Of a stretch of 64,000 bases of DNA, positions 1-64,000 are shown in pieces. Location of the stretch: contig NZ_JAHKPY010000014.1 of assembly GCF_018860745.1 (NCBI RefSeq), forward strand, positions 372,001-436,000, written 5' to 3'. Position 1 is the stretch's first letter; every line of letters begins with the position of its first letter. The notes under the pieces were generated by a model. It did not search any database. It was not told the DNA's origin and saw nothing but the letters and a program-made list of their open reading frames with translations. The position numbers and the translations under genes are program-made. The DNA is from Zobellia uliginosa. GTDB taxonomy: Bacteria; Bacteroidota; Bacteroidia; Flavobacteriales; Flavobacteriaceae.

Positions 1-7
1 AGGTGGT

Positions 8-1228
8 TTAGGGTTTGTTTGTGTTATTGGGGGAATTAAAATAGTTCGTACAATACTGTCCCGGGGTACAGTTATGGGCTTTTTTAAAAGCTCTGTAAAA
101 TGCGTTTTTTGAATTAAAGCCGCATGTATGTGATAAAGCTTCAACGGAATAGGTGCTAAGATAATTGTTCTCTATTTTTTTAACTGCATATGTAATACGC
201 ATTTGATTGATGTAATCGTTAAAATTGTTGTAGCTAGACTCACTAATAATTTGTGATATTCTCCTGGCCGGCATGTCCATAGCTCTAGAAAGAGTATCTA
301 CTTTTAGGTTAGGATTTAAAAAGCATTTTGTCTTGTTCAGGTAATTTTCTAGCTCGTAGAATAGGGATTCATTGTCTTGAATCGAACAATGATAAGAAGC
401 ATCTTGATTATTAAACGATAGGTGGGGAAGACCAATCAATAGGCGAGGATTCCAGAGTAGATAGCAGGAAATAAATAAAAAACTGATACAAACCAAAAGA
501 CTTAGGACGGTTTCTGAAATATGCGCCTTTGAAATAAAACCATTGATCATTAAACGGTTGGAAAGATGCATCAAAACTATTAAAACGGTATAAACCACTT
601 GTATTGTTGTCAAATCATATACCCATTTTTTAACCAGGACAAATTGTTTAGAAGCAGGACGCTGAATATTCTTAAAAAACGATAAAATTAGACGCCATTG
701 CATAATCAGATAAACAATGGGAGATAGCAATCTGCAGACCATGTTCACCCACTCAGGAAGCAGCCCTTCTTGATCTAAATAACTTTTAGAAAAATCTTTA
801 GTTACCTCTAGAACTAATTGGGATTTATCTTCTAAGTTCATGAGATAAAAAGGCAAATAGTTTATTGTAAAAAGCAGAAAGGGAATAAGATGTACCATAT
901 CTGTTTTTCTGAATAAACTTTCTCCGTTCAGAAGTGCACGCACGTATAAATAGGTTAATGGGAAAACTAGAAAAAGAAAAGGTACCTGTATTTTGTATAA
1001 GAAGGGAAAGTAATTAATAGTTCCAAGTACAATAAAAAGGTGGAAACTATTACAAAAGGCAATCAGAAAAAGTAAAGCGGTCAATAAATGACCAGAAAAT
1101 GAATTGTTTTTATTTAGTCGAAAATGGATAAGAAATGCTGTGAAAAGACAAAAAAGGACTCCGGTAAATTGAAGAAGGTCTTTGAGCATAAGAATCGATT
1201 TCGATAAAGGTGTTCGGGTTGTTACCAT
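8..1228 (-). CDS. AraC-family regulator with N-terminal membrane domain
   Basis: The N-terminal half is a run of hydrophobic helices (a multi-pass membrane domain of about six or seven segments). The C-terminal ~110 residues are a typical AraC double helix-turn-helix (ARRISQIISESSYNNFNDYINQ and the GFNSKNAFYRAFKKAHNCTPGQY signature). Such proteins are common in Flavobacteriia as membrane-anchored transcription factors, but the ligand cannot be read from sequence. The frame stays open to a TTG at 1291. ATG codons at 1228 and 1189 are better starts; 1189 begins directly at the first membrane helix. It diverges from the small gene at 1305. Family call is firm, target genes unknown. Confidence 0.85.
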   Translation of the reverse strand: MVTTRTPLSKSILMLKDLLQFTGVLFCLFTAFLIHFRLNKNNSFSGHLLTALLFLIAFCNSFHLFIVLGTINYFPFLYKIQVPFLFLVFPLTYLYVRALLNGESLFRKTDMVHLIPFLLFTINYLPFYLMNLEDKSQLVLEVTKDFSKSYLDQEGLLPEWVNMVCRLLSPIVYLIMQWRLILSFFKNIQRPASKQFVLVKKWVYDLTTIQVVYTVLIVLMHLSNRLMINGFISKAHISETVLSLLVCISFLFISCYLLWNPRLLIGLPHLSFNNQDASYHCSIQDNESLFYELENYLNKTKCFLNPNLKVDTLSRAMDMPARRISQIISESSYNNFNDYINQMRITYAVKKIENNYLSTYSVEALSHTCGFNSKNAFYRAFKKAHNCTPGQYCTNYFNSPNNTNKP

Positions 1229-1304
1229 TTCTGGAATAGTAACATCTGTGATAGCATGTGCTATTAAATTTAAAGCTAATTTAATGAGCAAACAAGCATA
1301 ATTT

Positions 1305-1676
1305 ATGTTAATTCCAGACTATGATAATGACAAGTTTCTTTATAAAGTAAAGAAATGGGGAGAATTAAACCCGGATATTCGTTTGCTCATGTATACAGAC
1401 CATACAAAAGAGATGAAAGAGGTTATACCGTATCATTTTTCAGTGATTATAATGGTTCGGGAATATTTAGAGTTCACTCAGAAATTGGGCTGGTTAAAGT
1501 TTTTTGGAAAAGTTGATAAGTACAGTGTAACCCATACCGATGAAGAAAGTATTATAGAAGTAAATTATGAAGATAACATTAAAGTTAAGTATGTTGTTGT
1601 AGAGTCCAATACATCTCAGAACAAAAGCTCTGAAGGTGACCACAAAATCTTGATGAACAAGAAAAAGAAGGAATAA
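1305..1676 (+). CDS. Hypothetical protein, 123 aa
   Basis: A soluble, charged protein with no signal peptide or membrane segment and a lysine-rich tail (ending in NKKKKE). I recognise no family. It starts 77 bases from the divergent AraC start (ATG 1228) and may be controlled by it. It has an ATG start and typical AT-rich codon use, so it is probably a real gene, but no function can be assigned. Confidence 0.5.
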   Translation: MLIPDYDNDKFLYKVKKWGELNPDIRLLMYTDHTKEMKEVIPYHFSVIIMVREYLEFTQKLGWLKFFGKVDKYSVTHTDEESIIEVNYEDNIKVKYVVVESNTSQNKSSEGDHKILMNKKKKE

Positions 1677-1763
1677 ACGCACTAAATCTCAATAATTAGC
1701 TACCTAATAATTATGCGCGCATAATATTTCTGTTCATTATGTAGGATTTTACTTAAAATATGT

Positions 1764-1771
1764 TAGTTTTG
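1764..1771 (+). promoter_or_regulatory. Bacteroidota -7 box upstream of the outer-membrane barrel gene
   Basis: TAGTTTTG matches the TAnnTTTG consensus exactly, 19 bases before the GTG start at 1791. No clear -33 TTG is present at normal spacing. Confidence 0.45.
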
Positions 1772-1790
1772 AAACAGAACCTAATACGCT

Positions 1791-4190
1791 GTGAAAAACT
1801 ATATTTGTCCCCTAATTTTATTTTTTAGCTGTAATGTCGTGCTATATTCTCAAGACTTAACCATAACCGGTACAGTCCAAAATCAAGGAAATGAGGTTAT
1901 TGCTTATGCCAACGTTCTTTTGTTGAAGGCGTTAGATTCTGCATTAGTTAAGGGTGCTTCTACCAATGAAGATGGCACCTATAGAATCACAAATCTTACT
2001 AAGGGAAATTACTTACTAAAAGCCAGTTTTATTGGTAATGAAAGTAAAGTAATGGCTCTAAATCTTGATGCCGATATAAAACTATCGCCCATAATTGTAA
2101 ACGATACGGACCAGAGACTAGATGAGGTAGTCGTAACTTCTCTTAAACCAAGGTTGGAACGAAAAATAGACCGATTGGTTTTTAATATTGAAAATACGGC
2201 CTATGCTGATGGAGATGTTTGGGATGTACTTAAAATTACCCCTAGTGTAATGGTTATTAGCGATAACCTAAGTGTAAAGGGAAGCACAGAAGTAGGAATA
2301 CTAATTAACGGTCGAAAAGTGAACATACCTCATGATGATATTGTAAATCTACTTTCTGGTACCTCTGCTGCAAATGTTCAAAAGATTGAAGTGATAACCA
2401 ATCCTCCAGCAAAATACAGCGCGGAGGAAAGTGTGTTGATAAATATTGTAATGAAAAAAAATGTAATTGCAGGTTACAATGGCGCCATTTACAATAAATA
2501 TGCGCAAGGAATTCTTCCAAAACACACCATTGGCACAGATCATTTTTTTAAAGGAAAAAAAGTTCAACTATCTCTTAATTATAACTTCAACCATGATAGA
2601 GATGTTACATATTATACGGACATCACCAACTTCCCTAATGATGATAATAGCTCCAAATGGTCTGCAGAGCAAGAGTATCTTAATAATAGCAGAAAACACA
2701 ATTTATCGTTGTTTTTTGATTATGACCTGAGTGCGAAAAGCAGAATAAGCTTTAGTTCAATAACACTTTGGCAACCAGGTAGAGATCGGTCTTATGATAC
2801 AGAAACCCAAGTTGCTGGAAATGAGCTGTTGTCGCGTTTTTCAACTCTGAACAATTCTAACCAACAAAAGTTAAATACATCTTATTATATAGACTATATA
2901 CAAGATTTAAATAAAGAGGGATCTCAAATATCTTTTAATGGTCATTTTACCCATTACAATGAGGATAAAGATCAATTGCTTGAGTCTGTTTTTTTTGACA
3001 ACAGTAATAAGGCCTATGGAAATAATGATTTTACAACCAATTCCAATCAGCGAATAAATCTATACAGTATTCAGGGAGATTATGAATCACCCTTGGGAGA
3101 GTCCGGTAGAATAGAGTCCGGTCTTCGGTATGCGGGTATAGCGTCTAATAGTAGTATTGTTCAGCAAGGTTTTGACAGGGACCAACCAGGAATTGACCCG
3201 TCTGAAGTGGGAGATTTTGATTATGATGAATCCATATATGCAGCATATATTTCTTATAGTAATAACTGGAATCGTTGGAATCTAAAAACTGGTCTACGCG
3301 CAGAATATGCTGAAGTAGAAGGAGAATCCTCTGCGGTAGAACTCTTTAATGAACGAAAGAATTTTGAGTTGTTCCCGTCTTTTTCAATTCAATACACACC
3401 AAATAAGAAACACGAATTTAATCTCTACTATTTTAGAAAAATCAGTAGACCAAGGTATTATGATGTTAATCCTTTTCAAACCTTTCAAAGTACTTTTTCC
3501 ACAATTGAAGGTAACCCGAAATTGTTGGCGGCAACCCGCTTTTATATAGCAGGTGGGTATACATTTGATAAAAGCTATACGATAGAGTTGTTTTATAAAA
3601 AAGAAAAAAACGGATTATCAGAGTTAATTTTTCAAAATAACGATAACAATTTACTTCAGTTCATATCGTCAAATCTTGACCAGGAAGAATCTTATGGTTT
3701 GGACTTTTCTATCAGCAAAGACTTTGGTAATTTTTACAATTGCTACGTATTGACAAGTTTTTACAGAGAAATGATAGACTTCACCAATGTCAGCACTAAT
3801 TCTCTAGTAGAGCTAAATCAATTTAGTTGGATGTTAAGAAACAGTAACAGCTTTTCACTTTTAAGTGACAGGACGCTTTCTGCTGACATAAATATAATTT
3901 ATACTTCTGCATTGCTCTCAGGTAACTCTAAATTTGATGCGTTTGGAGCGGTGAACTTCATGATGCGTAAGACTTTTTACAATAAAAAGCTAAGCGTATC
4001 GCTAGGTGTTGACGACATTTTTAACCAAGGCAACCAATTCAATACCAGAAATTACGAAGATCAAAACGGAACCTCACTAAAGAAAGGTGAAAATCGTTTG
4101 TTAGTCATGGGGCTACGCTACAAATTCGGCAACTCCAAAATACGTGACAACCAAAAGTCAAAAAGAGTAGATGAACGTAATCGTATCTAG
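1791..4190 (+). CDS. TonB-receptor-like outer membrane beta-barrel protein
   Basis: A signal peptide (residues 1-20, ending ...VLYSQ) is followed by a CarboxypepD_reg-like beta-sandwich (about 22-100, 'TGTVQNQGNEVIAYANVLLL...'), a plug-like domain (about 115-215, with 'GILINGRKV' and 'IEVITNPPAKY'), and a long beta-barrel ending in an aromatic-rich strand. This is the architecture of the 'outer membrane beta-barrel family protein' group related to TonB-dependent receptors. At 799 aa it is shorter than SusC-type receptors, and there is no SusD partner, so the ligand is unknown. The start is GTG. It stands alone, with a convergent small gene 3' of it. Confidence 0.8.
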   Translation: MKNYICPLILFFSCNVVLYSQDLTITGTVQNQGNEVIAYANVLLLKALDSALVKGASTNEDGTYRITNLTKGNYLLKASFIGNESKVMALNLDADIKLSPIIVNDTDQRLDEVVVTSLKPRLERKIDRLVFNIENTAYADGDVWDVLKITPSVMVISDNLSVKGSTEVGILINGRKVNIPHDDIVNLLSGTSAANVQKIEVITNPPAKYSAEESVLINIVMKKNVIAGYNGAIYNKYAQGILPKHTIGTDHFFKGKKVQLSLNYNFNHDRDVTYYTDITNFPNDDNSSKWSAEQEYLNNSRKHNLSLFFDYDLSAKSRISFSSITLWQPGRDRSYDTETQVAGNELLSRFSTLNNSNQQKLNTSYYIDYIQDLNKEGSQISFNGHFTHYNEDKDQLLESVFFDNSNKAYGNNDFTTNSNQRINLYSIQGDYESPLGESGRIESGLRYAGIASNSSIVQQGFDRDQPGIDPSEVGDFDYDESIYAAYISYSNNWNRWNLKTGLRAEYAEVEGESSAVELFNERKNFELFPSFSIQYTPNKKHEFNLYYFRKISRPRYYDVNPFQTFQSTFSTIEGNPKLLAATRFYIAGGYTFDKSYTIELFYKKEKNGLSELIFQNNDNNLLQFISSNLDQEESYGLDFSISKDFGNFYNCYVLTSFYREMIDFTNVSTNSLVELNQFSWMLRNSNSFSLLSDRTLSADINIIYTSALLSGNSKFDAFGAVNFMMRKTFYNKKLSVSLGVDDIFNQGNQFNTRNYEDQNGTSLKKGENRLLVMGLRYKFGNSKIRDNQKSKRVDERNRI

Positions 4191-4206
4191 GCATATTCAA
4201 TACTAT

Positions 4207-4392
4207 CTACTTTGTGTCCAACGAAAAATTACTCAGCATAATACCGCAAGTCCCAAAGCTAATGAGGAGGTAAACACCGGTAAGAATAAAGAAAATCTTT
4301 GCCATTTTATTATTTTTTCTAATTAGGCCAACTATAGCTAGAATTAGAAAAATTATGGGCGGGCCTATCATTAAAAATACAAGTGTGATCAT
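4207..4392 (-). CDS. Small two-helix membrane protein in the Lgt-like/radical SAM operon
   Basis: A 61-residue peptide with two predicted membrane helices (about 2-22 and 33-52) joined by a short basic loop (RKNNKMAK). Its ATG overlaps the stop codon of the upstream radical SAM gene (ATGA, 4389-4392), which implies translational coupling and a shared job. I do not recognise a family. A role as membrane anchor or partner for the radical SAM enzyme is inference from position only. Confidence 0.6.
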   Translation of the reverse strand: MITLVFLMIGPPIIFLILAIVGLIRKNNKMAKIFFILTGVYLLISFGTCGIMLSNFSLDTK

Positions 4393-5783
4393 GCCAGTTC
4401 GTTTTGCAGTTGTTCTAAATGATTCACTTTATCATCTCTATAAAACAAGTTCATTGTTTCAAAAGGAATGATTTTATAGTCTTTATTCACAATGTGCACA
4501 CATGATTTTTTAATGGCGCGAACATCAAAATTATGAGCGTCTATAAACTGCATGATGATAATCCGGAACAGATTGTCATACCCAAGTTCTGGAGCATCAA
4601 TTTCAGGCAAACAGCACATAATACTCTTCAGGTTTTCCGAAGCCTTTTCAACGGAATTTCCTGTGCTAAAGAGTTCAATCATCTTACCGTGTAAAGCCTC
4701 GTCTTGCTCATAGATTATAGTATTCTTGCCCTCGTTCAATAAATCGTCAGGATTAATATATCGCGTAAGCGGACTCACCTCATCTCCTAATTTTAGGGCA
4801 TAGGCCATTACCAATGCATCCGGATTACAGGGTACGGGAATAAGATCATCACTCTCAAAAATTGGGGATTGTTCAAGTATTTTTCTTCGTACCTCGGTAA
4901 GGGTAATTCTGTTATCATCTACCTCAAAATTTTCTAAACGCCCAGCAACCTGAGTAGGTTGAAAAGTTACACCGCGAACGCATTTTTGTTTTATCGCAAA
5001 GTCTATTGTCTCTCCCATTTCATGGTCGTTCAATCCTTTTCGCAAGGTGATTACGAGTGTTGTAGAAAGGTTCAGTTTATTAAGGTTTTCCAACGCTTTT
5101 AAGCGGATTTCAGCTAAATCGGCTCCTCGTAGTGTTTGAAGTACTTTATTGTCAAGTGAATCAAACTGCAGGTAAATTTCAAAATCGGGAGCGTAGGTTG
5201 CCAACCTCTCTGCAAAGGCAAAATCTTTGGCAATTTTAATGCCATTGGTATTGACCATCAAATGTCTAATGGGCAAAGTTTTGGCATAATCCATTATTTC
5301 AAAAAACTGTGGATGTATGGTAGGTTCGCCACCACTTAACTGCACAACATCGGGCTCACCTTCGTTCCTTACAATAACATCAAGCATCTTTTTAATTTCC
5401 TCCAAAGTACGATGCCTCCCATAATTTGAAGAGGAAGACGCGTAACACGTAGGACAGGTAAGGTTACAGCGGTCCGTTAGTTCAACAACGGTTAAACAGG
5501 AATGTTGCTCATGATCTGGGCAAAGACCGCAATCATACGGGCATCCGTAATGGGTTTTGGTATTAAAGGTCTTTGGGTATTCAGAAGCCTTGTTGTAGTT
5601 TCTAATGTTCTTGTAATATTCAACATCATCTGCAATAAGCACTTTACTTTTGCCGTGCTCCTTGCAGTTTTTTAGCATATATACTTTATCGTTCTCAAAG
5701 ACGATTTTAGCATCTACACGTCGTAAACATTCTGGGCAAAGACTAAGCGTAAAATCATAATAGGTGTAGTTTTTTGAGGGCAT
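4389..5783 (-). CDS. Radical SAM protein, Tes/MJ0619-like cysteine architecture
   Basis: The radical SAM cluster motif is DRCNLTCPTCYAS (CX3CX2C), with 'QLSGGEPT' downstream. The N-terminus carries CPEC, then NCKEHG, then a GCPYDCGLCPDHEQHSC segment just before the SAM motif. This order of extra cysteines is the layout I know from the archaeal tetraether lipid synthase family (Tes, MJ0619), which holds auxiliary Fe-S clusters and a rubredoxin-like iron site and couples lipid alkyl chains. More cysteines occur in the C-terminal half (CNPDAL, IMCCLPE, KSCVHIVN). It overlaps the upstream Lgt-like gene by 29 bases and the downstream two-helix gene by 4. The family link is by motif order, without a search. 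The substrate, probably a lipid or lipoprotein acyl chain, is inferred from the neighbours. Confidence 0.75.
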   Translation of the reverse strand: MPSKNYTYYDFTLSLCPECLRRVDAKIVFENDKVYMLKNCKEHGKSKVLIADDVEYYKNIRNYNKASEYPKTFNTKTHYGCPYDCGLCPDHEQHSCLTVVELTDRCNLTCPTCYASSSSNYGRHRTLEEIKKMLDVIVRNEGEPDVVQLSGGEPTIHPQFFEIMDYAKTLPIRHLMVNTNGIKIAKDFAFAERLATYAPDFEIYLQFDSLDNKVLQTLRGADLAEIRLKALENLNKLNLSTTLVITLRKGLNDHEMGETIDFAIKQKCVRGVTFQPTQVAGRLENFEVDDNRITLTEVRRKILEQSPIFESDDLIPVPCNPDALVMAYALKLGDEVSPLTRYINPDDLLNEGKNTIIYEQDEALHGKMIELFSTGNSVEKASENLKSIMCCLPEIDAPELGYDNLFRIIIMQFIDAHNFDVRAIKKSCVHIVNKDYKIIPFETMNLFYRDDKVNHLEQLQNELA

Positions 5784-6522
5784 AGGCAGTTGCTTGGCGA
5801 ATGGTTTGTTGGTAATATAAGAGACAAATTAAGCATAATATCTGAATGCTACTTAAGCCCAAGGTGAAATAGGTATTAGGTTTCAAGAACTCAATTAAGA
5901 ATCGAAACGTAAAGTATAAAATCATAAAAATCTTGAAAAGCATTCCACTTTCCAAGGGTTGTGAAAATTTTTGAATTCGCTTCAAAAGAATAAATAAAAG
6001 TAACAGGAAAAATACTTCGTAAAGGGCAATGGGGTGTCTGTTTAGACCATCACCTAGGTTCATTCCCATAAAAAATGAAGTCTCTTTACCATAAGTGAAT
6101 TCGTTTGTACCCGCTAAAAAGCACCCTACTCTTCCTAGGATTATACCTAGTAGGATAGGGAAGGAGAAAAGGTCTCCAGAAGACTCTTTTTCGTCAATCA
6201 TCAACTTTGCCAATTCTACTCCCAGCAGTCCTCCAAAAAGGCCGCCCATGATGGTTTTATTGTTCATTAGGGCCATCCAGCCTTCTTGGGAATGTAGTAT
6301 AGGATTTTCTAAAAAAGCTACAATTCTAGAAAGCAACAATGCACCAAAAATTGCCCCGATGATTATGGAAAGCCTATTGGTAGAAGAAATAGAATCCGCA
6401 CTTCGGTTTCGTAGAAAGACATAATACCTAAAGGCAGTAAAAAACGCCAGATACTCTAGAATAAGGTGCATATTCCATTTTATACCAAAGAGTATAGGTT
6501 CAAAAGGCAGGGTTATATCCAT
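5755..6522 (-). CDS. Divergent prolipoprotein diacylglyceryl transferase (Lgt)-like membrane protein
   Basis: A 255-residue polytopic membrane protein of the Lgt fold. The Lgt signature GRxG is present (ILGRVGCFLAG) and so is the C-terminal RF-x2-E motif (FRFLIEFLKP). The loop matching HGGLxG of E. coli Lgt reads IMGGLFGGLLG, so the essential His103 is Met, and the Asn after GRxG is Cys. It may therefore be a transferase with changed chemistry or substrate. I place the start at ATG 6522. The longer TTG start at 6534 would fall inside a perfect -7 box. It heads the operon with the radical SAM gene. A canonical Lgt is presumably encoded elsewhere. Confidence 0.75.
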   Translation of the reverse strand: MDITLPFEPILFGIKWNMHLILEYLAFFTAFRYYVFLRNRSADSISSTNRLSIIIGAIFGALLLSRIVAFLENPILHSQEGWMALMNNKTIMGGLFGGLLGVELAKLMIDEKESSGDLFSFPILLGIILGRVGCFLAGTNEFTYGKETSFFMGMNLGDGLNRHPIALYEVFFLLLLFILLKRIQKFSQPLESGMLFKIFMILYFTFRFLIEFLKPNTYFTLGLSSIQILCLICLLYYQQTIRQATAYALKKLHLL

Positions 6523-6531
6523 AGGTCTTAA

Positions 6532-6539
6532 CAAAGATA
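6532..6539 (-). promoter_or_regulatory. -7 box of the Lgt-like/radical SAM operon
   Basis: TATCTTTG on the minus strand matches TAnnTTTG exactly and ends 9 bases before ATG 6522. The transcript should be nearly leaderless, and the longer reading frame start is excluded. Confidence 0.5.
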
Positions 6540-6576
6540 GTTAGGTTCTACATTTTAATGGCTTGTAGATATATTG

Positions 6577-6584
6577 TAAATTTG
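6577..6584 (+). promoter_or_regulatory. -7 box of dusB, leaderless arrangement
   Basis: TAAATTTG matches the TAnnTTTG consensus exactly, with only 5 bases before the ATG at 6590. Transcription should start at or next to the start codon. Confidence 0.5.
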
Positions 6585-6589
6585 CGGCC

Positions 6590-7594
6590 ATGCCAAAAAT
6601 AGGAGACATACAACTGCCTGATTTTCCGTTGCTTCTTGCGCCAATGGAAGATGTAAGCGACCCACCATTTCGTGCTCTCTGTAAAGAGCAAGGTGCGGAT
6701 GTGGTGTACACGGAATTCATTTCTTCGGAAGGATTGATTCGAGATGCCGCCAAGAGTGTCATGAAGTTGGATATTTACGAAAAGGAAAGACCGGTAGGAA
6801 TTCAGATTTTTGGCGCCAATTTGGATTCAATGTTGCAATCTGTAGAGATTGTAGAAAAATCAAAACCGGATATCATAGATATTAATTTTGGTTGTCCCGT
6901 TAAAAAAGTGGTCAGTAAAGGTGCTGGGGCCGGTATTTTGAAAGATATTGATTTAATGGTATCTCTTACCAAAGCTATGGTGGAGCACACTAAACTTCCT
7001 ATAACGGTAAAGACCCGATTGGGTTGGGACGATGATTCTATTAAAATAGTTGAGGTGGCAGAACGTTTACAGGATGTAGGTTGTAAAGCTATCGCAATTC
7101 ATGGTAGAACCCGCGCACAAATGTACAAGGGTGATGCAAATTGGAAACCCATTGCCGATGTAAAGAACAACCAGCGCATGCATATACCCGTTTTTGGTAA
7201 TGGTGATGTAAATACACCAGAGGCAGCCGTGAAAATGCGGGATGAATTTGGGTTGGATGGCGCTATGATCGGTCGCGCCAGTATTGGTTACCCATGGTTT
7301 TTTAATGAGGTAAAACATTTTTTTGAGACCGGAACGCATAAGGCCCCGCCAACTATGCAAGAACGTGTAGATGCTGCTCGTCGTCACTTACAGATGTCAA
7401 TAGATTGGAAAGGTGAAAAACTAGGTGTTTTTGAAACCCGTAGGCATTACACCAACTACTTTAAAGGTATACCTAATTTTAAGGAGTATCGTATGAAAAT
7501 GGTAACTAGCGATGATTCCGTAGATGTATTTTCTGCTTTTGATGAGGTGCTTGAGAAGTTTGGCGATTATGATTTTGCTTCCGCTACGAACTAA
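6590..7594 (+). CDS. dusB: tRNA-dihydrouridine synthase
   Basis: An FMN-dependent enzyme that reduces uridines in the tRNA D-loop, here of the DusB subfamily. It opens with the family pattern LLLAPMEDVSDPPFRALC. The catalytic cysteine lies in NFGCPVKKVV (near residue 102). TVKTRLGWD and HGRTRAQMYKG are FMN and substrate loop motifs, and GNGDV plus GAMIGRA are phosphate-binding motifs. At 334 aa the length is normal. It diverges from the Lgt-like operon, and its start sits directly behind a -7 box. Housekeeping function. Confidence 0.95.
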   Translation: MPKIGDIQLPDFPLLLAPMEDVSDPPFRALCKEQGADVVYTEFISSEGLIRDAAKSVMKLDIYEKERPVGIQIFGANLDSMLQSVEIVEKSKPDIIDINFGCPVKKVVSKGAGAGILKDIDLMVSLTKAMVEHTKLPITVKTRLGWDDDSIKIVEVAERLQDVGCKAIAIHGRTRAQMYKGDANWKPIADVKNNQRMHIPVFGNGDVNTPEAAVKMRDEFGLDGAMIGRASIGYPWFFNEVKHFFETGTHKAPPTMQERVDAARRHLQMSIDWKGEKLGVFETRRHYTNYFKGIPNFKEYRMKMVTSDDSVDVFSAFDEVLEKFGDYDFASATN

Positions 7595-7597
7595 GGT

Positions 7598-8791
7598 TTA
7601 GATCGAAATCATTTTTTTAGTAATTCTACTACTAGCTATTTTAGAGGCAATTACCCCTAAAATAAATATGGTACCAAAAACTATCAAAACATTTATAAAT
7701 TGATATTCTACTGGATACGGAAGACTAGGTATAATTTTTAGCCATCCAAAGGCTATTTGAGACCATATTAAAAGCGAAGCTAATCCTATACCCATAAGTC
7801 CGCCAAGACCTGTAACCAATACTCCTTGTACAAAATAAATACGTCGCAATTCTTTCAAGGTTGTACCTAAACTATAAAGCGTTTTCAGGTTTTGTAGTTT
7901 ATCCAATATCATCATGATAATGGCACCTACTACATTAAAAAGGGCGATGATCAAGACTAAGGTAAAAACGAGGTAAGTTGCTAAATTTTCTGTATTTAGC
8001 ATGCGGTGTAACGTACTATTAAGTTCCTGCCTATTTTTTAAAATAACAGCGTTACCTAGAACCGTAGCAATTTTACGTTTTACATCCGGGATACGCTCTT
8101 TGTCCTTCACTTTAAAATTCACGCCGGAAACCTCATTTGTCTTTTTCTCCAGTAAATGTTGAACCTCGGAGAGCTGAGTAAAAACATACTTTTTATCTAG
8201 GTTTTCTTCCACGGAATAAACCCCGGTAAGAACTAATGATTTGGTCTTTAAGGATTTTTGGGTGAGCGAGCCTTTTCCTGGCTTAAGGGCCAGAACTACA
8301 AGTGGATTTCGATACTGATTAATTGTTAACCCAAGAATGTTCGTTACACCTATACCGGCCACAGCTTCTTGGCTGTTAATGCGCCATGTGCCGTATAATA
8401 GCATGCTATCAATCCCCATAACATTGGTATAATTGCTATCGATTCCCTTTATAAAAGCAATATGCCCTTTTTCTCTATGTTTTAAATAGACTTTTTCTTC
8501 TAATTCTTTAGAATAAAAGGCGAGACCCTCAATATTAGCGAGTTGTTTTTCTTGGTCCGGAGAAATAGAAAAGAATTTGCCGGATGCAGGTAAGGCCTTT
8601 AAATCCGGGTCAAATGTATTACTGAAAGATAAGCTGAAGGTCTTTAAACCCGCAAAACCGGAAAGCACCACAAAAAGAGCTGCAGAACCTATAACCGTTA
8701 CCAAAAAGGTAATGAAGTTGATGACGTTTACTGCATTTTGGCTGCTTTTAGAACGAACATAGCGCTTGGCGATGTAGAATGGAAAATTCAA
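7598..8791 (-). CDS. FtsX-like ABC transporter permease (LolC/LolE type)
   Basis: An inner-membrane permease of the MacB/FtsX/LolCE superfamily. One N-terminal helix (about 25-47) is followed by a large periplasmic domain (about 50-265) and three C-terminal helices. The N-terminus 'FPFYIAKRYVRSKSSQNAVNVINFIT' is typical of LolC/E-type subunits in Bacteroidota. In lipoprotein sorting such permeases extract outer-membrane lipoproteins with the ATPase LolD, which is not in this window. It follows rbfA after 2 bases, so the two are co-transcribed. The function in lipoprotein export is a family-based inference. Confidence 0.85.
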   Translation of the reverse strand: MNFPFYIAKRYVRSKSSQNAVNVINFITFLVTVIGSAALFVVLSGFAGLKTFSLSFSNTFDPDLKALPASGKFFSISPDQEKQLANIEGLAFYSKELEEKVYLKHREKGHIAFIKGIDSNYTNVMGIDSMLLYGTWRINSQEAVAGIGVTNILGLTINQYRNPLVVLALKPGKGSLTQKSLKTKSLVLTGVYSVEENLDKKYVFTQLSEVQHLLEKKTNEVSGVNFKVKDKERIPDVKRKIATVLGNAVILKNRQELNSTLHRMLNTENLATYLVFTLVLIIALFNVVGAIIMMILDKLQNLKTLYSLGTTLKELRRIYFVQGVLVTGLGGLMGIGLASLLIWSQIAFGWLKIIPSLPYPVEYQFINVLIVFGTIFILGVIASKIASSRITKKMISI

Positions 8792-8793
8792 TC

Positions 8794-9186
8794 TTACATC
8801 TTTTTTCTTTTGTCCAAAAGATCTCTGTTCTCTATTGGATTTTCTACGCGTTTCAGGGATTTCTCTATGTTTTCGATATAATCCAGAGAATCATCCAAAA
8901 AGAACAAAAGCTCAGGAACCCTGCGTAATTGATTCTTTGTACGCTGAGAAAGTTCGTGCTTAATTAGAGGCTGATTAGATTTTATACCTTCCATAAGCTC
9001 TTTAGCATCTTTGTTCGGAAAAATGCTAATATATACTTTGGCAATAGAGAGGTCTGTAGTAACCGAAACTTTCGAAACCGAAATCAACGTACCTTTTAGT
9101 CCTCCGTCAATGGCGGCACGCTGTAAGATATCTACGATATCTTCCTGTATAACCCCCGCAATCTTTTTCTGTCGTTGTGTTTCCAT
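8794..9186 (-). CDS. rbfA: Ribosome-binding factor A
   Basis: A small KH-fold protein that assists 30S (16S rRNA) maturation. The family pattern 'RQKKIAGVIQEDIVDILQRAA' opens the protein, and 'ISVSKVSVTTDLSIAKVYISIF' and 'RVPELLFFLDDSLDYIENIEKSL' follow. The frame extends upstream to 9243, but a perfect -7 box (TATTTTTG, minus strand, 9191-9198) lies only 4 bases before ATG 9186, so I use that start. It heads an operon with the LolC/E-like permease. Confidence 0.92.
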   Translation of the reverse strand: METQRQKKIAGVIQEDIVDILQRAAIDGGLKGTLISVSKVSVTTDLSIAKVYISIFPNKDAKELMEGIKSNQPLIKHELSQRTKNQLRRVPELLFFLDDSLDYIENIEKSLKRVENPIENRDLLDKRKKM

Positions 9187-9190
9187 ACCG

Positions 9191-9198
9191 CAAAAATA
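9191..9198 (-). promoter_or_regulatory. -7 box of rbfA, leaderless arrangement
   Basis: TATTTTTG on the minus strand is followed by CGGT and then ATG. It is an exact TAnnTTTG match and decides the rbfA start. Confidence 0.5.
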
Positions 9199-9257
9199 CG
9201 GAGAAATAGCGTAATTTAGGGGGATAAACACTGTAACGGACAAAATTCACCCTTCAT

Positions 9258-9662
9258 TTGGAAAAAATAGAACACATAGGTATTGCCGTAACCGATTTAG
9301 AAGCGGCCAATGAACGCTACGCCAAGCTATTAGGTAAGCCACATTATAAGATTGAAGAAGTGCCTACAGAGGGCGTACGCACATCATTCTTCATGACAGG
9401 GGACAGCAAGATCGAACTTCTAGAAGCTACGGATTCAACGGGCCCAATCGCCAAGTTTTTAAATAGGAATGGTGAAGGCATGCATCACATTGCTTTTGCC
9501 GTAGATGATATTAAAAAAGAATTGATAAGATTGAAGGCGGAAGGTTTTACTTTGATCAATGAAAAACCTAAAAAAGGAGCTGACAATAAGCTAGTTGCTT
9601 TTCTGCATCCCAAGAGCAGTAATGGGGTCCTGATAGAATTATGTCAAGAAATAATTAAGTAG
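9258..9662 (+). CDS. mce: Methylmalonyl-CoA epimerase
   Basis: A glyoxalase/VOC-fold enzyme that interconverts (R)- and (S)-methylmalonyl-CoA between propionyl-CoA carboxylase and methylmalonyl-CoA mutase. The pattern KIEHIGIAVTDLEAA gives the first metal-ligand His, KIELLEA the Glu, GEGMHHIAFAVDD the second His, and GVLIEL the last Glu. The length of 134 aa is normal. The start is TTG. It diverges from rbfA across a 71-base gap. Confidence 0.9.
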   Translation: MEKIEHIGIAVTDLEAANERYAKLLGKPHYKIEEVPTEGVRTSFFMTGDSKIELLEATDSTGPIAKFLNRNGEGMHHIAFAVDDIKKELIRLKAEGFTLINEKPKKGADNKLVAFLHPKSSNGVLIELCQEIIK

Positions 9663-9718
9663 GAATAAAATAGCTTGCACCACCAAAAAATAAGTAGTAA
9701 TATTGCAGTCCAATTTTC

Positions 9719-9736
9719 GCTCCTGTAGCTTAGTTG
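9719..9736 (+). repeat. tRNA 5'-half-like fragment upstream of the tRNA gene
   Basis: An 18-base stretch (GCTCCTGTAGCTTAGTTG) matches the first 18 bases of the tRNA at 9773 in 14 positions. It also forms a small stem, TGTAGC with GCTACA. No tRNA structure follows, so it is either a decayed partial tRNA copy or a chance hairpin. Confidence 0.3.
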
Positions 9737-9772
9737 CTACAAGAAAAAATTGAAATATTGAATTTTATAACC

Positions 9773-9846
9773 GGTCCTATAGCTCAGCTGGTTAGAGCAC
9801 CTGACTCATAATCAGGTGGTCCCTGGTTCGAGTCCAGGTGGGACCA
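9773..9846 (+). tRNA. tRNA with CAT anticodon (tRNA-Met, or tRNA-Ile2 if lysidine-modified)
   Basis: A complete 74-base cloverleaf. The acceptor arms GGTCCTA/TGGGACC pair with one G-T wobble, the D arm is GCTC/GAGC, the anticodon stem is CCTGA/TCAGG, and the T arm is CCTGG/CCAGG with TTCGAGT. The anticodon is CAT at 9807-9809 and the discriminator is A. The terminal CCA is not encoded. It lacks the unpaired first base typical of initiator tRNA, so it is elongator Met or the CAU isoleucine tRNA. I cannot decide between these by eye. Confidence 0.92.
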
Positions 9847-9853
9847 CAAAAAA

Positions 9854-9887
9854 CCTCTCAGAACAACCGTTCTTGAGAGGTTTTTTT
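9854..9887 (+). terminator. Rho-independent terminator after the tRNA
   Basis: An 11-bp stem (CCTCTCAGAAC with GTTCTTGAGAGG, one bulged T) and an AACC loop are followed by a run of seven T. Confidence 0.8.
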
Positions 9888-10178
9888 AGTTAGTTACTCA
9901 AAACAAATGTTCAATTGCGATAGGTCGTATAGGAATTAAGATAAAACTTTTAGATTTAGTTGGGTACTTCTCTCTTATGAACACGGACTATTTCATTCAT
10001 ATTGAAGGCTTTAATGTTAAATTCAGCTTAAAGTAAATTTAATTTTTATTACGAATAGCGATATTTAAATACCCAAGTACAAAATGAATGTAATATACAG
10101 CGACAGATGTACAGCACCTACTTATCCATTTTAAGTATAACAAACATCCAATCAAAAGGTGTAGCGTTAAAATTATTT
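9888..10178. other. AT-rich intergenic region, nothing assignable
   Basis: About 290 bases between the tRNA terminator and the next gene. I see no conserved promoter, RNA or open frame in it except the unused upstream extension of the next gene. Confidence 0.4.
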
Positions 10179-10757
10179 TTGAGTAAATTTTTATTTGTCG
10201 CTTTACTGTTTACTGCAACCCATAGCCATTCGCAAAAATCACAAGAAGAAGAGCAAGATTTTAAATTTAAGCGTATTACTATAGGGACACGTTTTTTGGC
10301 ATTTATTAGCAATTATGGAGAAAAATCAGAATTAGAGGTAGACAATCCTTATGATTTTACTGACGGTACCAAGCTTACCGGGTTAAATATTTCAGTCAAC
10401 TACAATATTATAAATGGTCTTTCTGTAGGTGTTGGAAGTGGCATCGAAAAATTTACGCAACCCAATTTTAACTATGTACCATTATATACAAGAATAGCTC
10501 TCAACGGAGGTGTAGAAAGAAGTAGTTTTCATACGGAGCTCCAAATAGGAGGGCACTTTACAAATAGTAGTAAAAGAGGCGGTTTTCATAGGTTTTTACT
10601 GGGGTATCGGTTTCGGGTTTATAAGACTGTATTTTCTGATGTTTCAATAATTTATACTTATCAGAATTTAGAACAATCCTTTGACAACTCACAAAGGTTG
10701 TATGATACCTATAATTTTGAAAATGTGGGACTTTCTGTGGGGATTGATATTAATTGA
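10179..10757 (+). CDS. Secreted outer-membrane-like protein, ~193 aa
   Basis: A signal peptide (MSKFLFVALLFTATHSHSQ if translation starts at TTG 10179) is followed by alternating hydrophobic/aromatic stretches and a last segment 'ENVGLSVGIDI', consistent with a small eight-stranded beta-barrel of the porin-family type. The frame is open to ATG 10107, but that would place 24 residues before a clean signal peptide. No specific family is recognised. It is followed by the copper module but separated by 146 bases, so a link is not implied. Confidence 0.6.
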   Translation: MSKFLFVALLFTATHSHSQKSQEEEQDFKFKRITIGTRFLAFISNYGEKSELEVDNPYDFTDGTKLTGLNISVNYNIINGLSVGVGSGIEKFTQPNFNYVPLYTRIALNGGVERSSFHTELQIGGHFTNSSKRGGFHRFLLGYRFRVYKTVFSDVSIIYTYQNLEQSFDNSQRLYDTYNFENVGLSVGIDIN

Positions 10758-10903
10758 GCATCAAAAATTTTTGAGTGATTTTACTTCCTTATCACGGGGA
10801 TAAATTGAAATTTTTCACCTCAAACCCCGACAAACTAGACATCAAAATCTACCTTGTAAAAACCTTGGTACATAGTTGTATTAAGTAACAGAAAAGAAAG
10901 AAG

Positions 10904-11461
10904 ATGAGTGAAACATTCTACATAAAAAACATGGTCTGTAACCGTTGTATCGCCTCGGTTCTAGATATTTTTGGCAAGGAAGATTATACTGTAGAGTCTG
11001 TAGAACTAGGTAAAGTAAGTGCGGCGGCAGGTAAAAAAACCAATAAGTCTGCCTTAGACAGGAAATTAAAAGAAAAAGGTTTTGAGCTTATAGACAACGA
11101 AACCGAAACACTGGTAGAGCAAATAAAAGTGAAATTGATAAGCAAGATCAAATCAGGTGAAACGGAGCACCTTTTTCTATCGTTAGCGGAAGAATTTAAT
11201 AAGACCGAAACAGCGCTGAGCAAGTTGTTCAGTAAATCGGAAGGAATGACTCTAGAGAAATACACCATCAATCTAAAGATTGAAAAAGTAAAAGAATATA
11301 TACAATTAGGGCAGCTTAACTTCTCCGAAATTGCATATTCCTTAAATTATAAAAACAGCAGTCACTTAGCGCGGCAGTTCAAAACCAGTACAGGCATGTC
11401 TATGACCGAGTATAAAAACCTAAAAAGCTGGAATAGAAAAACGCTGGACAAAATTGTATAA
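10904..11461 (+). CDS. Copper-module regulator: heavy-metal-binding domain fused to AraC DNA-binding domain
   Basis: Residues 1-63 resemble a heavy-metal-associated (HMA) domain with the metal motif MVCNRC (CX2C) after a first beta-strand. Residues about 85-180 are an AraC/XylS double helix-turn-helix (LSLAEEFNKTETALSKLF and SEIAYSLNYKNSSHLARQFKTSTGMSMTEYK). The HMA CX2C loop binds Cu(I) in chaperones and CopA, so the fusion is most simply a copper sensor and activator of the next gene, copA, 70 bases downstream. Linkage and domain content are seen; copper specificity is inference. Confidence 0.8.
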   Translation: MSETFYIKNMVCNRCIASVLDIFGKEDYTVESVELGKVSAAAGKKTNKSALDRKLKEKGFELIDNETETLVEQIKVKLISKIKSGETEHLFLSLAEEFNKTETALSKLFSKSEGMTLEKYTINLKIEKVKEYIQLGQLNFSEIAYSLNYKNSSHLARQFKTSTGMSMTEYKNLKSWNRKTLDKIV

Positions 11462-11531
11462 ATAAGAATCGTAATTATATAAACGATTTGCGTTACCTCT
11501 TAGTAATTTTACACCCTAAAATTATGAGGAA

Positions 11532-14033
11532 ATGACACATACCTATCATATACACGGAATGACTTGCAACGGATGTCGCAGTCATGTAGAACAGACGCTT
11601 TCTAAGGTTGCTGGTGTAACCAATGCTTCGGTAAATTTAGAGAAGGCAGAGGCTACTATTGAGATGGGATCTCATATCCCTATTGAAACTTTTCAAAAAG
11701 CGCTGTTAGAGGATGGGGGTTCATACAGTATTCATAATGCAGGAGAACATCAACATCATCCAGTAGAGAAAGCCCAAAAGCCAAAAGGTAAGGGAACCGG
11801 TGTTTTCTATTGCCCAATGCATTGTGAGGACGATAAAACGTATGATGAGGCTGGTGATTGCCCCGTTTGTGGAATGGATTTGGTGGAAGAGCAAAACTTA
11901 ACGCCCACTTCTTCCGAGCAATGGACCTGCCCAATGCACCCCGAAGTGATTCACGATGAACCGGGAAGTTGCCCTATTTGCGGAATGGATTTAGTACCTA
12001 TGAAGCCAAGTCTTTCCGCGGAAGAGAAAACGTATAAAAAACTTTCAAAAAAATTCTGGTTAGCGCTTGCTTTAACCTTGCCCATCTTCCTCATTGCCAT
12101 GAGCGAGATGATTCCTAACAATCCGCTGTACGATATAATGGAGCAGAAATGGTGGAATTGGATTCAGTTTGGGCTTTCTATTCCTGTTGTTTTTTATGCC
12201 ACGTGGATGTTCTTTGAGCGCGCCTACCGAAGTATCAAAACATGGAACCTAAATATGTTTACCCTCATCGGTATTGGTGCTGGGGTAGCTTGGTTGTTCA
12301 GTGTTTTTGGAATGTTGTTTCCAGACTTTTTCCCTCAGGAATTTAAAACGGAATCTGGCGCGGTACACGTTTATTTTGAGGCCGCAACAGTTATTCTTAC
12401 GTTGGTATTAATGGGGCAAGTACTGGAAGCACGAGCACATAGTAAGACCAATTCTGCAGTAAAGGAATTGTTGAAACTTGCACCTAATAAAGCAGTCCGT
12501 GTTGTAGATGGAGTTGAAGAAGAGGTTTCCATTGATAAAATACAAAAAGGGGATACGCTACGTGTGAAACCAGGCGAAAAAATTCCTATGGATGGCGTTA
12601 TTACGGAAGGGCAGACCACCGTTGATGAATCTATGATTTCGGGAGAACCTATTCCGGTTAATAAAGAGGAAGATGATAAAGTAAGTAGTGGTACGATAAA
12701 CGGAAATCAGTCTTTCTTAATGAAGGCGGAAAAAGTAGGTAATGAAACCTTATTGTCCCAAATTATACAAATGGTGAACGACGCCAGTCGCAGTCGTGCT
12801 CCTATTCAAAAGTTGGCAGATACGGTTTCTAGTTATTTTGTGCCTGTTGTGGTCGTTATTTCAGTAATCACATTTGCGGTTTGGGCCATTTGGGGTCCAG
12901 AGCCTGCGTATGTATTTGCATTAGTTAATGCCATTGCTGTTTTAATAATTGCGTGTCCCTGTGCTTTAGGTCTTGCAACACCTATGTCTATTATGGTTGG
13001 GGTTGGTAAAGGAGCTCAAAACGGTGTATTGGTGAAAAATGCCGAAGCCCTTGAGAAAATGTATAAGTTAGATACGTTAATTGTAGATAAAACAGGAACT
13101 ATCACCGAAGGAAAACCAACAGTGGAAGCTATTGGCACCTCAAGAAAAGATTATTCCGAAAACGAAGTATTACAATACATAGCCTCCTTAAATAGTTCTA
13201 GTGAGCACCCACTTGCTGAGGCAACGGTTAAATACGGAAAAGAACAAGATGTTGAAGTATTGAAAACAGAAAACTTTAATGCTGTAACAGGAAAAGGAGT
13301 AGAGGGAAAGATTAATGGCAAAAAAGTGGCATTGGGTAACATCAAAATGATGGAACATGTTAATGCGACTATAAGTACCGACTTTCAAAACGAGGCCAAT
13401 GAGCATCAAAAGAAAGGCAAAACGGTATCCTATTTAGCTATTGATGAAGCGGTTGTTGGCTTTGTTGTTATTGGCGATAAAATAAAAGAAACAAGTGCCA
13501 AAGCTATTAAAGCACTTCAAGATAAAGGTATAGCGGTTGTTATGCTTACTGGGGATAATCACGATACAGCTCAAGCAGTCGCCAAAGAACTCGGTCTTGC
13601 CGACTTTAAAGCGGGAATGCTTCCTGAAGATAAATTAGCAGAGGTTAAAAAACTGCAGGAACAACGACATGTAGTAGCAATGGCAGGAGATGGTATTAAT
13701 GACGCACCTGCATTGGCCAAAAGTGATGTAGGTATTGCCATGGGAACCGGAACGGATGTAGCCATAGAAAGCGCCATGATAACCTTGGTAAAAGGTGATT
13801 TGCACGGTATTGTAAAAGCAAGAAACCTAAGTGAAGCCGTAATGAAGAACATCAGGCAAAATTTGTTTTTCGCGCTCATATATAATACTATTGGAATACC
13901 CATTGCGGCGGGAATTCTGTATCCCGTTTTTGGACTTTTATTATCTCCAATGATTGCCGCATTGGCCATGAGTTTTAGTTCGGTATCCGTAATTGCGAAT
14001 GCACTAAGGCTGCGAACGGTTAAAATTGAGTAG
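11532..14033 (+). CDS. copA: Copper-translocating P-type ATPase
   Basis: An 833-aa P1B-type ATPase exporting Cu(I). The N-terminus holds an HMA domain (MTCNGC, residues ~10-15), then two tandem heavy-metal-binding zinc-ribbon-like motifs, CPMHC...GDCPVCGMDL and CPMHPE...GSCPICGMDL (about residues 93-160). Membrane helices follow, with the transport motif CPC (near 475), TGES-like 'ISGEPIPV', the phosphorylation site DKTGT (near 518), the HP motif 'SEHPLAEA', TGDN, and GDGINDAPALA. All catalytic motifs are intact. It lies behind the HMA-AraC regulator and is probably induced by it. Confidence 0.93.
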   Translation: MTHTYHIHGMTCNGCRSHVEQTLSKVAGVTNASVNLEKAEATIEMGSHIPIETFQKALLEDGGSYSIHNAGEHQHHPVEKAQKPKGKGTGVFYCPMHCEDDKTYDEAGDCPVCGMDLVEEQNLTPTSSEQWTCPMHPEVIHDEPGSCPICGMDLVPMKPSLSAEEKTYKKLSKKFWLALALTLPIFLIAMSEMIPNNPLYDIMEQKWWNWIQFGLSIPVVFYATWMFFERAYRSIKTWNLNMFTLIGIGAGVAWLFSVFGMLFPDFFPQEFKTESGAVHVYFEAATVILTLVLMGQVLEARAHSKTNSAVKELLKLAPNKAVRVVDGVEEEVSIDKIQKGDTLRVKPGEKIPMDGVITEGQTTVDESMISGEPIPVNKEEDDKVSSGTINGNQSFLMKAEKVGNETLLSQIIQMVNDASRSRAPIQKLADTVSSYFVPVVVVISVITFAVWAIWGPEPAYVFALVNAIAVLIIACPCALGLATPMSIMVGVGKGAQNGVLVKNAEALEKMYKLDTLIVDKTGTITEGKPTVEAIGTSRKDYSENEVLQYIASLNSSSEHPLAEATVKYGKEQDVEVLKTENFNAVTGKGVEGKINGKKVALGNIKMMEHVNATISTDFQNEANEHQKKGKTVSYLAIDEAVVGFVVIGDKIKETSAKAIKALQDKGIAVVMLTGDNHDTAQAVAKELGLADFKAGMLPEDKLAEVKKLQEQRHVVAMAGDGINDAPALAKSDVGIAMGTGTDVAIESAMITLVKGDLHGIVKARNLSEAVMKNIRQNLFFALIYNTIGIPIAAGILYPVFGLLLSPMIAALAMSFSSVSVIANALRLRTVKIE

Positions 14034-14171
14034 CACAAGGTGGTATAATTAAAGGATTGTTTGTATGAAAATGATACTAAACTGTCTATGAGCACCCTAT
14101 TTTGTGCTAAATAAATAGTGGTTTGGAAAAACAGAATTTAGCTCAGGAGCTATACGATGGTAAATTTAAGT

Positions 14172-14179
14172 TATATTTG
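14172..14179 (+). promoter_or_regulatory. -7 box of the LacI regulator gene
   Basis: TATATTTG matches TAnnTTTG exactly and lies 20 bases before the TTG start at 14200. Confidence 0.45.
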
Positions 14180-14199
14180 TCGCTCTCATTATTAGTGAT

Positions 14200-15225
14200 T
14201 TGGACAAAAAACAAACGACCTTAAAGGATATTGCCTCGAAACTTAATGTTTCTATTTCTACTGTTTCCAGAGCATTACAAGGTAACCCCCGCATTAGCAT
14301 TCAAACGAGGGAGAAAGTACTTGAGTTGGCAAAAGAGTACAATTATTTCCAGACCAAACACATAAATCCTTTTGCTAAAAAGAAAATACAGGCGGTGGGT
14401 GTTATTGTTCCTAGCATAAAGTACCACCTGTATGCTATGGCCATTTCCGGTATAGAAGAAATCTTGGAGAAACACCAAATGCAAATCATTATTTGCCAAT
14501 CCAACGAGTCCTATGAGAGGGAGAAAATATTGGTGAAAGAGCTTTTGGATATTGGTGTATCAGGACTAATTGTGTCTTTAGCAAGTGAAACCAAGGAATT
14601 CGACCATTTTTTAGAAGCTAAGAAAAGGAAGATTCCATTAGTGTTTTTCAATCGCCTTTGTGATGAGGTTGAGTCTGATAAAGTTATCATTGACAATTTT
14701 AAAGCAGCTTACGATGCCACGCAGCATTTAATATCAGTAGGCTGTAAACGTATAGCGTATATTGGCGGACCAAAGATTTTACAAATTAGCTCAACACGAC
14801 TTTTGGGTTATAAGAAAGCCCTAGTGGACGCCAATTTACCCGTGGAGGAGAAACTTATTGAAAGCACCAATTTTACGCGGGAAGGAAATTTAAGTACCGC
14901 AAGAAAATTGTTGTATTCACCTGAACACCCGGACGGTGTTTTGGCCTTTAGTGACCAAGTAGCCATAGGAGTAATGCTAGCAGCCAAAGAACGAGGTCTG
15001 AAAATGGCAGAAGACTTAGCAATTATCGGCTTTAATAATGAGCCTATAGATGAGCTTTTAGAGCCTTCACTTACCAGTATTGACCAACCTAGTTACCAAA
15101 TGGGAGTAGAGTCCGCCAAACTGATTATAGACCGAATAGAAAACTTCGAGAAAGAAGTATCACGCAAAGTCTTGAAATCGGAATTGGTGATTCGTAATTC
15201 TACGAATAAGAATAAAGCTTTATAA
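14200..15225 (+). CDS. LacI-family transcriptional regulator
   Basis: An N-terminal LacI helix-turn-helix (TTLKDIASKLNVSISTVSRALQGNPRIS) is followed by a periplasmic-binding-protein-like sensor domain (about 60-335, with 'AVGVIVPSI', 'RIAYIGGP', 'DGVLAFSDQVAIGV', 'LTSIDQPSYQMG'). The start is TTG. It lies upstream of and in the same direction as the acid-sugar operon. A tandem TTGCGCAA palindrome in front of that operon (15508-15530) has the central-CG form common for LacI operators, so local repression released by a sugar-acid ligand is likely. Confidence 0.9.
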   Translation: MDKKQTTLKDIASKLNVSISTVSRALQGNPRISIQTREKVLELAKEYNYFQTKHINPFAKKKIQAVGVIVPSIKYHLYAMAISGIEEILEKHQMQIIICQSNESYEREKILVKELLDIGVSGLIVSLASETKEFDHFLEAKKRKIPLVFFNRLCDEVESDKVIIDNFKAAYDATQHLISVGCKRIAYIGGPKILQISSTRLLGYKKALVDANLPVEEKLIESTNFTREGNLSTARKLLYSPEHPDGVLAFSDQVAIGVMLAAKERGLKMAEDLAIIGFNNEPIDELLEPSLTSIDQPSYQMGVESAKLIIDRIENFEKEVSRKVLKSELVIRNSTNKNKAL

Positions 15226-15484
15226 TATACTACCGCAAAAAATAGTGATAAAGCTTTTAAAGCTCTTTCTCCTCTATCAGGGAATGCCACTTCATATCTT
15301 CTATTTATATTGTTTTTTTGGCCTATTAAATTCATTCAAGTTGGCGGGTTTTCTATTGTTTAACTAAAAAAATTACCTCTACTCAAAAATAATAGTAATA
15401 GTGCAAATTATTGTTCATATAATATTTATTGCTCAAACTAGATTGCGGTTTTTCGGAGTTATGTTGCATTTTTAGCTATATTCG
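15226..15484. other. AT-rich spacer between regulator and acid-sugar operon
   Basis: I see no gene or clear terminator hairpin here. The operon promoter and operator begin at its right end. Confidence 0.4.
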
Positions 15485-15512
15485 TTGATGTAGCAAGTAA
15501 ATGAGATATTTG
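15485..15512 (+). promoter_or_regulatory. Promoter of the acid-sugar operon
   Basis: TTG at 15485-15487 and GATATTTG at 15505-15512 (one mismatch to TAnnTTTG) are 17 bases apart. The operator below overlaps the -7 box, as expected for a repressor. Confidence 0.45.
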
Positions 15513-15530
15513 CGCAAACATTGCGCAAAT
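15508..15530 (+). promoter_or_regulatory. Putative LacI-type operator (tandem TTGCGCAA palindromes)
   Basis: A perfect inverted repeat, ATTTGCGCAA-ACA-TTGCGCAAAT. Each arm is itself palindromic (TTGCGCAA), giving two operator cores 11 bases apart, one helical turn, and 31 bases before the first gene. Palindromes with a central CG are typical LacI-family sites. Confidence 0.65.
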
Positions 15531-15561
15531 GAAACTATAACTATCATTAGAAATCAGTAAA

Positions 15562-16641
15562 ATGGAAAAAACATACAAAATAGCAGTAGTTAATGGAGAT
15601 GGAATTGGGTCAGAAATAGTTCCTGCCGGTGTTTCCGTGCTTGATGCCGTTGCCGATAAATACGGATTTAAACTAGATAAGCAGGAATTTCCCTTTGGAG
15701 CGGGATACTTTAAGCAACATGGCAAGTTCATGTCAGATGATGCCTTAGAAACATTAAAGAAATTCGATGCTATATTTTTTGGTGCAGTGGGTCTGCCGGA
15801 GGTTGACGATACCTTGCCAGCTAGGGATTATACGTTTAGGGTAAGAACCTCTTTTCAACAATATGTGAACTATCGTCCTGTAAAATTATTTCCAGGAGTG
15901 GAAAGTCCCTTGCGTTATAAAACGGAAGAGGATATTGACTTTGTTGTGGTTCGGGAAAACAATGAAGGCGAGTTCGTTCAGAGCGGAAAAATAATGCATG
16001 GTGATAAACCTGGAGGAATGGCAATGGATACCAGTATTTTTACTAGGTTCGGTATTGAGCGTATTGCACATTATTCTTTTAAATTGGCACGTAAAAGAAA
16101 CCATAAAGTCACTAACGTAACCAAATCTAATACGCTTATCAATAGCTTAGCGTATTGGGACAGCGTAATTGCAGAAGTAGCACAAGAATACCCTGATGTT
16201 GAATACAATAAAATGTATATTGATAACGCATCGGCGAGTTTTGTCTTGCGTCCAGAGATTTTTGATGTTATTTTGACTACGAACCTTTTTGGAGATATTT
16301 TATCCGACCTTGGTGGTGCAATTATGGGTAGTTTAGGTCTTGGGGGTAGTGGAAATATTAATCCTGAGAAGGATTTCCCGTCTATGTTCGAGCCCATTCA
16401 TGGTTCTGCACCAGATATTGCAGGAAAGAATATCGCAAACCCAATTGGCCAAATTTGGTCTGCTGCAATAATGCTGGACCATTTAGGTGAAGCCGAGGCA
16501 GCAAAAGAAATAATGGACGGTATTGAAGCCACAACCGGGAAAGGTAACTTAACAAAAGACCTGCGTGGTACAGCTTCAACTTCTGAAGTTGCACAGAGTG
16601 TCGTGCAGTTTATTCAGACAAAAAAATTATCAACCATATAA
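15562..16641 (+). CDS. Isopropylmalate/tartrate-dehydrogenase-like oxidative decarboxylase
   Basis: A 359-aa member of the isocitrate/isopropylmalate dehydrogenase family. It has 'NGDGIGSEIVPAG', the substrate region 'VRENNEGEFVQSG', 'NVTKSNTLINSLAYWD' with the conserved Lys, the metal-binding 'FGDILSDLGG' and the nucleotide-binding 'FEPIHGSAPDIAGKNIANPIG'. It resembles the tartrate/D-malate dehydrogenase branch more than LeuB, and no leu genes are nearby. As first gene of an operon with a DUF1537 acid-sugar kinase, it may oxidise and decarboxylate a phosphorylated four-carbon acid, a role PdxA2 plays in known threonate pathways. Family is firm; substrate is inference. Confidence 0.85.
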   Translation: MEKTYKIAVVNGDGIGSEIVPAGVSVLDAVADKYGFKLDKQEFPFGAGYFKQHGKFMSDDALETLKKFDAIFFGAVGLPEVDDTLPARDYTFRVRTSFQQYVNYRPVKLFPGVESPLRYKTEEDIDFVVVRENNEGEFVQSGKIMHGDKPGGMAMDTSIFTRFGIERIAHYSFKLARKRNHKVTNVTKSNTLINSLAYWDSVIAEVAQEYPDVEYNKMYIDNASASFVLRPEIFDVILTTNLFGDILSDLGGAIMGSLGLGGSGNINPEKDFPSMFEPIHGSAPDIAGKNIANPIGQIWSAAIMLDHLGEAEAAKEIMDGIEATTGKGNLTKDLRGTASTSEVAQSVVQFIQTKKLSTI

Positions 16642-16645
16642 TATA

Positions 16646-17284
16646 ATGATAGATAAAAAAGTCATTGACCTTACCTTGCCCATTCAATCGGGCGCCAAGG
16701 GCGTTTCCATAGAACAGGCTAAAACATTGGTTGAAGATGGCTGGAACGCAACTACGCTACACTTGTATTCGCATAGTGGAACCCACATGGATGCTCCGGT
16801 ACATTTTGAGGTCAATGATCAGACTATAGACCAACTTCCGGTTGCGCGTTTTGTTTCCCAGGCATGGGTGGTAGACCTTACGAATATTAAGCCGAAGGAA
16901 TCAATTACAATTGCCCATTTGGGAGCAGTTGCAGATAAAGTGCAAAAGGGTCAAAGTCTTCTTTTACGTACGGGATGGAGCAAAAAACTAGGTACAGATG
17001 AGTATCGTGATGCCTTACCAGGAATAAGTGTGGAGCTTGCCCATTGGTTGGGTGCTAAAGCCATAAATATTCTAGGGGTAGAACCGCCTTCCGTTGCCGA
17101 TGTCAATAATATTCAAGAAGTAACTGAGGTACATAATATACTTATGAAAAATGATATTATTATAGCGGAAGGACTCACCAATTTAGAAGCGCTGTCCCAA
17201 CCCCAAATCACCCTTGTAGCATTGCCTTTAAAGGTAAAGAATGGTGATGGGGCCCCTGCACGTATCATTGCAATAGAAAATTAG
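16646..17284 (+). CDS. Cyclase-family metal hydrolase (kynurenine-formamidase fold)
   Basis: A 213-residue protein with the metal-binding motif of the cyclase family, HSGTHMDAPVHF (HxGTHxDxPxHF), and 'TGWSKKLGTDEY' and 'LGVEPPSVAD' downstream. Members hydrolyse amides or lactones (arylformamidase and others). In this operon a sugar-lactone or related hydrolysis is possible but not shown. The frame extends upstream into the previous gene. I chose ATG 16646, 4 bases after that stop. Confidence 0.85.
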   Translation: MIDKKVIDLTLPIQSGAKGVSIEQAKTLVEDGWNATTLHLYSHSGTHMDAPVHFEVNDQTIDQLPVARFVSQAWVVDLTNIKPKESITIAHLGAVADKVQKGQSLLLRTGWSKKLGTDEYRDALPGISVELAHWLGAKAINILGVEPPSVADVNNIQEVTEVHNILMKNDIIIAEGLTNLEALSQPQITLVALPLKVKNGDGAPARIIAIEN

Positions 17285-17290
17285 TGTTTT

Positions 17291-18676
17291 ATGTTGCAGA
17301 AAGCACTTTTAAAATCGATTGAGGATGGAGATAGTCTAACTGGCTACGAAAGTGAAATTCGTGAAGAGTTAGCTAAAAATCCGAAGTCTGTTGTAATTTT
17401 AGATGATGACCCAACAGGAACACAAACGGTATATGGTGTTCCGGTTATTACGGAATGGACAGAAGAAATATTAGAGAACGAACTTTTGTTAAGCCCCGTA
17501 TTTTTTATTCTTACCAATTCTAGAAGTTTGCAGGTTGATGAAGCAGATGCTTTAGGTGAATTACTGGGAGAACGTTTACAAAAACTAGCTGACAAACATC
17601 AGAAAAAACTAATTGTCATAAGCCGAAGCGATTCTACTTTAAGAGGGCATTATCCCAATGAGGTTAATGCATTGGCAAAGGGAATGGGTTTGGAAGGGGC
17701 TACACAAATACTGGCACCTTCTTTTTTTGAAGGAGGCCGCTATACATTTGATGATGTTCATTATGTAAAGGAAGGAAACAGCTTTATTCCTGCGGCAGAA
17801 ACCCCCTTTGCAAAAGATAATACCTTTGGGTACAGGGCATCGAACTTAAAGGATTGGATAGTTGAAAAATCAGAAGGCAAAGTTACTCAGGAGCATATTA
17901 CAAGTATTTCGGTGAAAGCGTTAAGAAACACCTCATTAAAAGAAATCAGAAATACGATAGAGGCACCTAATTCTAGCCATATTGTAGTTAATGCTACTTG
18001 TTATTCGGACTTACAGGTTATGGCATTAGCTATTTTAAAAAGTAATACTACAGTGGTGCTTAGAACCGCGGCCTCTTTTGTGAATGCAATTTCCGGTATT
18101 TCGATAAAATCCTGTTTGTCAAAAAGTGATATTTTAAAGAATCCATCTCCAAACGGGGCATTGATTATAGTGGGTTCCTATGTGCCAAAAACTACGGCCC
18201 AATTAGCTCATATTAAAGAGCATGGAGATGCTAATTTTTTAGAATTAGAGGTAACTAATATTTTTGATATTGGTGTTTTCTGCAAAGAATTAGTTGTATT
18301 AGTAGAAAAAATTGATGACTATCTTAGCAAGGGTGAAGACGTAGTGCTGTATACCAGTAGAAAGGTTTTAAAAGGTTCCACAAAAAGTGAGAGTTTAGAA
18401 ATTGTAAATCGGGTTTCGAATGCACTTATATCCATCGTTAAAAAGCTATGGGTAAGTCCTAAATATATTCTGGCAAAAGGAGGGATTACCTCTAGTGATG
18501 TAGCTACTAAAGGGTTGAATGTACGAAAGGCGAAGGTACTTGGGCAGGTTCTTAAAGGCGTACCTGTTTGGCAATTGGGCCAAGAAGCAAAGTTCCCGAA
18601 TATGCCGTACATCGTATTTCCCGGGAATGTGGGAGATGATATGGCTTTACATGAGTTAGTATCTGTATTGAAGTAA
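17291..18676 (+). CDS. Four-carbon acid sugar kinase family protein (DUF1537)
   Basis: A 461-aa member of the DUF1537 family, ATP-dependent kinases for four-carbon acid sugars (threonate, erythronate, 3-oxo-tetronate). The N-terminal motif VVILDDDPTGTQTVYGVPV is the family signature. 'ISRSDSTLRGHYPNEV' and the C-terminal 'KYILAKGGITSSDVATKGL' with 'GNVGDDMALHELV' form the nucleotide-binding domain. It starts 6 bases after the cyclase. It defines the operon as acid-sugar catabolism, but which C4 acid is used cannot be read from sequence. Confidence 0.9.
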   Translation: MLQKALLKSIEDGDSLTGYESEIREELAKNPKSVVILDDDPTGTQTVYGVPVITEWTEEILENELLLSPVFFILTNSRSLQVDEADALGELLGERLQKLADKHQKKLIVISRSDSTLRGHYPNEVNALAKGMGLEGATQILAPSFFEGGRYTFDDVHYVKEGNSFIPAAETPFAKDNTFGYRASNLKDWIVEKSEGKVTQEHITSISVKALRNTSLKEIRNTIEAPNSSHIVVNATCYSDLQVMALAILKSNTTVVLRTAASFVNAISGISIKSCLSKSDILKNPSPNGALIIVGSYVPKTTAQLAHIKEHGDANFLELEVTNIFDIGVFCKELVVLVEKIDDYLSKGEDVVLYTSRKVLKGSTKSESLEIVNRVSNALISIVKKLWVSPKYILAKGGITSSDVATKGLNVRKAKVLGQVLKGVPVWQLGQEAKFPNMPYIVFPGNVGDDMALHELVSVLK

Positions 18677-18680
18677 AAAA

Positions 18681-19949
18681 ATGAAGACACAAGGCTATTT
18701 TCCGAAGCGGTATTTTATGGTTTTAGGCACGTTTTTGTTGGCCTTACTGCTTTATGTAGATCGTGTTTGTATTTCCGTGGCTAAAGAGCCTATTTCCGAA
18801 ATGTTAGCGCTGAGCGATAAACAAATGGGATGGGTTTTGGCGGCTTTTTCCTTGGGGTATGCCCTTTTTCAGACTCCGTCAGGTATGTTGTCAGATACTC
18901 TCGGGCCTCGTAAAGTGCTTTCGGCTATTGTAGCTATTTGGTCTGTCTTTACAGCTCTGACCGGTGCGGCGTTTAATTTTATATCTCTTTTAGTAGTTCG
19001 CTTCCTTTTTGGAGCGGGAGAAGCCGGCGCTTTTCCAGGAATGTCAAGAGCTATTTACACTTGGATTCCCTTGCAAGAAAGGGGTCTTGTTACTGGTATT
19101 AATTTTTCAGGGTCTAGATTGGGGGCCGCATTCGCTCTTCCTGTGGTAGCTTGGATGATAGATGATTTTGGATGGAGATTTTCCTTTGTTATTCTTGGGT
19201 TTGTAGGTGTAGTTTGGGCGGTCGTTTGGTTTTTGTTTTTTAGAGATAAGCCAGAGCAACATCCATATGTTTCGGAACATGAAAAGGAGTTTATCCTATC
19301 TACAAGACAGCAGCAAGATATGAATGTTAAGACAGAGAAAATAAATATGGGCGACCTGTTGAAGTCAAAAAATATATGGCTTGCCATGGGGCAATATTTC
19401 TGTAGTAATTTTACCTTTTTCTTTGCGCTCACTTGGCTTTTTCCACATGTGAAAACTGAGTATGGCCTAAATACTATGGAGGCTGGTATTTACACCGCAA
19501 TTCCTTTAATTTTTGGTGCTTTTGGAAATTGGACTTCCGGAGCCCTAAGTGATGTTATTTATAAAAAGGGGAATTGGGACCGGTCCAGAATCCTTCCTGC
19601 ATCCATAGGATTTTTTCTAGCCGCTGTTGGGCTTATTGGAAGTATTTATATGGATAGCGTAGAAGGTGCTATTCTATTTTTGAGCATTGCTATTTTTGGT
19701 GCGGATATGACCTTGCCGTCATCATGGGCGTTCTGTGTAGATATTGGTAAAGAGCATTCCGGAGCAGTATCCGGAACAATGAATATGGCCGGAAATATAG
19801 GCGCGTTTTTGACCGCATTGGCATTTCCCTATCTACAGTCATGGACAGAATCTACCACCCCGTTTTTTGTAGTAGGAGCATTATTGAATACTATTGCAAT
19901 CGTAATCTGGTACAATATGAAGCCTCAACGGCATTTTAGTACGTATTAA
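18681..19949 (+). CDS. MFS transporter, anion:cation symporter (ACS) type
   Basis: A 422-aa carrier with 12 predicted helices. 'YVDRVCISVAKEPISEMLALSDKQMGWVLAAFSLGYALFQTPSGMLSDTLGPRKVL' is the typical N-terminal region of ACS-family carriers (hexuronate, glucarate, galactonate). It starts 4 bases after the kinase and presumably imports the acid sugar degraded by the operon. Confidence 0.88.
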   Translation: MKTQGYFPKRYFMVLGTFLLALLLYVDRVCISVAKEPISEMLALSDKQMGWVLAAFSLGYALFQTPSGMLSDTLGPRKVLSAIVAIWSVFTALTGAAFNFISLLVVRFLFGAGEAGAFPGMSRAIYTWIPLQERGLVTGINFSGSRLGAAFALPVVAWMIDDFGWRFSFVILGFVGVVWAVVWFLFFRDKPEQHPYVSEHEKEFILSTRQQQDMNVKTEKINMGDLLKSKNIWLAMGQYFCSNFTFFFALTWLFPHVKTEYGLNTMEAGIYTAIPLIFGAFGNWTSGALSDVIYKKGNWDRSRILPASIGFFLAAVGLIGSIYMDSVEGAILFLSIAIFGADMTLPSSWAFCVDIGKEHSGAVSGTMNMAGNIGAFLTALAFPYLQSWTESTTPFFVVGALLNTIAIVIWYNMKPQRHFSTY

Positions 19950-19958
19950 ATAGGAAAC

Positions 19959-20984
19959 ATGGCAAAATTAAAGGGCGTTTGTATAGGAGCGGGATATTTT
20001 AGTCAGTTTCATTTTGAAGCATGGCAAAGAATAGATGAGGTTGAAATTGTTGGGGTTTGCGATTCTGTACAAGAACGTGCGGAGCAGATTGTAATTACCT
20101 ATGGTTTTAAGAAAGCGTATACTAGCGTTGAGGAAATGTTTCTAAGTGAAAAACCAGATTTCGTAGATATCATAACTCCTCCAGAAAGCCATCTAGAGCT
20201 GTGTAAATTGGCGGTAACTCGTAATGTTCATATCATTTGCCAAAAGCCTTTAGCGCCCACCTTGAAAGAAGCAATAGAAATCGAATCCCTTGTCGCAGCA
20301 TCGAGCGTTAGGATGATGGTGCATGAAAACTTTAGGTTCCAGCCGTGGCACCGAGAACTTAAAAAGCTTTTAGAGTTAAATATCATAGGTGAGAAGTTGC
20401 ACACTATAAATCTTCGTATGCGTATGGGAGATGGTTGGCAGACTGATGCATATATGAATAGACAGCCTTATTTTAGAGAAATGGAGCGGTTGCTCATCTA
20501 TGAAACAGGAATTCATTTTATAGATGTATTTCGGTATTTGGGAGGTGAAATTACAGAGGTTTATGCCAAGCTTAAAACGCTTAACAATAATATTAAAGGT
20601 GAAGATTTTGCTTGGGTAAATTTTGATTTTGCCAATGGCGGATTAGGTTTTTTAGATGCCAATAGATACAACGAAAACACGTCCGAAAATCCTCGGCTAA
20701 CTTTTGGAACCGTACTTATTGAAGGAGATAAGGGAAGTTTACGCCTTTATGATGACGGCAAGATTACTGTGCAACTTTTAGGTAAGCAAGAGCACGAACA
20801 CAACTATAGGTTTATAAAGAAGAATTTTGCGGGCGACTGTGTTTTTGCTACACAACAACATTTTGTCTCTAGTCTGGTCTCTCAAACCCCTTTTGAAACT
20901 AACGTTTCCAGTTACATCCCTAATATTTTGGTGCTGGAAAAAATCTATGAATCCAGCAAAAGGAGTGCGCCGATAAAAGTCTAA
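19959..20984 (+). CDS. Gfo/Idh/MocA-family oxidoreductase
   Basis: An NAD(P)-dependent sugar or polyol oxidoreductase of 341 aa. The N-terminal Rossmann fold has GVCIGAGYFSQFHFEAW, then 'DFVDIITPPESHLE'. The usual EKP motif reads CQKPLAPT, so the Glu is Gln while the catalytic Lys stays. The C-terminal half has 'ETGIHFIDVFRYLGGEITEVYAKL'. It is last in the operon, 9 bases after the carrier, and probably oxidises the sugar acid or its precursor. Confidence 0.85.
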   Translation: MAKLKGVCIGAGYFSQFHFEAWQRIDEVEIVGVCDSVQERAEQIVITYGFKKAYTSVEEMFLSEKPDFVDIITPPESHLELCKLAVTRNVHIICQKPLAPTLKEAIEIESLVAASSVRMMVHENFRFQPWHRELKKLLELNIIGEKLHTINLRMRMGDGWQTDAYMNRQPYFREMERLLIYETGIHFIDVFRYLGGEITEVYAKLKTLNNNIKGEDFAWVNFDFANGGLGFLDANRYNENTSENPRLTFGTVLIEGDKGSLRLYDDGKITVQLLGKQEHEHNYRFIKKNFAGDCVFATQQHFVSSLVSQTPFETNVSSYIPNILVLEKIYESSKRSAPIKV

Positions 20985-21008
20985 TGTAAAATTTTTAAAA
21001 ATACATTT
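20984..21008 (+). terminator. Possible AT-rich terminator hairpin after the acid-sugar operon
   Basis: AATGTA and TACATT enclose an A/T inverted repeat directly at the stop codon, followed by TTTTG. The stem is AT-only, so this is weak. Confidence 0.3.
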
Positions 21009-21152
21009 TGATTCCGAATTGCATGCTGCATCGTACATTGTTTACGGTGTAAGGTTTACGGCATTGTGCCGACTTATATTTCCCTTTTCAAATGAACTTT
21101 TTAGAACGTGCTATTCTATATGGCCTTAGTTTTTGGTGTGTTCTTTTTTGAG

Positions 21153-21180
21153 TTGGAAAGGTGAATATTCTATAATTTTG
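21153..21180 (+). promoter_or_regulatory. Promoter of the LLM oxidoreductase gene
   Basis: TTG (21153-21155) and TAATTTTG (21173-21180, exact consensus) with a 17-base spacer. The ATG follows 14 bases later. Confidence 0.55.
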
Positions 21181-21194
21181 AAGCTAGATCGAAC

Positions 21195-22196
21195 ATGAAA
21201 GAAATGAAAATACCATATTCCATATTAGAATTGGCAACAGTAGGTGCTGGTTTTAAACCAAAAGAAGTTTTCGATAACAGTCTTGAATTGGCACAAAAGG
21301 CCGAAGAGTTTGGATACAATCGTTTTTGGCTGGCAGAACATCATAATATGTTAAGTATTGCTAGTTCAGCCACTTCTGTACTCATGGGTTATATAGCCGG
21401 GGGTACCAAAAAAATACGTGTAGGTTCTGGTGGTATTATGTTACCCAACCATTCCTCATTGCTCATAGCGGAGCAGTTTGGTACCTTGGCATCACTCTAT
21501 CCTGACCGTATAGATTTAGGTTTGGGAAGAGCGCCCGGAACGGACCAAACTACTGCAAATGCAATTCGTCCCGATAGAATGCAAGCGGTATATCGTTTTC
21601 CCGAAGAAATGCATAATATTCAAAAGTATTTTTCAAAGGATAATAAAGATGCAAAAGTTAGAGCACCTATAGCAGAGGGCGTAGATGTGCCTATTTATAT
21701 TTTAGGTTCTAGTACGGATAGTGCCTATTTAGCTGCAAAAGAAGGGCTGCCATATGTGTTTGCGAGCCATTTTGCACCAGGGCATCTATTAGAAGCGTTG
21801 AATATATATTACAATAATTTTCAGCCTTCAAAATATTTGAAGGAACCATATGCTATGGCAGGAATAAATATAATTGCTGCTGATACCGATGAAGAGGCAG
21901 ATACCATATCTACTTCTATGCTGCGCTTGATGCTTGGTGTTATGACCGGTAATATTGATTATATGCAACCGCCCATAAAAATGACTCCGGAGCTTAGGCA
22001 AATTTCTGTTGACCCTTCATTTCAACGTATGCTGAAATATGCATTCGTAGGAAGTAAAGCCACAGTTAAAGAAAAAACCGAAGAATTTATAAAACAAACG
22101 GGGGTAAATGAAGTAATTGCGGTTTCTCACATTTACAATCAAGAAGATAGAATCAACTCATTCCGGCTCTTTTCCGAGGCTATGAACGAAATGTAA
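21195..22196 (+). CDS. LLM-class flavin-dependent oxidoreductase
   Basis: A 333-aa bacterial-luciferase-like TIM-barrel monooxygenase. It has 'FWLAEHHNML', 'IRVGSGGIMLPNHSSLLIAEQFGTLASLYPDRIDLGLGRAPGTD' and 'PYVFASHFAPG', the features of the YhbW-like subgroup. It uses reduced FMN or F420-type flavin and oxygen, and the substrate is unknown. It is monocistronic, with its own promoter and terminator. Confidence 0.88.
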   Translation: MKEMKIPYSILELATVGAGFKPKEVFDNSLELAQKAEEFGYNRFWLAEHHNMLSIASSATSVLMGYIAGGTKKIRVGSGGIMLPNHSSLLIAEQFGTLASLYPDRIDLGLGRAPGTDQTTANAIRPDRMQAVYRFPEEMHNIQKYFSKDNKDAKVRAPIAEGVDVPIYILGSSTDSAYLAAKEGLPYVFASHFAPGHLLEALNIYYNNFQPSKYLKEPYAMAGINIIAADTDEEADTISTSMLRLMLGVMTGNIDYMQPPIKMTPELRQISVDPSFQRMLKYAFVGSKATVKEKTEEFIKQTGVNEVIAVSHIYNQEDRINSFRLFSEAMNEM

Positions 22197-22207
22197 AATA
22201 ACTATAG

Positions 22208-22248
22208 ATTAGGTTGCTTAAAAGGTAGCCTAATTTTCGTTTTTTTTG
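22208..22248 (+). terminator. Terminator between the LLM gene and the nitrite operon
   Basis: A 10-bp stem (ATTAGGTTGC with GTAGCCTAAT, including wobbles) with an A-rich loop is followed by TTTTCGTTTTTTTT. It overlaps the 3' end of the convergent precorrin-2 dehydrogenase gene. Confidence 0.65.
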
Positions 22249-22817
22249 TTTACCAAGCCTTTGGTGAACTCGTTTAGTGTCTCTACTTTTTCTTCAAAAT
22301 CTCCTTTAATGGTTTTTCTGAATTCATTGAGGTTTTTTACAAGGTCATCTATATTTTCAGGAATAACATCTTCAAAAAACTGACGTAAACGTTTAGCGGT
22401 TGTTGGTGATTTTCCGTTTGTGGAAATAGCCACTTTTACATTTCCCTTGGTAACGATTCCGCCCATGTAAAAATCACAAAAAGGGGGGTTGTCCGCTACG
22501 TTTACCAAGATGCTCTGCGCCCTGCAATCATGGTATACTTGTTCGTTTACCGGTACTTTATCTGTCGTGGCAACAACCATATGCTTTCCTGAGAGAAATG
22601 AAGGGTCATAATTACCTAGGTGCATTTTAATCCCAAATTCATTGGCCAATGCAATAGTTTCCTCCCTGAACATAGGAGATACCATTTCTACCTGTGCATT
22701 AGGGCTTGATTTTAGTAGAAAAGTCAATTTTTCTAAGGCCACGTTTCCACCACCCACAATTAAAATATTTAGATTCGATACTTTAAGAAATACCGGGTAC
22801 AGTTCATTCCGTTCCAT
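22230..22817 (-). CDS. Precorrin-2 dehydrogenase / siroheme ferrochelatase (CysG N-terminal type)
   Basis: A 195-aa protein matching the CysG-N/Met8 domain. It has an NAD-binding 'NILIVGGGNVALEKLTFLL' and the segment 'ILVNVADNPPFCDFYMGGIVTKGNVKVAISTNGKSPTTAKRLRQ', where family catalytic residues lie. It oxidises precorrin-2 to sirohydrochlorin and may insert iron, making siroheme for NirB. It is last in the nitrite operon and its start overlaps the kinase gene by 14 bases. The SUMT partner is the divergent cobA. Confidence 0.9.
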   Translation of the reverse strand: MERNELYPVFLKVSNLNILIVGGGNVALEKLTFLLKSSPNAQVEMVSPMFREETIALANEFGIKMHLGNYDPSFLSGKHMVVATTDKVPVNEQVYHDCRAQSILVNVADNPPFCDFYMGGIVTKGNVKVAISTNGKSPTTAKRLRQFFEDVIPENIDDLVKNLNEFRKTIKGDFEEKVETLNEFTKGLVNKKNEN

Positions 22818-24657
22818 GCTCTTCTTCTTGTTTTTCTGTTTTATAATTAATGGTAACCCGTGTTCCTTCCCCTAGAATGGAGTTTATGAATAACCGTCCA
22901 TTTATATAATCTATTCGCTCTTTCATAAAGAAGAGCCCCATACCGCCTTCGCTATTATTTTTAGGAACTTTCCCTAAAATAGAATCGTCAAAACCCTTAC
23001 CATCATCATCAATAACAATACTTAGGATATCATTTTTATAATTAATGGTGACCAATATATAACTGGCTTCGGCATATTTAATGGCGTTGTTTACCGCTTC
23101 TTGTACAACTCTGTAAACATTGGTTTCGGCTAACGAATCAAACCTAATATGCTCGTCTGTCTTATTGTCGAAAAGAATTGTTTTACCTGTCAATTTTGAA
23201 AGCTCGGCAGTCATTTTTTGAAGCGCCGGAAAAATACCATGGTCACTAAGTTCAGGTGGGGTCAAATTAAAAGTAGCCGTACGTACACCCTTGATTAAAT
23301 CCGATGTTAACGATTTTAGATACGCTATTTTTTCTTTCGTTTTTTCTTGGTTCTCGGGATCAATAGACTCAATATTGAATTTTAACGCAGTCAACATTTG
23401 GCCAATACCATCGTGAATATCTTTGGCAATACGTTTGCGCTCTTCTTCTTGACCTTCTACAATTTGGCTGGCTTGGACTTTTTTCTGAAGCATACGAGCC
23501 TCAAAATTCTGTTGCGTAAGTTGCTCAACCTTTATGCTGTTCTCCTTCCGTTCCGTAATGTCCGAACACAGAATTAGAATACTCTGCTGCCTACTGGATT
23601 GATGCATAGGCACTATGGACATATCCAGATAGAAATCTTTTCCTTCTACGGTGGTAATTTTAATTTCCTCCGTACGGATTACGTTTTTTCTATTACTTTT
23701 TAGGACTTCTCTAAGGTATTCTTGTTGGCCGGAGTCCGATGTTAAAATTTCTGCCAAGGGTTTATTTAGCTGATTTTCAGTAATACCTAACAAGTCGAGA
23801 AATTTTTTACTTATAAAAACAACGCTACCGTCTTTTCTGGCACTTGCGAATAGGGCAGCATTGTCTATTACAAAATTCAACTCTTGTAATTCTTGTAGGG
23901 ATTTTTCTTTTTCCGAATACAGTTGTTGTACTTCCTGCGCACGGGCATCTGAATTTTCTTGATTCTGCATCAGCTCCCCAATGGTCTTCCTTATTTGTAA
24001 AGAAAGAGGCTTGAAGATGAACACAATCTCTAGTAGCAATATAAGGAGGGAAATACCAAGAAGTACGTATTCTTTTTGTTTTAGATTCTTAAGTTTCGAT
24101 TTGCTGCGCTCATCATATAGATTTACGATATCGTCCATCAGATGTAGAAACCGATCTTCATTTTTCAAAACCACAGCAACATGTTGATCTAGATTTTTTT
24201 CGGAAAGACCGTTGTTATGATAGGAAAAAATTATGAATTCAGCTGCTTTTACCATAGCAGAATGATGAGGCTCAAGTTTGTGAAATAGGTTTAGGATTTC
24301 GCTATCATCTTCTTTGGGAAGTCCCTTGGCTATATCTCCATTTTGCAGTGCTTTATGGGAGTGTTTCCATATTTCAATGGTCTTTGAGAGCGCTTCTACC
24401 TTTGTCTCAATTTCACCATTGGGAAACTCACTTTTAATGAGTAACAATTCTTTGGTCAATTTTTGGCTATAAGCTCTTTGAAAACCCGCAACATTAATTA
24501 CTCGGGAATCACTTAATTGGGAGTCAAGGTGATATTGAATTAAAATTTGGGAAACAATAATGGTTACGGCAATACCCGCTAACGCCCACAGGTACCACTT
24601 TCTGATGCTAAGGAAAGTTTCGGAATCAAGTGGTAATTGGGTTTTGTCTTTTGGCAT
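22804..24657 (-). CDS. NarX-like sensor histidine kinase with PAS domain
   Basis: A membrane kinase of 617 aa. Helix 1 (~22-42) is followed by a periplasmic helical domain opening with SRVINVAGFQRAYSQKLTKE (52-70), which resembles the P-box of NarX/PilJ-type nitrate/nitrite sensors. Helix 2 lies around 197-218. A PAS domain with PAC segment follows ('NAALFASARKDGSVVFISKKFLDLLGI', ~275-385), then HisKA_3 with the phospho-His in KRIAKDIHDGIGQML (near 414), and the ATPase motifs EAVNNAIKYA, DDDGKGFD and GGMGLFFMKERI. No response regulator is adjacent. The NarL-type regulator at 41480 is the obvious partner. Confidence 0.88.
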   Translation of the reverse strand: MPKDKTQLPLDSETFLSIRKWYLWALAGIAVTIIVSQILIQYHLDSQLSDSRVINVAGFQRAYSQKLTKELLLIKSEFPNGEIETKVEALSKTIEIWKHSHKALQNGDIAKGLPKEDDSEILNLFHKLEPHHSAMVKAAEFIIFSYHNNGLSEKNLDQHVAVVLKNEDRFLHLMDDIVNLYDERSKSKLKNLKQKEYVLLGISLLILLLEIVFIFKPLSLQIRKTIGELMQNQENSDARAQEVQQLYSEKEKSLQELQELNFVIDNAALFASARKDGSVVFISKKFLDLLGITENQLNKPLAEILTSDSGQQEYLREVLKSNRKNVIRTEEIKITTVEGKDFYLDMSIVPMHQSSRQQSILILCSDITERKENSIKVEQLTQQNFEARMLQKKVQASQIVEGQEEERKRIAKDIHDGIGQMLTALKFNIESIDPENQEKTKEKIAYLKSLTSDLIKGVRTATFNLTPPELSDHGIFPALQKMTAELSKLTGKTILFDNKTDEHIRFDSLAETNVYRVVQEAVNNAIKYAEASYILVTINYKNDILSIVIDDDGKGFDDSILGKVPKNNSEGGMGLFFMKERIDYINGRLFINSILGEGTRVTINYKTEKQEEEHGTE

Positions 24658-24686
24658 GTTACACGTAATAAGTTACTGCCCTTAAA

Positions 24687-25277
24687 TTAACCTGCTAAAG
24701 CCTTAGAGACCAAATCAAGTGAATTTTTAGAAAGGGGTAATTTTAATGCAGCCTCATGTCCCGCTTCGGACATTTTACGCCAAGTTTTTTGAAGTATATC
24801 AATAACCTTGGCCTCTTCATGGTCGGAAGCAAAAGGCTCAAAATAATGCTCTAAAAACACCAAACAGATTACATCTTCCAGTGTCTGGGTGTCTTCGTTT
24901 TTCTTTAATTGTTTTTTCTCAAGCAAGAAAGCCACCTTATCAATGGTTTCTTTTTCATAACCAACTTCCTCTAAAATGGAAGCGGCTTTCTCTGCATGGA
25001 ACTTTTTTAGATCTTGACGCCATTTTAGGTATCCTGCACGATTCATTTCGTATGAATTCCTTGGAATTTCCCAACGGCAGATATGTTGACATCTAGCGGT
25101 TAATTGCAGAGCTTCAGATGCATTAGGTGCAAAATCATTCAGTTTTTCTGTCATTCTAGAAGCATAGAGCAGCTCTTTAGGATATGCCTTTCCGTTAAGG
25201 TTTTCTGTATTAGGGTCTTGCTCGTTCGCTTTGTCAAATTGTTGAAAGGCCAATGCTAGTTTATCGGGAGTTGCCAT
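24687..25277 (-). CDS. DUF4202 family protein
   Basis: A soluble alpha-helical protein of 196 aa that I recognise as DUF4202. It has 'LLYASRMTEKL', 'ALQLTARCQHICRWEIPRNSYEMNRAGYLKWRQDLKKFHAE', and a C-terminal 'CLVFLEHYF'. The conserved His, Cys and Trp around 68-100 could bind a metal or cofactor, and the helical His/Asp pattern recalls HD-like proteins. No activity is known to me. It sits between nirD and the kinase in the nitrite operon (100 and 29 base gaps), which points to a role in nitrite reduction. Confidence 0.8.
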   Translation of the reverse strand: MATPDKLALAFQQFDKANEQDPNTENLNGKAYPKELLYASRMTEKLNDFAPNASEALQLTARCQHICRWEIPRNSYEMNRAGYLKWRQDLKKFHAEKAASILEEVGYEKETIDKVAFLLEKKQLKKNEDTQTLEDVICLVFLEHYFEPFASDHEEAKVIDILQKTWRKMSEAGHEAALKLPLSKNSLDLVSKALAG

Positions 25278-25376
25278 AGGTCTAATTTTGGCCTAAGATA
25301 CAAATACCTTAAGACCTGTACAGATTCTTGGCTATAGCTAATGCAATCTTTTTTGAAGATCAAGCTTAAATACCGA

Positions 25377-25757
25377 TTATTCTGAAAATCCAATACATAC
25401 AAAGCCATTTTCTACTTTAACGGGATAGGTTGCAATTGCATCCAAATCGCCATTTAAATTTTCTCCATTTTCCAATGAAAATGTCTTTTTGTGTAATGGA
25501 CAAGCAACCATAGGGATTCCTTTGTGGTCACCTATCATTCCTCTACTTAAAACCATCTCTTGTTTTTCAGGAGAAAGATTTTGGCAGGCGTACCATTTGT
25601 TTAATCTAGTAAAATTAAATACTGCGATTTGTAAATCTTTGTACTTAACACATGCACCACCATCTATAGGGAATAAATCTGTGCTAGCAGCTTTAAACCA
25701 AACTTTTACATCTTCTGGTTTAACGGTCTTATATTTATCGGAAACTATATTTATCAT
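25377..25757 (-). CDS. nirD: Nitrite reductase small subunit, Rieske-like
   Basis: A 126-aa Rieske-fold protein, the small subunit of cytoplasmic NADH-nitrite reductase. The second motif CPLHKKTFSLENGE is visible, but the first CxH pair of true Rieske proteins is absent, as is usual in NirD, so no 2Fe-2S cluster is expected. It follows nirB after 39 bases. Confidence 0.9.
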   Translation of the reverse strand: MINIVSDKYKTVKPEDVKVWFKAASTDLFPIDGGACVKYKDLQIAVFNFTRLNKWYACQNLSPEKQEMVLSRGMIGDHKGIPMVACPLHKKTFSLENGENLNGDLDAIATYPVKVENGFVCIGFSE

Positions 25758-25796
25758 TTTAATTCTAATTTAGAAATAGGTTACTTTAAAACTTAG

Positions 25797-28313
25797 TTAG
25801 ACCCACTTTTCAGGCATTTTCTGTTCTCTTAATGGAACAAACACTAAATTATCATCGTCTTCTTCGCTATTAACGAAGTGATTGAAACGTTTCATCGTTT
25901 CAGGGTTGTTAATAGCTTGTGTCCATTCACATTCAAACTTATTGACCAATGTTTGCATTTCATGGTCTAAGTCTTCGGCAATGCCTAATTTGTCTTCAAT
26001 TATCACTTCTTTTAAATAATCTAGACCACCCTCTAAACGTTCTTGCCATGCAGCGGTTCTCTGCAAAGGTTTTGCGGTACGCATGTACAACATCAGATAA
26101 CGATCTATATATTTAATGACAGTTTCATTATCAATTTGTTCCGCAAATAATTCTGCGTGTCGTGGTGTTGCTCCACCATTTCCACCAAGGTATAAGTTCC
26201 AACCACCTTCAACAGCAATTAAACCAAAATCCTTACCCCTTGCTTCTGCACATTCACGAATACAACCGGAAACACCACCTTTAATTTTATGCGGTGCGCG
26301 TATACCTCTGTATCTATTTTCTAGTTCAATACCAAAACTTACACTTTCTGCCATTCCGTAACGGCACCATGTTGAACCAACACAGGTTTTTACGGTACGC
26401 AAAGATTTTCCGTACGCATGTCCGCTTTCAAAGCCGTGAGCAATTAATTCTTTCCAGATCAATGGTAATTGATTTAGGGTTGCACCGAATAGATCAATAC
26501 GAACACCACCGGTTACTTTGGTATATAAGTCATATTTTTTGGCAATTTCCCCTAAAGCGATCAACTTATCTGGTGTAATTTCTCCACCAGGAACACGTGG
26601 AACTACAGAATACGTACCATTACGTTGAATGTTTGCCAAATACCTATCGTTAGAATCCTGTATTGCATATTCTTTATTAGCGGTATCCGCATTTATACTT
26701 GCCATTAATGAGGCAACTACAGGTTTACATAGTTCGCAACCATGACCACCATTACCGTGGTTATCCAGTACGTCATTAAAAGTTTTATATTCTTTTACTT
26801 GAATTATTTTATACAAATCCTGTCTATTGAAATCAAAGTGTTCACAAATAGAGTCTTTAACTTCAATCCCCAAAGATTTTAAAGTTGCCTCAGTAAGGTC
26901 TTTTACCATTGGTTTACAACCGCCACAACCAGTTCCCGCTTTAGTACAACTAACAACATCGGCAAGGTCATTAGACTCTCCGCTTTCTATAGTGCCACAG
27001 ATTTGGCCTTTTGTAACATTCTCACATGAACAGATTTGTGCCTCGTCCGGTAAATCCATTACATCACCAAATGACGCACCTCCTTCTATTGCCGGTAGAA
27101 TCAATTGTGCCGGATCTTCGGGAATAGCCATTCCATTTAAGAATATCTGGTGTAACATACTATAATCGGTTGCATCACCAACTAGAATACCACCTAATAG
27201 TTTTTTGCCATCTAGGCTTACGTTAATTCTTTTATATAAGTGTTGTGTCTTGTTTTCGAAAATTATAGAATGTCCTTTTGATGCAGGCATAAAAGGTTCT
27301 CCAAAACTAGCCACATCTACCCCAATAAGTTTTAGTTTGGTAGACATATCTATTTCGTCTGGCATTAGGGTTTCCGTATATCCCAATATTTGATCTACAG
27401 CAACGCCTGCCATATCATAACCAGGAGCAACTAAACCATATATCATTTGGTTATAAAGAGCAATTTCTCCTATGGCATATATATTTGGGTCTGAAGTTTG
27501 CATTTTGTTATCTACAACAATACCGCCACGATTACCCATTTCTAAACCAGAATACTTTCCTAATTCGTCTCTAGGGCGAATACCGGCAGATACAACTAAC
27601 ATTTCAACATCTAAAACATCATCTTCGCCAAACTCCATTCCTGTTATAGCTTTATCACCTAATATTTGGTTGGTAGCTTTACTTAAATGAATATTTAATC
27701 CAATAGATTCTAATTTAAGTTGTAGTACTTGGCTACTCCTAGAATCTAATTGTCTTGGCATAAGTTTGGGGGCAAATTCCACAATATGAGGTTCTAAGCC
27801 CATATCCATAACGGCCTTCCCTGCTTCTAGCCCCAATAAACCACCACCAAGAACAGCTGCTTTTGCATTAGGGTTCTTTTCTTTGATTTTAGCGGCATAG
27901 GCAAGCATACCTTCTAAATCTTCTATGGTTCTATATACAAAAACACCTTCTTTCTCGACCCCTTTAATAGGTGGGACAAAAGCTGAAGAACCAGTAGCTA
28001 GTACTAAGTAGTCATATGAAAACTCACGATCTTTAGCTGTAATTATTTTTTTGTCTGTTCTATTGATGTCAGAAACGCGCTCACCAACAATTAAATCAAT
28101 ATTATTTTCAGAATACCAATCCGCAGGAGCCATCTCTAAGGCTTTGGCATCTTGATTTTCAAAAAATTCACTTAAATGAACACGATCATAAGCTGGTCTT
28201 GGCTCTTCGCCAAAAACAATTATCTTAAAATTCTTAGATTCTTCTTTTGCTGTGATTTTTTCACAGAACTTATATCCGACCATGCCGTTTCCGACAACAA
28301 TAATAGTTTTCAT
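25797..28313 (-). CDS. nirB: Assimilatory nitrite reductase large subunit
   Basis: An NADH-dependent siroheme nitrite reductase of 838 aa. The order is FAD/NAD domain ([37 protein letters not shown]), BFD-type 2Fe-2S domain (CSCENVTKGQ...GTGCGGCKP), a second short Cys region (GHGCELCKP), ferredoxin-like half-domain, and the siroheme/4Fe-4S motifs TVKTCVGSTWCRYG and GGVSGCIRECAEARGKDFG. It reduces nitrite to ammonium. A longer frame begins at TTG 28340 but overlaps the -7 box and operator, so ATG 28313 is used. First gene of a five-gene operon. Confidence 0.95.
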   Translation of the reverse strand: MKTIIVVGNGMVGYKFCEKITAKEESKNFKIIVFGEEPRPAYDRVHLSEFFENQDAKALEMAPADWYSENNIDLIVGERVSDINRTDKKIITAKDREFSYDYLVLATGSSAFVPPIKGVEKEGVFVYRTIEDLEGMLAYAAKIKEKNPNAKAAVLGGGLLGLEAGKAVMDMGLEPHIVEFAPKLMPRQLDSRSSQVLQLKLESIGLNIHLSKATNQILGDKAITGMEFGEDDVLDVEMLVVSAGIRPRDELGKYSGLEMGNRGGIVVDNKMQTSDPNIYAIGEIALYNQMIYGLVAPGYDMAGVAVDQILGYTETLMPDEIDMSTKLKLIGVDVASFGEPFMPASKGHSIIFENKTQHLYKRINVSLDGKKLLGGILVGDATDYSMLHQIFLNGMAIPEDPAQLILPAIEGGASFGDVMDLPDEAQICSCENVTKGQICGTIESGESNDLADVVSCTKAGTGCGGCKPMVKDLTEATLKSLGIEVKDSICEHFDFNRQDLYKIIQVKEYKTFNDVLDNHGNGGHGCELCKPVVASLMASINADTANKEYAIQDSNDRYLANIQRNGTYSVVPRVPGGEITPDKLIALGEIAKKYDLYTKVTGGVRIDLFGATLNQLPLIWKELIAHGFESGHAYGKSLRTVKTCVGSTWCRYGMAESVSFGIELENRYRGIRAPHKIKGGVSGCIRECAEARGKDFGLIAVEGGWNLYLGGNGGATPRHAELFAEQIDNETVIKYIDRYLMLYMRTAKPLQRTAAWQERLEGGLDYLKEVIIEDKLGIAEDLDHEMQTLVNKFECEWTQAINNPETMKRFNHFVNSEEDDDNLVFVPLREQKMPEKWV

Positions 28314-28337
28314 AGGCTTCGATTTTAAACTACTTAG

Positions 28338-28345
28338 CAATATTA
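28338..28345 (-). promoter_or_regulatory. Candidate -7 box of the nirB operon
   Basis: TAATATTG (one mismatch to TAnnTTTG) on the minus strand, sharing its first two bases with the end of the operator at 28344. It leaves 24 bases to ATG 28313. Confidence 0.4.
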
Positions 28346-28359
28346 CGTATAAATACGTA
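28344..28359. promoter_or_regulatory. Nitrate-regulon operator between nirB and cobA
   Basis: A perfect palindrome, TACGTAT-AA-ATACGTA. It lies 47 bases before the cobA -7 box and overlaps the putative nirB -7 box, so one site can serve both divergent operons. The 7-2-7 geometry equals that of NarL/NarP sites (known heptamer TACYYMT). Read as ACGTA-N4-TACGT it also fits Crp/Fnr geometry. Confidence 0.7.
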
Positions 28360-28386
28360 TATAACTTCTCTTTTTATCGAAATAAT

Positions 28387-28398
28387 TACGTAGTTTTG
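28387..28398 (+). promoter_or_regulatory. cobA -7 box with overlapping TACGTA half-site
   Basis: TACGTA (28387-28392) runs into an exact -7 box, TAGTTTTG (28391-28398). The same overlap, TACGTAGTTTTG, occurs before the carrier gene at 29446-29457. Confidence 0.6.
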
Positions 28399-28437
28399 TT
28401 GTGGAATTACTAAAACAACCCCCTAAAAATGTAAGTT

Positions 28438-29211
28438 ATGAAAACAATGAAAGAGCCAAAGGTTACATTAATTGGTGCAGGTCCTGGTAGTTCGGACCTT
28501 ATTACGGTTAGGGGTTTGAAAGCTTTGAAGGCCGCAGATGTAGTATTGTACGATGCCCTGATAGATGAAAACCTACTATTAGAGGTTCGTGCAAGTATTC
28601 CAAAAATATACGTAGGAAAACGGTGTGGAATACATTCTTTCAATCAAGATGATATTAACATATTAATTGCAGAAAAAGCATTCGAACATGGTCATGTAGT
28701 GCGGTTAAAAGGAGGGGACCCATTTGTATTTGGGAGGGCTCATGAAGAAATAGCTTATGTGGAATCTTTTGGTATTCCTGTTACTGTTGTTCCCGGAGTG
28801 TCTAGTGCAATAGCGGTTCCTGCTAATCAAGGCATACCTATGACGCGTAGAGGAGTAAGTAGTAGTTTTTGGGTTATGACCGCTACGAAGAGAGATGGTT
28901 CGTTCTCTGAAGATTTGAAATTCGCTTCGCAGTCATCTGCAACAATGGTTATATTGATGGGAGTAAGGAAACTGGCTGAAATAGCTGCTGAAGTCTCTAA
29001 ATACAGGGGCTCTTTAACACCTATAGCGGTAATTCAAAATGGCACCATGCAGAACGAATCTTGTAATGTAGGCACCCTAGGAAGTCTTGGTTCGGGATTT
29101 GATTCTATTGATACCTCTAAACCTGGTATTATTGTGATAGGGGATGTGGTGACAGAACACCCTTCATTCTTTGAAGAAGAAGTGCAGCGTGTATTACATT
29201 CCAGTCTCTAA
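28438..29211 (+). CDS. cobA: Uroporphyrinogen-III C-methyltransferase (SUMT)
   Basis: A 257-aa tetrapyrrole methylase with VTLIGAGPGSSDLITVRGLKAL, VLYDALID, VVRLKGGDPFVFGRAHEE, VVPGVSSAIAVPANQGIPMTRRG and ATMVILMGV. All SUMT motifs are present. It makes precorrin-2, the first siroheme-specific step, supplying NirB. The ATG at 28438 is followed closely by a second Met (residue 4). It diverges from nirB and shares its operator. Confidence 0.95.
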   Translation: MKTMKEPKVTLIGAGPGSSDLITVRGLKALKAADVVLYDALIDENLLLEVRASIPKIYVGKRCGIHSFNQDDINILIAEKAFEHGHVVRLKGGDPFVFGRAHEEIAYVESFGIPVTVVPGVSSAIAVPANQGIPMTRRGVSSSFWVMTATKRDGSFSEDLKFASQSSATMVILMGVRKLAEIAAEVSKYRGSLTPIAVIQNGTMQNESCNVGTLGSLGSGFDSIDTSKPGIIVIGDVVTEHPSFFEEEVQRVLHSSL

Positions 29212-29258
29212 AACTTATACTTTCTTCAACACGTATTTATAGTGGCATAAAATAAAAC

Positions 29259-29307
29259 CGCTCTATGAGATGCTTTTAATATGTATTATATAGAGCGTTC
29301 TCTTTTT
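29259..29307 (+). terminator. Terminator after cobA
   Basis: An 8-bp stem, CGCTCTAT with ATAGAGCG, with a long AT-rich loop (23 bases), followed by a T-rich stretch. The long loop makes it less certain. Confidence 0.45.
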
Positions 29308-29423
29308 ATTGAAATTCGAATTTATCAAATTCTGTCTATCCTTTTTTAGAATTCCTAATTTTTTCTTCTTGTAGGTTCCTATACTCGCAAAAACACGTAG
29401 TAAAATCCTGATTTAATAAGAAA

Positions 29424-29457
29424 TACGTAGTAATACGTATATTAATACGTAGTTTTG
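29424..29457 (+). promoter_or_regulatory. Operator and -7 box of the nitrate/nitrite carrier gene
   Basis: Three TACGTA cores. 29424-29439 forms the 7-2-7 site TACGTAG-TA-ATACGTA, and 29446-29451 is a third half-site joined to the exact -7 box TAGTTTTG (29450-29457). A weaker CACGTAG copy lies at 29394. The operator cores start 26 and 16 bases before the -7 box, the position where -33 contacts would be, which suits activation. Confidence 0.7.
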
Positions 29458-29486
29458 AATATCCTTAAACTTCAAACATCAGTATT

Positions 29487-30908
29487 ATGGAAACACAATC
29501 TAAAAAATCGACTACGTTAAATTTAACGAATTTGAAAAGTATGCCCATCCGTACTTTTTGGATTACATCAGTAGCATTCTTTATTTGCTTTTTTGCTTGG
29601 TTTGGTATTGTACCTTTCATGCCCGACGTGGTTAAAGACTTAGGTCTTACACCAGATCAAAAATGGAATTCTATTATCCTAGCGGTTACCGGAACAGTGT
29701 TTGCTCGTTTGCTAATCGGAAAGTTATGTGATAAATATGGTCCTAGGTTGTGCTATACCTATTTACTTATCATCGGCGCTATCCCGGTTATACTGCTTGG
29801 TTTTGTACAGACTCCTACTCAGTTTTTAATTTGTCGCCTGTTCATTGGGTTTATTGGGGCTTCATTTGTCATCACTCAATTCCATACATCAATTATGTTC
29901 GCCCCTAATATAGTGGGAACTGCTAATGCCACTTCCGCTGGATGGGGAAACTTAGGGGGAGGAGCTAACCGTCTGGGTATGCCTTTGATAGCTGCTGCTG
30001 TTGTTAGTTTTGGTGTTGCAGATGAGGTTGCTTGGCGTTATTCTATGATGATAGCTGGTGTTATTGCAATGCTTATGGGAGTAGTGTATTATTTTTTCAC
30101 GCAAGATACACCTGAGGGTAATTTTGCTCAACTTAAGAAAGAAGGTAAAATGCCAACTCTTAAGAAGGACGAAGAAAGTTTTGTAAGTGTTTTAAAGGAT
30201 TATAGAGTGTGGATTTTGTTCATTATATATGCTGCTTCATTTGGAATGGAGCTTACCGTATATGGTACAATGGACGACTATTTACAAAATACTTTTGGGC
30301 TAACGCGTACTACAGCTGGTAATTTAGTATTGTCATTTGCTTTGATGAACATTTTTGCAAGAACCCTTGGTGGTTTCTTTGGAGATAGATTTGGAAAGCT
30401 AAAAGGACTCAGAGGAAGAGTTATGTTCCTTGCTTTGATTCTTGCTGTAGAAGGTTGTATGCTTACCGTTTTTTCCACCACAACAAGTATAGGTTTGGGT
30501 ATCTTCTTTTTGATAGCCTTTAGTTTATCCGTACAAATGGCGGAAGGGGCTACCTTTTCAGTAGTACCGTTTATTAATAAAAAAGCAATTGGTTCCATCT
30601 CAGGTATTGTGGGGGCCGGTGGTAATGTAGGGGCGTTTATAGCCGCTATGTTTCTTAAGTCAAAATCCGCTTTAGCAGAAACACAGGCTATTTCTCTGAA
30701 TAGCACTCTAGGTGAGGAAGCGGTTAGAATTGCTCAAGCTTCCGCTGCATCTACGGCCGTATCTGCCGGCTATTTTGTTATTGGTATTTGTGTGATTCTT
30801 GCAGCCGGACTATCCTTGGCCATCAAATTTTCTACGGAGGACGAGCAGGCTACTGCTTTGGAAATGAATAAATCCAATACACCTAAATATGTTTTAGGAG
30901 ATAAGTAA
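29487..30908 (+). CDS. MFS nitrate/nitrite transporter (NarK/NasA type)
   Basis: A 473-aa carrier of the nitrate/nitrite porter family. 'FFICFFAWFGIVPFMPDVVKDLGLT', 'RLLIGKLCDKYGPRLCYTYLL', the nitrate signature region 'NATSAGWGNLGGGANRLGMPL' and the second signature 'ISGIVGAGGNVGAFIAAMF' are present, with the conserved Arg residues of helices 2 and 8 apparently in place. It brings in nitrate or exports nitrite. A second, ATP-driven importer is encoded at 35.7-39.9 kb, so the cell has a low- and a high-affinity route. Confidence 0.93.
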   Translation: METQSKKSTTLNLTNLKSMPIRTFWITSVAFFICFFAWFGIVPFMPDVVKDLGLTPDQKWNSIILAVTGTVFARLLIGKLCDKYGPRLCYTYLLIIGAIPVILLGFVQTPTQFLICRLFIGFIGASFVITQFHTSIMFAPNIVGTANATSAGWGNLGGGANRLGMPLIAAAVVSFGVADEVAWRYSMMIAGVIAMLMGVVYYFFTQDTPEGNFAQLKKEGKMPTLKKDEESFVSVLKDYRVWILFIIYAASFGMELTVYGTMDDYLQNTFGLTRTTAGNLVLSFALMNIFARTLGGFFGDRFGKLKGLRGRVMFLALILAVEGCMLTVFSTTTSIGLGIFFLIAFSLSVQMAEGATFSVVPFINKKAIGSISGIVGAGGNVGAFIAAMFLKSKSALAETQAISLNSTLGEEAVRIAQASAASTAVSAGYFVIGICVILAAGLSLAIKFSTEDEQATALEMNKSNTPKYVLGDK

Positions 30909-30948
30909 AAAAGATAGCGTGATTTCTACTTTGACAAATAAAAATCCT

Positions 30949-31668
30949 ATGAACAAAAGCATGGTTAGCACTGCTTGTGCGACTTGCTTTAATATGGAGT
31001 GTTTAATAAAGAAAAACTTCCAGTCGCCAGTCGTATCAACTTTTACGGAACATAGAAAAGAGATCAGGTGTAAAAAAGGACAACAATTTATAATGGAGGG
31101 TGCACCGGTCACCGGACTCTTCTTTGTTCTTAAAGGAAGTGTAAAGGTATTACGAACAGGTCTTCACGGAAAAGAGCAAATTGTTCGCTTTGCCAAAGAA
31201 GGTGAAATTATTGGGCATCGGGGTTTTACTACAGATGAATCATACCCTATTAGTGCGATAGCCCTGGAAGATTGCACGCTTTGTTATTTTGCAAAAGATA
31301 GATTGCAAGAGGTCCTGAAAACAGATCCATTATTTACTTACGATTTAATGCTTTTCTACGCAAATGAGTTGAGTAAAAGCGAGGTAAAAGTAAAGTCCCT
31401 TTCTCAAATGACGGTACGCGAAAGAGTTATAGATACGTTGCTCTACGTATACAGAAAGTTTGGCCAGACCAATGGTTTTATTTCTTTAATTCTGAGTAGG
31501 CGTGAATATGCTGATTATGCAGGAACTACTGAGGAACAGGTAATACGTGCTTTTTCCGCATTAAAAAAAGATAATCTAATTGTGGCGCGTGGCAAACGTA
31601 TTGGCATAGTGCAATTAGAATCGCTTCAAAAGGAAATTTCAGAACACAACTTTTATTTAGACAGCTAG
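30949..31668 (+). CDS. Crp/Fnr-family regulator with N-terminal cysteine cluster
   Basis: A 239-aa regulator. A cyclic-nucleotide-binding-like beta-roll (about 40-130) is followed by a long helix and a winged HTH (LSRREYADYAGTTEEQVIRAFSALKKDNLI). The N-terminus carries C10-X2-C13-X4-C18, and the beta-roll has 'LEDCTLCYF', together resembling the four-cysteine [4Fe-4S] set of FNR (CX2CX5C plus a central Cys). Oxygen or NO sensing is thus possible. The HTH keeps the E..xxR pair of FNR/CRP. A GTG start at 30919 is possible; ATG 30949 is preferred. It follows the carrier by 40 bases and ends at a strong terminator. Confidence 0.88.
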   Translation: MNKSMVSTACATCFNMECLIKKNFQSPVVSTFTEHRKEIRCKKGQQFIMEGAPVTGLFFVLKGSVKVLRTGLHGKEQIVRFAKEGEIIGHRGFTTDESYPISAIALEDCTLCYFAKDRLQEVLKTDPLFTYDLMLFYANELSKSEVKVKSLSQMTVRERVIDTLLYVYRKFGQTNGFISLILSRREYADYAGTTEEQVIRAFSALKKDNLIVARGKRIGIVQLESLQKEISEHNFYLDS

Positions 31669-31690
31669 TACTTTTTGTGCTGGCTCTGTT

Positions 31691-31736
31691 AGCTTCTGCC
31701 CACTATTTCAATATAGGTGGGCAGAAGCTTTTTTTA
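31691..31736 (+). terminator. Strong terminator after the Crp/Fnr gene
   Basis: A 13-bp perfect stem, AGCTTCTGCCCAC with GTGGGCAGAAGCT, followed by seven T. Confidence 0.9.
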
Positions 31737-31815
31737 TACACAGTGATAAAACTATGATAAGACAGATATTTTTCTGTTAAAAAGAATTTTTCTTCCTGTT
31801 TTTCAACATAGTACA

Positions 31816-31839
31816 TACGTAGTCTAGGTTTTATATTTG
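31816..31839 (+). promoter_or_regulatory. Promoter of the globin/redox operon with TACGTA half-site
   Basis: TACGTA at 31816-31821 lies exactly 16 bases before an exact -7 box, TATATTTG (31832-31839), the same distance as the proximal half-site of the carrier promoter. Confidence 0.55.
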
Positions 31840-31849
31840 CTTCACTTAA

Positions 31850-31885
31850 TAAGTACTAATACTTACTTTTTGTCTAAGTACTAAT
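31850..31885 (+). promoter_or_regulatory. Leader repeats TAAGTACTAAT in the globin operon
   Basis: A near-perfect 7-2-7 palindrome, TAAGTAC-TA-ATACTTA (31850-31865), and a second copy of its left half plus spacer, TAAGTACTAAT (31875-31885), 25 bases on. Both lie downstream of the -7 box, where binding would block transcription. The same sequence occurs before the ABC importer (35667). Confidence 0.5.
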
Positions 31886-31903
31886 CAAATCATATAGAAA
31901 ATT

Positions 31904-32317
31904 ATGGAACAAACTACTATTGACCTTGTACAAGAATCATTTGAAAAAGTAAAACCTATTTCCAATGCTGCCGGAAAAATCTTCTACGATAAACTTTTTG
32001 ATTTAGACCCTTCCTTAAGAGCGATATTTCCAAAAGGGGAAGACGCGATTGCCGCACAAGGAAACAAACTTATGAGCATGCTTTCCAGTGCAGTTGCCGG
32101 ATTGAACAATTTAGAGATGTTGGTACCTGTTTTGGAAAATCTAGGAAAAAGACATATAGAATACAAAGTAGAACCTTCACATTATGAGACGGTGGGCACG
32201 GCATTATTGGGGACTCTTGAAGCAGGTCTTGGCGATGATTTTACATCTGAAGTAAAGGAAGCATGGGTATCAGTATATGGAACTATGTCTACGGTAATGA
32301 TAAATGCGTCCTACTAA
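31904..32317 (+). CDS. Bacterial hemoglobin (globin family)
   Basis: A single-domain globin of 137 aa resembling Vitreoscilla hemoglobin and the flavohemoglobin head. The proximal His lies in LGKRHIEYKVEPSHY (F helix), and 'YDKLFDLDPSLRAIFP' is the family A/B-C-D region with the CD Phe. No reductase domain is fused. In the same operon a separate flavin/2Fe-2S reductase is encoded, so NO dioxygenation (NO to nitrate) or NO/O2 binding is a likely role next to nitrate and nitrite reduction. Confidence 0.9.
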   Translation: MEQTTIDLVQESFEKVKPISNAAGKIFYDKLFDLDPSLRAIFPKGEDAIAAQGNKLMSMLSSAVAGLNNLEMLVPVLENLGKRHIEYKVEPSHYETVGTALLGTLEAGLGDDFTSEVKEAWVSVYGTMSTVMINASY

Positions 32318-32340
32318 CTAATCTTTTAAACCACCTTATT

Positions 32341-33171
32341 ATGAAAAAACCAGAATCCTCACCATTTCTTGTATTGATAATTCTTATTGTAAGTTTTGTT
32401 TTATTGAATTCCTGTGGAGGCGTTCCTGAAGAAAATAGTACGAGTGCTACTTCTGAAGGGAATGTTTTTTCCGTTGATGAAGTTTTAGAAATGGTATCAA
32501 AAGAAAATGATGTAACCAGAACATTATACACTAAGGCTATAGTAGGAAAAGGAAAACTACAGGGTATGAAGTTTGACGAAGATTGGCGTAAAGACGATGT
32601 TGAGGCCGGTCCGCTGCCCGCTCTATTTCTTCGCGGCGTTGCTACCAGTATACGTAAAGGACCTATACCGTTAGGCCTGTATTTAGGGTCGGATTTTCCA
32701 ATTAACAATGCGAACAAATTTGAGGGAGAACAAGAGAAACTATTCGAAGAAATCAAAGAAACTCAAGACCCTAAATTCTTTTATGATGAGTCTCAGGAAT
32801 TACATACAGCAATGTTTGCGGACCTTGCTAGTGCCCAAGCATGCGTTACTTGTCATAATGAACATCCTCAAACCGCTAAAACTGACTGGAAGTTGGGAGA
32901 TGTTATGGGTGCTACTACTTGGCAATACCCCAAGGATTCCTTGTCGTATACCGGTGCGCTTGATGTGCTTAATGCATATGCCAAGGGTACGGTAGATGTT
33001 TATGTAGAATACTTGGATGAAATAGCCGCATTTAAATCTTCGGAAAAACCAATAATTGGAGAAAAATGGCCGGAGGATGGGAATTACCTTCCAACACCGG
33101 AAGTTTTCTTGGATAGCGTTAGAAAACTATCGTCATATGAAACCCTAAAAAGCTTGATTGCAAGTAAATAA
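32341..33171 (+). CDS. DUF3365 (Tll0287-like) heme lipoprotein
   Basis: A 276-aa lipoprotein (lipobox LLNSC, Cys25) with a PAS-like DUF3365 domain ending in one c-type heme motif, CVTCH (about 168-172, 'ASAQACVTCHNEHPQTAKTDWKLGDVMG'). Such domains occur as heme sensors or periplasmic redox proteins. The frame is open upstream to 32263, overlapping the globin; ATG 32341 gives a clean signal peptide. It lies between globin and cytochrome b, and could bind NO/O2 or carry electrons at the membrane surface. Confidence 0.85.
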   Translation: MKKPESSPFLVLIILIVSFVLLNSCGGVPEENSTSATSEGNVFSVDEVLEMVSKENDVTRTLYTKAIVGKGKLQGMKFDEDWRKDDVEAGPLPALFLRGVATSIRKGPIPLGLYLGSDFPINNANKFEGEQEKLFEEIKETQDPKFFYDESQELHTAMFADLASAQACVTCHNEHPQTAKTDWKLGDVMGATTWQYPKDSLSYTGALDVLNAYAKGTVDVYVEYLDEIAAFKSSEKPIIGEKWPEDGNYLPTPEVFLDSVRKLSSYETLKSLIASK

Positions 33172-33187
33172 CCATAAAATTTATTTT

Positions 33188-33667
33188 TTGAAAAACAGAA
33201 ACTTGACATCGTTTGTTGGCTTGTTGTTTTTGATACTGTTCTTCGTACAGTTTTTTTTAAAACTAGAATGGCAGTGGTTAAAAGGACTGCAGCAAGAAGA
33301 AATGTACAAGAGATGGTCTGGGCTATTTTTAGCACTTTTCATAACATTCCAATGGGCGCTAACCTTTAGTAGGGTGATCGTAAAATTTAGAAGGCATTCC
33401 ATGTATATGGCCAGACTACATAAGTGGGCAGGAGCCTTAAGCCCAATCTTTTTTTATATGCACAGTATGGGTATGGGTTATGGATATCTTGCTTTGTTGT
33501 CTTATATTTTTTTGGCAAATGCGCTTTTAGGATACATCAATTTAGATGTCATAAAAAACAATAATGAGTTGCTCTTTAAGGCGTGGATGATAGTGCACGT
33601 AGCCTTTTCTCTCATTATTACTATTCTGATGTTTTTCCATATTACCATGGTCTTCTACTACAAATAA
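33188..33667 (+). CDS. NOX/ferric-reductase-like membrane cytochrome b
   Basis: About five membrane helices and two helices each with a pair of histidines spaced H-X13-H (LHKWAGALSPIFFYMHSMG and VHVAFSLIITILMFFHIT). This is the bis-heme ligand spacing of the ferric reductase/NADPH oxidase superfamily, which moves electrons across the membrane through two stacked hemes. No dehydrogenase domain is fused; the next gene supplies it 6 bases later. The frame is open to ATG 33158, inside the previous gene, but TTG 33188 gives a normal start (MKNRNLTSFVGLL). Confidence 0.75.
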   Translation: MKNRNLTSFVGLLFLILFFVQFFLKLEWQWLKGLQQEEMYKRWSGLFLALFITFQWALTFSRVIVKFRRHSMYMARLHKWAGALSPIFFYMHSMGMGYGYLALLSYIFLANALLGYINLDVIKNNNELLFKAWMIVHVAFSLIITILMFFHITMVFYYK

Positions 33668-33673
33668 AAAAGC

Positions 33674-34702
33674 ATGAAACTAACAGTAAAAAATATCATA
33701 AAGGAAACTGAAGATGTCATAAGCGTTGGTTTTATCAACGGTGGCTTTTTCAGCAAGGTAAAGTACAAACCAGGGCAGTTTATTACCCTGCACTTTCCCA
33801 TTGCGGATAAAATTCACAAAAGGGCGTATTCTTTTAGCAGTAATCCTTATACAGACAAAGATTTAAAAATTACCATCAAACGCGTAGAAAACGGATTGGT
33901 TTCAAATTACGTTCATGATTATTTAAAAGTGGGCGACAAGTTGCTAATTGATAAGCCTAACGGAAGTTTTTTTATAAAACCGGAAAAAGAACAGCAGAAA
34001 AGTTATGTTTTTTTTGCAGCGGGAAGCGGGATTACGCCCATTTTTTCAATCATCAATTCGGTTTTACAAAAAGAGACCAAATCCAGTATTGTATTGGTTT
34101 ATGCCAGCCGTTTTTTTGAGGGTATAATCTTTCATAAAGAACTCGTTGAACTTCAAAAGCAATATGGAGACAGGTTTAAGATAGAATATCTTATTTCCAA
34201 AAATGCACCTACAAAACCCAACTATCATAAAGGACTGATAACTGATGCTTTGGTTGTGGAGACCCTTGATAAATATGAGCTGCCCTTTGAAAATTGTGAA
34301 TACATGATTTGTGGGCCTTTTGGGTTTATGGAAGCGGTAAAAAGTATCTTGAACGTAAATGGTGTTTCTCCTTTGAGAATAAAGGAAGAACTTTTTAAAA
34401 GACCGGACACCGTTATACAGAGCGATGGTATGACAAGCAAGGTAAAAATACAATTAAACGGAACTAGCCATGAGTTGAACATTGCCAATAACAAGTCTAT
34501 TCTACAAGCTGCTATGGCTCAAAATATAGATATGCCCTATTCCTGTAGGTCTGGTATGTGCTCTACATGTATAGCTTCCTGTGTATCCGGAACAGTCAAT
34601 ATGACCGACGGTCATTTTTTGGGGCAGAAAGAAGTTGATGCCGGTAAAATTCTGACCTGTGTAAGCTATCCTGCAAGCGAAAATGTCGTAATCTCAATAT
34701 AA
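33674..34702 (+). CDS. FAD/NAD(P)H reductase with C-terminal 2Fe-2S ferredoxin domain
   Basis: A 342-aa protein of the phenol-hydroxylase/HCP-reductase type. A flavin domain (KPGQFITLHFP; KRAYSFSSNP) is followed by a NAD(P) domain (FFAAGSGITPIFSIINSVL; YMICGPFGFMEAV) and a plant-type 2Fe-2S domain (CRSGMCSTCIASCVSG...ILTCVSYP). It would take electrons from NAD(P)H and pass them to the cytochrome b before it, and perhaps to the globin. It lies 6 bases after cytochrome b and 2 bases before the multiheme cytochrome gene. Confidence 0.9.
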   Translation: MKLTVKNIIKETEDVISVGFINGGFFSKVKYKPGQFITLHFPIADKIHKRAYSFSSNPYTDKDLKITIKRVENGLVSNYVHDYLKVGDKLLIDKPNGSFFIKPEKEQQKSYVFFAAGSGITPIFSIINSVLQKETKSSIVLVYASRFFEGIIFHKELVELQKQYGDRFKIEYLISKNAPTKPNYHKGLITDALVVETLDKYELPFENCEYMICGPFGFMEAVKSILNVNGVSPLRIKEELFKRPDTVIQSDGMTSKVKIQLNGTSHELNIANNKSILQAAMAQNIDMPYSCRSGMCSTCIASCVSGTVNMTDGHFLGQKEVDAGKILTCVSYPASENVVISI

Positions 34703-34704
34703 AT

Positions 34705-35421
34705 ATGGGCATATTTAAAGTATCACCTTTACGAAAGAGACAATTTTGGGGAGGTCTTTCAGGCCTCGCTTTAGGGGTAGGAGTCATTTTGTTTTTATCT
34801 CTAAAAACATCAGAAGAATATGTTTCCTTGGGCCCGATGAATAATGGTCATAATGAGATATCATGTGCCGCTTGTCATACAGATGCTAATGGCAATTTAT
34901 CTCAGCAAATACAATCCAATATGGCGCATGCCTTTGGAATGAGAGAAAACGGAGTGGATTTTGGCACCAAAGACGTAACGGTAAAAAATTGTTTAGAATG
35001 CCATGACCGTCCAAATGACCGCCATCCTACGTATAGATTTTCTGAACCTAGATTCAGAAAGGTAATAAAGAAAATTGATGCCACTACTTGTATTACCTGT
35101 CATACGGAACACAATGGGGAGCGTGTTAGTGTTGCTGCAATTAATTACTGTATGAATTGCCACCAGGATTTAGAAGTGGAGAATGACCCTGTAAATATAT
35201 CCCATGTAAAACTAATAGCCAACGAACAATGGTTCACTTGTATTCAATGTCATGATTTTCATGGTAACCATAGGTATAATGTGCCCACTAAACTTCAGGA
35301 TACAATACCACTAAAAATCATACAGAATTATCTTGATGGTGGCGAAGATCCGTATGGAAAGGACAAAAAATACTTAGGGCTGTCAGAACCTGAATGGATT
35401 AAAACACTTCAAAAGAAATAA
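34705..35421 (+). CDS. Membrane-anchored pentaheme cytochrome c
   Basis: An N-terminal membrane anchor (about 12-32) and five CXXCH motifs (CAACH, CLECH, CITCH, CMNCH, CIQCH) in a 238-aa periplasmic protein, of the cytochrome c3/NapC-NrfH-like group. Several extra His residues may be distal ligands. It is last in the redox operon and likely accepts electrons from the cytochrome b or delivers them to a periplasmic acceptor. The terminal acceptor is not encoded here. Confidence 0.88.
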   Translation: MGIFKVSPLRKRQFWGGLSGLALGVGVILFLSLKTSEEYVSLGPMNNGHNEISCAACHTDANGNLSQQIQSNMAHAFGMRENGVDFGTKDVTVKNCLECHDRPNDRHPTYRFSEPRFRKVIKKIDATTCITCHTEHNGERVSVAAINYCMNCHQDLEVENDPVNISHVKLIANEQWFTCIQCHDFHGNHRYNVPTKLQDTIPLKIIQNYLDGGEDPYGKDKKYLGLSEPEWIKTLQKK

Positions 35422-35645
35422 GATAATATCTATTATACCAAAGGGGTGTAGCTTTCTCAATATTGTTTCTACAAGCCCTTAATTTTCAATACTACGTATT
35501 TATACTTTTATCAGTAAAGGGTGATGCGTAGATGTTTATCGTCTGTAAATCAATATGTTATTGATTAAACCTGTTTTTATGCAGTTTTTAATATGTGTAA
35601 AAAGATGAATGCTTATGTCCTTTTGCATTAGACGAAAAGTTAATT
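35422..35645 (+). promoter_or_regulatory. Long leader/promoter region of the ABC nitrate importer
   Basis: It holds an imperfect operator, TACGTAT-TT-ATACTTT (35493-35508), about 150 bases before the main promoter. I see no gene or terminator in it. Confidence 0.45.
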
Positions 35646-35682
35646 ACGTATACATTTGTCAAAAGTAAGTACTAATACGTAG
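35646..35682 (+). promoter_or_regulatory. Promoter and operators of the ABC nitrate importer operon
   Basis: TACGTAT (35646-35652) overlaps an exact -7 box, TACATTTG (35652-35659). A 7-2-7 site, TAAGTAC-TA-ATACGTA, covers the leader at 35667-35682, 20 bases before the ATG. One site at -7 and one after the start point suggest mixed control. Confidence 0.6.
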
Positions 35683-35702
35683 TTAATTAAAACCACATTG
35701 AT

Positions 35703-37085
35703 ATGAAAACCATTTTTACAAAAGCATCATTATTTGCAACTATGGCTGCAATAGTTATGGCTTGCGGAGGAAAAGAAGCAAAAAAGACCGAAGCTACTGC
35801 AGAAGAAGCCGTTGCATCAAAAACACAGATGTTAGATATTGAAAAGCCGCAATTAACGTTCGGTTTTATAAAATTAACAGATATGGCTCCTTTGGCCATT
35901 GCCAAAGAAAAAGGATTTTTTGAAGATGAAGGGTTGTTTGTTTCCGTAGAAGCACAATCAAATTGGAAAAACGTTTTGGATCGCGTTATTGATGGTCAGT
36001 TAGACGGTTCTCATATGCTGGCAGGTCAGCCAATTGCTGCAGGTGCCGGTTTTGGAAGACAAGCCAAATTGGTAACTCCATTTTCCATGGATTTAAATGG
36101 AAACGGTATTACTGTTTCCAACGATGTTTGGTCTAAAATGAAACCAAATGTACCTGCTGATTCCGAAGGAAAGCCAATACATCCAATTAAGGCAGATGCC
36201 TTGAAACCGGTAATCACAGATTATAAGAACAGCGGTAAACCGTTTAAAATGGGAATGGTATTTCCTGTTTCCACACACAACTATGAAATACGATATTGGT
36301 TAGCTGCCGCTGGTATTCACCCAGGTATGTATACTGCAGATAACGTGCAAGGGCAAATTGATGCTGAAGTTTTACTATCTGTTACACCTCCGCCACAAAT
36401 GCCAGCTACTTTGGAATCAGGCACTATATACGGCTACTGCGTAGGTGAACCTTGGAATCAACAAGCCGTATTTAAAGGAATTGGTGTGCCGGTTACTACG
36501 AATTATGATATCTGGAAAAACAATCCTGAAAAAGTATTCGTAATGACGGAGAAGTTCGTGGCCGATAATCCAAACACGGCAATAGCTGTTACCAAAGCTT
36601 TGATTCGCGCCGGAAAATGGTTAGATGAGCCTTCTAATAGAGCTGAGGCAGTAAAAATATTGTCTATGTCTCAATATGTTGGTGCGCCCGAAGAAGTATT
36701 GGCAAACTCAATGACCGGTACGTTCGAATTTGAAAAAGGTGATAAGCGTGAGATGCCTGATTTTAACGTATTCTACAAGTACAACGCTACATATCCGTTT
36801 TACTCGGATGGTATTTGGTTTCTTACTCAAATGCGTAGATGGGGTCAAATTCCTGAAACTAAATCTGCTGAATGGTACGGTGAAACGATTAAGGATATCT
36901 ATCGTCCTGATATTTGGAAAAAAGCAGCGGACTTACTGGTTGCAGAGGGTCAAATTCCAGCAGCAGACATCCCTGAAACAGATGGATATAAACCAGTAAC
37001 CACAGACTTCATAGACGGTACATCATACGATGCAAAAGACCCAATAGGGTATATCAATAGTTTCTCCATAGGAAACAAGGATTAA
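35703..37085 (+). CDS. nrtA: Nitrate ABC transporter substrate-binding lipoprotein (NrtA/CmpA family)
   Basis: A 460-aa lipoprotein (lipobox VMAC, Cys21) of the NrtA/CmpA/SsuA-like fold. It has '[68 protein letters not shown]', '[25 protein letters not shown]' and '[25 protein letters not shown]'. This matches nitrate/bicarbonate-binding proteins. In the middle of nitrate genes, nitrate or nitrite is the probable ligand. It is the first gene of the importer operon. Confidence 0.92.
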
Positions 37086-37118
37086 GTATAGAGAAAATCG
37101 AAGCAAAATTACAGTATC

Positions 37119-38219
37119 ATGGAACAAGATATCACATTAAAGAAAGAGGGACAAGGGCTTGCATTTTTAAAGCCCTTAGTAACTAAGCTTACTCCTAAAT
37201 TTCAGAAAGGAGACATATTGTCGTCATTAAAAAAAGCCGGAATTACTATAGTTTCCATTCTATTGTTTTTGGGATTATGGCAGCTTGGTTCAAAAGCACT
37301 ATATAACAAGGAAGCAGATTATAAAATTGAAAAAGCACTTACGGAACGCGGCCAAGAGGCTGCGGATGCTGAACGCGCTTGTATTGAATCTGGAGATAGT
37401 AGTTGCCAACCAAATACGCTTCCTTCTCCTGCGCAAGTGTGGGGGTCTTTGCAATCATTGATTGCGGATCATAAAGTTATAACGGCAGACAAAGCAGCTT
37501 TTGTTGAAAAGATGGCAAAAACCAATGCCAAGCTTACAGCCCAAGGTAAAAACGCTATTGTTTATACCGGTAGAGCATCTTTCGTGGATATTGTTCTTAC
37601 CAGTATTAAAACCGTTTTCGCCGGATTTCTTTTGGCACTTTTAATTGCGGTACCTATTGGAATAATAATAGGCTTGAGTCCGTCATTACGAAGTGCCTTC
37701 AACTGGTTTATTCAAATATTTAAACCGGTATCTCCCGTGGTATGGTACTTGTTGGTTTTTATGATTGTAAAAACACTGTATATCGGAGACAGTTCTGATA
37801 ATGCTTTTGTAATCTCTTTTATCAGTGTTGGTCTGTGTGCCATGTGGGCAACTTTGGTTAATACGGCAATGGGAGTTGCTTCTGTAGATAAGGATTATAT
37901 AAACGTAGCTAAAGTTCTAAAATTGGGAACCTTTCAAAAGGTTTTTAAAGTGATATTACCTTCCTCTTTACCGCTTATATTCACGGGATTACGAATTACG
38001 CTATCCGTTGCTTGGATGGTACTAATTGCCATAGAACTTTTGGCGCAGAGTCAAGGCTTGGGCTTATTTGTATGGGAAGAGTTCCAAAACGGAGCAAACG
38101 ATTCAAATGCGAAGATTATAGTAGCGATGTTCGTTATTGGGATTATCGGATTCCTTTTGGATAGAATAATGTTGTCCGTACAGAATTTGGTTTCCTTCAA
38201 TAAAAATGAAATGGCCTAA
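37119..38219 (+). CDS. nrtB: Nitrate ABC transporter permease
   Basis: A 366-aa BPD-type permease. An N-terminal helix (about 42-60) is followed by a ~100-residue charged insert and then the five-helix permease core ('FAGFLLALLIAVPIGIIIGLSPSLRSAFNWFIQIFKPVSPVVWYLLVF') and the EAA-loop region 'NVAKVLKLGTFQKVFKVILPSSLPLIFTGLRI'. The family is NrtB/CmpB. The insert is on the periplasmic side by topology and is typical of long NrtB forms. Confidence 0.92.
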   Translation: MEQDITLKKEGQGLAFLKPLVTKLTPKFQKGDILSSLKKAGITIVSILLFLGLWQLGSKALYNKEADYKIEKALTERGQEAADAERACIESGDSSCQPNTLPSPAQVWGSLQSLIADHKVITADKAAFVEKMAKTNAKLTAQGKNAIVYTGRASFVDIVLTSIKTVFAGFLLALLIAVPIGIIIGLSPSLRSAFNWFIQIFKPVSPVVWYLLVFMIVKTLYIGDSSDNAFVISFISVGLCAMWATLVNTAMGVASVDKDYINVAKVLKLGTFQKVFKVILPSSLPLIFTGLRITLSVAWMVLIAIELLAQSQGLGLFVWEEFQNGANDSNAKIIVAMFVIGIIGFLLDRIMLSVQNLVSFNKNEMA

Positions 38220-38243
38220 GGCCTAACCCTTAAAACGAACTAA

Positions 38244-39083
38244 ATGGCATATTTAGAACTAAATAATGTATACAAGAGTTACGGTACTGGCGAGAACGTC
38301 ACGAACGTTTTATCCAACATCAATTTAAACATTGAAGAAGGAGAATTCGTTGCTATTGTTGGCTTCACCGGAAGTGGAAAAACTACTTTAGTAAATCTAA
38401 TAAACGGATTGTTGAAACCAACTAGTGGAGAGGTTCTGTTTAAAGGTTTGCCTGTTGTGGATACCAGTCATGAGCGTGGGGTTATCTTTCAAAACTACTC
38501 TTTGCTACCATGGTTAACCGTTGGCCAGAATGTTTATATGGCAGTAAAAGAAGCTTTTCCAAAAGAGAGTAAAGCAGTATTAAAAAAGCGGGTAGCAGAT
38601 TACGTAGAAATGGTTAGCCTTAGCCCTGCAATAAACAAAAGACCCAAAGAATTATCCGGTGGTATGCGCCAAAGAGTAGCTGTGGCAAGGGCTTTAGCAA
38701 TGAATCCTGAGATGATCATTATGGATGAGCCTTTAGGTGCATTGGATGCTTTGACCCGTGGAAATCTGCAGGACGAAATATTGAACATTTGGAGCAAGGA
38801 TAAACGTACGGCACTATTAATTACGAACGATGTGGATGAAGGCATTTACATGGCAGATAGAATTATTCCTTTAAAACCGGGACCGAATGCCACATTGGGG
38901 CCGGAGTTTAAGATAGACATTGAACGGCCTCGTGACAAAACTGCAATGAACGATAATCCAAGTTTTAAAAAAACGAGAAATGCGATTATTGAATATCTAA
39001 TGGATATAGGGGACCAACGGAAGTCGGTTTCCGAGGTAGAGTACGTTCTTCCAGAAATAGCACCAAAAAGTTTTGTAGCCTAA
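38244..39083 (+). CDS. Nitrate ABC transporter ATPase 1 (H-loop His replaced)
   Basis: A 279-aa ABC ATPase of the NrtC/NrtD/CmpD type. Walker A is GFTGSGKTT, the signature is [14 protein letters not shown], and Walker B is [14 protein letters not shown]. The switch His of the H-loop, normally ITHD, reads ITND. The signature is canonical. It probably forms a heterodimer with the next ATPase. No C-terminal regulatory NrtA-like domain is fused, unlike cyanobacterial NrtC. Confidence 0.92.
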
Positions 39084-39093
39084 ATTGAATGAT

Positions 39094-39921
39094 ATGACAG
39101 AGCTAAAAGAAAATAAACAAATGGGAACCACTCAGAACGGTATTTTATACCCTTCTCCGGTCATGTTGGATTTAAACGATCTTAAAAAAGTGTATCCTAC
39201 GCCAAAAGGGGATTATGTTGTTCTTGAGCATCTGAACCTTCAGATAATGAAAGAAGAATTCGTGACTATTATTGGTCATTCGGGCTGCGGTAAAACAACC
39301 ATGCTTTCCATGATTGCAGGTTTGAATCCAATATCAGGAGGTAATATCTCAGTTTTAGGCAATCCCGTTAAAGGACCGGGACCAGATCGGGGTGTAATAT
39401 TCCAATCACCAAGTTTAATGCCATGGATGACGGCCTTACAAAATGTACTTTTGGGTGTAAATAAAGTTTTTGCGCATGCAACTAAGGCTCAGAGACAGGA
39501 TATAGCCAAATACTATTTACATAAAGTAGGTTTAGACGGTGCTTTTCACAAAAAAGCCTCTGAACTTTCTCAAGGAATGCAGCAAAGGGTAGGTATTGCC
39601 AGAGCCTTTGCTATTAAACCTAAAGTATTATTGTTAGATGAGCCGTTTGGCATGCTAGATTCACTTACACGGGGAGAGTTACAGGATATTCTTATTGAGA
39701 TTTGGAATAAAGAAAAAATAACTGCGGTGATGATAACACATGATGTAGACGAGGCTATTTTCTTGGCCGATCGTGTGGTTATGATGACCAGCGGTCCTAG
39801 GGCAAAAATAGGAGATGTTTTAAACATTGATTTTGAAAGGCCCCGTACGCGTAAATCTGTTTTAGAGCATGATGATTACTATACGTACAGAAAACACTTA
39901 ATTGACTTTTTAGAACATTAA
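39094..39921 (+). CDS. Nitrate ABC transporter ATPase 2
   Basis: A second ABC ATPase of about 275 aa, with Walker [11 protein letters not shown], signature [14 protein letters not shown] (second position G to Q), Walker [15 protein letters not shown], and intact H-loop ITHD. The frame opens at TTG 39085, but ATG 39094 is preferred. Its signature is degenerate where its partner's H-loop is, so one of the two composite ATP sites is predicted weak and the other normal. Confidence 0.92.
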
Positions 39922-39956
39922 ACCATAACAACAAACTTTTTAAAGAAACCTAGATT

Positions 39957-41261
39957 ATGAAAAGACAGTACACATTAATAATCCTACTAGTCCTATCAAT
40001 TCAGTTCGCTACTGCGCAATTTTCTCTGGATGGAGAGTTTAAACCTCGTACTGAATACCGAAACGGTTTTGGTAGTATAATACCTGATGATGCAGATGCT
40101 GGTTTTGCAATTGCTACCCGCTTACGATTAAATGCAGGTTACCAAACAGAAGCATTTAAATTTTATATGAGTCTACAAGACGTAATGGTCTGGGGAGAAA
40201 ACAGACAACTAAAACCTGAGGATAGTAATAATTCGTTTTCCGTCTTTCAAGCTTGGGCGGATATTAAATTAAGCGAAGGTTTTTCTACAAAAATTGGTCG
40301 CCAAATGTTAGTTTATGATGACCAAAGAATTCTTGGTGGAGTAGACTGGGCTATGCAGGCACGTAATCATGATGCTGCGTTGTTGAAATATAACAAAGGA
40401 AAGTTCATGATGGATTTAGGCCTGGCGTTTAATCAAGATTTTTCTGGAACAACGGGAAATCCAGGTGGTTTTCAATCTGTAGGGACCGCTTATAACACTA
40501 CTGGGTTCTTTTCGTATAAAAGCATGCAATATTTATATTTAAAACATAAGGGAGAGGCTTTTTCTGTAAGTGGTTTAATTTTGAATAATGGTTTCCAAAA
40601 CTTTACAGGAGATGCAGATGCTCTGGTTGCAGATGGTGTTAGTAATTTAATAACCGTTGGTACACATCTGAACTATAAAAAAGGAAGTTTCGCAGCGGCA
40701 TTTAACGGGTATTTACAAACTGGGGAACGCCAGAACAGTGTAGATGTAAGTGGTGCATATCTTCTAGGGTTGGACCTGAGTTACAAAGTATCAAAAGGAG
40801 TTTCGTTAGGACTTGGAGCAGAGATTATTAGTGGAAATGATGCAAGTACTACGGATAAAACGGAGGCTTTCTTTCCACTATACGGAACCAATCATAAATT
40901 CAATGGGTTTATGGATTACTTCTACGTAGGAAATCATGCCAACTCAATAGGGCTTACGGATATTCATGCTAGCGCCAAATTTGCATTAGGTGAAACCTCT
41001 AGCTTATTGGTGAAAGTTTTGAATTTTAGTGGAGAACAGGAATTGGGAAGTGGTGAAAAATCACTTGGTACTGAAGTTGACTTGGTTTTTGCTAAGAATT
41101 TCAAGGGTTACGGATTGGCCATAGGGTATTCCCAAATGTTTGCTAGTGATGGTATGTACGAATTAAAGGGGATAACTGAGGATGCCGCCGGTAGTGTCCA
41201 AAACTGGGCATGGGTACAATTAACCATGAAACCTAAGTTTTTAAATACGGCAAAAGAATAG
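39957..41261 (+). CDS. Alginate_exp-family outer membrane porin
   Basis: A signal peptide (1-20, ...QFATAQ) is followed by a 400-residue beta-barrel of the alginate-export/OprD-like porin family ('FSLDGEFKPRTEYRNGFG', 'FQAWADIKLSEGFSTKIGRQMLVYDDQRILGGVDWAMQARNHDAALLKY'). Its position 35 bases after the importer ATPase, before the operon terminator, suggests an outer-membrane nitrate/nitrite channel, not alginate export; no alginate genes are nearby. Confidence 0.85.
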   Translation: MKRQYTLIILLVLSIQFATAQFSLDGEFKPRTEYRNGFGSIIPDDADAGFAIATRLRLNAGYQTEAFKFYMSLQDVMVWGENRQLKPEDSNNSFSVFQAWADIKLSEGFSTKIGRQMLVYDDQRILGGVDWAMQARNHDAALLKYNKGKFMMDLGLAFNQDFSGTTGNPGGFQSVGTAYNTTGFFSYKSMQYLYLKHKGEAFSVSGLILNNGFQNFTGDADALVADGVSNLITVGTHLNYKKGSFAAAFNGYLQTGERQNSVDVSGAYLLGLDLSYKVSKGVSLGLGAEIISGNDASTTDKTEAFFPLYGTNHKFNGFMDYFYVGNHANSIGLTDIHASAKFALGETSSLLVKVLNFSGEQELGSGEKSLGTEVDLVFAKNFKGYGLAIGYSQMFASDGMYELKGITEDAAGSVQNWAWVQLTMKPKFLNTAKE

Positions 41262-41290
41262 TTTACATCTATAAAGATGCTTCGATAGGG

Positions 41291-41324
41291 CCGTTACAAC
41301 CTTTTTGTTGTAGCGGTTCTTTTT
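41291..41324 (+). terminator. Terminator of the importer operon
   Basis: A 10-bp stem, CCGTTACAAC with GTTGTAGCGG (one wobble), a short T-rich loop, then TTCTTTTT. Confidence 0.8.
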
Positions 41325-41451
41325 ATAAGAATCCTAAGCTGGGGAGCTTAGCTTTAAAGTAGATTTCTAAGAATCTAGAATGAAATTCGCAGATTTGGAC
41401 TAGGCCAATGAAGGCATAAATGCATGATAATCTATTTTTGTAAAAATCGAT

Positions 41452-41475
41452 TATCTTTGTACGTATAATTACGCA
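41452..41475 (+). promoter_or_regulatory. Promoter and operator of the NarL-type response regulator
   Basis: An exact -7 box, TATCTTTG (41452-41459), is followed at once by TACGTAT-AA-TTACGCA (41460-41475), a 7-2-7 site over the predicted start point. This position predicts autorepression. Confidence 0.6.
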
Positions 41476-41479
41476 TATT

Positions 41480-42154
41480 TTGAACCAAACAACAAGTATC
41501 ATTTTAGCAGACGACCATTCTTTGGTCCGCGACGGAATTAGGGCTTTATTAGAAAGTGAATCTGATTTGAAAGTCATTGGAGAAGCTTCAGACGGTATGG
41601 AGGCAATTGAAATGGTGAATAGAAATTCGCCGGATTTATTGATAATCGATATTAGGATGCCTAAAATGACGGGCATAGAAGCGGTTGAAAAACTTAGCGC
41701 TCAAAACTCACCTGTAAAATGCATTATCCTTTCTATGCATGATTCGGAAGAGTATATTTTACAATCGGTAAAAGCGGGTGCCAGGGGATACTTATTAAAA
41801 GACACAGGAAAAGTTGAGTTTATTAAGGCTATTCATTCCGTTCGAGAAGGTGGTAAGTATTATAGTGGAGACATTTCTAATGTTTTGGTAAATAATCTCT
41901 TGGGTTCTGGTGGAGGTACATCTATTGAAACACCAAAAAAAGCGGATTCTACTAGCAATCAATTTGATTTGACGAACAAAGAACTCCAAGTGCTAGAATT
42001 GGTCTTATCAGGTTTAACCAATAAGCAAATTTCAGAAAAACTACAGAATAGTAAGCGTACGGTAGAAACACATAGATTTAACCTTATGCGTAAAATGGAG
42101 GTTAAGAATTTAATAGACCTTTCAAAAAAAGCACAACAATTTAATTTGGTGTAG
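41480..42154 (+). CDS. NarL/FixJ-family response regulator
   Basis: A receiver domain (1-125; acidic pair ADDHS, phospho-Asp in LLIIDIRMPK near residue 56, Lys in LLKDTGK) and a LuxR-type HTH (FDLTNKELQVLELVLSGLTNKQISEKLQNSKRTVETHRFNLMRKMEVKN, ~156-205) make up this 224-aa protein. The start is TTG 41480. No kinase is adjacent; the NarX-like kinase in the nirB operon (17 kb away) is the likely partner. A candidate for binding the TACGTA palindromes, one of which covers its own start. Confidence 0.9.
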   Translation: MNQTTSIILADDHSLVRDGIRALLESESDLKVIGEASDGMEAIEMVNRNSPDLLIIDIRMPKMTGIEAVEKLSAQNSPVKCIILSMHDSEEYILQSVKAGARGYLLKDTGKVEFIKAIHSVREGGKYYSGDISNVLVNNLLGSGGGTSIETPKKADSTSNQFDLTNKELQVLELVLSGLTNKQISEKLQNSKRTVETHRFNLMRKMEVKNLIDLSKKAQQFNLV

Positions 42155-42210
42155 TGCTAAAGGTTAGTACTTAATTTTCTTCTATTTTGGCTTCAGAGCA
42201 GCTTCTATCC

Positions 42211-43554
42211 ATGGAAAAAGCCATTTTTTATCATATATATCCTTTAGGGCTTTTAGGTGTGGATAAAACCAATGATTTGGTTTCCGCTCCCGTTCACAGA
42301 TTTCCCGAGCTATATGAATGGTTAAAACATATACAGGAACTGGGTTTTAATGCTTTATATATAGGCCCGGTTTTTGAGTCCTCCACACACGGGTATGATA
42401 CGGCAGACTATTATTTAGTAGACCGCCGGTTGGGTGATGATGCAGATTTGATCGCTTTTGTTGGTCAAGCGCATGAATTGGGAATAAGTGTGGTGTTAGA
42501 CGGAGTGTTCAATCATGTAGGAAGGGATTTCTTCGCATTTATAGACCTACGCAGATTTGGAAAGAAATCAAAATACATTGATTGGTTTTGCAATGTAGAT
42601 TTTTCTAAGAAGAGCCCATTAAAAGACCCTTTTATCTATGATACTTGGTCAGGTCACTATCAGCTCGTAAAACTAAACCTAAAGAACAAGGAGGTAAGAG
42701 CTTATCTATTTGGTGCAGTAAAAAAGTGGATTAACACCTATAAAATTGATGGGTTGCGTTTGGATACTGCAGATGTTCTTGATTTTGATTTTATGAGAGA
42801 GCTTTCGCTTTTCTGTAAGAAGGAGAATCCTGGTTTTTGGATTATGGGAGAAGTTGTACACGGTAATTACAACAAATGGGTAAATGCCACTATGCTGGAT
42901 TCCGTAACGAATTACGATTACCATACCCCAATTTATGAAAGTTTTAATTCAGGTAATTTCTCTAAAATTGCTAAAACTGCAACGCAAAATTTTGGCCCGA
43001 AGGGGCGTTACAAAAATCTTGAACTCTATTCGTTTGTAGATAATCATGATGTAAACAGAGCCGCCAGTACACTTAAAAAACCAGAACACCTTTTTCCTTT
43101 ATATCTTCTATTATTTACTCTTCCTGGAATACCTGCTATATATTATGGTAGTGAATGGGGTTTTGAAGGAAAGAAAACGGCACATAGCGATGATTTATTA
43201 CGGCCAAAAGTAAACCTAAAAAATCTAGGCAAGCTGGCAAAGCACCCAAAACTGTTAGATGCAATAAAACAGTTTATTTGCGTCCGAGATAATTGTAAGA
43301 CCCTATTATATGGGGCCTATGACACATTGGTAGTTAACAAAGAACAATATGTATTCACAAGGAAAAGTACGTATAAAACGGTTATTGTTATTGTAAATTC
43401 TTCAAGTAAAGTGGCAGTGATAAATATTCCGCTTAAAGGCTTTTTACTACAAAATTTCTCGGACCTCTTAAATACCGAATATTGCCAAAAAGCCAATGAA
43501 AATGGGCTCTTAGTGGAAGTTTCGCCATGTTGGGGTCGTATTTTAGTTCATTGA
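42211..43554 (+). CDS. Cytoplasmic GH13 alpha-amylase-family enzyme
   Basis: A 447-aa glycoside hydrolase family 13 enzyme without signal peptide. The conserved regions are DGVFNHVG (region I), GLRLDTADV (nucleophile Asp near 184), MGEVVHG (acid/base Glu near 213) and FVDNHDVNR (third Asp near 279), followed by a C-terminal beta-sandwich. It would cut internal alpha-glucans such as glycogen. It lies 56 bases after the response regulator in the same direction and has no TACGTA site of its own, so it may be co-transcribed with the nitrate regulator. That context is unusual. Confidence 0.88.
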   Translation: MEKAIFYHIYPLGLLGVDKTNDLVSAPVHRFPELYEWLKHIQELGFNALYIGPVFESSTHGYDTADYYLVDRRLGDDADLIAFVGQAHELGISVVLDGVFNHVGRDFFAFIDLRRFGKKSKYIDWFCNVDFSKKSPLKDPFIYDTWSGHYQLVKLNLKNKEVRAYLFGAVKKWINTYKIDGLRLDTADVLDFDFMRELSLFCKKENPGFWIMGEVVHGNYNKWVNATMLDSVTNYDYHTPIYESFNSGNFSKIAKTATQNFGPKGRYKNLELYSFVDNHDVNRAASTLKKPEHLFPLYLLLFTLPGIPAIYYGSEWGFEGKKTAHSDDLLRPKVNLKNLGKLAKHPKLLDAIKQFICVRDNCKTLLYGAYDTLVVNKEQYVFTRKSTYKTVIVIVNSSSKVAVINIPLKGFLLQNFSDLLNTEYCQKANENGLLVEVSPCWGRILVH

Positions 43555-43626
43555 TCGAAAAGTAATGAATAGGCTCTTTTTTTGTTGATGTAGGATTAAA
43601 ACATCAAACTATTACGAAAAAAACAC

Positions 43627-43670
43627 TACGTATATATACGTAATTTTTTAACTTGCTGTATCTAATTTTG
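43627..43670 (+). promoter_or_regulatory. Operator and -7 box of the nitrate reductase operon
   Basis: A perfect palindrome, TACGTAT-AT-ATACGTA (43627-43642), and an exact -7 box, TAATTTTG (43663-43670). Its half-sites lie 36 and 26 bases before the -7 box, one helical turn further than at the carrier gene. Confidence 0.7.
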
Positions 43671-43695
43671 ATGATTACATCAAAAAGGAAAAGCA

Positions 43696-46600
43696 ATGTT
43701 GAAAAAGAAAACACATAAGACCGTTTGTTCCTATTGCGGCGTAGGTTGCGGTATATTGGTAGATGTAGATAATAAAGGTAAGATAGAGGTAGACGGTGAT
43801 CCGGAATACCCTTCCAATAAGGGCATGCTTTGCTCTAAGGGAAGAAATCTTAACTATGTGGCGCAAGACACTACTGACCGTATTCTGCACCCAGAAATGC
43901 GGTGGAGTAGAAACCATCCATTGGAAAAAGTTACATGGGATGCTGCTTTTGATCGTGCTGCAGCTGTATTCAAAAGTATTATTGCCAAACACGGGCCAGA
44001 TAGTGTAGGGTTCTACGTATCGGGGCAATGTCTTACGGAGGAGTATTATTTGGTAAATAAAATTACCAAAGGATTTATAGGTACAAACAATGTAGATACT
44101 AATAGTCGTCTTTGTATGAGTTCTGCAGTAGTGGGTTACAAAAAAACACTAGGTGAAGATTCTGTACCCATTTCATATGAGGATATTGAGCTGGCAGATT
44201 GTTTTTTGATTGCCGGAGCTAACCCTGCGTGGTGTCATCCTATTCTCTACAGACGCTTAGAGCAACACAAAGAAAATAATCCCAACGTAAAAATTATAGT
44301 AGTAGATCCAAGAAAAACCCAGACTTGCGCTTCAGCGGATTTACACTTACAGATACTTCCGGGAACAGACGTAATTCTTTTTAATGCTATAGCAAGATAT
44401 CTTATTGAAAAGAAAAAAATAGATAAGAACTTTATTAAAAAGCATACCTCAAATTTTGATGCCTGCAAGGAGAGTGCTTTTACACTTTCCTTACGCCAAG
44501 CAGCCGAAAAATGTGGTGTTCCCGTTGCAGATATCCGTAAAGCTGCTCAATATATAGGTGACGCCAATAAGTTCATAAGTATGTGGACTATGGGTCTTAA
44601 CCAAAGTGTAATTGGTGTTTCTAAAAATGTTTCCCTTTTAAACCTTTCTTTGTTAACAGGTCAAATAGGTAAGCCTGGATGTGGGCCGTTTTCATTAACA
44701 GGCCAACCCAATGCCATGGGCGGTCGTGAAGTGGGAGGTATGGCAAGTCTTTTGGCGGCACATAAAGATTTAGGTAATCCCAAGCATAGAAAAGAAGTTT
44801 CCGATTTTTGGGGAGGGAAAGAAATAAATTCAGAACCGGGCTACACGGCAACAGAAATGTTCGATGCTCTGGAAAGTGGAAAATTAAAGGCAATTTGGAT
44901 TATTTGTACGAACCCTGCGGTTAGTATGCCAAATGTGAAAAAGGTAGAAAAAGCACTAAAGAACGCCGCTTTTGTTGTGGTTCAAGATATCAGTCATAAT
45001 TCCGAAACTACCAAATTTGCAGATTTGTTACTTCCTGCTGCAGGATGGTTAGAGAAAGATGGTACTATGACGAACTCAGAAAGAAGAATAAGTTATTTGC
45101 CCAAAGTTATTGATGCTCCTGGGGACGCTTTGCCAGATGTGGAAATTCTATGGCGTTTTGCTCAGGCCATGGGCTATGAGGGTTTTGATTATAAAAATGC
45201 AAGTGAGGTGTATGATGAACATTGTCTGCTTACAAAAGGAACCAATATAGATGTTACAGGGTTATCTCATGAACGCCTTAAAAAAGAAGGAAGTTTTCAA
45301 TGGCCGGTTCCTCATAAAACACATCCGGGCACTCCGCGTCTGTTCACAGATCTCAACTTTCATACGAATGATAAAAAAGCCCATTTTAATGCACCAAAAA
45401 GCATTTATAACAAATCGGAAGAAACAGATATTGATTTTCCGCTTATACTGAATACAGGAAGGGTAAGAGATCAATGGCATACCCGAACCAAAACAGGTAA
45501 AGTGAAACGTTTGCTTACCCATATCCCTCAACCGTATTTAGAAATGAATAAAGTAGATGCCTATCTACGAAAACTAAAGGAAGGGGATATTGCTGTGATT
45601 AAAAGCAGAAGGGGAGAGGTACAAGTAAAGGTGAAAATCAATTTTGATATACGTGAGCGCGTGGTTTTCCTTCCAATGCACTGGGGAAAAATATTGAATA
45701 ACGATTTCGGAAGGGCCAATAACCTCACTAGTGATTTGGTTGACCCAATCTCCAAAGAACCAGATTTTAAGTATTGTGCCGTACAGGTTGAAAAGTTTGT
45801 AAAACCAGCCCAAAAAATAGTGGTTATTGGAGCCGGTGCCGCTGCGTATCGCTTTATCCAATCCTATAGGGAAAAGAATAAAAAAGATCAGTTACATGTC
45901 TTTTCAAAAGAGAGAGACCCTTTCTATAATCGTGTTTTGTTACCTGAATATGTAAGTGATGAACTTTCCTGGGAAGCCTTGGAGAAACTCAAAAACGGGG
46001 AACTTAAGAAATTGAATGTCACCCTGCATTCCGGAATAGGAATTACGGAGATTAACTCTTCAATGAAGCAGGTAACGGATAGTTCAGGATTGATACACTC
46101 GTATGATTTGCTTATTATGGCTACCGGTAGTAGGGCATTTGTCCCGAGCGAAGTTCAGATCAATCTTCCTGGACGGTTTACTATGCGTGAACGCGGAGAT
46201 GCGGATAAACTTAAAAAATACCTTCAGGAAACAGGACTTCCTGCCACGGAACAACATGTGGTAATTGTAGGTGGTGGCCTCTTAGGTTTAGAATTAGCGG
46301 CCGCTCTTAAGAACATAAATATCAACATTAGTATCGTACAGCGGGCACCGCGCCTTATGGAACGGCAGTTAGATAGAGTAGCAAGCCGATTGTTGGCGGA
46401 AGACGTTACCGAAAGGAATATCAATCTTTATTTTGACAATGAGGTAAGTACGGTTTTTGAAGAAAAAGAAAACCCGTTTCAGCTTTTAGTGAATTTAAAA
46501 ACGGGTAGAACCATACAATGCAATGCTATTGTATATGCCATAGGAACAAGGCCCAATATAGAACTGGCAAAAAAAGCCAATTTAGTTACCAGACGGGGTG

Positions 46601-47226
46601 TACGGGTCAATTCGTATTTGCAGACCAATGACCCCTCAATTTTTGCCTTGGGTGAAATAGCGGAGTTTAAGAACGCCCTTTTTGGAATTACATCTGCGGC
46701 AGAACAGCAGGCAGATATTGCGGCTAACTATATTTTGGGGGATTTTAGTAGTATCTATAATGGTTCCGTACTTATGAATATCCTAAAGTTTGAGAACTTG
46801 GATTTGTGTAGTATAGGAATGGTGAACGCACCTTCTGGAGATAGCAGTTACGAAGAGATTATTTTAATGGATGTTAGCCAGCGCTTCTATAAAAAATGTA
46901 TCGTAAAGGATGATACATTAAAAGGGGCGATTTTAATGGGCGATAAAAATGAATTTGCCGAGTTTAAACGCTTAATAGAAGAGGAAATTGAACTATCGGA
47001 GAAACGTAACGAGCTACTTAGAGGAGCATCAACTTCTGTTCCGTTAAAAGGAAAATTGGTCTGTTCTTGTAGTCAAGTGGGAGAAGGAAATGTTACCGAT
47101 GCCATTGCTGGTGGATGTTCTGATTTTAATGAGCTCTGCTCTCAGACCGGAGCTGGTTTGGGTTGTGGTAGCTGTAAACCAGAGGTAAAGGCCATATTGA
47201 ACAAACAACTACAATTAGCTAATTAA
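43696..47226 (+). CDS. nasA: Assimilatory nitrate reductase fused to a NirB-like FAD/BFD module
   Basis: A single polypeptide of 1176 aa. Residues 1-700 are a molybdopterin (bis-MGD) nitrate reductase of the NasA/NapA type, with 4Fe-4S ligands CSYCGVGC...MLCSKG, a likely Mo-Cys in SRLCMSSAV, '[16 protein letters not shown]' and '[22 protein letters not shown]'. From about 705 a FAD/NAD domain follows ([43 protein letters not shown]) like the N-terminal half of NirB. The end (~1118-1170) is a BFD 2Fe-2S domain (CSCSQVGEG...[11 protein letters not shown]). It reduces nitrate to nitrite in the cytoplasm and may take electrons directly from NAD(P)H or a small carrier. It heads an operon with the rubredoxin protein. 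Confidence 0.93.
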
Positions 47227-47237
47227 AAACGGGTATT

Positions 47238-48677
47238 ATGAACGATGATCTGCACCGTATATTAATAAAAGGAGGAGTTACCTCACCGGGTGAACTTAAA
47301 GATATTATTGGCTTATTGGAAGCTGCAGGGCTCAACGAGGTCTATTTTGGCTCTAGACAAGATTTGCTTTTTCCGCTAAAAGGCGTTGAGGAGAATCAGC
47401 TAGAACATATGTCAAAATTTAACACCAATATCATTACCAAGAGAGAGTACCAAAATATTGTAAGCTCATACATATCCGCAGATATTTTTGATATGACCCA
47501 CTGGCTTCAGGGATCAACATATCTCTATATTTTAGAGGGGTTTGATTATCAGCCGGAACTCAAAATAAATATAACGGATCCTAAGCAAAGGCTAGTACCC
47601 CTTTTTAGTGGTAACCTAAATTATATAGCTTCAGAAAATGAGGATTATTGGTACTTGAATATTAAGTTACCACATTGGCAAAAGGCCGCCTATTATCCCG
47701 TTTTAATTTACAGTTGGGATATCACTACCATCTCCAAGGCAATAGAGGACATTTATGAAGATGTTCAAGACGTAGAAGAATTGTTTTTTATCTTGAATAA
47801 AAACCTTGACACCAATAATAAAACTATAGAAAAAGAGCTGAAGGTACCGTATCTTACGTTTCCATATTATGAGGGTATGAACCGCATGGGTCTAGACCAA
47901 TATTGGTTAGGTCTCTACTGGCGGAACAATAGATATGACCTTTCGTTTTTAAAGGAGTTCTGTGGTTTTTGCTTGGATAATAGTATTGGTAAAATTTGTA
48001 TAACTCCTTGGAAATCTTTCGTTGTTAAGGGCATTCAAAAACAGAGTAGGCCTGCATTGGAGCGGTTTTTAGGACAATGGGGCATAAATGTTAGACATTC
48101 CCAGCTAGAAATGAACTGGCACCTTCCCGTAGATGATAATGAAGCTCTAGAACTTAAAAAGTTTTTGGTTCGTAGTTTTGACCAAAATGATATTAGTACT
48201 TACGGATTAACTTTTGGTATTAGCAATGATGTGGGCAAACGGTCTCATTTTGCTTCTGTAATTATAGAAAAGAATAGTTCGCCAACCATTGTAAAGGATT
48301 TTGAGGTGAGACCTACATATAATGTTCTTCATTTTGAAAACTTTGACCCTAATAGTCAAAAGTATAAGGCGTATGCGCAAGATGTGGACAAGATTGAGCT
48401 ACCCGGTCTTTTAATGGAACTCAGTAAGAAGTATTTTGACCAATTGGGTAGAGAGGTCGAAAAAAGTGAGGCACCTAAAAAAGTTGTTGAACAAGAAACT
48501 AAAACAATTCATCAATGTCAATCTTGTTTTACCGTATATGACCCCCTGTATGGTGATTTAAGCGCCGGTATTGAAAAAGACACTGCTTTTGAAGAGTTAC
48601 CGGAAACCTATATTTGTTCTGTTTGTGAAGCGCCAAAAACAAAATTTGAAAAAGCAGAACTGAAGTTGTCGAGTTGA
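47238..48677 (+). CDS. Rubredoxin-tailed, nitrite-reductase-like partner of nitrate reductase
   Basis: A 479-aa protein starting 11 bases after nasA. The last ~55 residues are a rubredoxin ([14 protein letters not shown]...[14 protein letters not shown]), with two CX2C pairs. The preceding ~400 residues have the two-lobed ferredoxin-like pattern of sulfite/nitrite reductases ('[35 protein letters not shown]'; '[45 protein letters not shown]') but lack the four siroheme/4Fe-4S cysteines. It is best seen as a non-catalytic scaffold carrying an electron-transfer domain for nitrate reductase. Confidence 0.75.
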
Positions 48678-48692
48678 TTTTTATTACATTTG
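48666..48692 (+). promoter_or_regulatory. Promoter of the Kelch lipoprotein gene
   Basis: TTG (48666-48668) and the exact -7 box TACATTTG (48685-48692), with a 16-base spacer. It separates the Kelch gene from the nitrate reductase operon. Confidence 0.5.
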
Positions 48693-48715
48693 GATAGTAA
48701 GAAAATATCTTCCAA

Positions 48716-49756
48716 ATGGTTAAAAAGTATATAGGTCTGCTAAGTGTTATTCTGCTATTTACGGCTTGCAAGGACAATTCTGATAAAAAAGCGAAAGTTG
48801 AAAATTCGGTAGACGAGATTACCATTCAAAAACCGATTATGAAATGGGAGTCGGTTGCATCTGCGGATGGCAGTAAACCGGTAGCTCGCCATGAAGCGGC
48901 ATTTGTTCAAGTAGAAGATAAATTCTATTTGTTGGGAGGAAGAGGTATTCGCCCAGTAAGTATTTATGATACAGAAACTCAATCATGGTCTCAAGGAGCA
49001 AAACCACCTATTGAAATACATCATTTTCAACCCATAGTTTTTGAGAAGAAAATCTATCTTATTGCGGCCTTAACGGGTAAATATCCTGCCGAAACCCCAA
49101 CAGAGTATATTTATATTTACGATCCTGCTAATGATGAATGGTCAAAGGGAGACGAAATCCCGTCGGAAAGAAGACGTGGGTCCACGGGGAATATTCTTCA
49201 TGAGGGCAAAGTATATATTGCGTGCGGAATTAAAAACGGGCATATAGGAGATTATAAAAAGTGGCTAGATCGTTATGACCCAAGTACGGGCGAGTGGGAA
49301 GTTCTGGCAGACGCCCCACGTGCAAGAGACCATTTTCAAGCGGTTTTGGCAGATGGTAAAATTTATGCTCCTGCGGGCCGCAATTCTGGTATTGATCCTA
49401 ATTCTGTTTTTGGAGGCACTATCGCAGAGGTTGATGTGTATGATATAAAAAATAATACTTGGCAAACATTGCCAAATAATATTCCGACAGAACGTGCTGG
49501 TAATGCCGCAGCTCTATTTAATGATGAGTTAATTGTTGTAGGAGGTGAATCTACCAGCCAAGAGAAGGCACATTCCGAAGTTGAGGTTTTGGATTTGAAC
49601 ACTCATAAGTGGCATACCCTTCCAAATATGGTTGAAGGTAGACATGGCAGCGGTTTGGTTCTTTTTGAAGATGATTTATACATTGCTTCCGGGTGTGGAA
49701 ATAGAGGAGGTTCACCTGAACTGACTACTATGGAAAAATTTGGTGTAGAAGATTGA
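48716..49756 (+). CDS. Kelch-repeat lipoprotein
   Basis: A 346-aa lipoprotein (lipobox LFTAC) with a Kelch beta-propeller. Repeats show paired Gly and conserved Tyr/Trp (FYLLGGRGIRPVSIYDTETQSWSQ; IYLIAALTG...IYDPANDEWSKG; IYAPAGRNSG...VYDIKNNTWQTL; LIVVGGES...VLDLNTHKWHTL; LYIASGCG). It resembles the NanM/sialate-mutarotase-like propeller family. It has its own promoter, so it is not part of the nitrate operon. A link to the D-glutamate genes downstream is possible but unproven. Confidence 0.85.
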   Translation: MVKKYIGLLSVILLFTACKDNSDKKAKVENSVDEITIQKPIMKWESVASADGSKPVARHEAAFVQVEDKFYLLGGRGIRPVSIYDTETQSWSQGAKPPIEIHHFQPIVFEKKIYLIAALTGKYPAETPTEYIYIYDPANDEWSKGDEIPSERRRGSTGNILHEGKVYIACGIKNGHIGDYKKWLDRYDPSTGEWEVLADAPRARDHFQAVLADGKIYAPAGRNSGIDPNSVFGGTIAEVDVYDIKNNTWQTLPNNIPTERAGNAAALFNDELIVVGGESTSQEKAHSEVEVLDLNTHKWHTLPNMVEGRHGSGLVLFEDDLYIASGCGNRGGSPELTTMEKFGVED

Positions 49757-49809
49757 TTTTCAGACCAATAATTTTAAAATTATTTTTTAAATCGTGATGA
49801 AAAACATAT

Positions 49810-49817
49810 TACATTTG
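49810..49817 (+). promoter_or_regulatory. -7 box of the PLP enzyme/dgcN/dgcA operon
   Basis: TACATTTG is an exact consensus, 31 bases before the ATG at 49849. Confidence 0.45.
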
Positions 49818-49848
49818 ATAGGGAATTTCCCCATATCAAATTATACAA

Positions 49849-50910
49849 ATGGATTTAAGAGACGGTGTTAAAACCGCAGAAAACAAGGTGTCTTCCGAGA
49901 CTAAAAAATTAAGCGAATTTGTCAAGGACAAAAGTAAATCCTTGGTGGACCGCTTGGAGTCGTATGAAGATATTATAAATCTTGAGGTGGGAGATACGGG
50001 ACTACACCGTGCCAAAACCATGGAGCGCGAATTTGATATTCGCCAGCTTTATATAAAGTATGAAGGTGATAACCCTACTGGTACGCAAAAAGATCGTATT
50101 GCTTTTGCACAAATCTACGATGCACTCCGAAGAGAGTTTCAAGTGGTTTCTTTGGCTACTTGCGGCAATTATGGGGTTGCGGTTGCCTTGGCAGCAAATT
50201 TGGCGGGTATAGCCTGTAAAATATATATTCCTGAAAGCTTCCATACAGACCGTGTTGTTGAGATGCAACTGCTAGGCGCAGAGATCATTCGTATGTCCGG
50301 TAGTTATGAAGATGTTGTAAAGGAAAGTAGCGAACTCGCAAAAAATAACGATTGGTATGATGCTAATCCTGGAGGAGCGAACACCCCTTTACAGATTAGT
50401 GCGTACTCCCAGATTGCAACAGAGATTTTCGAAGATTTAGGAGATGCACCCAAGTATTGTGCTGTTCCGGTTTCTAACGGTACACTTTTCGCAGGAATCT
50501 ATCGTGGGTTCGTTAGTTTGTATAAGAGAGGGAAAACCTCTAGAATACCAAAAATGATTGCTGCGTCATCCTCTAGAAAAAATCCTATCATTCAATCGTT
50601 CTTGCAAGGTCTGGATTATTGCAAAGATTTGAATCCGGAGGTTATCAAAGAAACAAAGTATAATGAACCACTTATAAACTGGCATAGTTTTGATGGCGAA
50701 GAGGCTTTGTATGCTTTAAAAGAGTCTGGTGGTGAGGCATACAATATCAGTGATAAAAAATTAAAGGACATGACGGCTTTATTGGCCAAGAAAGAGGGTT
50801 TTCGCATTTTACCCGCATCCACTGCAGGACTTATAGCATTGCTGGAACTTGATGAAAAAATGAATTTTGAACCAGACCGTTTTGTAGCGGTACTGACAGC
50901 AAAAAATTAA
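49849..50910 (+). CDS. Threonine-synthase-like PLP-dependent enzyme
   Basis: A 353-aa fold-type II PLP enzyme. The Schiff-base Lys is in GDNPTGTQKDRIAF, the substrate loop is TCGNYGVAVA (SxGNxG type), and the phosphate-binding loop reads SNGTLFAG instead of the usual Gly-rich loop. It starts with a lineage-specific ~25-residue charged segment. The real threonine synthase is probably elsewhere with thrA/thrB. It lies 10 bases before the DUF1611 gene, so a role in D- or beta-substituted amino acid metabolism is likely. Exact reaction unknown. Confidence 0.85.
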   Translation: MDLRDGVKTAENKVSSETKKLSEFVKDKSKSLVDRLESYEDIINLEVGDTGLHRAKTMEREFDIRQLYIKYEGDNPTGTQKDRIAFAQIYDALRREFQVVSLATCGNYGVAVALAANLAGIACKIYIPESFHTDRVVEMQLLGAEIIRMSGSYEDVVKESSELAKNNDWYDANPGGANTPLQISAYSQIATEIFEDLGDAPKYCAVPVSNGTLFAGIYRGFVSLYKRGKTSRIPKMIAASSSRKNPIIQSFLQGLDYCKDLNPEVIKETKYNEPLINWHSFDGEEALYALKESGGEAYNISDKKLKDMTALLAKKEGFRILPASTAGLIALLELDEKMNFEPDRFVAVLTAKN

Positions 50911-50920
50911 TATTAAGAGA

Positions 50921-51994
50921 ATGAAAAAATCAATTGATGGAAACGCTTTAGTCTATTGCGACGGAGCTTTTAATACCCCAAATGGAAAAACTGCACACGG
51001 TCTAGTTCGTTTTACGGAGCGTTACGATGTTGTTGGTGTACTGGATGCTAAATATGCCGGTAGGGATGCAGGTGAAGTACTTGATGAGAAACCTAGCGGA
51101 ATCCCGGTTTTTGCTACTATAGATCAAGCTATTGAAACCTTGAATGCTTCTGGCAATACTCCTAAATCACTTGTTATTGGGTTAGCACCAGACGGAGGAC
51201 GACTACCACAAGAAGCTAAGGCTACTATTTCCAAAGCTTTGGAAATGGGTTGGAATGTAGATAGCGGACTGCACGACTTTTTGACCAACGACGCAGCATT
51301 GATGGCAATTGCTACGAAAAATAACTGTCGCATTCGTGATGTACGTAAAACACCGGATAGGGACAAACTCCATTTTTTCACAGGAGATATAGAAAAAGTA
51401 GATTGCCTTAAATTGGCTGTTTTGGGTACAGATTCTGCACTTGGCAAGCGTACGACAGCATGGCTTTTAGTTCATGGTTTGAGAGATGCAGGTCAAAAAG
51501 CGGAGATGATAGGTACCGGGCAAACTGCTTGGATGCAAGGTGCAAAATATAGTATGGTTATGGATAGCTGTATTAATGATTTTGTTTCGGGTGAGATTGA
51601 ACATGCCGTTGTAAGTGCATATAAAAATGAAGACCCTGATGTTATCGTTATTGAAGGTCAGGGCAGTCTTATGAACCCTGCTTACCCAGGAGGGTTTGAG
51701 ATTTTGGCAGCAGGAAGACCGGATTACGTAATACTACAGCATGCCCCAAAACGATTGGAATATGATGGGTTTCCAGGCTATAAAATGCATTCCCTAGCAG
51801 AGCAGATAAATGCTATTGAAGTTATTTCTGGTAAAAAGGTAATAGCTATTACCGTAAACCATGAAGATATGGAAGAAGATGAGATTCTAGAGGCCTGTAA
51901 ACAAATTACCCTAGAAACAAAACTCCCTGCTTTTGATGTTTTAAAGTATGGAGCAAAAGAACTAGTGGCATTATTAAAGGAAAAAATTCAATGA
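50921..51994 (+). CDS. dgcN: DUF1611 protein, DgcN-type D-glutamate N-acetyltransferase candidate
   Basis: A 357-aa DUF1611 protein. An N-terminal Rossmann-like domain ('GVLDAKYAGRDAGEVL', 'LVIGLAPDGGRLPQE') is followed by a P-loop-like domain (GTDSALGKRTTAW, near 168) with 'GTGQTAWMQGAKYSMVMDSCINDFVSGEIEHAV' and 'VIEGQGSLMNPAYPGGFEILAAGRPD'. DUF1611 includes DgcN, which acetylates D-glutamate in marine bacteria and works with the racemase DgcA. The next gene is the matching epimerase, with a 4-base overlap. Family firm; the D-Glu substrate follows from the pairing. Confidence 0.85.
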   Translation: MKKSIDGNALVYCDGAFNTPNGKTAHGLVRFTERYDVVGVLDAKYAGRDAGEVLDEKPSGIPVFATIDQAIETLNASGNTPKSLVIGLAPDGGRLPQEAKATISKALEMGWNVDSGLHDFLTNDAALMAIATKNNCRIRDVRKTPDRDKLHFFTGDIEKVDCLKLAVLGTDSALGKRTTAWLLVHGLRDAGQKAEMIGTGQTAWMQGAKYSMVMDSCINDFVSGEIEHAVVSAYKNEDPDVIVIEGQGSLMNPAYPGGFEILAAGRPDYVILQHAPKRLEYDGFPGYKMHSLAEQINAIEVISGKKVIAITVNHEDMEEDEILEACKQITLETKLPAFDVLKYGAKELVALLKEKIQ

Positions 51995-53052
51995 AAATAA
52001 CCAATGTGTCTTATGAAAGGCTAGATTTAAAACTCTCAGAGCCTTACACTATCGCTTATGAAACGATAGATAATACGGTAAATTTTATACTTAAAATTGA
52101 GACAGATAGCACCATTGTAGGGTACGGGTGTTCAGCTCCGGACAAGATAGTTACGGGAGAACACCCTAAAGAGGTAGAGATGGCTCTAAAAGCACTTATC
52201 ATTCCCTACCTAAAAGGAAAGGATCCTTTTACATATGCCTTTATCTTAATGGAACTTAAAAAGCTTTTAGGCAGAAAATCGTCTTCCTTGGCCATGGTAG
52301 ATATGGCACTTTACGATTTAATGTCCAAAAAGGCAGATGTGCCGCTTTATAAGTTCTTAGGTGGTTATCGTAAGAGCATTGCCACAAGTATAACGATTGG
52401 TATTTTGTCGTTGGATGAAACTCTGGCGCAAGCAAAAGATTTTGTTCAGCAGGGTTTTTCTATCCTTAAAGTTAAAGGCGGACATAGCTTAGCTGATGAT
52501 ATCGAAAAAATGACGTTGCTCCATGAAAAATTTCCTGAAGTTACTTTTCGATTCGATGGAAATCAAGGATACTCAGTAGTTGATTCTGTTGCGTTTGTAA
52601 AGGCAACAAGCCAAATTGGAATTGAAATTTTTGAACAGCCCACAAAACAGGAAAAAGAAGAGCGCTTGGGCCAGGTCATGGATCAGATAGACATTCCGTT
52701 AATGGCCGACGAAAGTTTAAAAACCTTAACTGATGTTTTTAGACTGGCACAGAACGAGAGGGTAGATATGGTAAATATTAAACTGATGAAAGTTGGTGGT
52801 ATTTTTGAAGGGATGCATATCAACTCCGTAGCAAAATCAGCCCATATTGAAACTATGGTAGGCTGTAATGACGAATGTGCACTGGGTATTTCTGCAGGTT
52901 TGCATTTTGCTTTGTCACGACCTAATATTAATTATGCCGATTTAGATGGTCACTTAGCTGTTGTGAATGACCCTTTTAAAGGTTTGTTCAATTTAGAAAG
53001 GGGTGTACTATACCCATCGGATGCTCCCGGATTAGGAAAAATAAGTTTGTAA
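51991..53052 (+). CDS. dgcA: Enolase-superfamily epimerase, DgcA / L-Ala-D/L-Glu epimerase type
   Basis: A 353-aa muconate-lactonizing-type enolase-superfamily member. The catalytic KxK is in ILKVKGG, the metal ligands are in FRFDGNQG (Asp), IFEQP (Glu) and ADES (Asp), and the second Lys is in VNIKLMKVGG. This layout is that of dipeptide (L-Ala-D/L-Glu) epimerases, of which DgcA is the N-acetyl-D-glutamate racemase subgroup. The start overlaps dgcN by ATGA. It would invert N-acetyl-D-Glu or murein dipeptide. The two options cannot be separated by sequence alone. Confidence 0.85.
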   Translation: MKITNVSYERLDLKLSEPYTIAYETIDNTVNFILKIETDSTIVGYGCSAPDKIVTGEHPKEVEMALKALIIPYLKGKDPFTYAFILMELKKLLGRKSSSLAMVDMALYDLMSKKADVPLYKFLGGYRKSIATSITIGILSLDETLAQAKDFVQQGFSILKVKGGHSLADDIEKMTLLHEKFPEVTFRFDGNQGYSVVDSVAFVKATSQIGIEIFEQPTKQEKEERLGQVMDQIDIPLMADESLKTLTDVFRLAQNERVDMVNIKLMKVGGIFEGMHINSVAKSAHIETMVGCNDECALGISAGLHFALSRPNINYADLDGHLAVVNDPFKGLFNLERGVLYPSDAPGLGKISL

Positions 53053-53056
53053 TAAA

Positions 53057-55621
53057 CTAGTTTTCTTCACTCTCTTGAATAGAGATATCTCTTCGGAAAG
53101 GAATGAATAGAGGATCAATATCTTTTGTTTCGCCCACCACAGATTCAATTTCCCTTTTCAAATAATTTAAATGTGCAATGGTCAACCTATCGGTCATTAC
53201 GGGGATGGTTCTTTTAATTTTACCCTGCAGGTTGATAAGGTTGTCCAGTGCCAAGGAACGAACATCCGTATTTGAGGTATACCCTTTAGAAAGTTTGGCC
53301 AATATACCTTCCACCAAACCTTCGGCTTCATCTGGTTTGTACAAGGTAATCAAGTTAGCAACGTATGATTTTTGTAATTTTCTTCGGTATGCATTGGTTT
53401 GATAAAAAACATTCATATCTCCCCAGACCAACTGATTCAAATCATCCATATAATCTTCGGGAAGATAAGGGTCTTCGTTTTCATAACGCTCAGCAATAAA
53501 GGTCATACGGCTTAAACGGCTTCCGCCTAAAAGATTCATCATTACGCTTTCCATGGTCTTCGTAACCGATTCCTTAGATTGTGGAGACTGTATGGCGTTC
53601 AAAATATCATTTCGTAACAACCATTTTGGTTCTTTAAAGATATAGTCACTCAGGAATACCAGTGCCTGTTTTTGCTTTTGTTTATCAACAGGCCTATACA
53701 CTTCACCCTCTTCACCCATGGTCTTTGGAGTAACATAAATTCCGCCAACGTTCTTGGCCACATGAAATATATAGTCGCTATACTGCCCAACCAGATCCTT
53801 ATAAATCTGGTCAAGGTTTGCGTAATCATCACTACTTCTTTCTTTTGTCCATTTCTTTAGATACGGAGCAATTCTTTGTAAATTAAGAATACCGTACATG
53901 CTGGCCTGCATAGCATCATCACCTAAATCCTCGGTTTGTGATCTGGGGTCAAAATCGCGCCCTTCGCCCCCAAACCAAAGTCTTGGATTGGATGAAACAC
54001 TATCAACAACCATCTGGCTCAATAACTCTTTTTCATCCTTAATGGATAAATCATCGGCAAATCTGGAATAGCCCCATTGTATGGCCCACTTGTCATAATC
54101 ACCAATACGAGGCATTAGATCATCCGCAGGAATGCTGTCTTCTGGCTGCGCTACATAATTAAAACGGGCATAATCCATTATTGAACTTGTATGTCCGTTC
54201 TTTTTCAGAAATTCTGCATCTCTTAATTTTTCTACAGGCGTTGCTGAGCTAGCGCCCATATTATGTCTGAGCCCTAAAGTATGACCAACTTCGTGAGAGG
54301 CTACAAAACGAATAAGGTTCCCCATGAGTTCCGTATCAAATTCCATTTTTCTGGCACGCTCATCTACCGCACCGGCTTGAACCATATACCAGCTATGTAA
54401 AAGGCTCATAAGATTGTGATACCAACCAATATGGCTTTCTAATATTTCTCCACTTCTTGGGTCTACAATATTTGGACCGTACGCATTTTTGGATGGTGAA
54501 GCAAAATAGCGCAACACTGAAAAACGAGAATCTTCAAGACTCATGGTTTTATCATTTTCGGGCCACGGCATACCAATAATCGCATTTTTGAATCCAGCTT
54601 GTTCAAAAGCTACTTGCCAATCGTTAATACCTTGAATTAGAAAAGGTCTCCATTTTTTTGGAGTGGCCGGGTCAATGTAGTAAACAATTGGTTTTTTGGG
54701 CTCTACCAATTCGCCTTGCTTCCACTTTAAGAAGTCCTCTTCTTTTGGCTCTAAGCGCCACCTATGAATGTAAGTGTTGCGATCTACCTGTTGTTGGTCG
54801 TCACCATACTCTAAATACGAGCTTGCAAAATAACCTACGCGGTCATCATACAATCTTTTTCTCATAGGAACCTTTGGGAGCAAAATAAAAGAATTATTTA
54901 GCTCTAATGTTACTACGCCAGCAAGAATGGCTGCCGGAAGCTCTTTTCTTTTGTCGGTAACGGATTTGGCCTTATACGTTTTAACAGTCTTGATTTCCGT
55001 GTTTACGGGAAAGGAGTTTATTTCCTTTATGTAGGATTTATCCTTTTCTAGAGAGGTGAGTTTATAAGCGTCTTTTTGGTCACCGCTAAGGGCCAACAAT
55101 GGGTTTTCGCCATTTATAAAGTCTGTTACTTCTATTACATGGGTTTGTTTATCCTCGTTAGTAGCTTTTATAGCAAAAGCTTCGAGTATAGGAGTAATGT
55201 TAGAATTGTTAACCGCTTTAGAGATAGCATCATCTTCACTGGCCGCACTTACCAATGTAGCAATGCGAAGAAAAATATTGTTGGAAGGTCCTTTTTCGAA
55301 AGTAATCGTATTCTCTGAAATCTTTTCACCACCGTAATTACCTGCGCCAGATGGCGTTTTAATAAAACGGGTGACCACGAGCATTTCACGATTGAAAAGG
55401 CTGTCCGGAATTTCAAAATAATATTTATCCGCTACTTTATGGACATCAAAAAGTCCAGTACTGGAAATAGCTTCGCTGGTAATTAGACGGTCGTATGCTT
55501 TTGCACTTGTGGACGCTAGGCTTTCTACTTTACCTTTTTTATTCGATTTTCTGGTTACACTAATGGTACTGCAAGATACAGCCAACAATAGCAACCCTAT
55601 ATATGTGAAAAGTTGTCTCAT
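53057..55621 (-). CDS. Zinc-dependent metalloprotease lipoprotein (DUF5117/DUF5118 type)
   Basis: An 854-aa lipoprotein (lipobox LAVSC, Cys17) with the metzincin motif HEVGHTLGLRHN (HEXXHXXGXXH, near residue 440), preceded by 'VAFEQAGFKNAI' and 'WYHNLMSLLHSWY'. This is the architecture of the large Bacteroidota secreted proteases (DUF5118-DUF5117-peptidase). It is convergent with dgcA, with a 4-base gap between the genes. Probably exported to the outer membrane or surface; substrate unknown. Confidence 0.88.
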   Translation of the reverse strand: MRQLFTYIGLLLLAVSCSTISVTRKSNKKGKVESLASTSAKAYDRLITSEAISSTGLFDVHKVADKYYFEIPDSLFNREMLVVTRFIKTPSGAGNYGGEKISENTITFEKGPSNNIFLRIATLVSAASEDDAISKAVNNSNITPILEAFAIKATNEDKQTHVIEVTDFINGENPLLALSGDQKDAYKLTSLEKDKSYIKEINSFPVNTEIKTVKTYKAKSVTDKRKELPAAILAGVVTLELNNSFILLPKVPMRKRLYDDRVGYFASSYLEYGDDQQQVDRNTYIHRWRLEPKEEDFLKWKQGELVEPKKPIVYYIDPATPKKWRPFLIQGINDWQVAFEQAGFKNAIIGMPWPENDKTMSLEDSRFSVLRYFASPSKNAYGPNIVDPRSGEILESHIGWYHNLMSLLHSWYMVQAGAVDERARKMEFDTELMGNLIRFVASHEVGHTLGLRHNMGASSATPVEKLRDAEFLKKNGHTSSIMDYARFNYVAQPEDSIPADDLMPRIGDYDKWAIQWGYSRFADDLSIKDEKELLSQMVVDSVSSNPRLWFGGEGRDFDPRSQTEDLGDDAMQASMYGILNLQRIAPYLKKWTKERSSDDYANLDQIYKDLVGQYSDYIFHVAKNVGGIYVTPKTMGEEGEVYRPVDKQKQKQALVFLSDYIFKEPKWLLRNDILNAIQSPQSKESVTKTMESVMMNLLGGSRLSRMTFIAERYENEDPYLPEDYMDDLNQLVWGDMNVFYQTNAYRRKLQKSYVANLITLYKPDEAEGLVEGILAKLSKGYTSNTDVRSLALDNLINLQGKIKRTIPVMTDRLTIAHLNYLKREIESVVGETKDIDPLFIPFRRDISIQESEEN

Positions 55622-55945
55622 TGATATAAAAATTTACCGTTCCTATAATTTGGGATTACAGGCAATAATCGGTATTCGCCCCTTAAAATGTGCCCGTGAT
55701 GGGTCTTCGTATAAGTAGCGAACGAATCAGTTCTTACTTTAGTATGGTTTTGGCTGAGTCTTATTTACTTTTAACAGAAAAGACGCTGATCTTATGTGGC
55801 TTGCGCCTGCAACCGTTACTATATACGGCTATCTTGGTAAAATAGACGGATTCAAGATACAATTCTGAAATTTGAATTTCAACCAATTAAGAAAAAAATA
55901 GGAAAACCAAGATATCCTATACAAGCACTTAGTATGAAGCGATTG
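55622..55945. other. Intergenic region, no gene seen
   Basis: About 324 bases between the protease and exporter genes. I see no open frame of note, RNA structure or repeat. The upstream promoter of the protease must lie here but no exact -7 box is evident. Confidence 0.4.
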
Positions 55946-56722
55946 TTATCTGACTAAAATCATAATAGCGCCTAACGCCGTTAAAACCAAAATCATTTTT
56001 CGATAAAAATCTTCTTTTATAATCTTCACTAAACGGATGCCCAAGAAAACCCCAAGGATTATCCCGGGAATCAGTTTTAAATCAAAAAGAAGAGTTTCAA
56101 CCGTTATGGTTTTCCAAACGAATATGTGTAAAGGTAATTTCAGGACATTAATAATCAGGAACAACCAAGCAGCAGTACCTATGAATTCATTTTTTGATAC
56201 CCGCATTGCCAAAAAGTAAATATTACTGAACGCACCACCCAGATTTCCTATCATAGTTGTGATTCCTGCAATGGTCCCTACAAGGCCAGCGAAGAGCCAA
56301 TGTGTGGGTACGGCTTGAGATTTGCGTCTATCCCACCAATACATCATTACCACACTTGTTAAAATTATGAGGGCCATGGCAATCTTAAAAAGGCCCTCAT
56401 CCAAATCATTACCTATGATTACTCCAATTGTAATACCAACTAAAATCCATGGTAAGAATTTTATGATATGGGCCCAATTGGCATGTCTATTATAATAGAT
56501 AACCGCAAAAACATCACCTACAACAAGTAAAGGAACTACAATTCCTGTAGAAGACTTTGCGGTGAAGGCAAGAGCCATAAGGGTTACATTAACAATCGCA
56601 ATTCCTTTTATGCCGGCTTTTGAGAGTCCAATGACAGTAGCAGCAGTAAATGCAAGGGCCCAGGCAGTAATTGTAATGTTAAAAGAAGTAAATAAAAACA
56701 CAAGAATAGGTTTGGTTGACAA
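55946..56722 (-). CDS. Sulfite exporter TauE/SafE family protein
   Basis: A 258-aa membrane protein of about eight helices of the TSUP family ('ITAWALAFTAATVIGLSKAGIKGIAIVNVTLMALAFTAKSSTGIVVPLLVVGDVFAVIYY' and 'GLVGTIAGITTMIGNLGGAFSNIYFLA'). Members move sulfonates, sulfite or other anions. The only upstream start is TTG 56722, four bases behind an exact -7 box (TACTTTTG, 56727-56734, minus strand), so a leaderless TTG start is plausible. Confidence 0.85.
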   Translation of the reverse strand: MSTKPILVFLFTSFNITITAWALAFTAATVIGLSKAGIKGIAIVNVTLMALAFTAKSSTGIVVPLLVVGDVFAVIYYNRHANWAHIIKFLPWILVGITIGVIIGNDLDEGLFKIAMALIILTSVVMMYWWDRRKSQAVPTHWLFAGLVGTIAGITTMIGNLGGAFSNIYFLAMRVSKNEFIGTAAWLFLIINVLKLPLHIFVWKTITVETLLFDLKLIPGIILGVFLGIRLVKIIKEDFYRKMILVLTALGAIMILVR

Positions 56723-56726
56723 AGCG

Positions 56727-56734
56727 CAAAAGTA
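56727..56734 (-). promoter_or_regulatory. -7 box of the TauE/SafE gene, leaderless TTG start
   Basis: TACTTTTG matches TAnnTTTG exactly on the minus strand and lies four bases before the TTG start. Confidence 0.4.
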
Positions 56735-56784
56735 TCCTAAAAAAACAATATCTTTAACAATTCACCTAAAACCCTTTATTATTA

Positions 56785-58596
56785 ATGGAGTTATCTACAT
56801 TAGACTACAGTTTTATCATTGTTTTTTTCTCTATTGTTTTGGGTATTGGCTTTTACGTTTCTAAAAAATCCGGGCAGGATTCTTCGGAATTTTTTCTTTC
56901 GGGTAGAACTATGCCTTGGTGGCTTTTGGGATTATCCATGGTGGCTACAACTTTTTCTACGGACACGCCAAATCTAGTAACGGATATTGTGAGAACTAAT
57001 GGTGTATCTGGCAATTGGGTTTGGTGGGCATTTTTAATTACAGGTCTTTTAACGGTTTTTGTTTATGCAAAACTCTGGCGTAAATCTAATGTGAATACAG
57101 ATTTGGAATTTTATGAAATGCGCTATGGTGGTGCACCGGCAAGTTTCTTAAGAAAGTTTCGTGCCATTTTTTTAGGAGCACTTTTTAATATAATTACAAT
57201 GGCTTCGGTAACATTGGCAGCCATTAAGATCGGCGGGATTATGTTGGGCCTAGAACCTTGGCAAACCGTTGTAGGAGCAGGATTAATTACGGTTACTTTT
57301 AGTGCATTAGGAGGTTTTAAAGGTGTGGTTTATACAGATTTTCTTTTGTTCTTTGTAGCAATGTCGGGAGCTATAGGTGCTGCATATTATTTAGTGAACA
57401 TTCCAGAAGTTGGTGGTATTGAAGCACTAATGGCAAATGAGAACGTAACAAATAAGCTGGATATTATACCTGATTTCAGCAATAGGAAAGCGTTAATTAC
57501 ACTCTTTATAATTCCGTTAGCTGTACAGTGGTGGAGTTCTTGGTACCCAGGAGCAGAGCCAGGTGGTGGAGGTTACATCGCGCAACGTATGTTGGCCGCA
57601 AAAGATGAAAATCATGCTATTGGTGCAACATTCTTTTTTAATATCATGCATTATGCACTTAGACCATGGCCATGGATTTTAGTAGCCCTTGCATCATTGG
57701 TAGTATATCCGGATATTGCCAGTATACAAGAGGCTTTCCCAAATATTGCAGAAGATAAATTAGGTCATGATTTGGCATATTCCGCTATGTTGACCAAATT
57801 ACCAAGCGGCCTTTTAGGAGTTGTTTTGGCTTCTTTGATCGCGGCTTACATGAGTACGATTTCTACACAATTAAATTGGGGTTCGTCTTATATAGTGTTT
57901 GATTTTTACAAGCAACAAGTAAATCCTAACGCAACAGAAAAACAAATGGTAGCTGTGGGAAGAATTTCTACGGTAGTACTTATGATTTTAAGTGCCGGTT
58001 TGGCCTTGGCACTCGAAAACGCACTTCAGATATTTGATATATTATTGACTTTTGGAGCTGGTACGGGACTTATTTTTATATTGAGATGGTTCTGGTGGCG
58101 CATAAACGCATGGAGCGAGATTACCGCCATGTTCGCTTCAGGAATTATATCAATTTTACTGAAAACAACAGCTTTAGGACCTGCGCTTTTTGCTGAAAAT
58201 ACCGGTGTCTTTCCAGATTGGTCGGAATATCCATTTGTAGTAGTTCTCACTTCGGCTATATGGCTAACGGCAACATTTATGACACAACCGGAGTCTAAGG
58301 CTACGTTGCGTTCATTTTATAAGCGCATTCAACCTGGTGGTCCAGGTTGGGCAAAGGTGGTAAACGATGCTTATGTTGATGGCGAAAAAATAGCCAAGGA
58401 TAACGAGAAGTGGAGTGTGCCACAAGGTATTATGGCAATGCTTTTAGGATGTGTTCTTATATACACTATTATGTTCGCTACAGGGTATTGGATTTATGGC
58501 AGGACCGAAGCGGCATTATTGCTTACGGGAATAGCCGTTGTATCCGCATTCCTGCTTATACGCGCATGGAACAAAATGAAGGAAAATATTTTATAG
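56785..58596 (+). CDS. Sodium:solute symporter family protein
   Basis: A 603-aa SSS-family carrier with about 13-15 helices ('YSFIIVFFSIVLGIGFYVSKKSGQDSSEFFLSGRTMPWWLLGLSMVATTFSTDTPNLV', 'GFKGVVYTDFLLFFVAM', 'LPSGLLGVVLASLIAAYMSTISTQLNWGSSYIVFDFYKQ'). The last pattern is the Na+-site helix. It imports an unknown solute such as an amino acid, sugar or carboxylate with sodium, as common in marine bacteria. The ATG is 62 bases from the divergent exporter. Confidence 0.9.
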   Translation: MELSTLDYSFIIVFFSIVLGIGFYVSKKSGQDSSEFFLSGRTMPWWLLGLSMVATTFSTDTPNLVTDIVRTNGVSGNWVWWAFLITGLLTVFVYAKLWRKSNVNTDLEFYEMRYGGAPASFLRKFRAIFLGALFNIITMASVTLAAIKIGGIMLGLEPWQTVVGAGLITVTFSALGGFKGVVYTDFLLFFVAMSGAIGAAYYLVNIPEVGGIEALMANENVTNKLDIIPDFSNRKALITLFIIPLAVQWWSSWYPGAEPGGGGYIAQRMLAAKDENHAIGATFFFNIMHYALRPWPWILVALASLVVYPDIASIQEAFPNIAEDKLGHDLAYSAMLTKLPSGLLGVVLASLIAAYMSTISTQLNWGSSYIVFDFYKQQVNPNATEKQMVAVGRISTVVLMILSAGLALALENALQIFDILLTFGAGTGLIFILRWFWWRINAWSEITAMFASGIISILLKTTALGPALFAENTGVFPDWSEYPFVVVLTSAIWLTATFMTQPESKATLRSFYKRIQPGGPGWAKVVNDAYVDGEKIAKDNEKWSVPQGIMAMLLGCVLIYTIMFATGYWIYGRTEAALLLTGIAVVSAFLLIRAWNKMKENIL

Positions 58597-58619
58597 ATTG
58601 ATGTTAAGATAAGAGTGTA

Positions 58620-59036
58620 TTACTCTACATCTTCCAAAACAATCTGTAGCACTTTTTTATCCATTATTTCAATTATGGAAGTTGATTTAACCTCATTTTT
58701 GTTTCCATCTTCACCATAAGTAAAAGATTTAAAGGGGATTTCTTGGCCGTCATTAAATGCTTTTATTTGATAAATGGTTCTGGGGCCTTGCTCTAAAGTA
58801 GTTACACTATAATTGCTTAGATTTTGCCCATATTCTTTTTCCTCTCCGGTGCCATGCCTAAGTTTAAAGGTTACATAATCTGCGGAAAATCCGTTGGAAT
58901 TTGCAAAAGAGAGTCCCGTATCGGTAGAGATTTTTGCCTCACTACTCACAAGAGCAGTTTCTTCTTCGTCTTTTGAGCAGCTTGTTGATAATACTAGAAC
59001 AGCACTGAAAAGTAGGTATACAATGCGCTTTTTCAT
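58620..59036 (-). CDS. Small hypothetical lipoprotein, 138 aa
   Basis: A signal peptide with lipobox LSTSC (MKKRIVYLLFSAVLVLSTSC) is followed by KDEEE, a typical Bacteroidota lipoprotein export start. The rest is a short, beta-rich domain ('VTFKLRHGTGEEKEYGQNLSNYSVTT'). No family is recognised. It is convergent with the symporter. Confidence 0.6.
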   Translation of the reverse strand: MKKRIVYLLFSAVLVLSTSCSKDEEETALVSSEAKISTDTGLSFANSNGFSADYVTFKLRHGTGEEKEYGQNLSNYSVTTLEQGPRTIYQIKAFNDGQEIPFKSFTYGEDGNKNEVKSTSIIEIMDKKVLQIVLEDVE

Positions 59037-59274
59037 AACTCTATGTTTTTAGGAGGATTTGGGGTCTCCTGATTTGGAAAGATGCTATTTGCTAACACCT
59101 TATGAATCAACGCCCGTTACTTTGGCTTATTGTATAAATTCGTTGTTCGGTATGTAATTTCAACAATGGGCTGTTTGGGGTCTAAGTAAATTTTATGCAC
59201 TGGAGAATAGAGCATACCAATTGGTGAAATCTTGCGTTATAATTTATCCAAACCTTAATTTAACCTACCTACTT

Positions 59275-62200
59275 ATGAGATTTTACCGTCTTCTTCTAGT
59301 GGCCTTTGTCTTTTCGGCATCTTGTTCCCAAGCACAAGAAATTAAGAAAATAGACCCGTATTGGCAGCTTCTTTTAAAGAACCAAAGACAAGAAGCCCAA
59401 ATTAAATTCCAAAAGAAGAATAAAGGAAGTTTGCCGGATATACTTACTACGGAAATCATAGCCAATGAGAATGGTAAATTTACATCTTCAGATGGGTTTC
59501 TGGAGCGTGTAATTTCTCAACCAGATTTTGAGTATTACTTATACGCGTTATGGAACAACACTTTCTTTTTTGATACTTATTTAGGTTCTGGTTTCAATAA
59601 AAGAAACATAAGTAATATAAATAGTATACCCTTAGAACGCATAAATAATGCTACGGTTAAAGAATCTCTTCGGTATTTAAAATCCGCAGTGGCTCAACAT
59701 TCTAATGATTGGGAAACCTATGATAAACTTAACGATGCTATTCCTGCTATTAAGTCATGGCAATTCTGCGGTAGTTTTGAGAATTTAAACGGTAGTGGTC
59801 TAGCTACGGAATACGCTCCGGAGACGAAAGCTGTTTCTTCAACCAATTTTAATGCCAATAGTAATGGATTCATTAATTGGTACGAACAAAAAGGAAGAGA
59901 GAAAGAGGCCTATCAATACTATTCCAATCATTCTGAGTACGGAGGCGGGGTAAATTATGCACAGACTTTTATTAACAACCCAACGGCAAAGAAAGCTGTA
60001 GTTCGTTTGGGAAGTTCATCTTTTGCTAAAGTTTGGTTGAACGATGTTTTGATCTATGAAAACACTAATGATGGTATAACAGATTTGGATGCCTACAATA
60101 TACTAGTAAACCTTCCTGCAGGTAATAACAGACTGTTGGTTAAAAGTGCCGATCAAAGTGGGGTCGCCTATTTCATTGTTAGGATTACAGATGAAAAGGG
60201 TAACGCATTTAACGACTTAAAATATAATGCTACACCAACCTCGTATAAAAAAAGTTCATTGGCGGCCATTGCTCCAAAAGCGCTTCCGCATGCTGTTGAA
60301 GTCTTTTTTCAGAACAAATTAAAGAAAGACCCGAACAACTTCTTTCATACCGTTTGTTTGGTAAGTGCTTACCTAAGAAACTCAAAATTCAATGAGGCTA
60401 AAGCAACATTGCAGCCTTGGGTGGATGCTTATCCTGAAAGTTCATTTTTGAGAAAATACCTAATTGATTGTTATACTAAAGAAAAAGACTTTGCTTCTGC
60501 AAAAGAGTTACGAAAAAATATTGAAAGTGATGATGAGAAATACTATCTGTCATACATCTATAGGTTTGAAGATTCACGAGAACTGTTCAAACTACCTTTA
60601 CCGGAATTTGAAGCCTTTGTAGAAGAATTTTCTGCGGCAACGGATATGGATATCCTAAAGCAATCAGCAAAATTATTGTTGAATATTAGGCAGGAAGATA
60701 AGTCCGCCGTAAAGGAAACGCTTCGGCATATTACTGATAATTACAAGGACCAATTGAGTATTTTAAAAGTATACCTTAATATTTATTCGGCCTATTTAAA
60801 TGAAGATGACAAGGCTATAAGTATATTGGAAGATATAGATGAAAACTATTTTGACTACAGTGCATTAAAGTCGCTTGCTGCTTTTTACAACAAACAGGAT
60901 AGAAAAAAAGAAGCCTTGGCTCTTTTTGAAAAGCGGTATAATTTGGTTGACCATGATAATATCTACTTGTCAGATTACATAGCTTATCAACATGAGTACA
61001 AAAAGTATGAGGAGTCTCTGCCAAATATAGAAGAGATGCTAAAGAACTTCCCCTATTCATTTATGGCGATGGAATTAAAAGGAACTGCACTTGAGCAATC
61101 TGGCAAGAAAAAAGAAGCCTTGGTTTGGTATGAAAAATCACTGAAGCATAACGGAGCTAATTCCGCTTTGCGAAAGAAAATAGATGACCTTTCTAATGGT
61201 AAGGATTATCTTGAAGATTTGGCTACGCCAGATATATATGAGTTCATGGCCAAAACCCGTAATAAAGGGATTAAGGGCAATTATGGCTATAATTATCTGT
61301 TAGATGAAAGTTTGCTTCAACTTTATCCGGAAGGAGGCGGAAAGTCCCAGACACGTTATGTTGTTGAAATTACTAGTGACAGTGGTATAGAATCTTTAAA
61401 GGAGGTAAACTTGGGTCTTAGCGGTAATTACCACATTACAAAATCTGAAATTGTCAAGCCAAATAAAAAGATAGTTCCAGCGTCTAAAAGTGGCTCTAAT
61501 ATAGTTTTCAACAACTTGGAAATAGGTGATATTATTTATGTGGATTATGAAAGTAGCTATTCTAGCAGCGGACGGTTCTATAAAGACCATGTAGACTATT
61601 TTCAGTTTGATTCTTTTCATCCTATTCATAAAAACACCTTAAAAATACTGGTGCCAAAGGATAAGGAGTTTACCACTAAAACCTTAAACGGTGAGGTAAA
61701 ATATGAAAAGCGAAACATAGATGATTATGTGTACCATGAGTGGGAAACCATTGATCAAAAAGAATTGACTCCAGAAGAGAATTTTATGCCAAGCCTTAGT
61801 GATGTGGCTAGTTATGTACATGTAAGCACTATAGGTTCTTGGGATGATATTGCCAATTGGTATTCAGATTTGGTACGCCCGCAGATTATTATGAATTCAG
61901 ATGTTCAGGAAGCATTCAAAACCATTTTTCCTTCAGGCAGTAATGGTTTGTCGGAAGATGAAAAAGCCTCTAGAATATATTATTATATCATGGAGAACTT
62001 TAGCTATAGCCACGTAGGATTTAGACAAAGCGGTTTCGTTCCACAACGGCCTTCAAAAACCATAAAATCCAAATTAGGGGATTGCAAGGATTTTTCAACC
62101 TTGTACGTAACCTTGGCTCAGATGGCAGGCTTAAAATCGCATTTGGTTTTAGTACTTACTTCTGATTATGGTGAGAAAACAATGGTACTGCCTAGCCAGG

Positions 62201-63075
62201 ATTTTAACCACTGTATTGCCATAGTGTTTATTGATGGTAAACCTCAGTATTTAGAATTAACGGACAACAATATGCCGTACAAGTCTATACCTACGAGTTT
62301 AGAAAGTGCAACGGCTCTGGATATTCCTAATAAGTGGTTAAAAGATGTTAAAAAAGGCATTTATAAACTAAAAGACATTGACCATACCACCACAGTGCTA
62401 GAAAGTAATATGGAATATGTAATAGGTGAAGGATCGCATCAGCTAAAAATAGAATCTGTTTTAAACGGAAGTATCAATTCTCACTATGCGGCTATTTTTA
62501 AAGAGAAGAATTACGAAGTAGTAAAAAAGAGTATTACAGACGATTTTAAGAGTAGAATTAATGAGGATTTTACTTTTGATAGTATCCATAATATTGAGTA
62601 TAATCTTCGGTCGCCGGTTCTAAAATACACATCGGACTTAACTATAAATGAAAAATTAGACGAAATTGGAAGAATGAAGGTATTTCGCATTCCCGCAGTA
62701 AACAATGCATATAATACATCAATTATTCAGGATGATGAACGTGCTTTTCCAATAGATTATTTGCTATACGAAAATGCAGACGTCTATAAGTCTAGCTATG
62801 TAATAAAATTAAAAGATGATGAGCGTTTTGTTGAAATTCCAGAAAGTGCGGATTATAGTTTCAAGAAACATCATTTTAAGATAGATTATGAGTTGGCCAA
62901 AGAGAGCGAGTTACACATCAATATAGAAGCAACCACCTCTAAAGAGCGAATTGCCGCAAAAGACTATAAGGGTTTTAAAGCCTACGTTAAAGCTGCTCTG
63001 GATGCCAAGCAACAACTCATTGGTTTCAAGAAAAAGAAGAAAGAAACCAAAGTTAGTTTCTCGGGTAAAAAATAA
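59275..63075 (+). CDS. Large secreted DUF3857/transglutaminase-like protein with TPR region
   Basis: A 1266-aa exported protein. The signal peptide (MRFYRLLLVAFVFSASCSQAQ) may be cut after Ala-Gln or at a lipobox-like SASC. A long N-terminal part holds TPR-like helices (about 360-640), then DUF3857 (~700-880), then a transglutaminase-like domain (~930-1060) with catalytic Cys in SKLGDCKDFSTLY, His in DFNHCIA and Asp in ELTDN. Such proteins are frequent in Bacteroidota and may cross-link or cleave peptides at the cell surface; the partner is unknown. The frame runs upstream to TTG 59221, but ATG 59275 gives the signal peptide. Confidence 0.82.
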   Translation: MRFYRLLLVAFVFSASCSQAQEIKKIDPYWQLLLKNQRQEAQIKFQKKNKGSLPDILTTEIIANENGKFTSSDGFLERVISQPDFEYYLYALWNNTFFFDTYLGSGFNKRNISNINSIPLERINNATVKESLRYLKSAVAQHSNDWETYDKLNDAIPAIKSWQFCGSFENLNGSGLATEYAPETKAVSSTNFNANSNGFINWYEQKGREKEAYQYYSNHSEYGGGVNYAQTFINNPTAKKAVVRLGSSSFAKVWLNDVLIYENTNDGITDLDAYNILVNLPAGNNRLLVKSADQSGVAYFIVRITDEKGNAFNDLKYNATPTSYKKSSLAAIAPKALPHAVEVFFQNKLKKDPNNFFHTVCLVSAYLRNSKFNEAKATLQPWVDAYPESSFLRKYLIDCYTKEKDFASAKELRKNIESDDEKYYLSYIYRFEDSRELFKLPLPEFEAFVEEFSAATDMDILKQSAKLLLNIRQEDKSAVKETLRHITDNYKDQLSILKVYLNIYSAYLNEDDKAISILEDIDENYFDYSALKSLAAFYNKQDRKKEALALFEKRYNLVDHDNIYLSDYIAYQHEYKKYEESLPNIEEMLKNFPYSFMAMELKGTALEQSGKKKEALVWYEKSLKHNGANSALRKKIDDLSNGKDYLEDLATPDIYEFMAKTRNKGIKGNYGYNYLLDESLLQLYPEGGGKSQTRYVVEITSDSGIESLKEVNLGLSGNYHITKSEIVKPNKKIVPASKSGSNIVFNNLEIGDIIYVDYESSYSSSGRFYKDHVDYFQFDSFHPIHKNTLKILVPKDKEFTTKTLNGEVKYEKRNIDDYVYHEWETIDQKELTPEENFMPSLSDVASYVHVSTIGSWDDIANWYSDLVRPQIIMNSDVQEAFKTIFPSGSNGLSEDEKASRIYYYIMENFSYSHVGFRQSGFVPQRPSKTIKSKLGDCKDFSTLYVTLAQMAGLKSHLVLVLTSDYGEKTMVLPSQDFNHCIAIVFIDGKPQYLELTDNNMPYKSIPTSLESATALDIPNKWLKDVKKGIYKLKDIDHTTTVLESNMEYVIGEGSHQLKIESVLNGSINSHYAAIFKEKNYEVVKKSITDDFKSRINEDFTFDSIHNIEYNLRSPVLKYTSDLTINEKLDEIGRMKVFRIPAVNNAYNTSIIQDDERAFPIDYLLYENADVYKSSYVIKLKDDERFVEIPESADYSFKKHHFKIDYELAKESELHINIEATTSKERIAAKDYKGFKAYVKAALDAKQQLIGFKKKKKETKVSFSGKK

Positions 63076-63076
63076 G

Positions 63077-63673
63077 TTAAGCGTTGTTCTGGTAAGACAT
63101 TAGTTTTGCCACATATTTGCCGATAACATCAAACTCAAGGTTTACGGTTGTACCTATTTTGTACGACTTAAAACGTGTGTGTTCATAGGTATAAGGTATA
63201 ATGGCAACGCTAAAGAGGTTCTTTCCTGAGTTTACTACGGTAAGGCTTGTGCCATCTATAGTTATTGATCCTTTTTCTATTGTTGGGTTTCCGGTTGCGG
63301 CATCATACTCAAAAGTAAAAAACCAACTACCATCTTTTTCTTCAACGGCTTTACAAACTCCAGTTTGGTCTACATGGCCTTGAACAATATGGCCGTCCAA
63401 ACGAGAGCCAAGAATCATGGCACGTTCTAGGTTCACACTTTCTCCTACCTTTAGTTCATCTAGGTTGGTTTTTCGTAAAGTTTCGTCAATGGCAGTTACG
63501 GTATAAGTACGCTCGTCTAAAGAAACCACAGTGAGACAGACACCATTGTGCGCTACGCTCTGATCAATTTTAAGTTCTGGGGTTAACGTAGATTTCACTG
63601 TAATGTGAAGGTTACTACCGTCTTTTTCCAATTGCTGTATTTCCCCTAAAGTTTCAATAATGCCCGTAAACAT
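63077..63673 (-). CDS. ribE: Riboflavin synthase alpha subunit
   Basis: A 198-aa enzyme with two lumazine-binding repeats, the first MFTGIIETLGEI and the second HIVQGHVDQTG. The catalytic pattern SVAHNGVCLTV is present, and GSITIDGTSLTVV is its repeat. It converts two 6,7-dimethyl-8-ribityllumazine molecules to riboflavin. It diverges from pdxA, a usual flavobacterial neighbourhood. Confidence 0.95.
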   Translation of the reverse strand: MFTGIIETLGEIQQLEKDGSNLHITVKSTLTPELKIDQSVAHNGVCLTVVSLDERTYTVTAIDETLRKTNLDELKVGESVNLERAMILGSRLDGHIVQGHVDQTGVCKAVEEKDGSWFFTFEYDAATGNPTIEKGSITIDGTSLTVVNSGKNLFSVAIIPYTYEHTRFKSYKIGTTVNLEFDVIGKYVAKLMSYQNNA

Positions 63674-63690
63674 GTTCCGTTAAATTTAAG

Positions 63691-63698
63691 TAGTTTTG
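63691..63698 (+). promoter_or_regulatory. -7 box of pdxA
   Basis: TAGTTTTG is an exact consensus 34 bases before ATG 63733. Confidence 0.45.
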
Positions 63699-63732
63699 TA
63701 CCCTAGATTATTAGGCAAAGGTAAAGAATAAG

Positions 63733-64000
63733 ATGCAGGAAGAAGGAAAAATTAAACTCGGTATTTCAATAGGCGATTTAAACGGAATAGGTTGTGAGGT
63801 TCTCCTCAAGACCTTTGAAGATAGTCGTATGCTAGATTTTTGTACTCCTGTAATATTCGCATCCAACAAAACTATTTCCTTTCAGAAAAAAGAGTTGGAT
63901 ATAAATATTAATTATCATGGGATTACTGATGCTTCTAAAGCAGTAGACGGTAAGATAAATGTGGTAAATGTTTGGAAGGAAGTTCCCAGAATAAATTTTG
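63733..64000 (+). CDS. pdxA: 4-hydroxythreonine-4-phosphate dehydrogenase, 5' part (cut by window end)
   Basis: The first 89 codons of a PdxA-type enzyme. They read MQEEGKIKLGISIGDLNGIGCEVLLKTF, the family N-terminal pattern, then 'FCTPVIFASNKTISFQKKELDININYH' in the flavobacterial form. It acts in vitamin B6 synthesis. No stop occurs before the window end. It belongs to the ribE-pdxA neighbourhood and not to the distant acid-sugar operon. Confidence 0.88.
   Translation, partial: MQEEGKIKLGISIGDLNGIGCEVLLKTFEDSRMLDFCTPVIFASNKTISFQKKELDININYHGITDASKAVDGKINVVNVWKEVPRINF

Follow-up and report, generated by a model that had tools for sequence, protein, structure and literature searches.

What could link a globin to a heme lipoprotein, a membrane cytochrome b, a flavin-dependent reductase and a pentaheme cytochrome c, whose genes lie side by side in the 64,000-nt stretch of DNA analyzed here (the window), with assimilatory nas/nir genes as neighbours? 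According to the ORF list of the window, the five reading frames between positions 31904 and 35421 are all intact and located on the + strand, as an earlier inspection of the letters alone (the sequence-only reading) had described them. The gaps between the annotated genes (23, −14, 6 and 2 bases) amount to operon-like spacing, and the five genes apparently form a single transcription unit (Table 1); judging by alignment with homologues, the cytochrome b probably starts at TTG 33188. No description of the five-gene combination was found in the literature searched, in agreement with the sequence-only reading, which had considered the system undescribed. Parts of its chemistry are known already, namely the split NOX-like arrangement (MsrQ-Fre) and the pairing of a globin with a flavoprotein in nitrate assimilation (Bradyrhizobium Bjgb-Flp).

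Table 1. Features of the five-gene locus and its surroundings (positions in the window)
Feature	Position	Strand	Remarks
NarX/NarQ-like histidine kinase, PilJ domain	22804..24657	-	
Palindrome copy, divergent nirB/cysG promoter	28344..28359	.	between both genes
Palindrome copy upstream of narK	29424..29439	.	
FNR-like Crp-family regulator, C20/C23/C28 + C122	30919..31668	+	
16-bp palindrome TAAGTACTAATACTTA, promoter element of the five-gene operon	31850..31865	.	start 54 bp upstream of globin ATG
Single-domain globin	31904..32317	+	Pfam PF00042, E 9e-20; closest solved relative 3s1i
Tll0287/DUF3365 (heme-Cache) lipoprotein	32341..33171	+	PF11845; one CxxCH
Five-helix bis-heme cytochrome b	33158..33667	+	H88/H102, H147/H161; homologue alignment; AlphaFold2 model
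FAD/NAD(P)H/2Fe-2S reductase	33674..34702	+	FAD_binding_6, NAD_binding_1, Fer2
Pentaheme cytochrome c, N-terminal membrane anchor	34705..35421	+	five CxxCH
Palindrome copy upstream of nrtA	35666..35681	.	
nrtABCD nitrate ABC transporter	35703..39921	+	
NarL-like response regulator, candidate palindrome reader	41480..42154	+	
Palindrome copy upstream of nasC	43627..43642	.	

The gene order is the same at all 22 other strong Flavobacteriaceae loci. A search for relatives of the heme-Cache protein yielded 203, the best 80 of which were examined: the four non-globin genes are together at all 80 of these loci, and the full five-gene order, with the globin in the same operon, is kept at 73. At L119, L120, L123 and L133 the globin is nearby on the opposite strand and the other four genes are still together, and at L107 the globin is cut by a contig end. 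A plasmid search revealed the set, in the same order and with hemA at its head, on a plasmid of Flammeovirga. These results support the view that the genes form a co-conserved unit, as had been proposed. Genome samples drawn from the phylum (1 of 395, the genome of the window itself), the order (4 of 395, all of the same family) and the class (1 of 355, again its own genome) contained no copy of the set outside the family; such samples overlook rare cases, since the plasmid search yielded the Flammeovirga copy. Flammeovirga belongs to a different order of the same phylum, and the other two matches of that search, from Leisingera, are chemotaxis proteins.

A fused variant was identified among four weak matches (locus L050, genome G229). 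Here reductase and pentaheme cytochrome form one chain with a membrane anchor between them, the heme-Cache and cytochrome b genes follow, and the globin is absent. This natural fusion agrees with the earlier placing of the reductase in the cytochrome b/c chain and, together with the conserved gene order, supports the electron path proposed below; for a transfer of electrons from the reductase to the cytochrome b, as in MsrQ-Fre, the support that it gives is indirect. The absence of the globin suggests that it is a separable, facultative partner.

The cytochrome b had been likened to NADPH oxidases on account of two H-X13-H helices. Both motifs were found in all 92 distinct sequences, with all four heme-ligand histidines invariant, and in the AlphaFold2 model they sit in long helices 3 and 5, as do the bis-His pairs of FRD/NOX proteins (H-X12-14-H in TM3 and TM5). 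The model has five long helices, predicted to span the membrane, the chain stopping after the fifth, in contrast to six in NOX/FRD; the score against Pfam Ferric_reduct (PF01794) is 16.9 bits, under the curated cut-off of 28; and the fused C-terminal dehydrogenase domain of NOX proper is missing, the flavin/2Fe-2S reductase being encoded, as had been noted, by a separate gene. For the five-gene set, the label "NOX-like" is an analogy only. The set has in common with the NOX family and SpNOX an H-X13-H motif in each of helices 3 and 5 and an NAD(P)H-FAD donor, but it is split, has five helices and a 2Fe-2S domain, and its acceptor is probably a heme c.

Similarity to Ferric_reduct could be detected in 14 of 15 cytochrome b members at E values of up to 1 (best 4e-5), and SpNOX is among the fold matches of the model (Z 7.7, rmsd 3.6, 114 aligned, 21% identity), where unrelated helical bundles score equally or higher; as these dominate the fold comparison (VIA), the latter is no proof of kinship with NOX. 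Foldseek gave nothing for the model at E ≤ 0.001, and a PDB profile search with the cytochrome b gave no match. The weak Ferric_reduct similarity and the SpNOX match would fit a ferric reductase or a NOX-type, superoxide-producing system. We regard this as highly improbable, given that regulation is shared with nitrate genes (see below), that the dedicated pentaheme partner would argue against direct use of O2 or Fe(III), and that there is no iron-uptake gene among the annotated window neighbours. The iron reduction suggested earlier is not supported.

A split FRD/FNR pair, MsrQ-Fre, has already been described (PMC11031084, PMC5676040; excerpts). In the MsrQ-Fre-MsrP system of E. coli, as outlined in an excerpt of PMC11031084, an FRD-type membrane bis-His heme protein likewise receives electrons from a separate FNR-family reductase and passes them to a periplasmic partner. 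The set described here differs in (i) the five-helix cytochrome b and a reductase carrying its own 2Fe-2S domain, (ii) the addition of a globin, with the pentaheme cytochrome and the heme-Cache lipoprotein as likely acceptors, and (iii) its location in one operon and a nitrate-linked regulon.

The reductase carries CX4CX2C in all sequences (86/86), and its nearest NCBIfam models are PaaE and Hcr. In the pentaheme cytochrome c, the five CxxCH motifs (85/85 sequences) are accompanied by six more invariant histidines, enough for bis-His ligation of all of the hemes. No open heme is obvious in this protein, and a PDB search with its profile returned only partial NrfH and ACIII-A stretches (E 0.02-0.06).

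The heme-Cache lipoprotein matches PF11845 with 32.6 bits (cut-off 24.1). The best match of its model, whose mean pLDDT is only 69, is Tll0287 (5b82; Z 9.7, rmsd 3.2, 135 aligned), followed by a match at 7.4; a PDB search with its profile gave chance-level matches only. C168, C171 and H172 of the CxxCH motif are kept in 88/88 sequences, and the two cysteines of this motif are the only ones found after the lipobox column (88/88). Tll0287 and the P. putida member have Cys/His axial ligation, which is not universal in the Tll0287-like/sCache_heme family; here the axial Cys is missing in every sequence (88/88). The protein thus shares with Tll0287/DUF3365 sCache_heme proteins the PF11845 match, the fold and one CxxCH, but lacks the axial Cys and is encoded within a five-gene electron-transfer operon, being neither solitary nor fused to a signalling output. 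A heme-Cache member without the axial Cys binds NO tightly, stand-alone heme-Cache domains have been classed as redox-type and not as NO sensors, and the P. putida C59A variant, which has no Cys, retains weak NO binding (PMC12889525).

In the globin, residues Y28, Q52, H84 and Y94 are invariant (82/82 sequences). With the help of the 3s1i alignment, we take them to be the pocket positions TyrB10, GlnE7, HisF8 and TyrG5. The heme-pocket residues of Hmp are present in all 82 sequences, and the globin and FAD/NAD domains, which form one chain in Hmp, are divided here between separate genes. Against the flavohemoglobin model, the globin reaches 79.9 bits of the 432 required and the FAD/NAD part of the reductase 127 bits.

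We compared 23 genomes with the module, including the fused variant, and 22 without it, the latter hand-chosen from rows lacking a match; L051-L053 (G261, G123, G016), where the module is absent, and L034/G271 (76% complete) were left out. A full-length flavohemoglobin scored above the cut-off in only one of these 45 genomes, and its presence does not follow the module.

In Bradyrhizobium, a globin and a flavoprotein counter NO arising from nitrate assimilation (PMC4724949, excerpt). According to the same excerpt, the narK-bjgb-flp-nasC genes resemble the present set in that a single-domain globin and a flavoprotein are co-expressed with nitrate assimilation and serve in NO defence; the difference is that the excerpt names no transmembrane cytochrome b, multiheme cytochrome or heme-Cache protein. 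This Bjgb-Flp precedent, the 127-bit score of the reductase and the globin in the operon at 73 of the best 80 of 203 loci would suit a split flavohemoglobin, with reductase and globin acting as an NO dioxygenase and the other three genes as an unrelated redox sensor. Such a division is quite improbable, as the reductase-pentaheme fusion at L050 comes without a globin, and as the four non-globin genes are together at all 80 of these loci, including the four with an inverted globin.

The sequence-only reading had proposed nitrate control, giving no evidence. We found that the promoter palindrome of the operon occurs in five copies in the whole genome, all within 15.3 kb and all at nitrate genes or this operon. 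The genome-wide count is no enrichment (5 vs 6 for a reversed-pattern control), so that only the clustering is telling, and allowing up to 3 mismatches brings the number of sites in the window close to the chance level (75 against 63 expected). Of 77 homologous regions upstream of the globin, 59 contain the element with 11 or 12 matching positions out of 12, in contrast to none of 77 shuffles. A clustered element common to the operon, nirB/cysG, narK, nrtABCD and nasC makes nitrate-linked control well supported. The linkage is not universal, since at L050 and in Flammeovirga the stretch lacks the palindrome and nitrate genes could not be recognised in the vicinity.

Sites of NarL have a 7-2-7 layout, which the palindrome also fits. 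The FNR-like and the NarL-like protein are both candidate readers. At 57 of the best 80 of 203 loci the FNR-like gene directly precedes the globin, and at 10 of the 16 loci where none was found the palindrome is still upstream of the globin. NarL-like homologues elsewhere bear their own upstream palindrome (20 hand-picked stretches from eight genomes among the sites listed; G084, G177 and G002 were left out of that listing).

The reading that we favour is a nitrogen-oxide-linked redox module in which one reductase serves two outlets; from the evidence above we infer the direction of electron flow, the heme content, NO as substrate and the acting regulator. The soluble reductase would accept hydride from NAD(P)H and hand electrons on, via FAD and its 2Fe-2S cluster, to the inner heme of the cytochrome b. 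The two hemes of the latter would conduct them through the membrane into the periplasm, where the anchored pentaheme cytochrome c and the heme-Cache lipoprotein would take them over. The globin, re-reduced by the same or another reductase, would convert NO to nitrate in the cytoplasm with O2 present, and the periplasmic end would most likely clear NO or nitrite that arises while the cell uses nitrate and nitrite. Ligand binding is likeliest at the heme-Cache protein, whose heme is without the usual axial Cys; the pentaheme protein would act as a wire. The transmembrane chain alone, from NAD(P)H to periplasmic hemes, we consider probable; the whole statement, including NO/nitrite defence in both compartments, is put forward tentatively, at slightly under an even chance.

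Besides the conserved gene order, the reductase-pentaheme fusion and the invariant histidines and CxxCH motifs of the two cytochromes, the whole statement is favoured by (i) the missing axial Cys (88/88), together with the tight NO binding of a Cys-less member (PMC12889525), (ii) the invariant globin residues, and the occurrence of full-length flavohemoglobin in only one of 45 genomes, (iii) the five palindromes at nitrate genes and this operon and (iv) the Bradyrhizobium precedent (PMC4724949, excerpt). It is weakened by the redox-type classification of stand-alone heme-Cache domains and the weak NO binding of C59A (PMC12889525), by the lack of an obvious open heme in the pentaheme protein, by the nitrate linkage not being universal, and by the distribution of the NO-forming NirK, which is no commoner with the module (4 of 23 genomes) than without it (8 of 22). 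If true, the module would give bacteria a further way of moving electrons from NAD(P)H over the inner membrane, in this case to multiheme cytochromes. MsrQ has been called the sole FRD-containing protein of prokaryotes whose physiological function is clearly identified so far (PMC11031084, excerpt). Stand-alone heme-Cache proteins would gain a concrete partner set, and the NO tolerance of nitrate-using marine Flavobacteriia, mostly without full-length flavohemoglobin (one of 45 sampled), might be explained. A stronger version, in which the one reductase drives both the globin in the cytoplasm and, by way of the five-helix cytochrome b and the pentaheme wire, a periplasmic heme-Cache protein that reduces NO or nitrite by itself, is distinctly doubtful; it would make the heme-Cache domain a catalytic one and the system a periplasmic NO reductase of a new, NAD(P)H-driven kind.

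The main rival is that the chain feeds a periplasmic nitrite or nitrate reductase in the manner of NrfB/NapC, the pentaheme cytochrome donating electrons from NAD(P)H to NrfA or else to an enzyme of the Nap type, with the globin confined to mopping up NO inside. NrfA was found in 15 of the 23 module-bearing genomes and in 3 of the 22 others (Fisher p 0.0007, for genomes that are related and, in the case of the 22, hand-picked), and certain module loci adjoin nrfHA-ccsBA or a NapA-like cluster. We nevertheless consider this rather unlikely: 8 of the 23 module genomes have no NrfA, the window neighbours are assimilatory nas/nir genes (the NrfA of this genome is encoded elsewhere), and the Nrf/Nap loci already encode quinol partners of their own, of the NrfH-like and NrfD types.

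The five ORFs recognized in the sequence-only reading proved to be real and intact, all on one strand, and the annotated gaps between them (23, −14, 6 and 2 bases) have the apparent shape of one transcript. The products include a globin (Pfam PF00042), a Tll0287-like heme-Cache lipoprotein (PF11845, formerly DUF3365) and a reductase in which Pfam names FAD, NAD and 2Fe-2S domains; the NCBIfam models nearest to the latter, PaaE and NADH oxidoreductase Hcr, were both below cut-off. The cytochrome b of the window gave only a sub-threshold Pfam match, to Ferric_reduct. The pentaheme protein carries five CxxCH motifs and a basic, then hydrophobic N-terminus, which presumably anchors it in the membrane so that the hemes lie on the outer side.

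The neighbourhood survey suggested in the same reading revealed a strongly conserved gene order. With cytochrome b as the query, matches were found in 27 of 299 Flavobacteriaceae genomes, the window's own among them. The globin gene leads in 22/22 strong family loci (the window's own not counted), followed by the genes for heme-Cache, cytochrome b, reductase and pentaheme cytochrome; the flanks of these loci vary, with nas/nir genes, a NapA-like cluster, molybdenum-cofactor genes or nrfHA plus ccsBA. The remaining four matches comprise a fused variant (L050) and three loci (L051-L053) without the module. Among the best 80 of 203 heme-Cache relatives, a set partly overlapping the former one (some genomes occur in both), the four non-globin genes were present in every locus and all five stood in a row in 73. 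Of the seven exceptions, four (L119, L120, L123 and L133) have a globin gene nearby on the opposite strand, one (L107) is cut by a contig end, and in the stretches of two (L085 and L118) no globin was recognized. The closest named relatives among the matches listed belong to Maribacter, the heme-Cache protein being 88% identical to that of M. zhoushanensis. Genes for a small protein with one CxxCH and for ResB/CcsA-type cytochrome c maturation come after the operon in Aquimarina algiphila and in similar loci of this genus.

The proposed nitrate control of the module is supported by a palindrome, TAMGTA-N4-TACKTA, which starts 54 bp ahead of the globin gene and is common to the operon and several nitrate genes (see table). 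The 4.86-Mb genome contains 5 copies, every one inside the window. This total is not raised (6 for a reversed-pattern control); it is the clustering that is improbable, with a probability of about 5e-10 in a rough calculation made after the sites had been seen. The 80 named loci, many of them close relatives and hence not independent, contain 241 copies versus 1.5 expected from base composition, and in 60 of them the palindrome lies upstream of the globin gene. In other genomes it precedes homologues of nirB, narK, nrtA and narL, mostly at separate loci, and some copies have no recognized neighbour. The palindrome is probably read by the window's NarX/NarL-like pair or by the FNR-like protein adjoining the operon, in which C20, C23 and C28 are invariant (65/65) and C122 is present in 57/65 sequences. 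A DUF4202 gene adjoins the NarX-like kinase gene and nirB, and occupies the same place in other genomes; a GH13 alpha-amylase-like gene, out of keeping with the neighbourhood, separates the NarL-like regulator gene from nasC.

Positions of palindrome copies and of single features (on the window unless another source is named)
Feature	Source	Position	Associated gene
Palindrome copy	window	28344	nirB/cysG
Palindrome copy	window	29424	narK
Palindrome copy	window	31850	five-gene operon
Palindrome copy	window	35666	nrtA
Palindrome copy	window	43627	nasC
DUF4202 gene	window	24687-25277	
Alginate_exp-family beta-barrel	window	39957-41261	
GH13 alpha-amylase-like gene	window	42187-43554	
Nitrate reductase-diaphorase fusion, 1176 aa	window	43696-47226	
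479-aa protein	window	47238-48677	
hemA (glutamyl-tRNA reductase)	F. kamogawensis plasmid p1 (L165)	8048-9310	
Operon followed by cytochrome c maturation genes	A. algiphila (L129)	13128-16456	

Outside the family, plasmid p1 of Flammeovirga kamogawensis (Cytophagales) carries the five genes in unchanged order (37-56% identical). The palindrome is not present in this stretch, and nrtA was not found on the replicon (a weak negative). The cassette is thus an independent unit and not an appendage of nitrate genes. On p1 the operon is headed by hemA, ending 8 bases before the globin gene, which suggests that the module has a heme supply of its own; immediately downstream are transposase genes.

The strongest single evidence for the electron path is the fused variant. 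In genome G229, a single 571-residue ORF joins the FAD, NAD and 2Fe-2S domains through a hydrophobic anchor to the pentaheme cytochrome, and the heme-Cache and cytochrome b genes come after it; no globin gene was found near this locus, and nrtA (88% identical) lies elsewhere on the contig. Such a protein would link the reductase, at the inner membrane face, to the periplasmic cytochrome, and cytochrome b would be the bridge encoded alongside. A split cytochrome b/reductase arrangement is not new in principle, since E. coli MsrQ-Fre combines a membrane protein of the ferric reductase superfamily (FRD) with a separate reductase (PMC11031084, PMC5676040), and the module appears to work like such a split FRD/FNR system. 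What is new, as far as the open-licence literature searched shows, is the five-gene combination; no description of it was found there, in agreement with the sequence-only reading.

Residue counts over all collected sequences, deduplicated, are compatible with this path. The four His of both H-X13-H pairs of cytochrome b are invariant (92/92), as are the CX4CX2C motif and a later Cys of the reductase (86/86). The pentaheme protein keeps all five CxxCH motifs and another six His without exception (85/85), which would permit bis-His ligation of each of the five c hemes and would make a wire more likely than a catalyst. Five long helices make up the model of cytochrome b (pLDDT 80), and the third and fifth of them contain the His pairs. 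This model matched SpNOX at Z 7.7 (21% identity), E. coli superoxide oxidase at Z 9.5 and cytochrome b6f at Z 9.1, and unrelated helical bundles scored similarly; the predicted fold is thus compatible with FRD kinship and does not prove it. Ferric_reduct was matched by 14/15 cytochrome b members (best E 4e-5), the window's member being below cut-off. Of the claimed NADPH oxidase (NOX)-like character, the His pairs stand; the module is not assigned to NOX or FRD, because the cytochrome b has five helices instead of six and its Pfam score is below cut-off.

In the globin, Y28, Q52, H84 and Y94 are invariant (82/82). Its flavohemoglobin heme-pocket residues, together with the setting in nitrate loci, point by analogy to NO defence, a role shown for the Bradyrhizobium globin Bjgb (PMC4724949, PMC6965051). 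The transmembrane arm may use NO or nitrite as its end point, with the heme-Cache protein as the site; Tll0287 was clearly the best structural match to the model of that protein (pLDDT 69; Z 9.7, next 7.4). The CxxCH pair holds its only Cys after the lipobox (88/88), and Cys/His ligation as in Tll0287 would therefore be excluded unless the lipobox Cys serves. According to a preprint (PMC12889525), a heme-Cache member without this Cys binds NO tightly, the P. putida protein did not become a tight NO binder once its Cys was removed, and the authors assign a redox role to stand-alone members. The arm could instead feed NrfA, which is encoded in 15/23 module genomes (the window's own included) versus 3/22 others, a difference that is suggestive only, the genomes being related and the controls hand-picked; the 8/23 module genomes without NrfA argue against a pure donor role.

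In one 1176-aa protein of the window, an assimilatory nitrate reductase (molybdopterin domains) is joined in a single chain with a NirB-like flavin/BFD diaphorase half, apparently giving a self-contained NADH nitrate reductase. Directly after nasC, the 479-aa protein, with no NCBIfam match at E 1e-20, combines a nitrite/sulfite reductase half-domain with a C-terminal rubredoxin. The beta-barrel gene directly 3′ of nrtABCD, whose position is kept in relatives, encodes a candidate outer-membrane nitrate channel.
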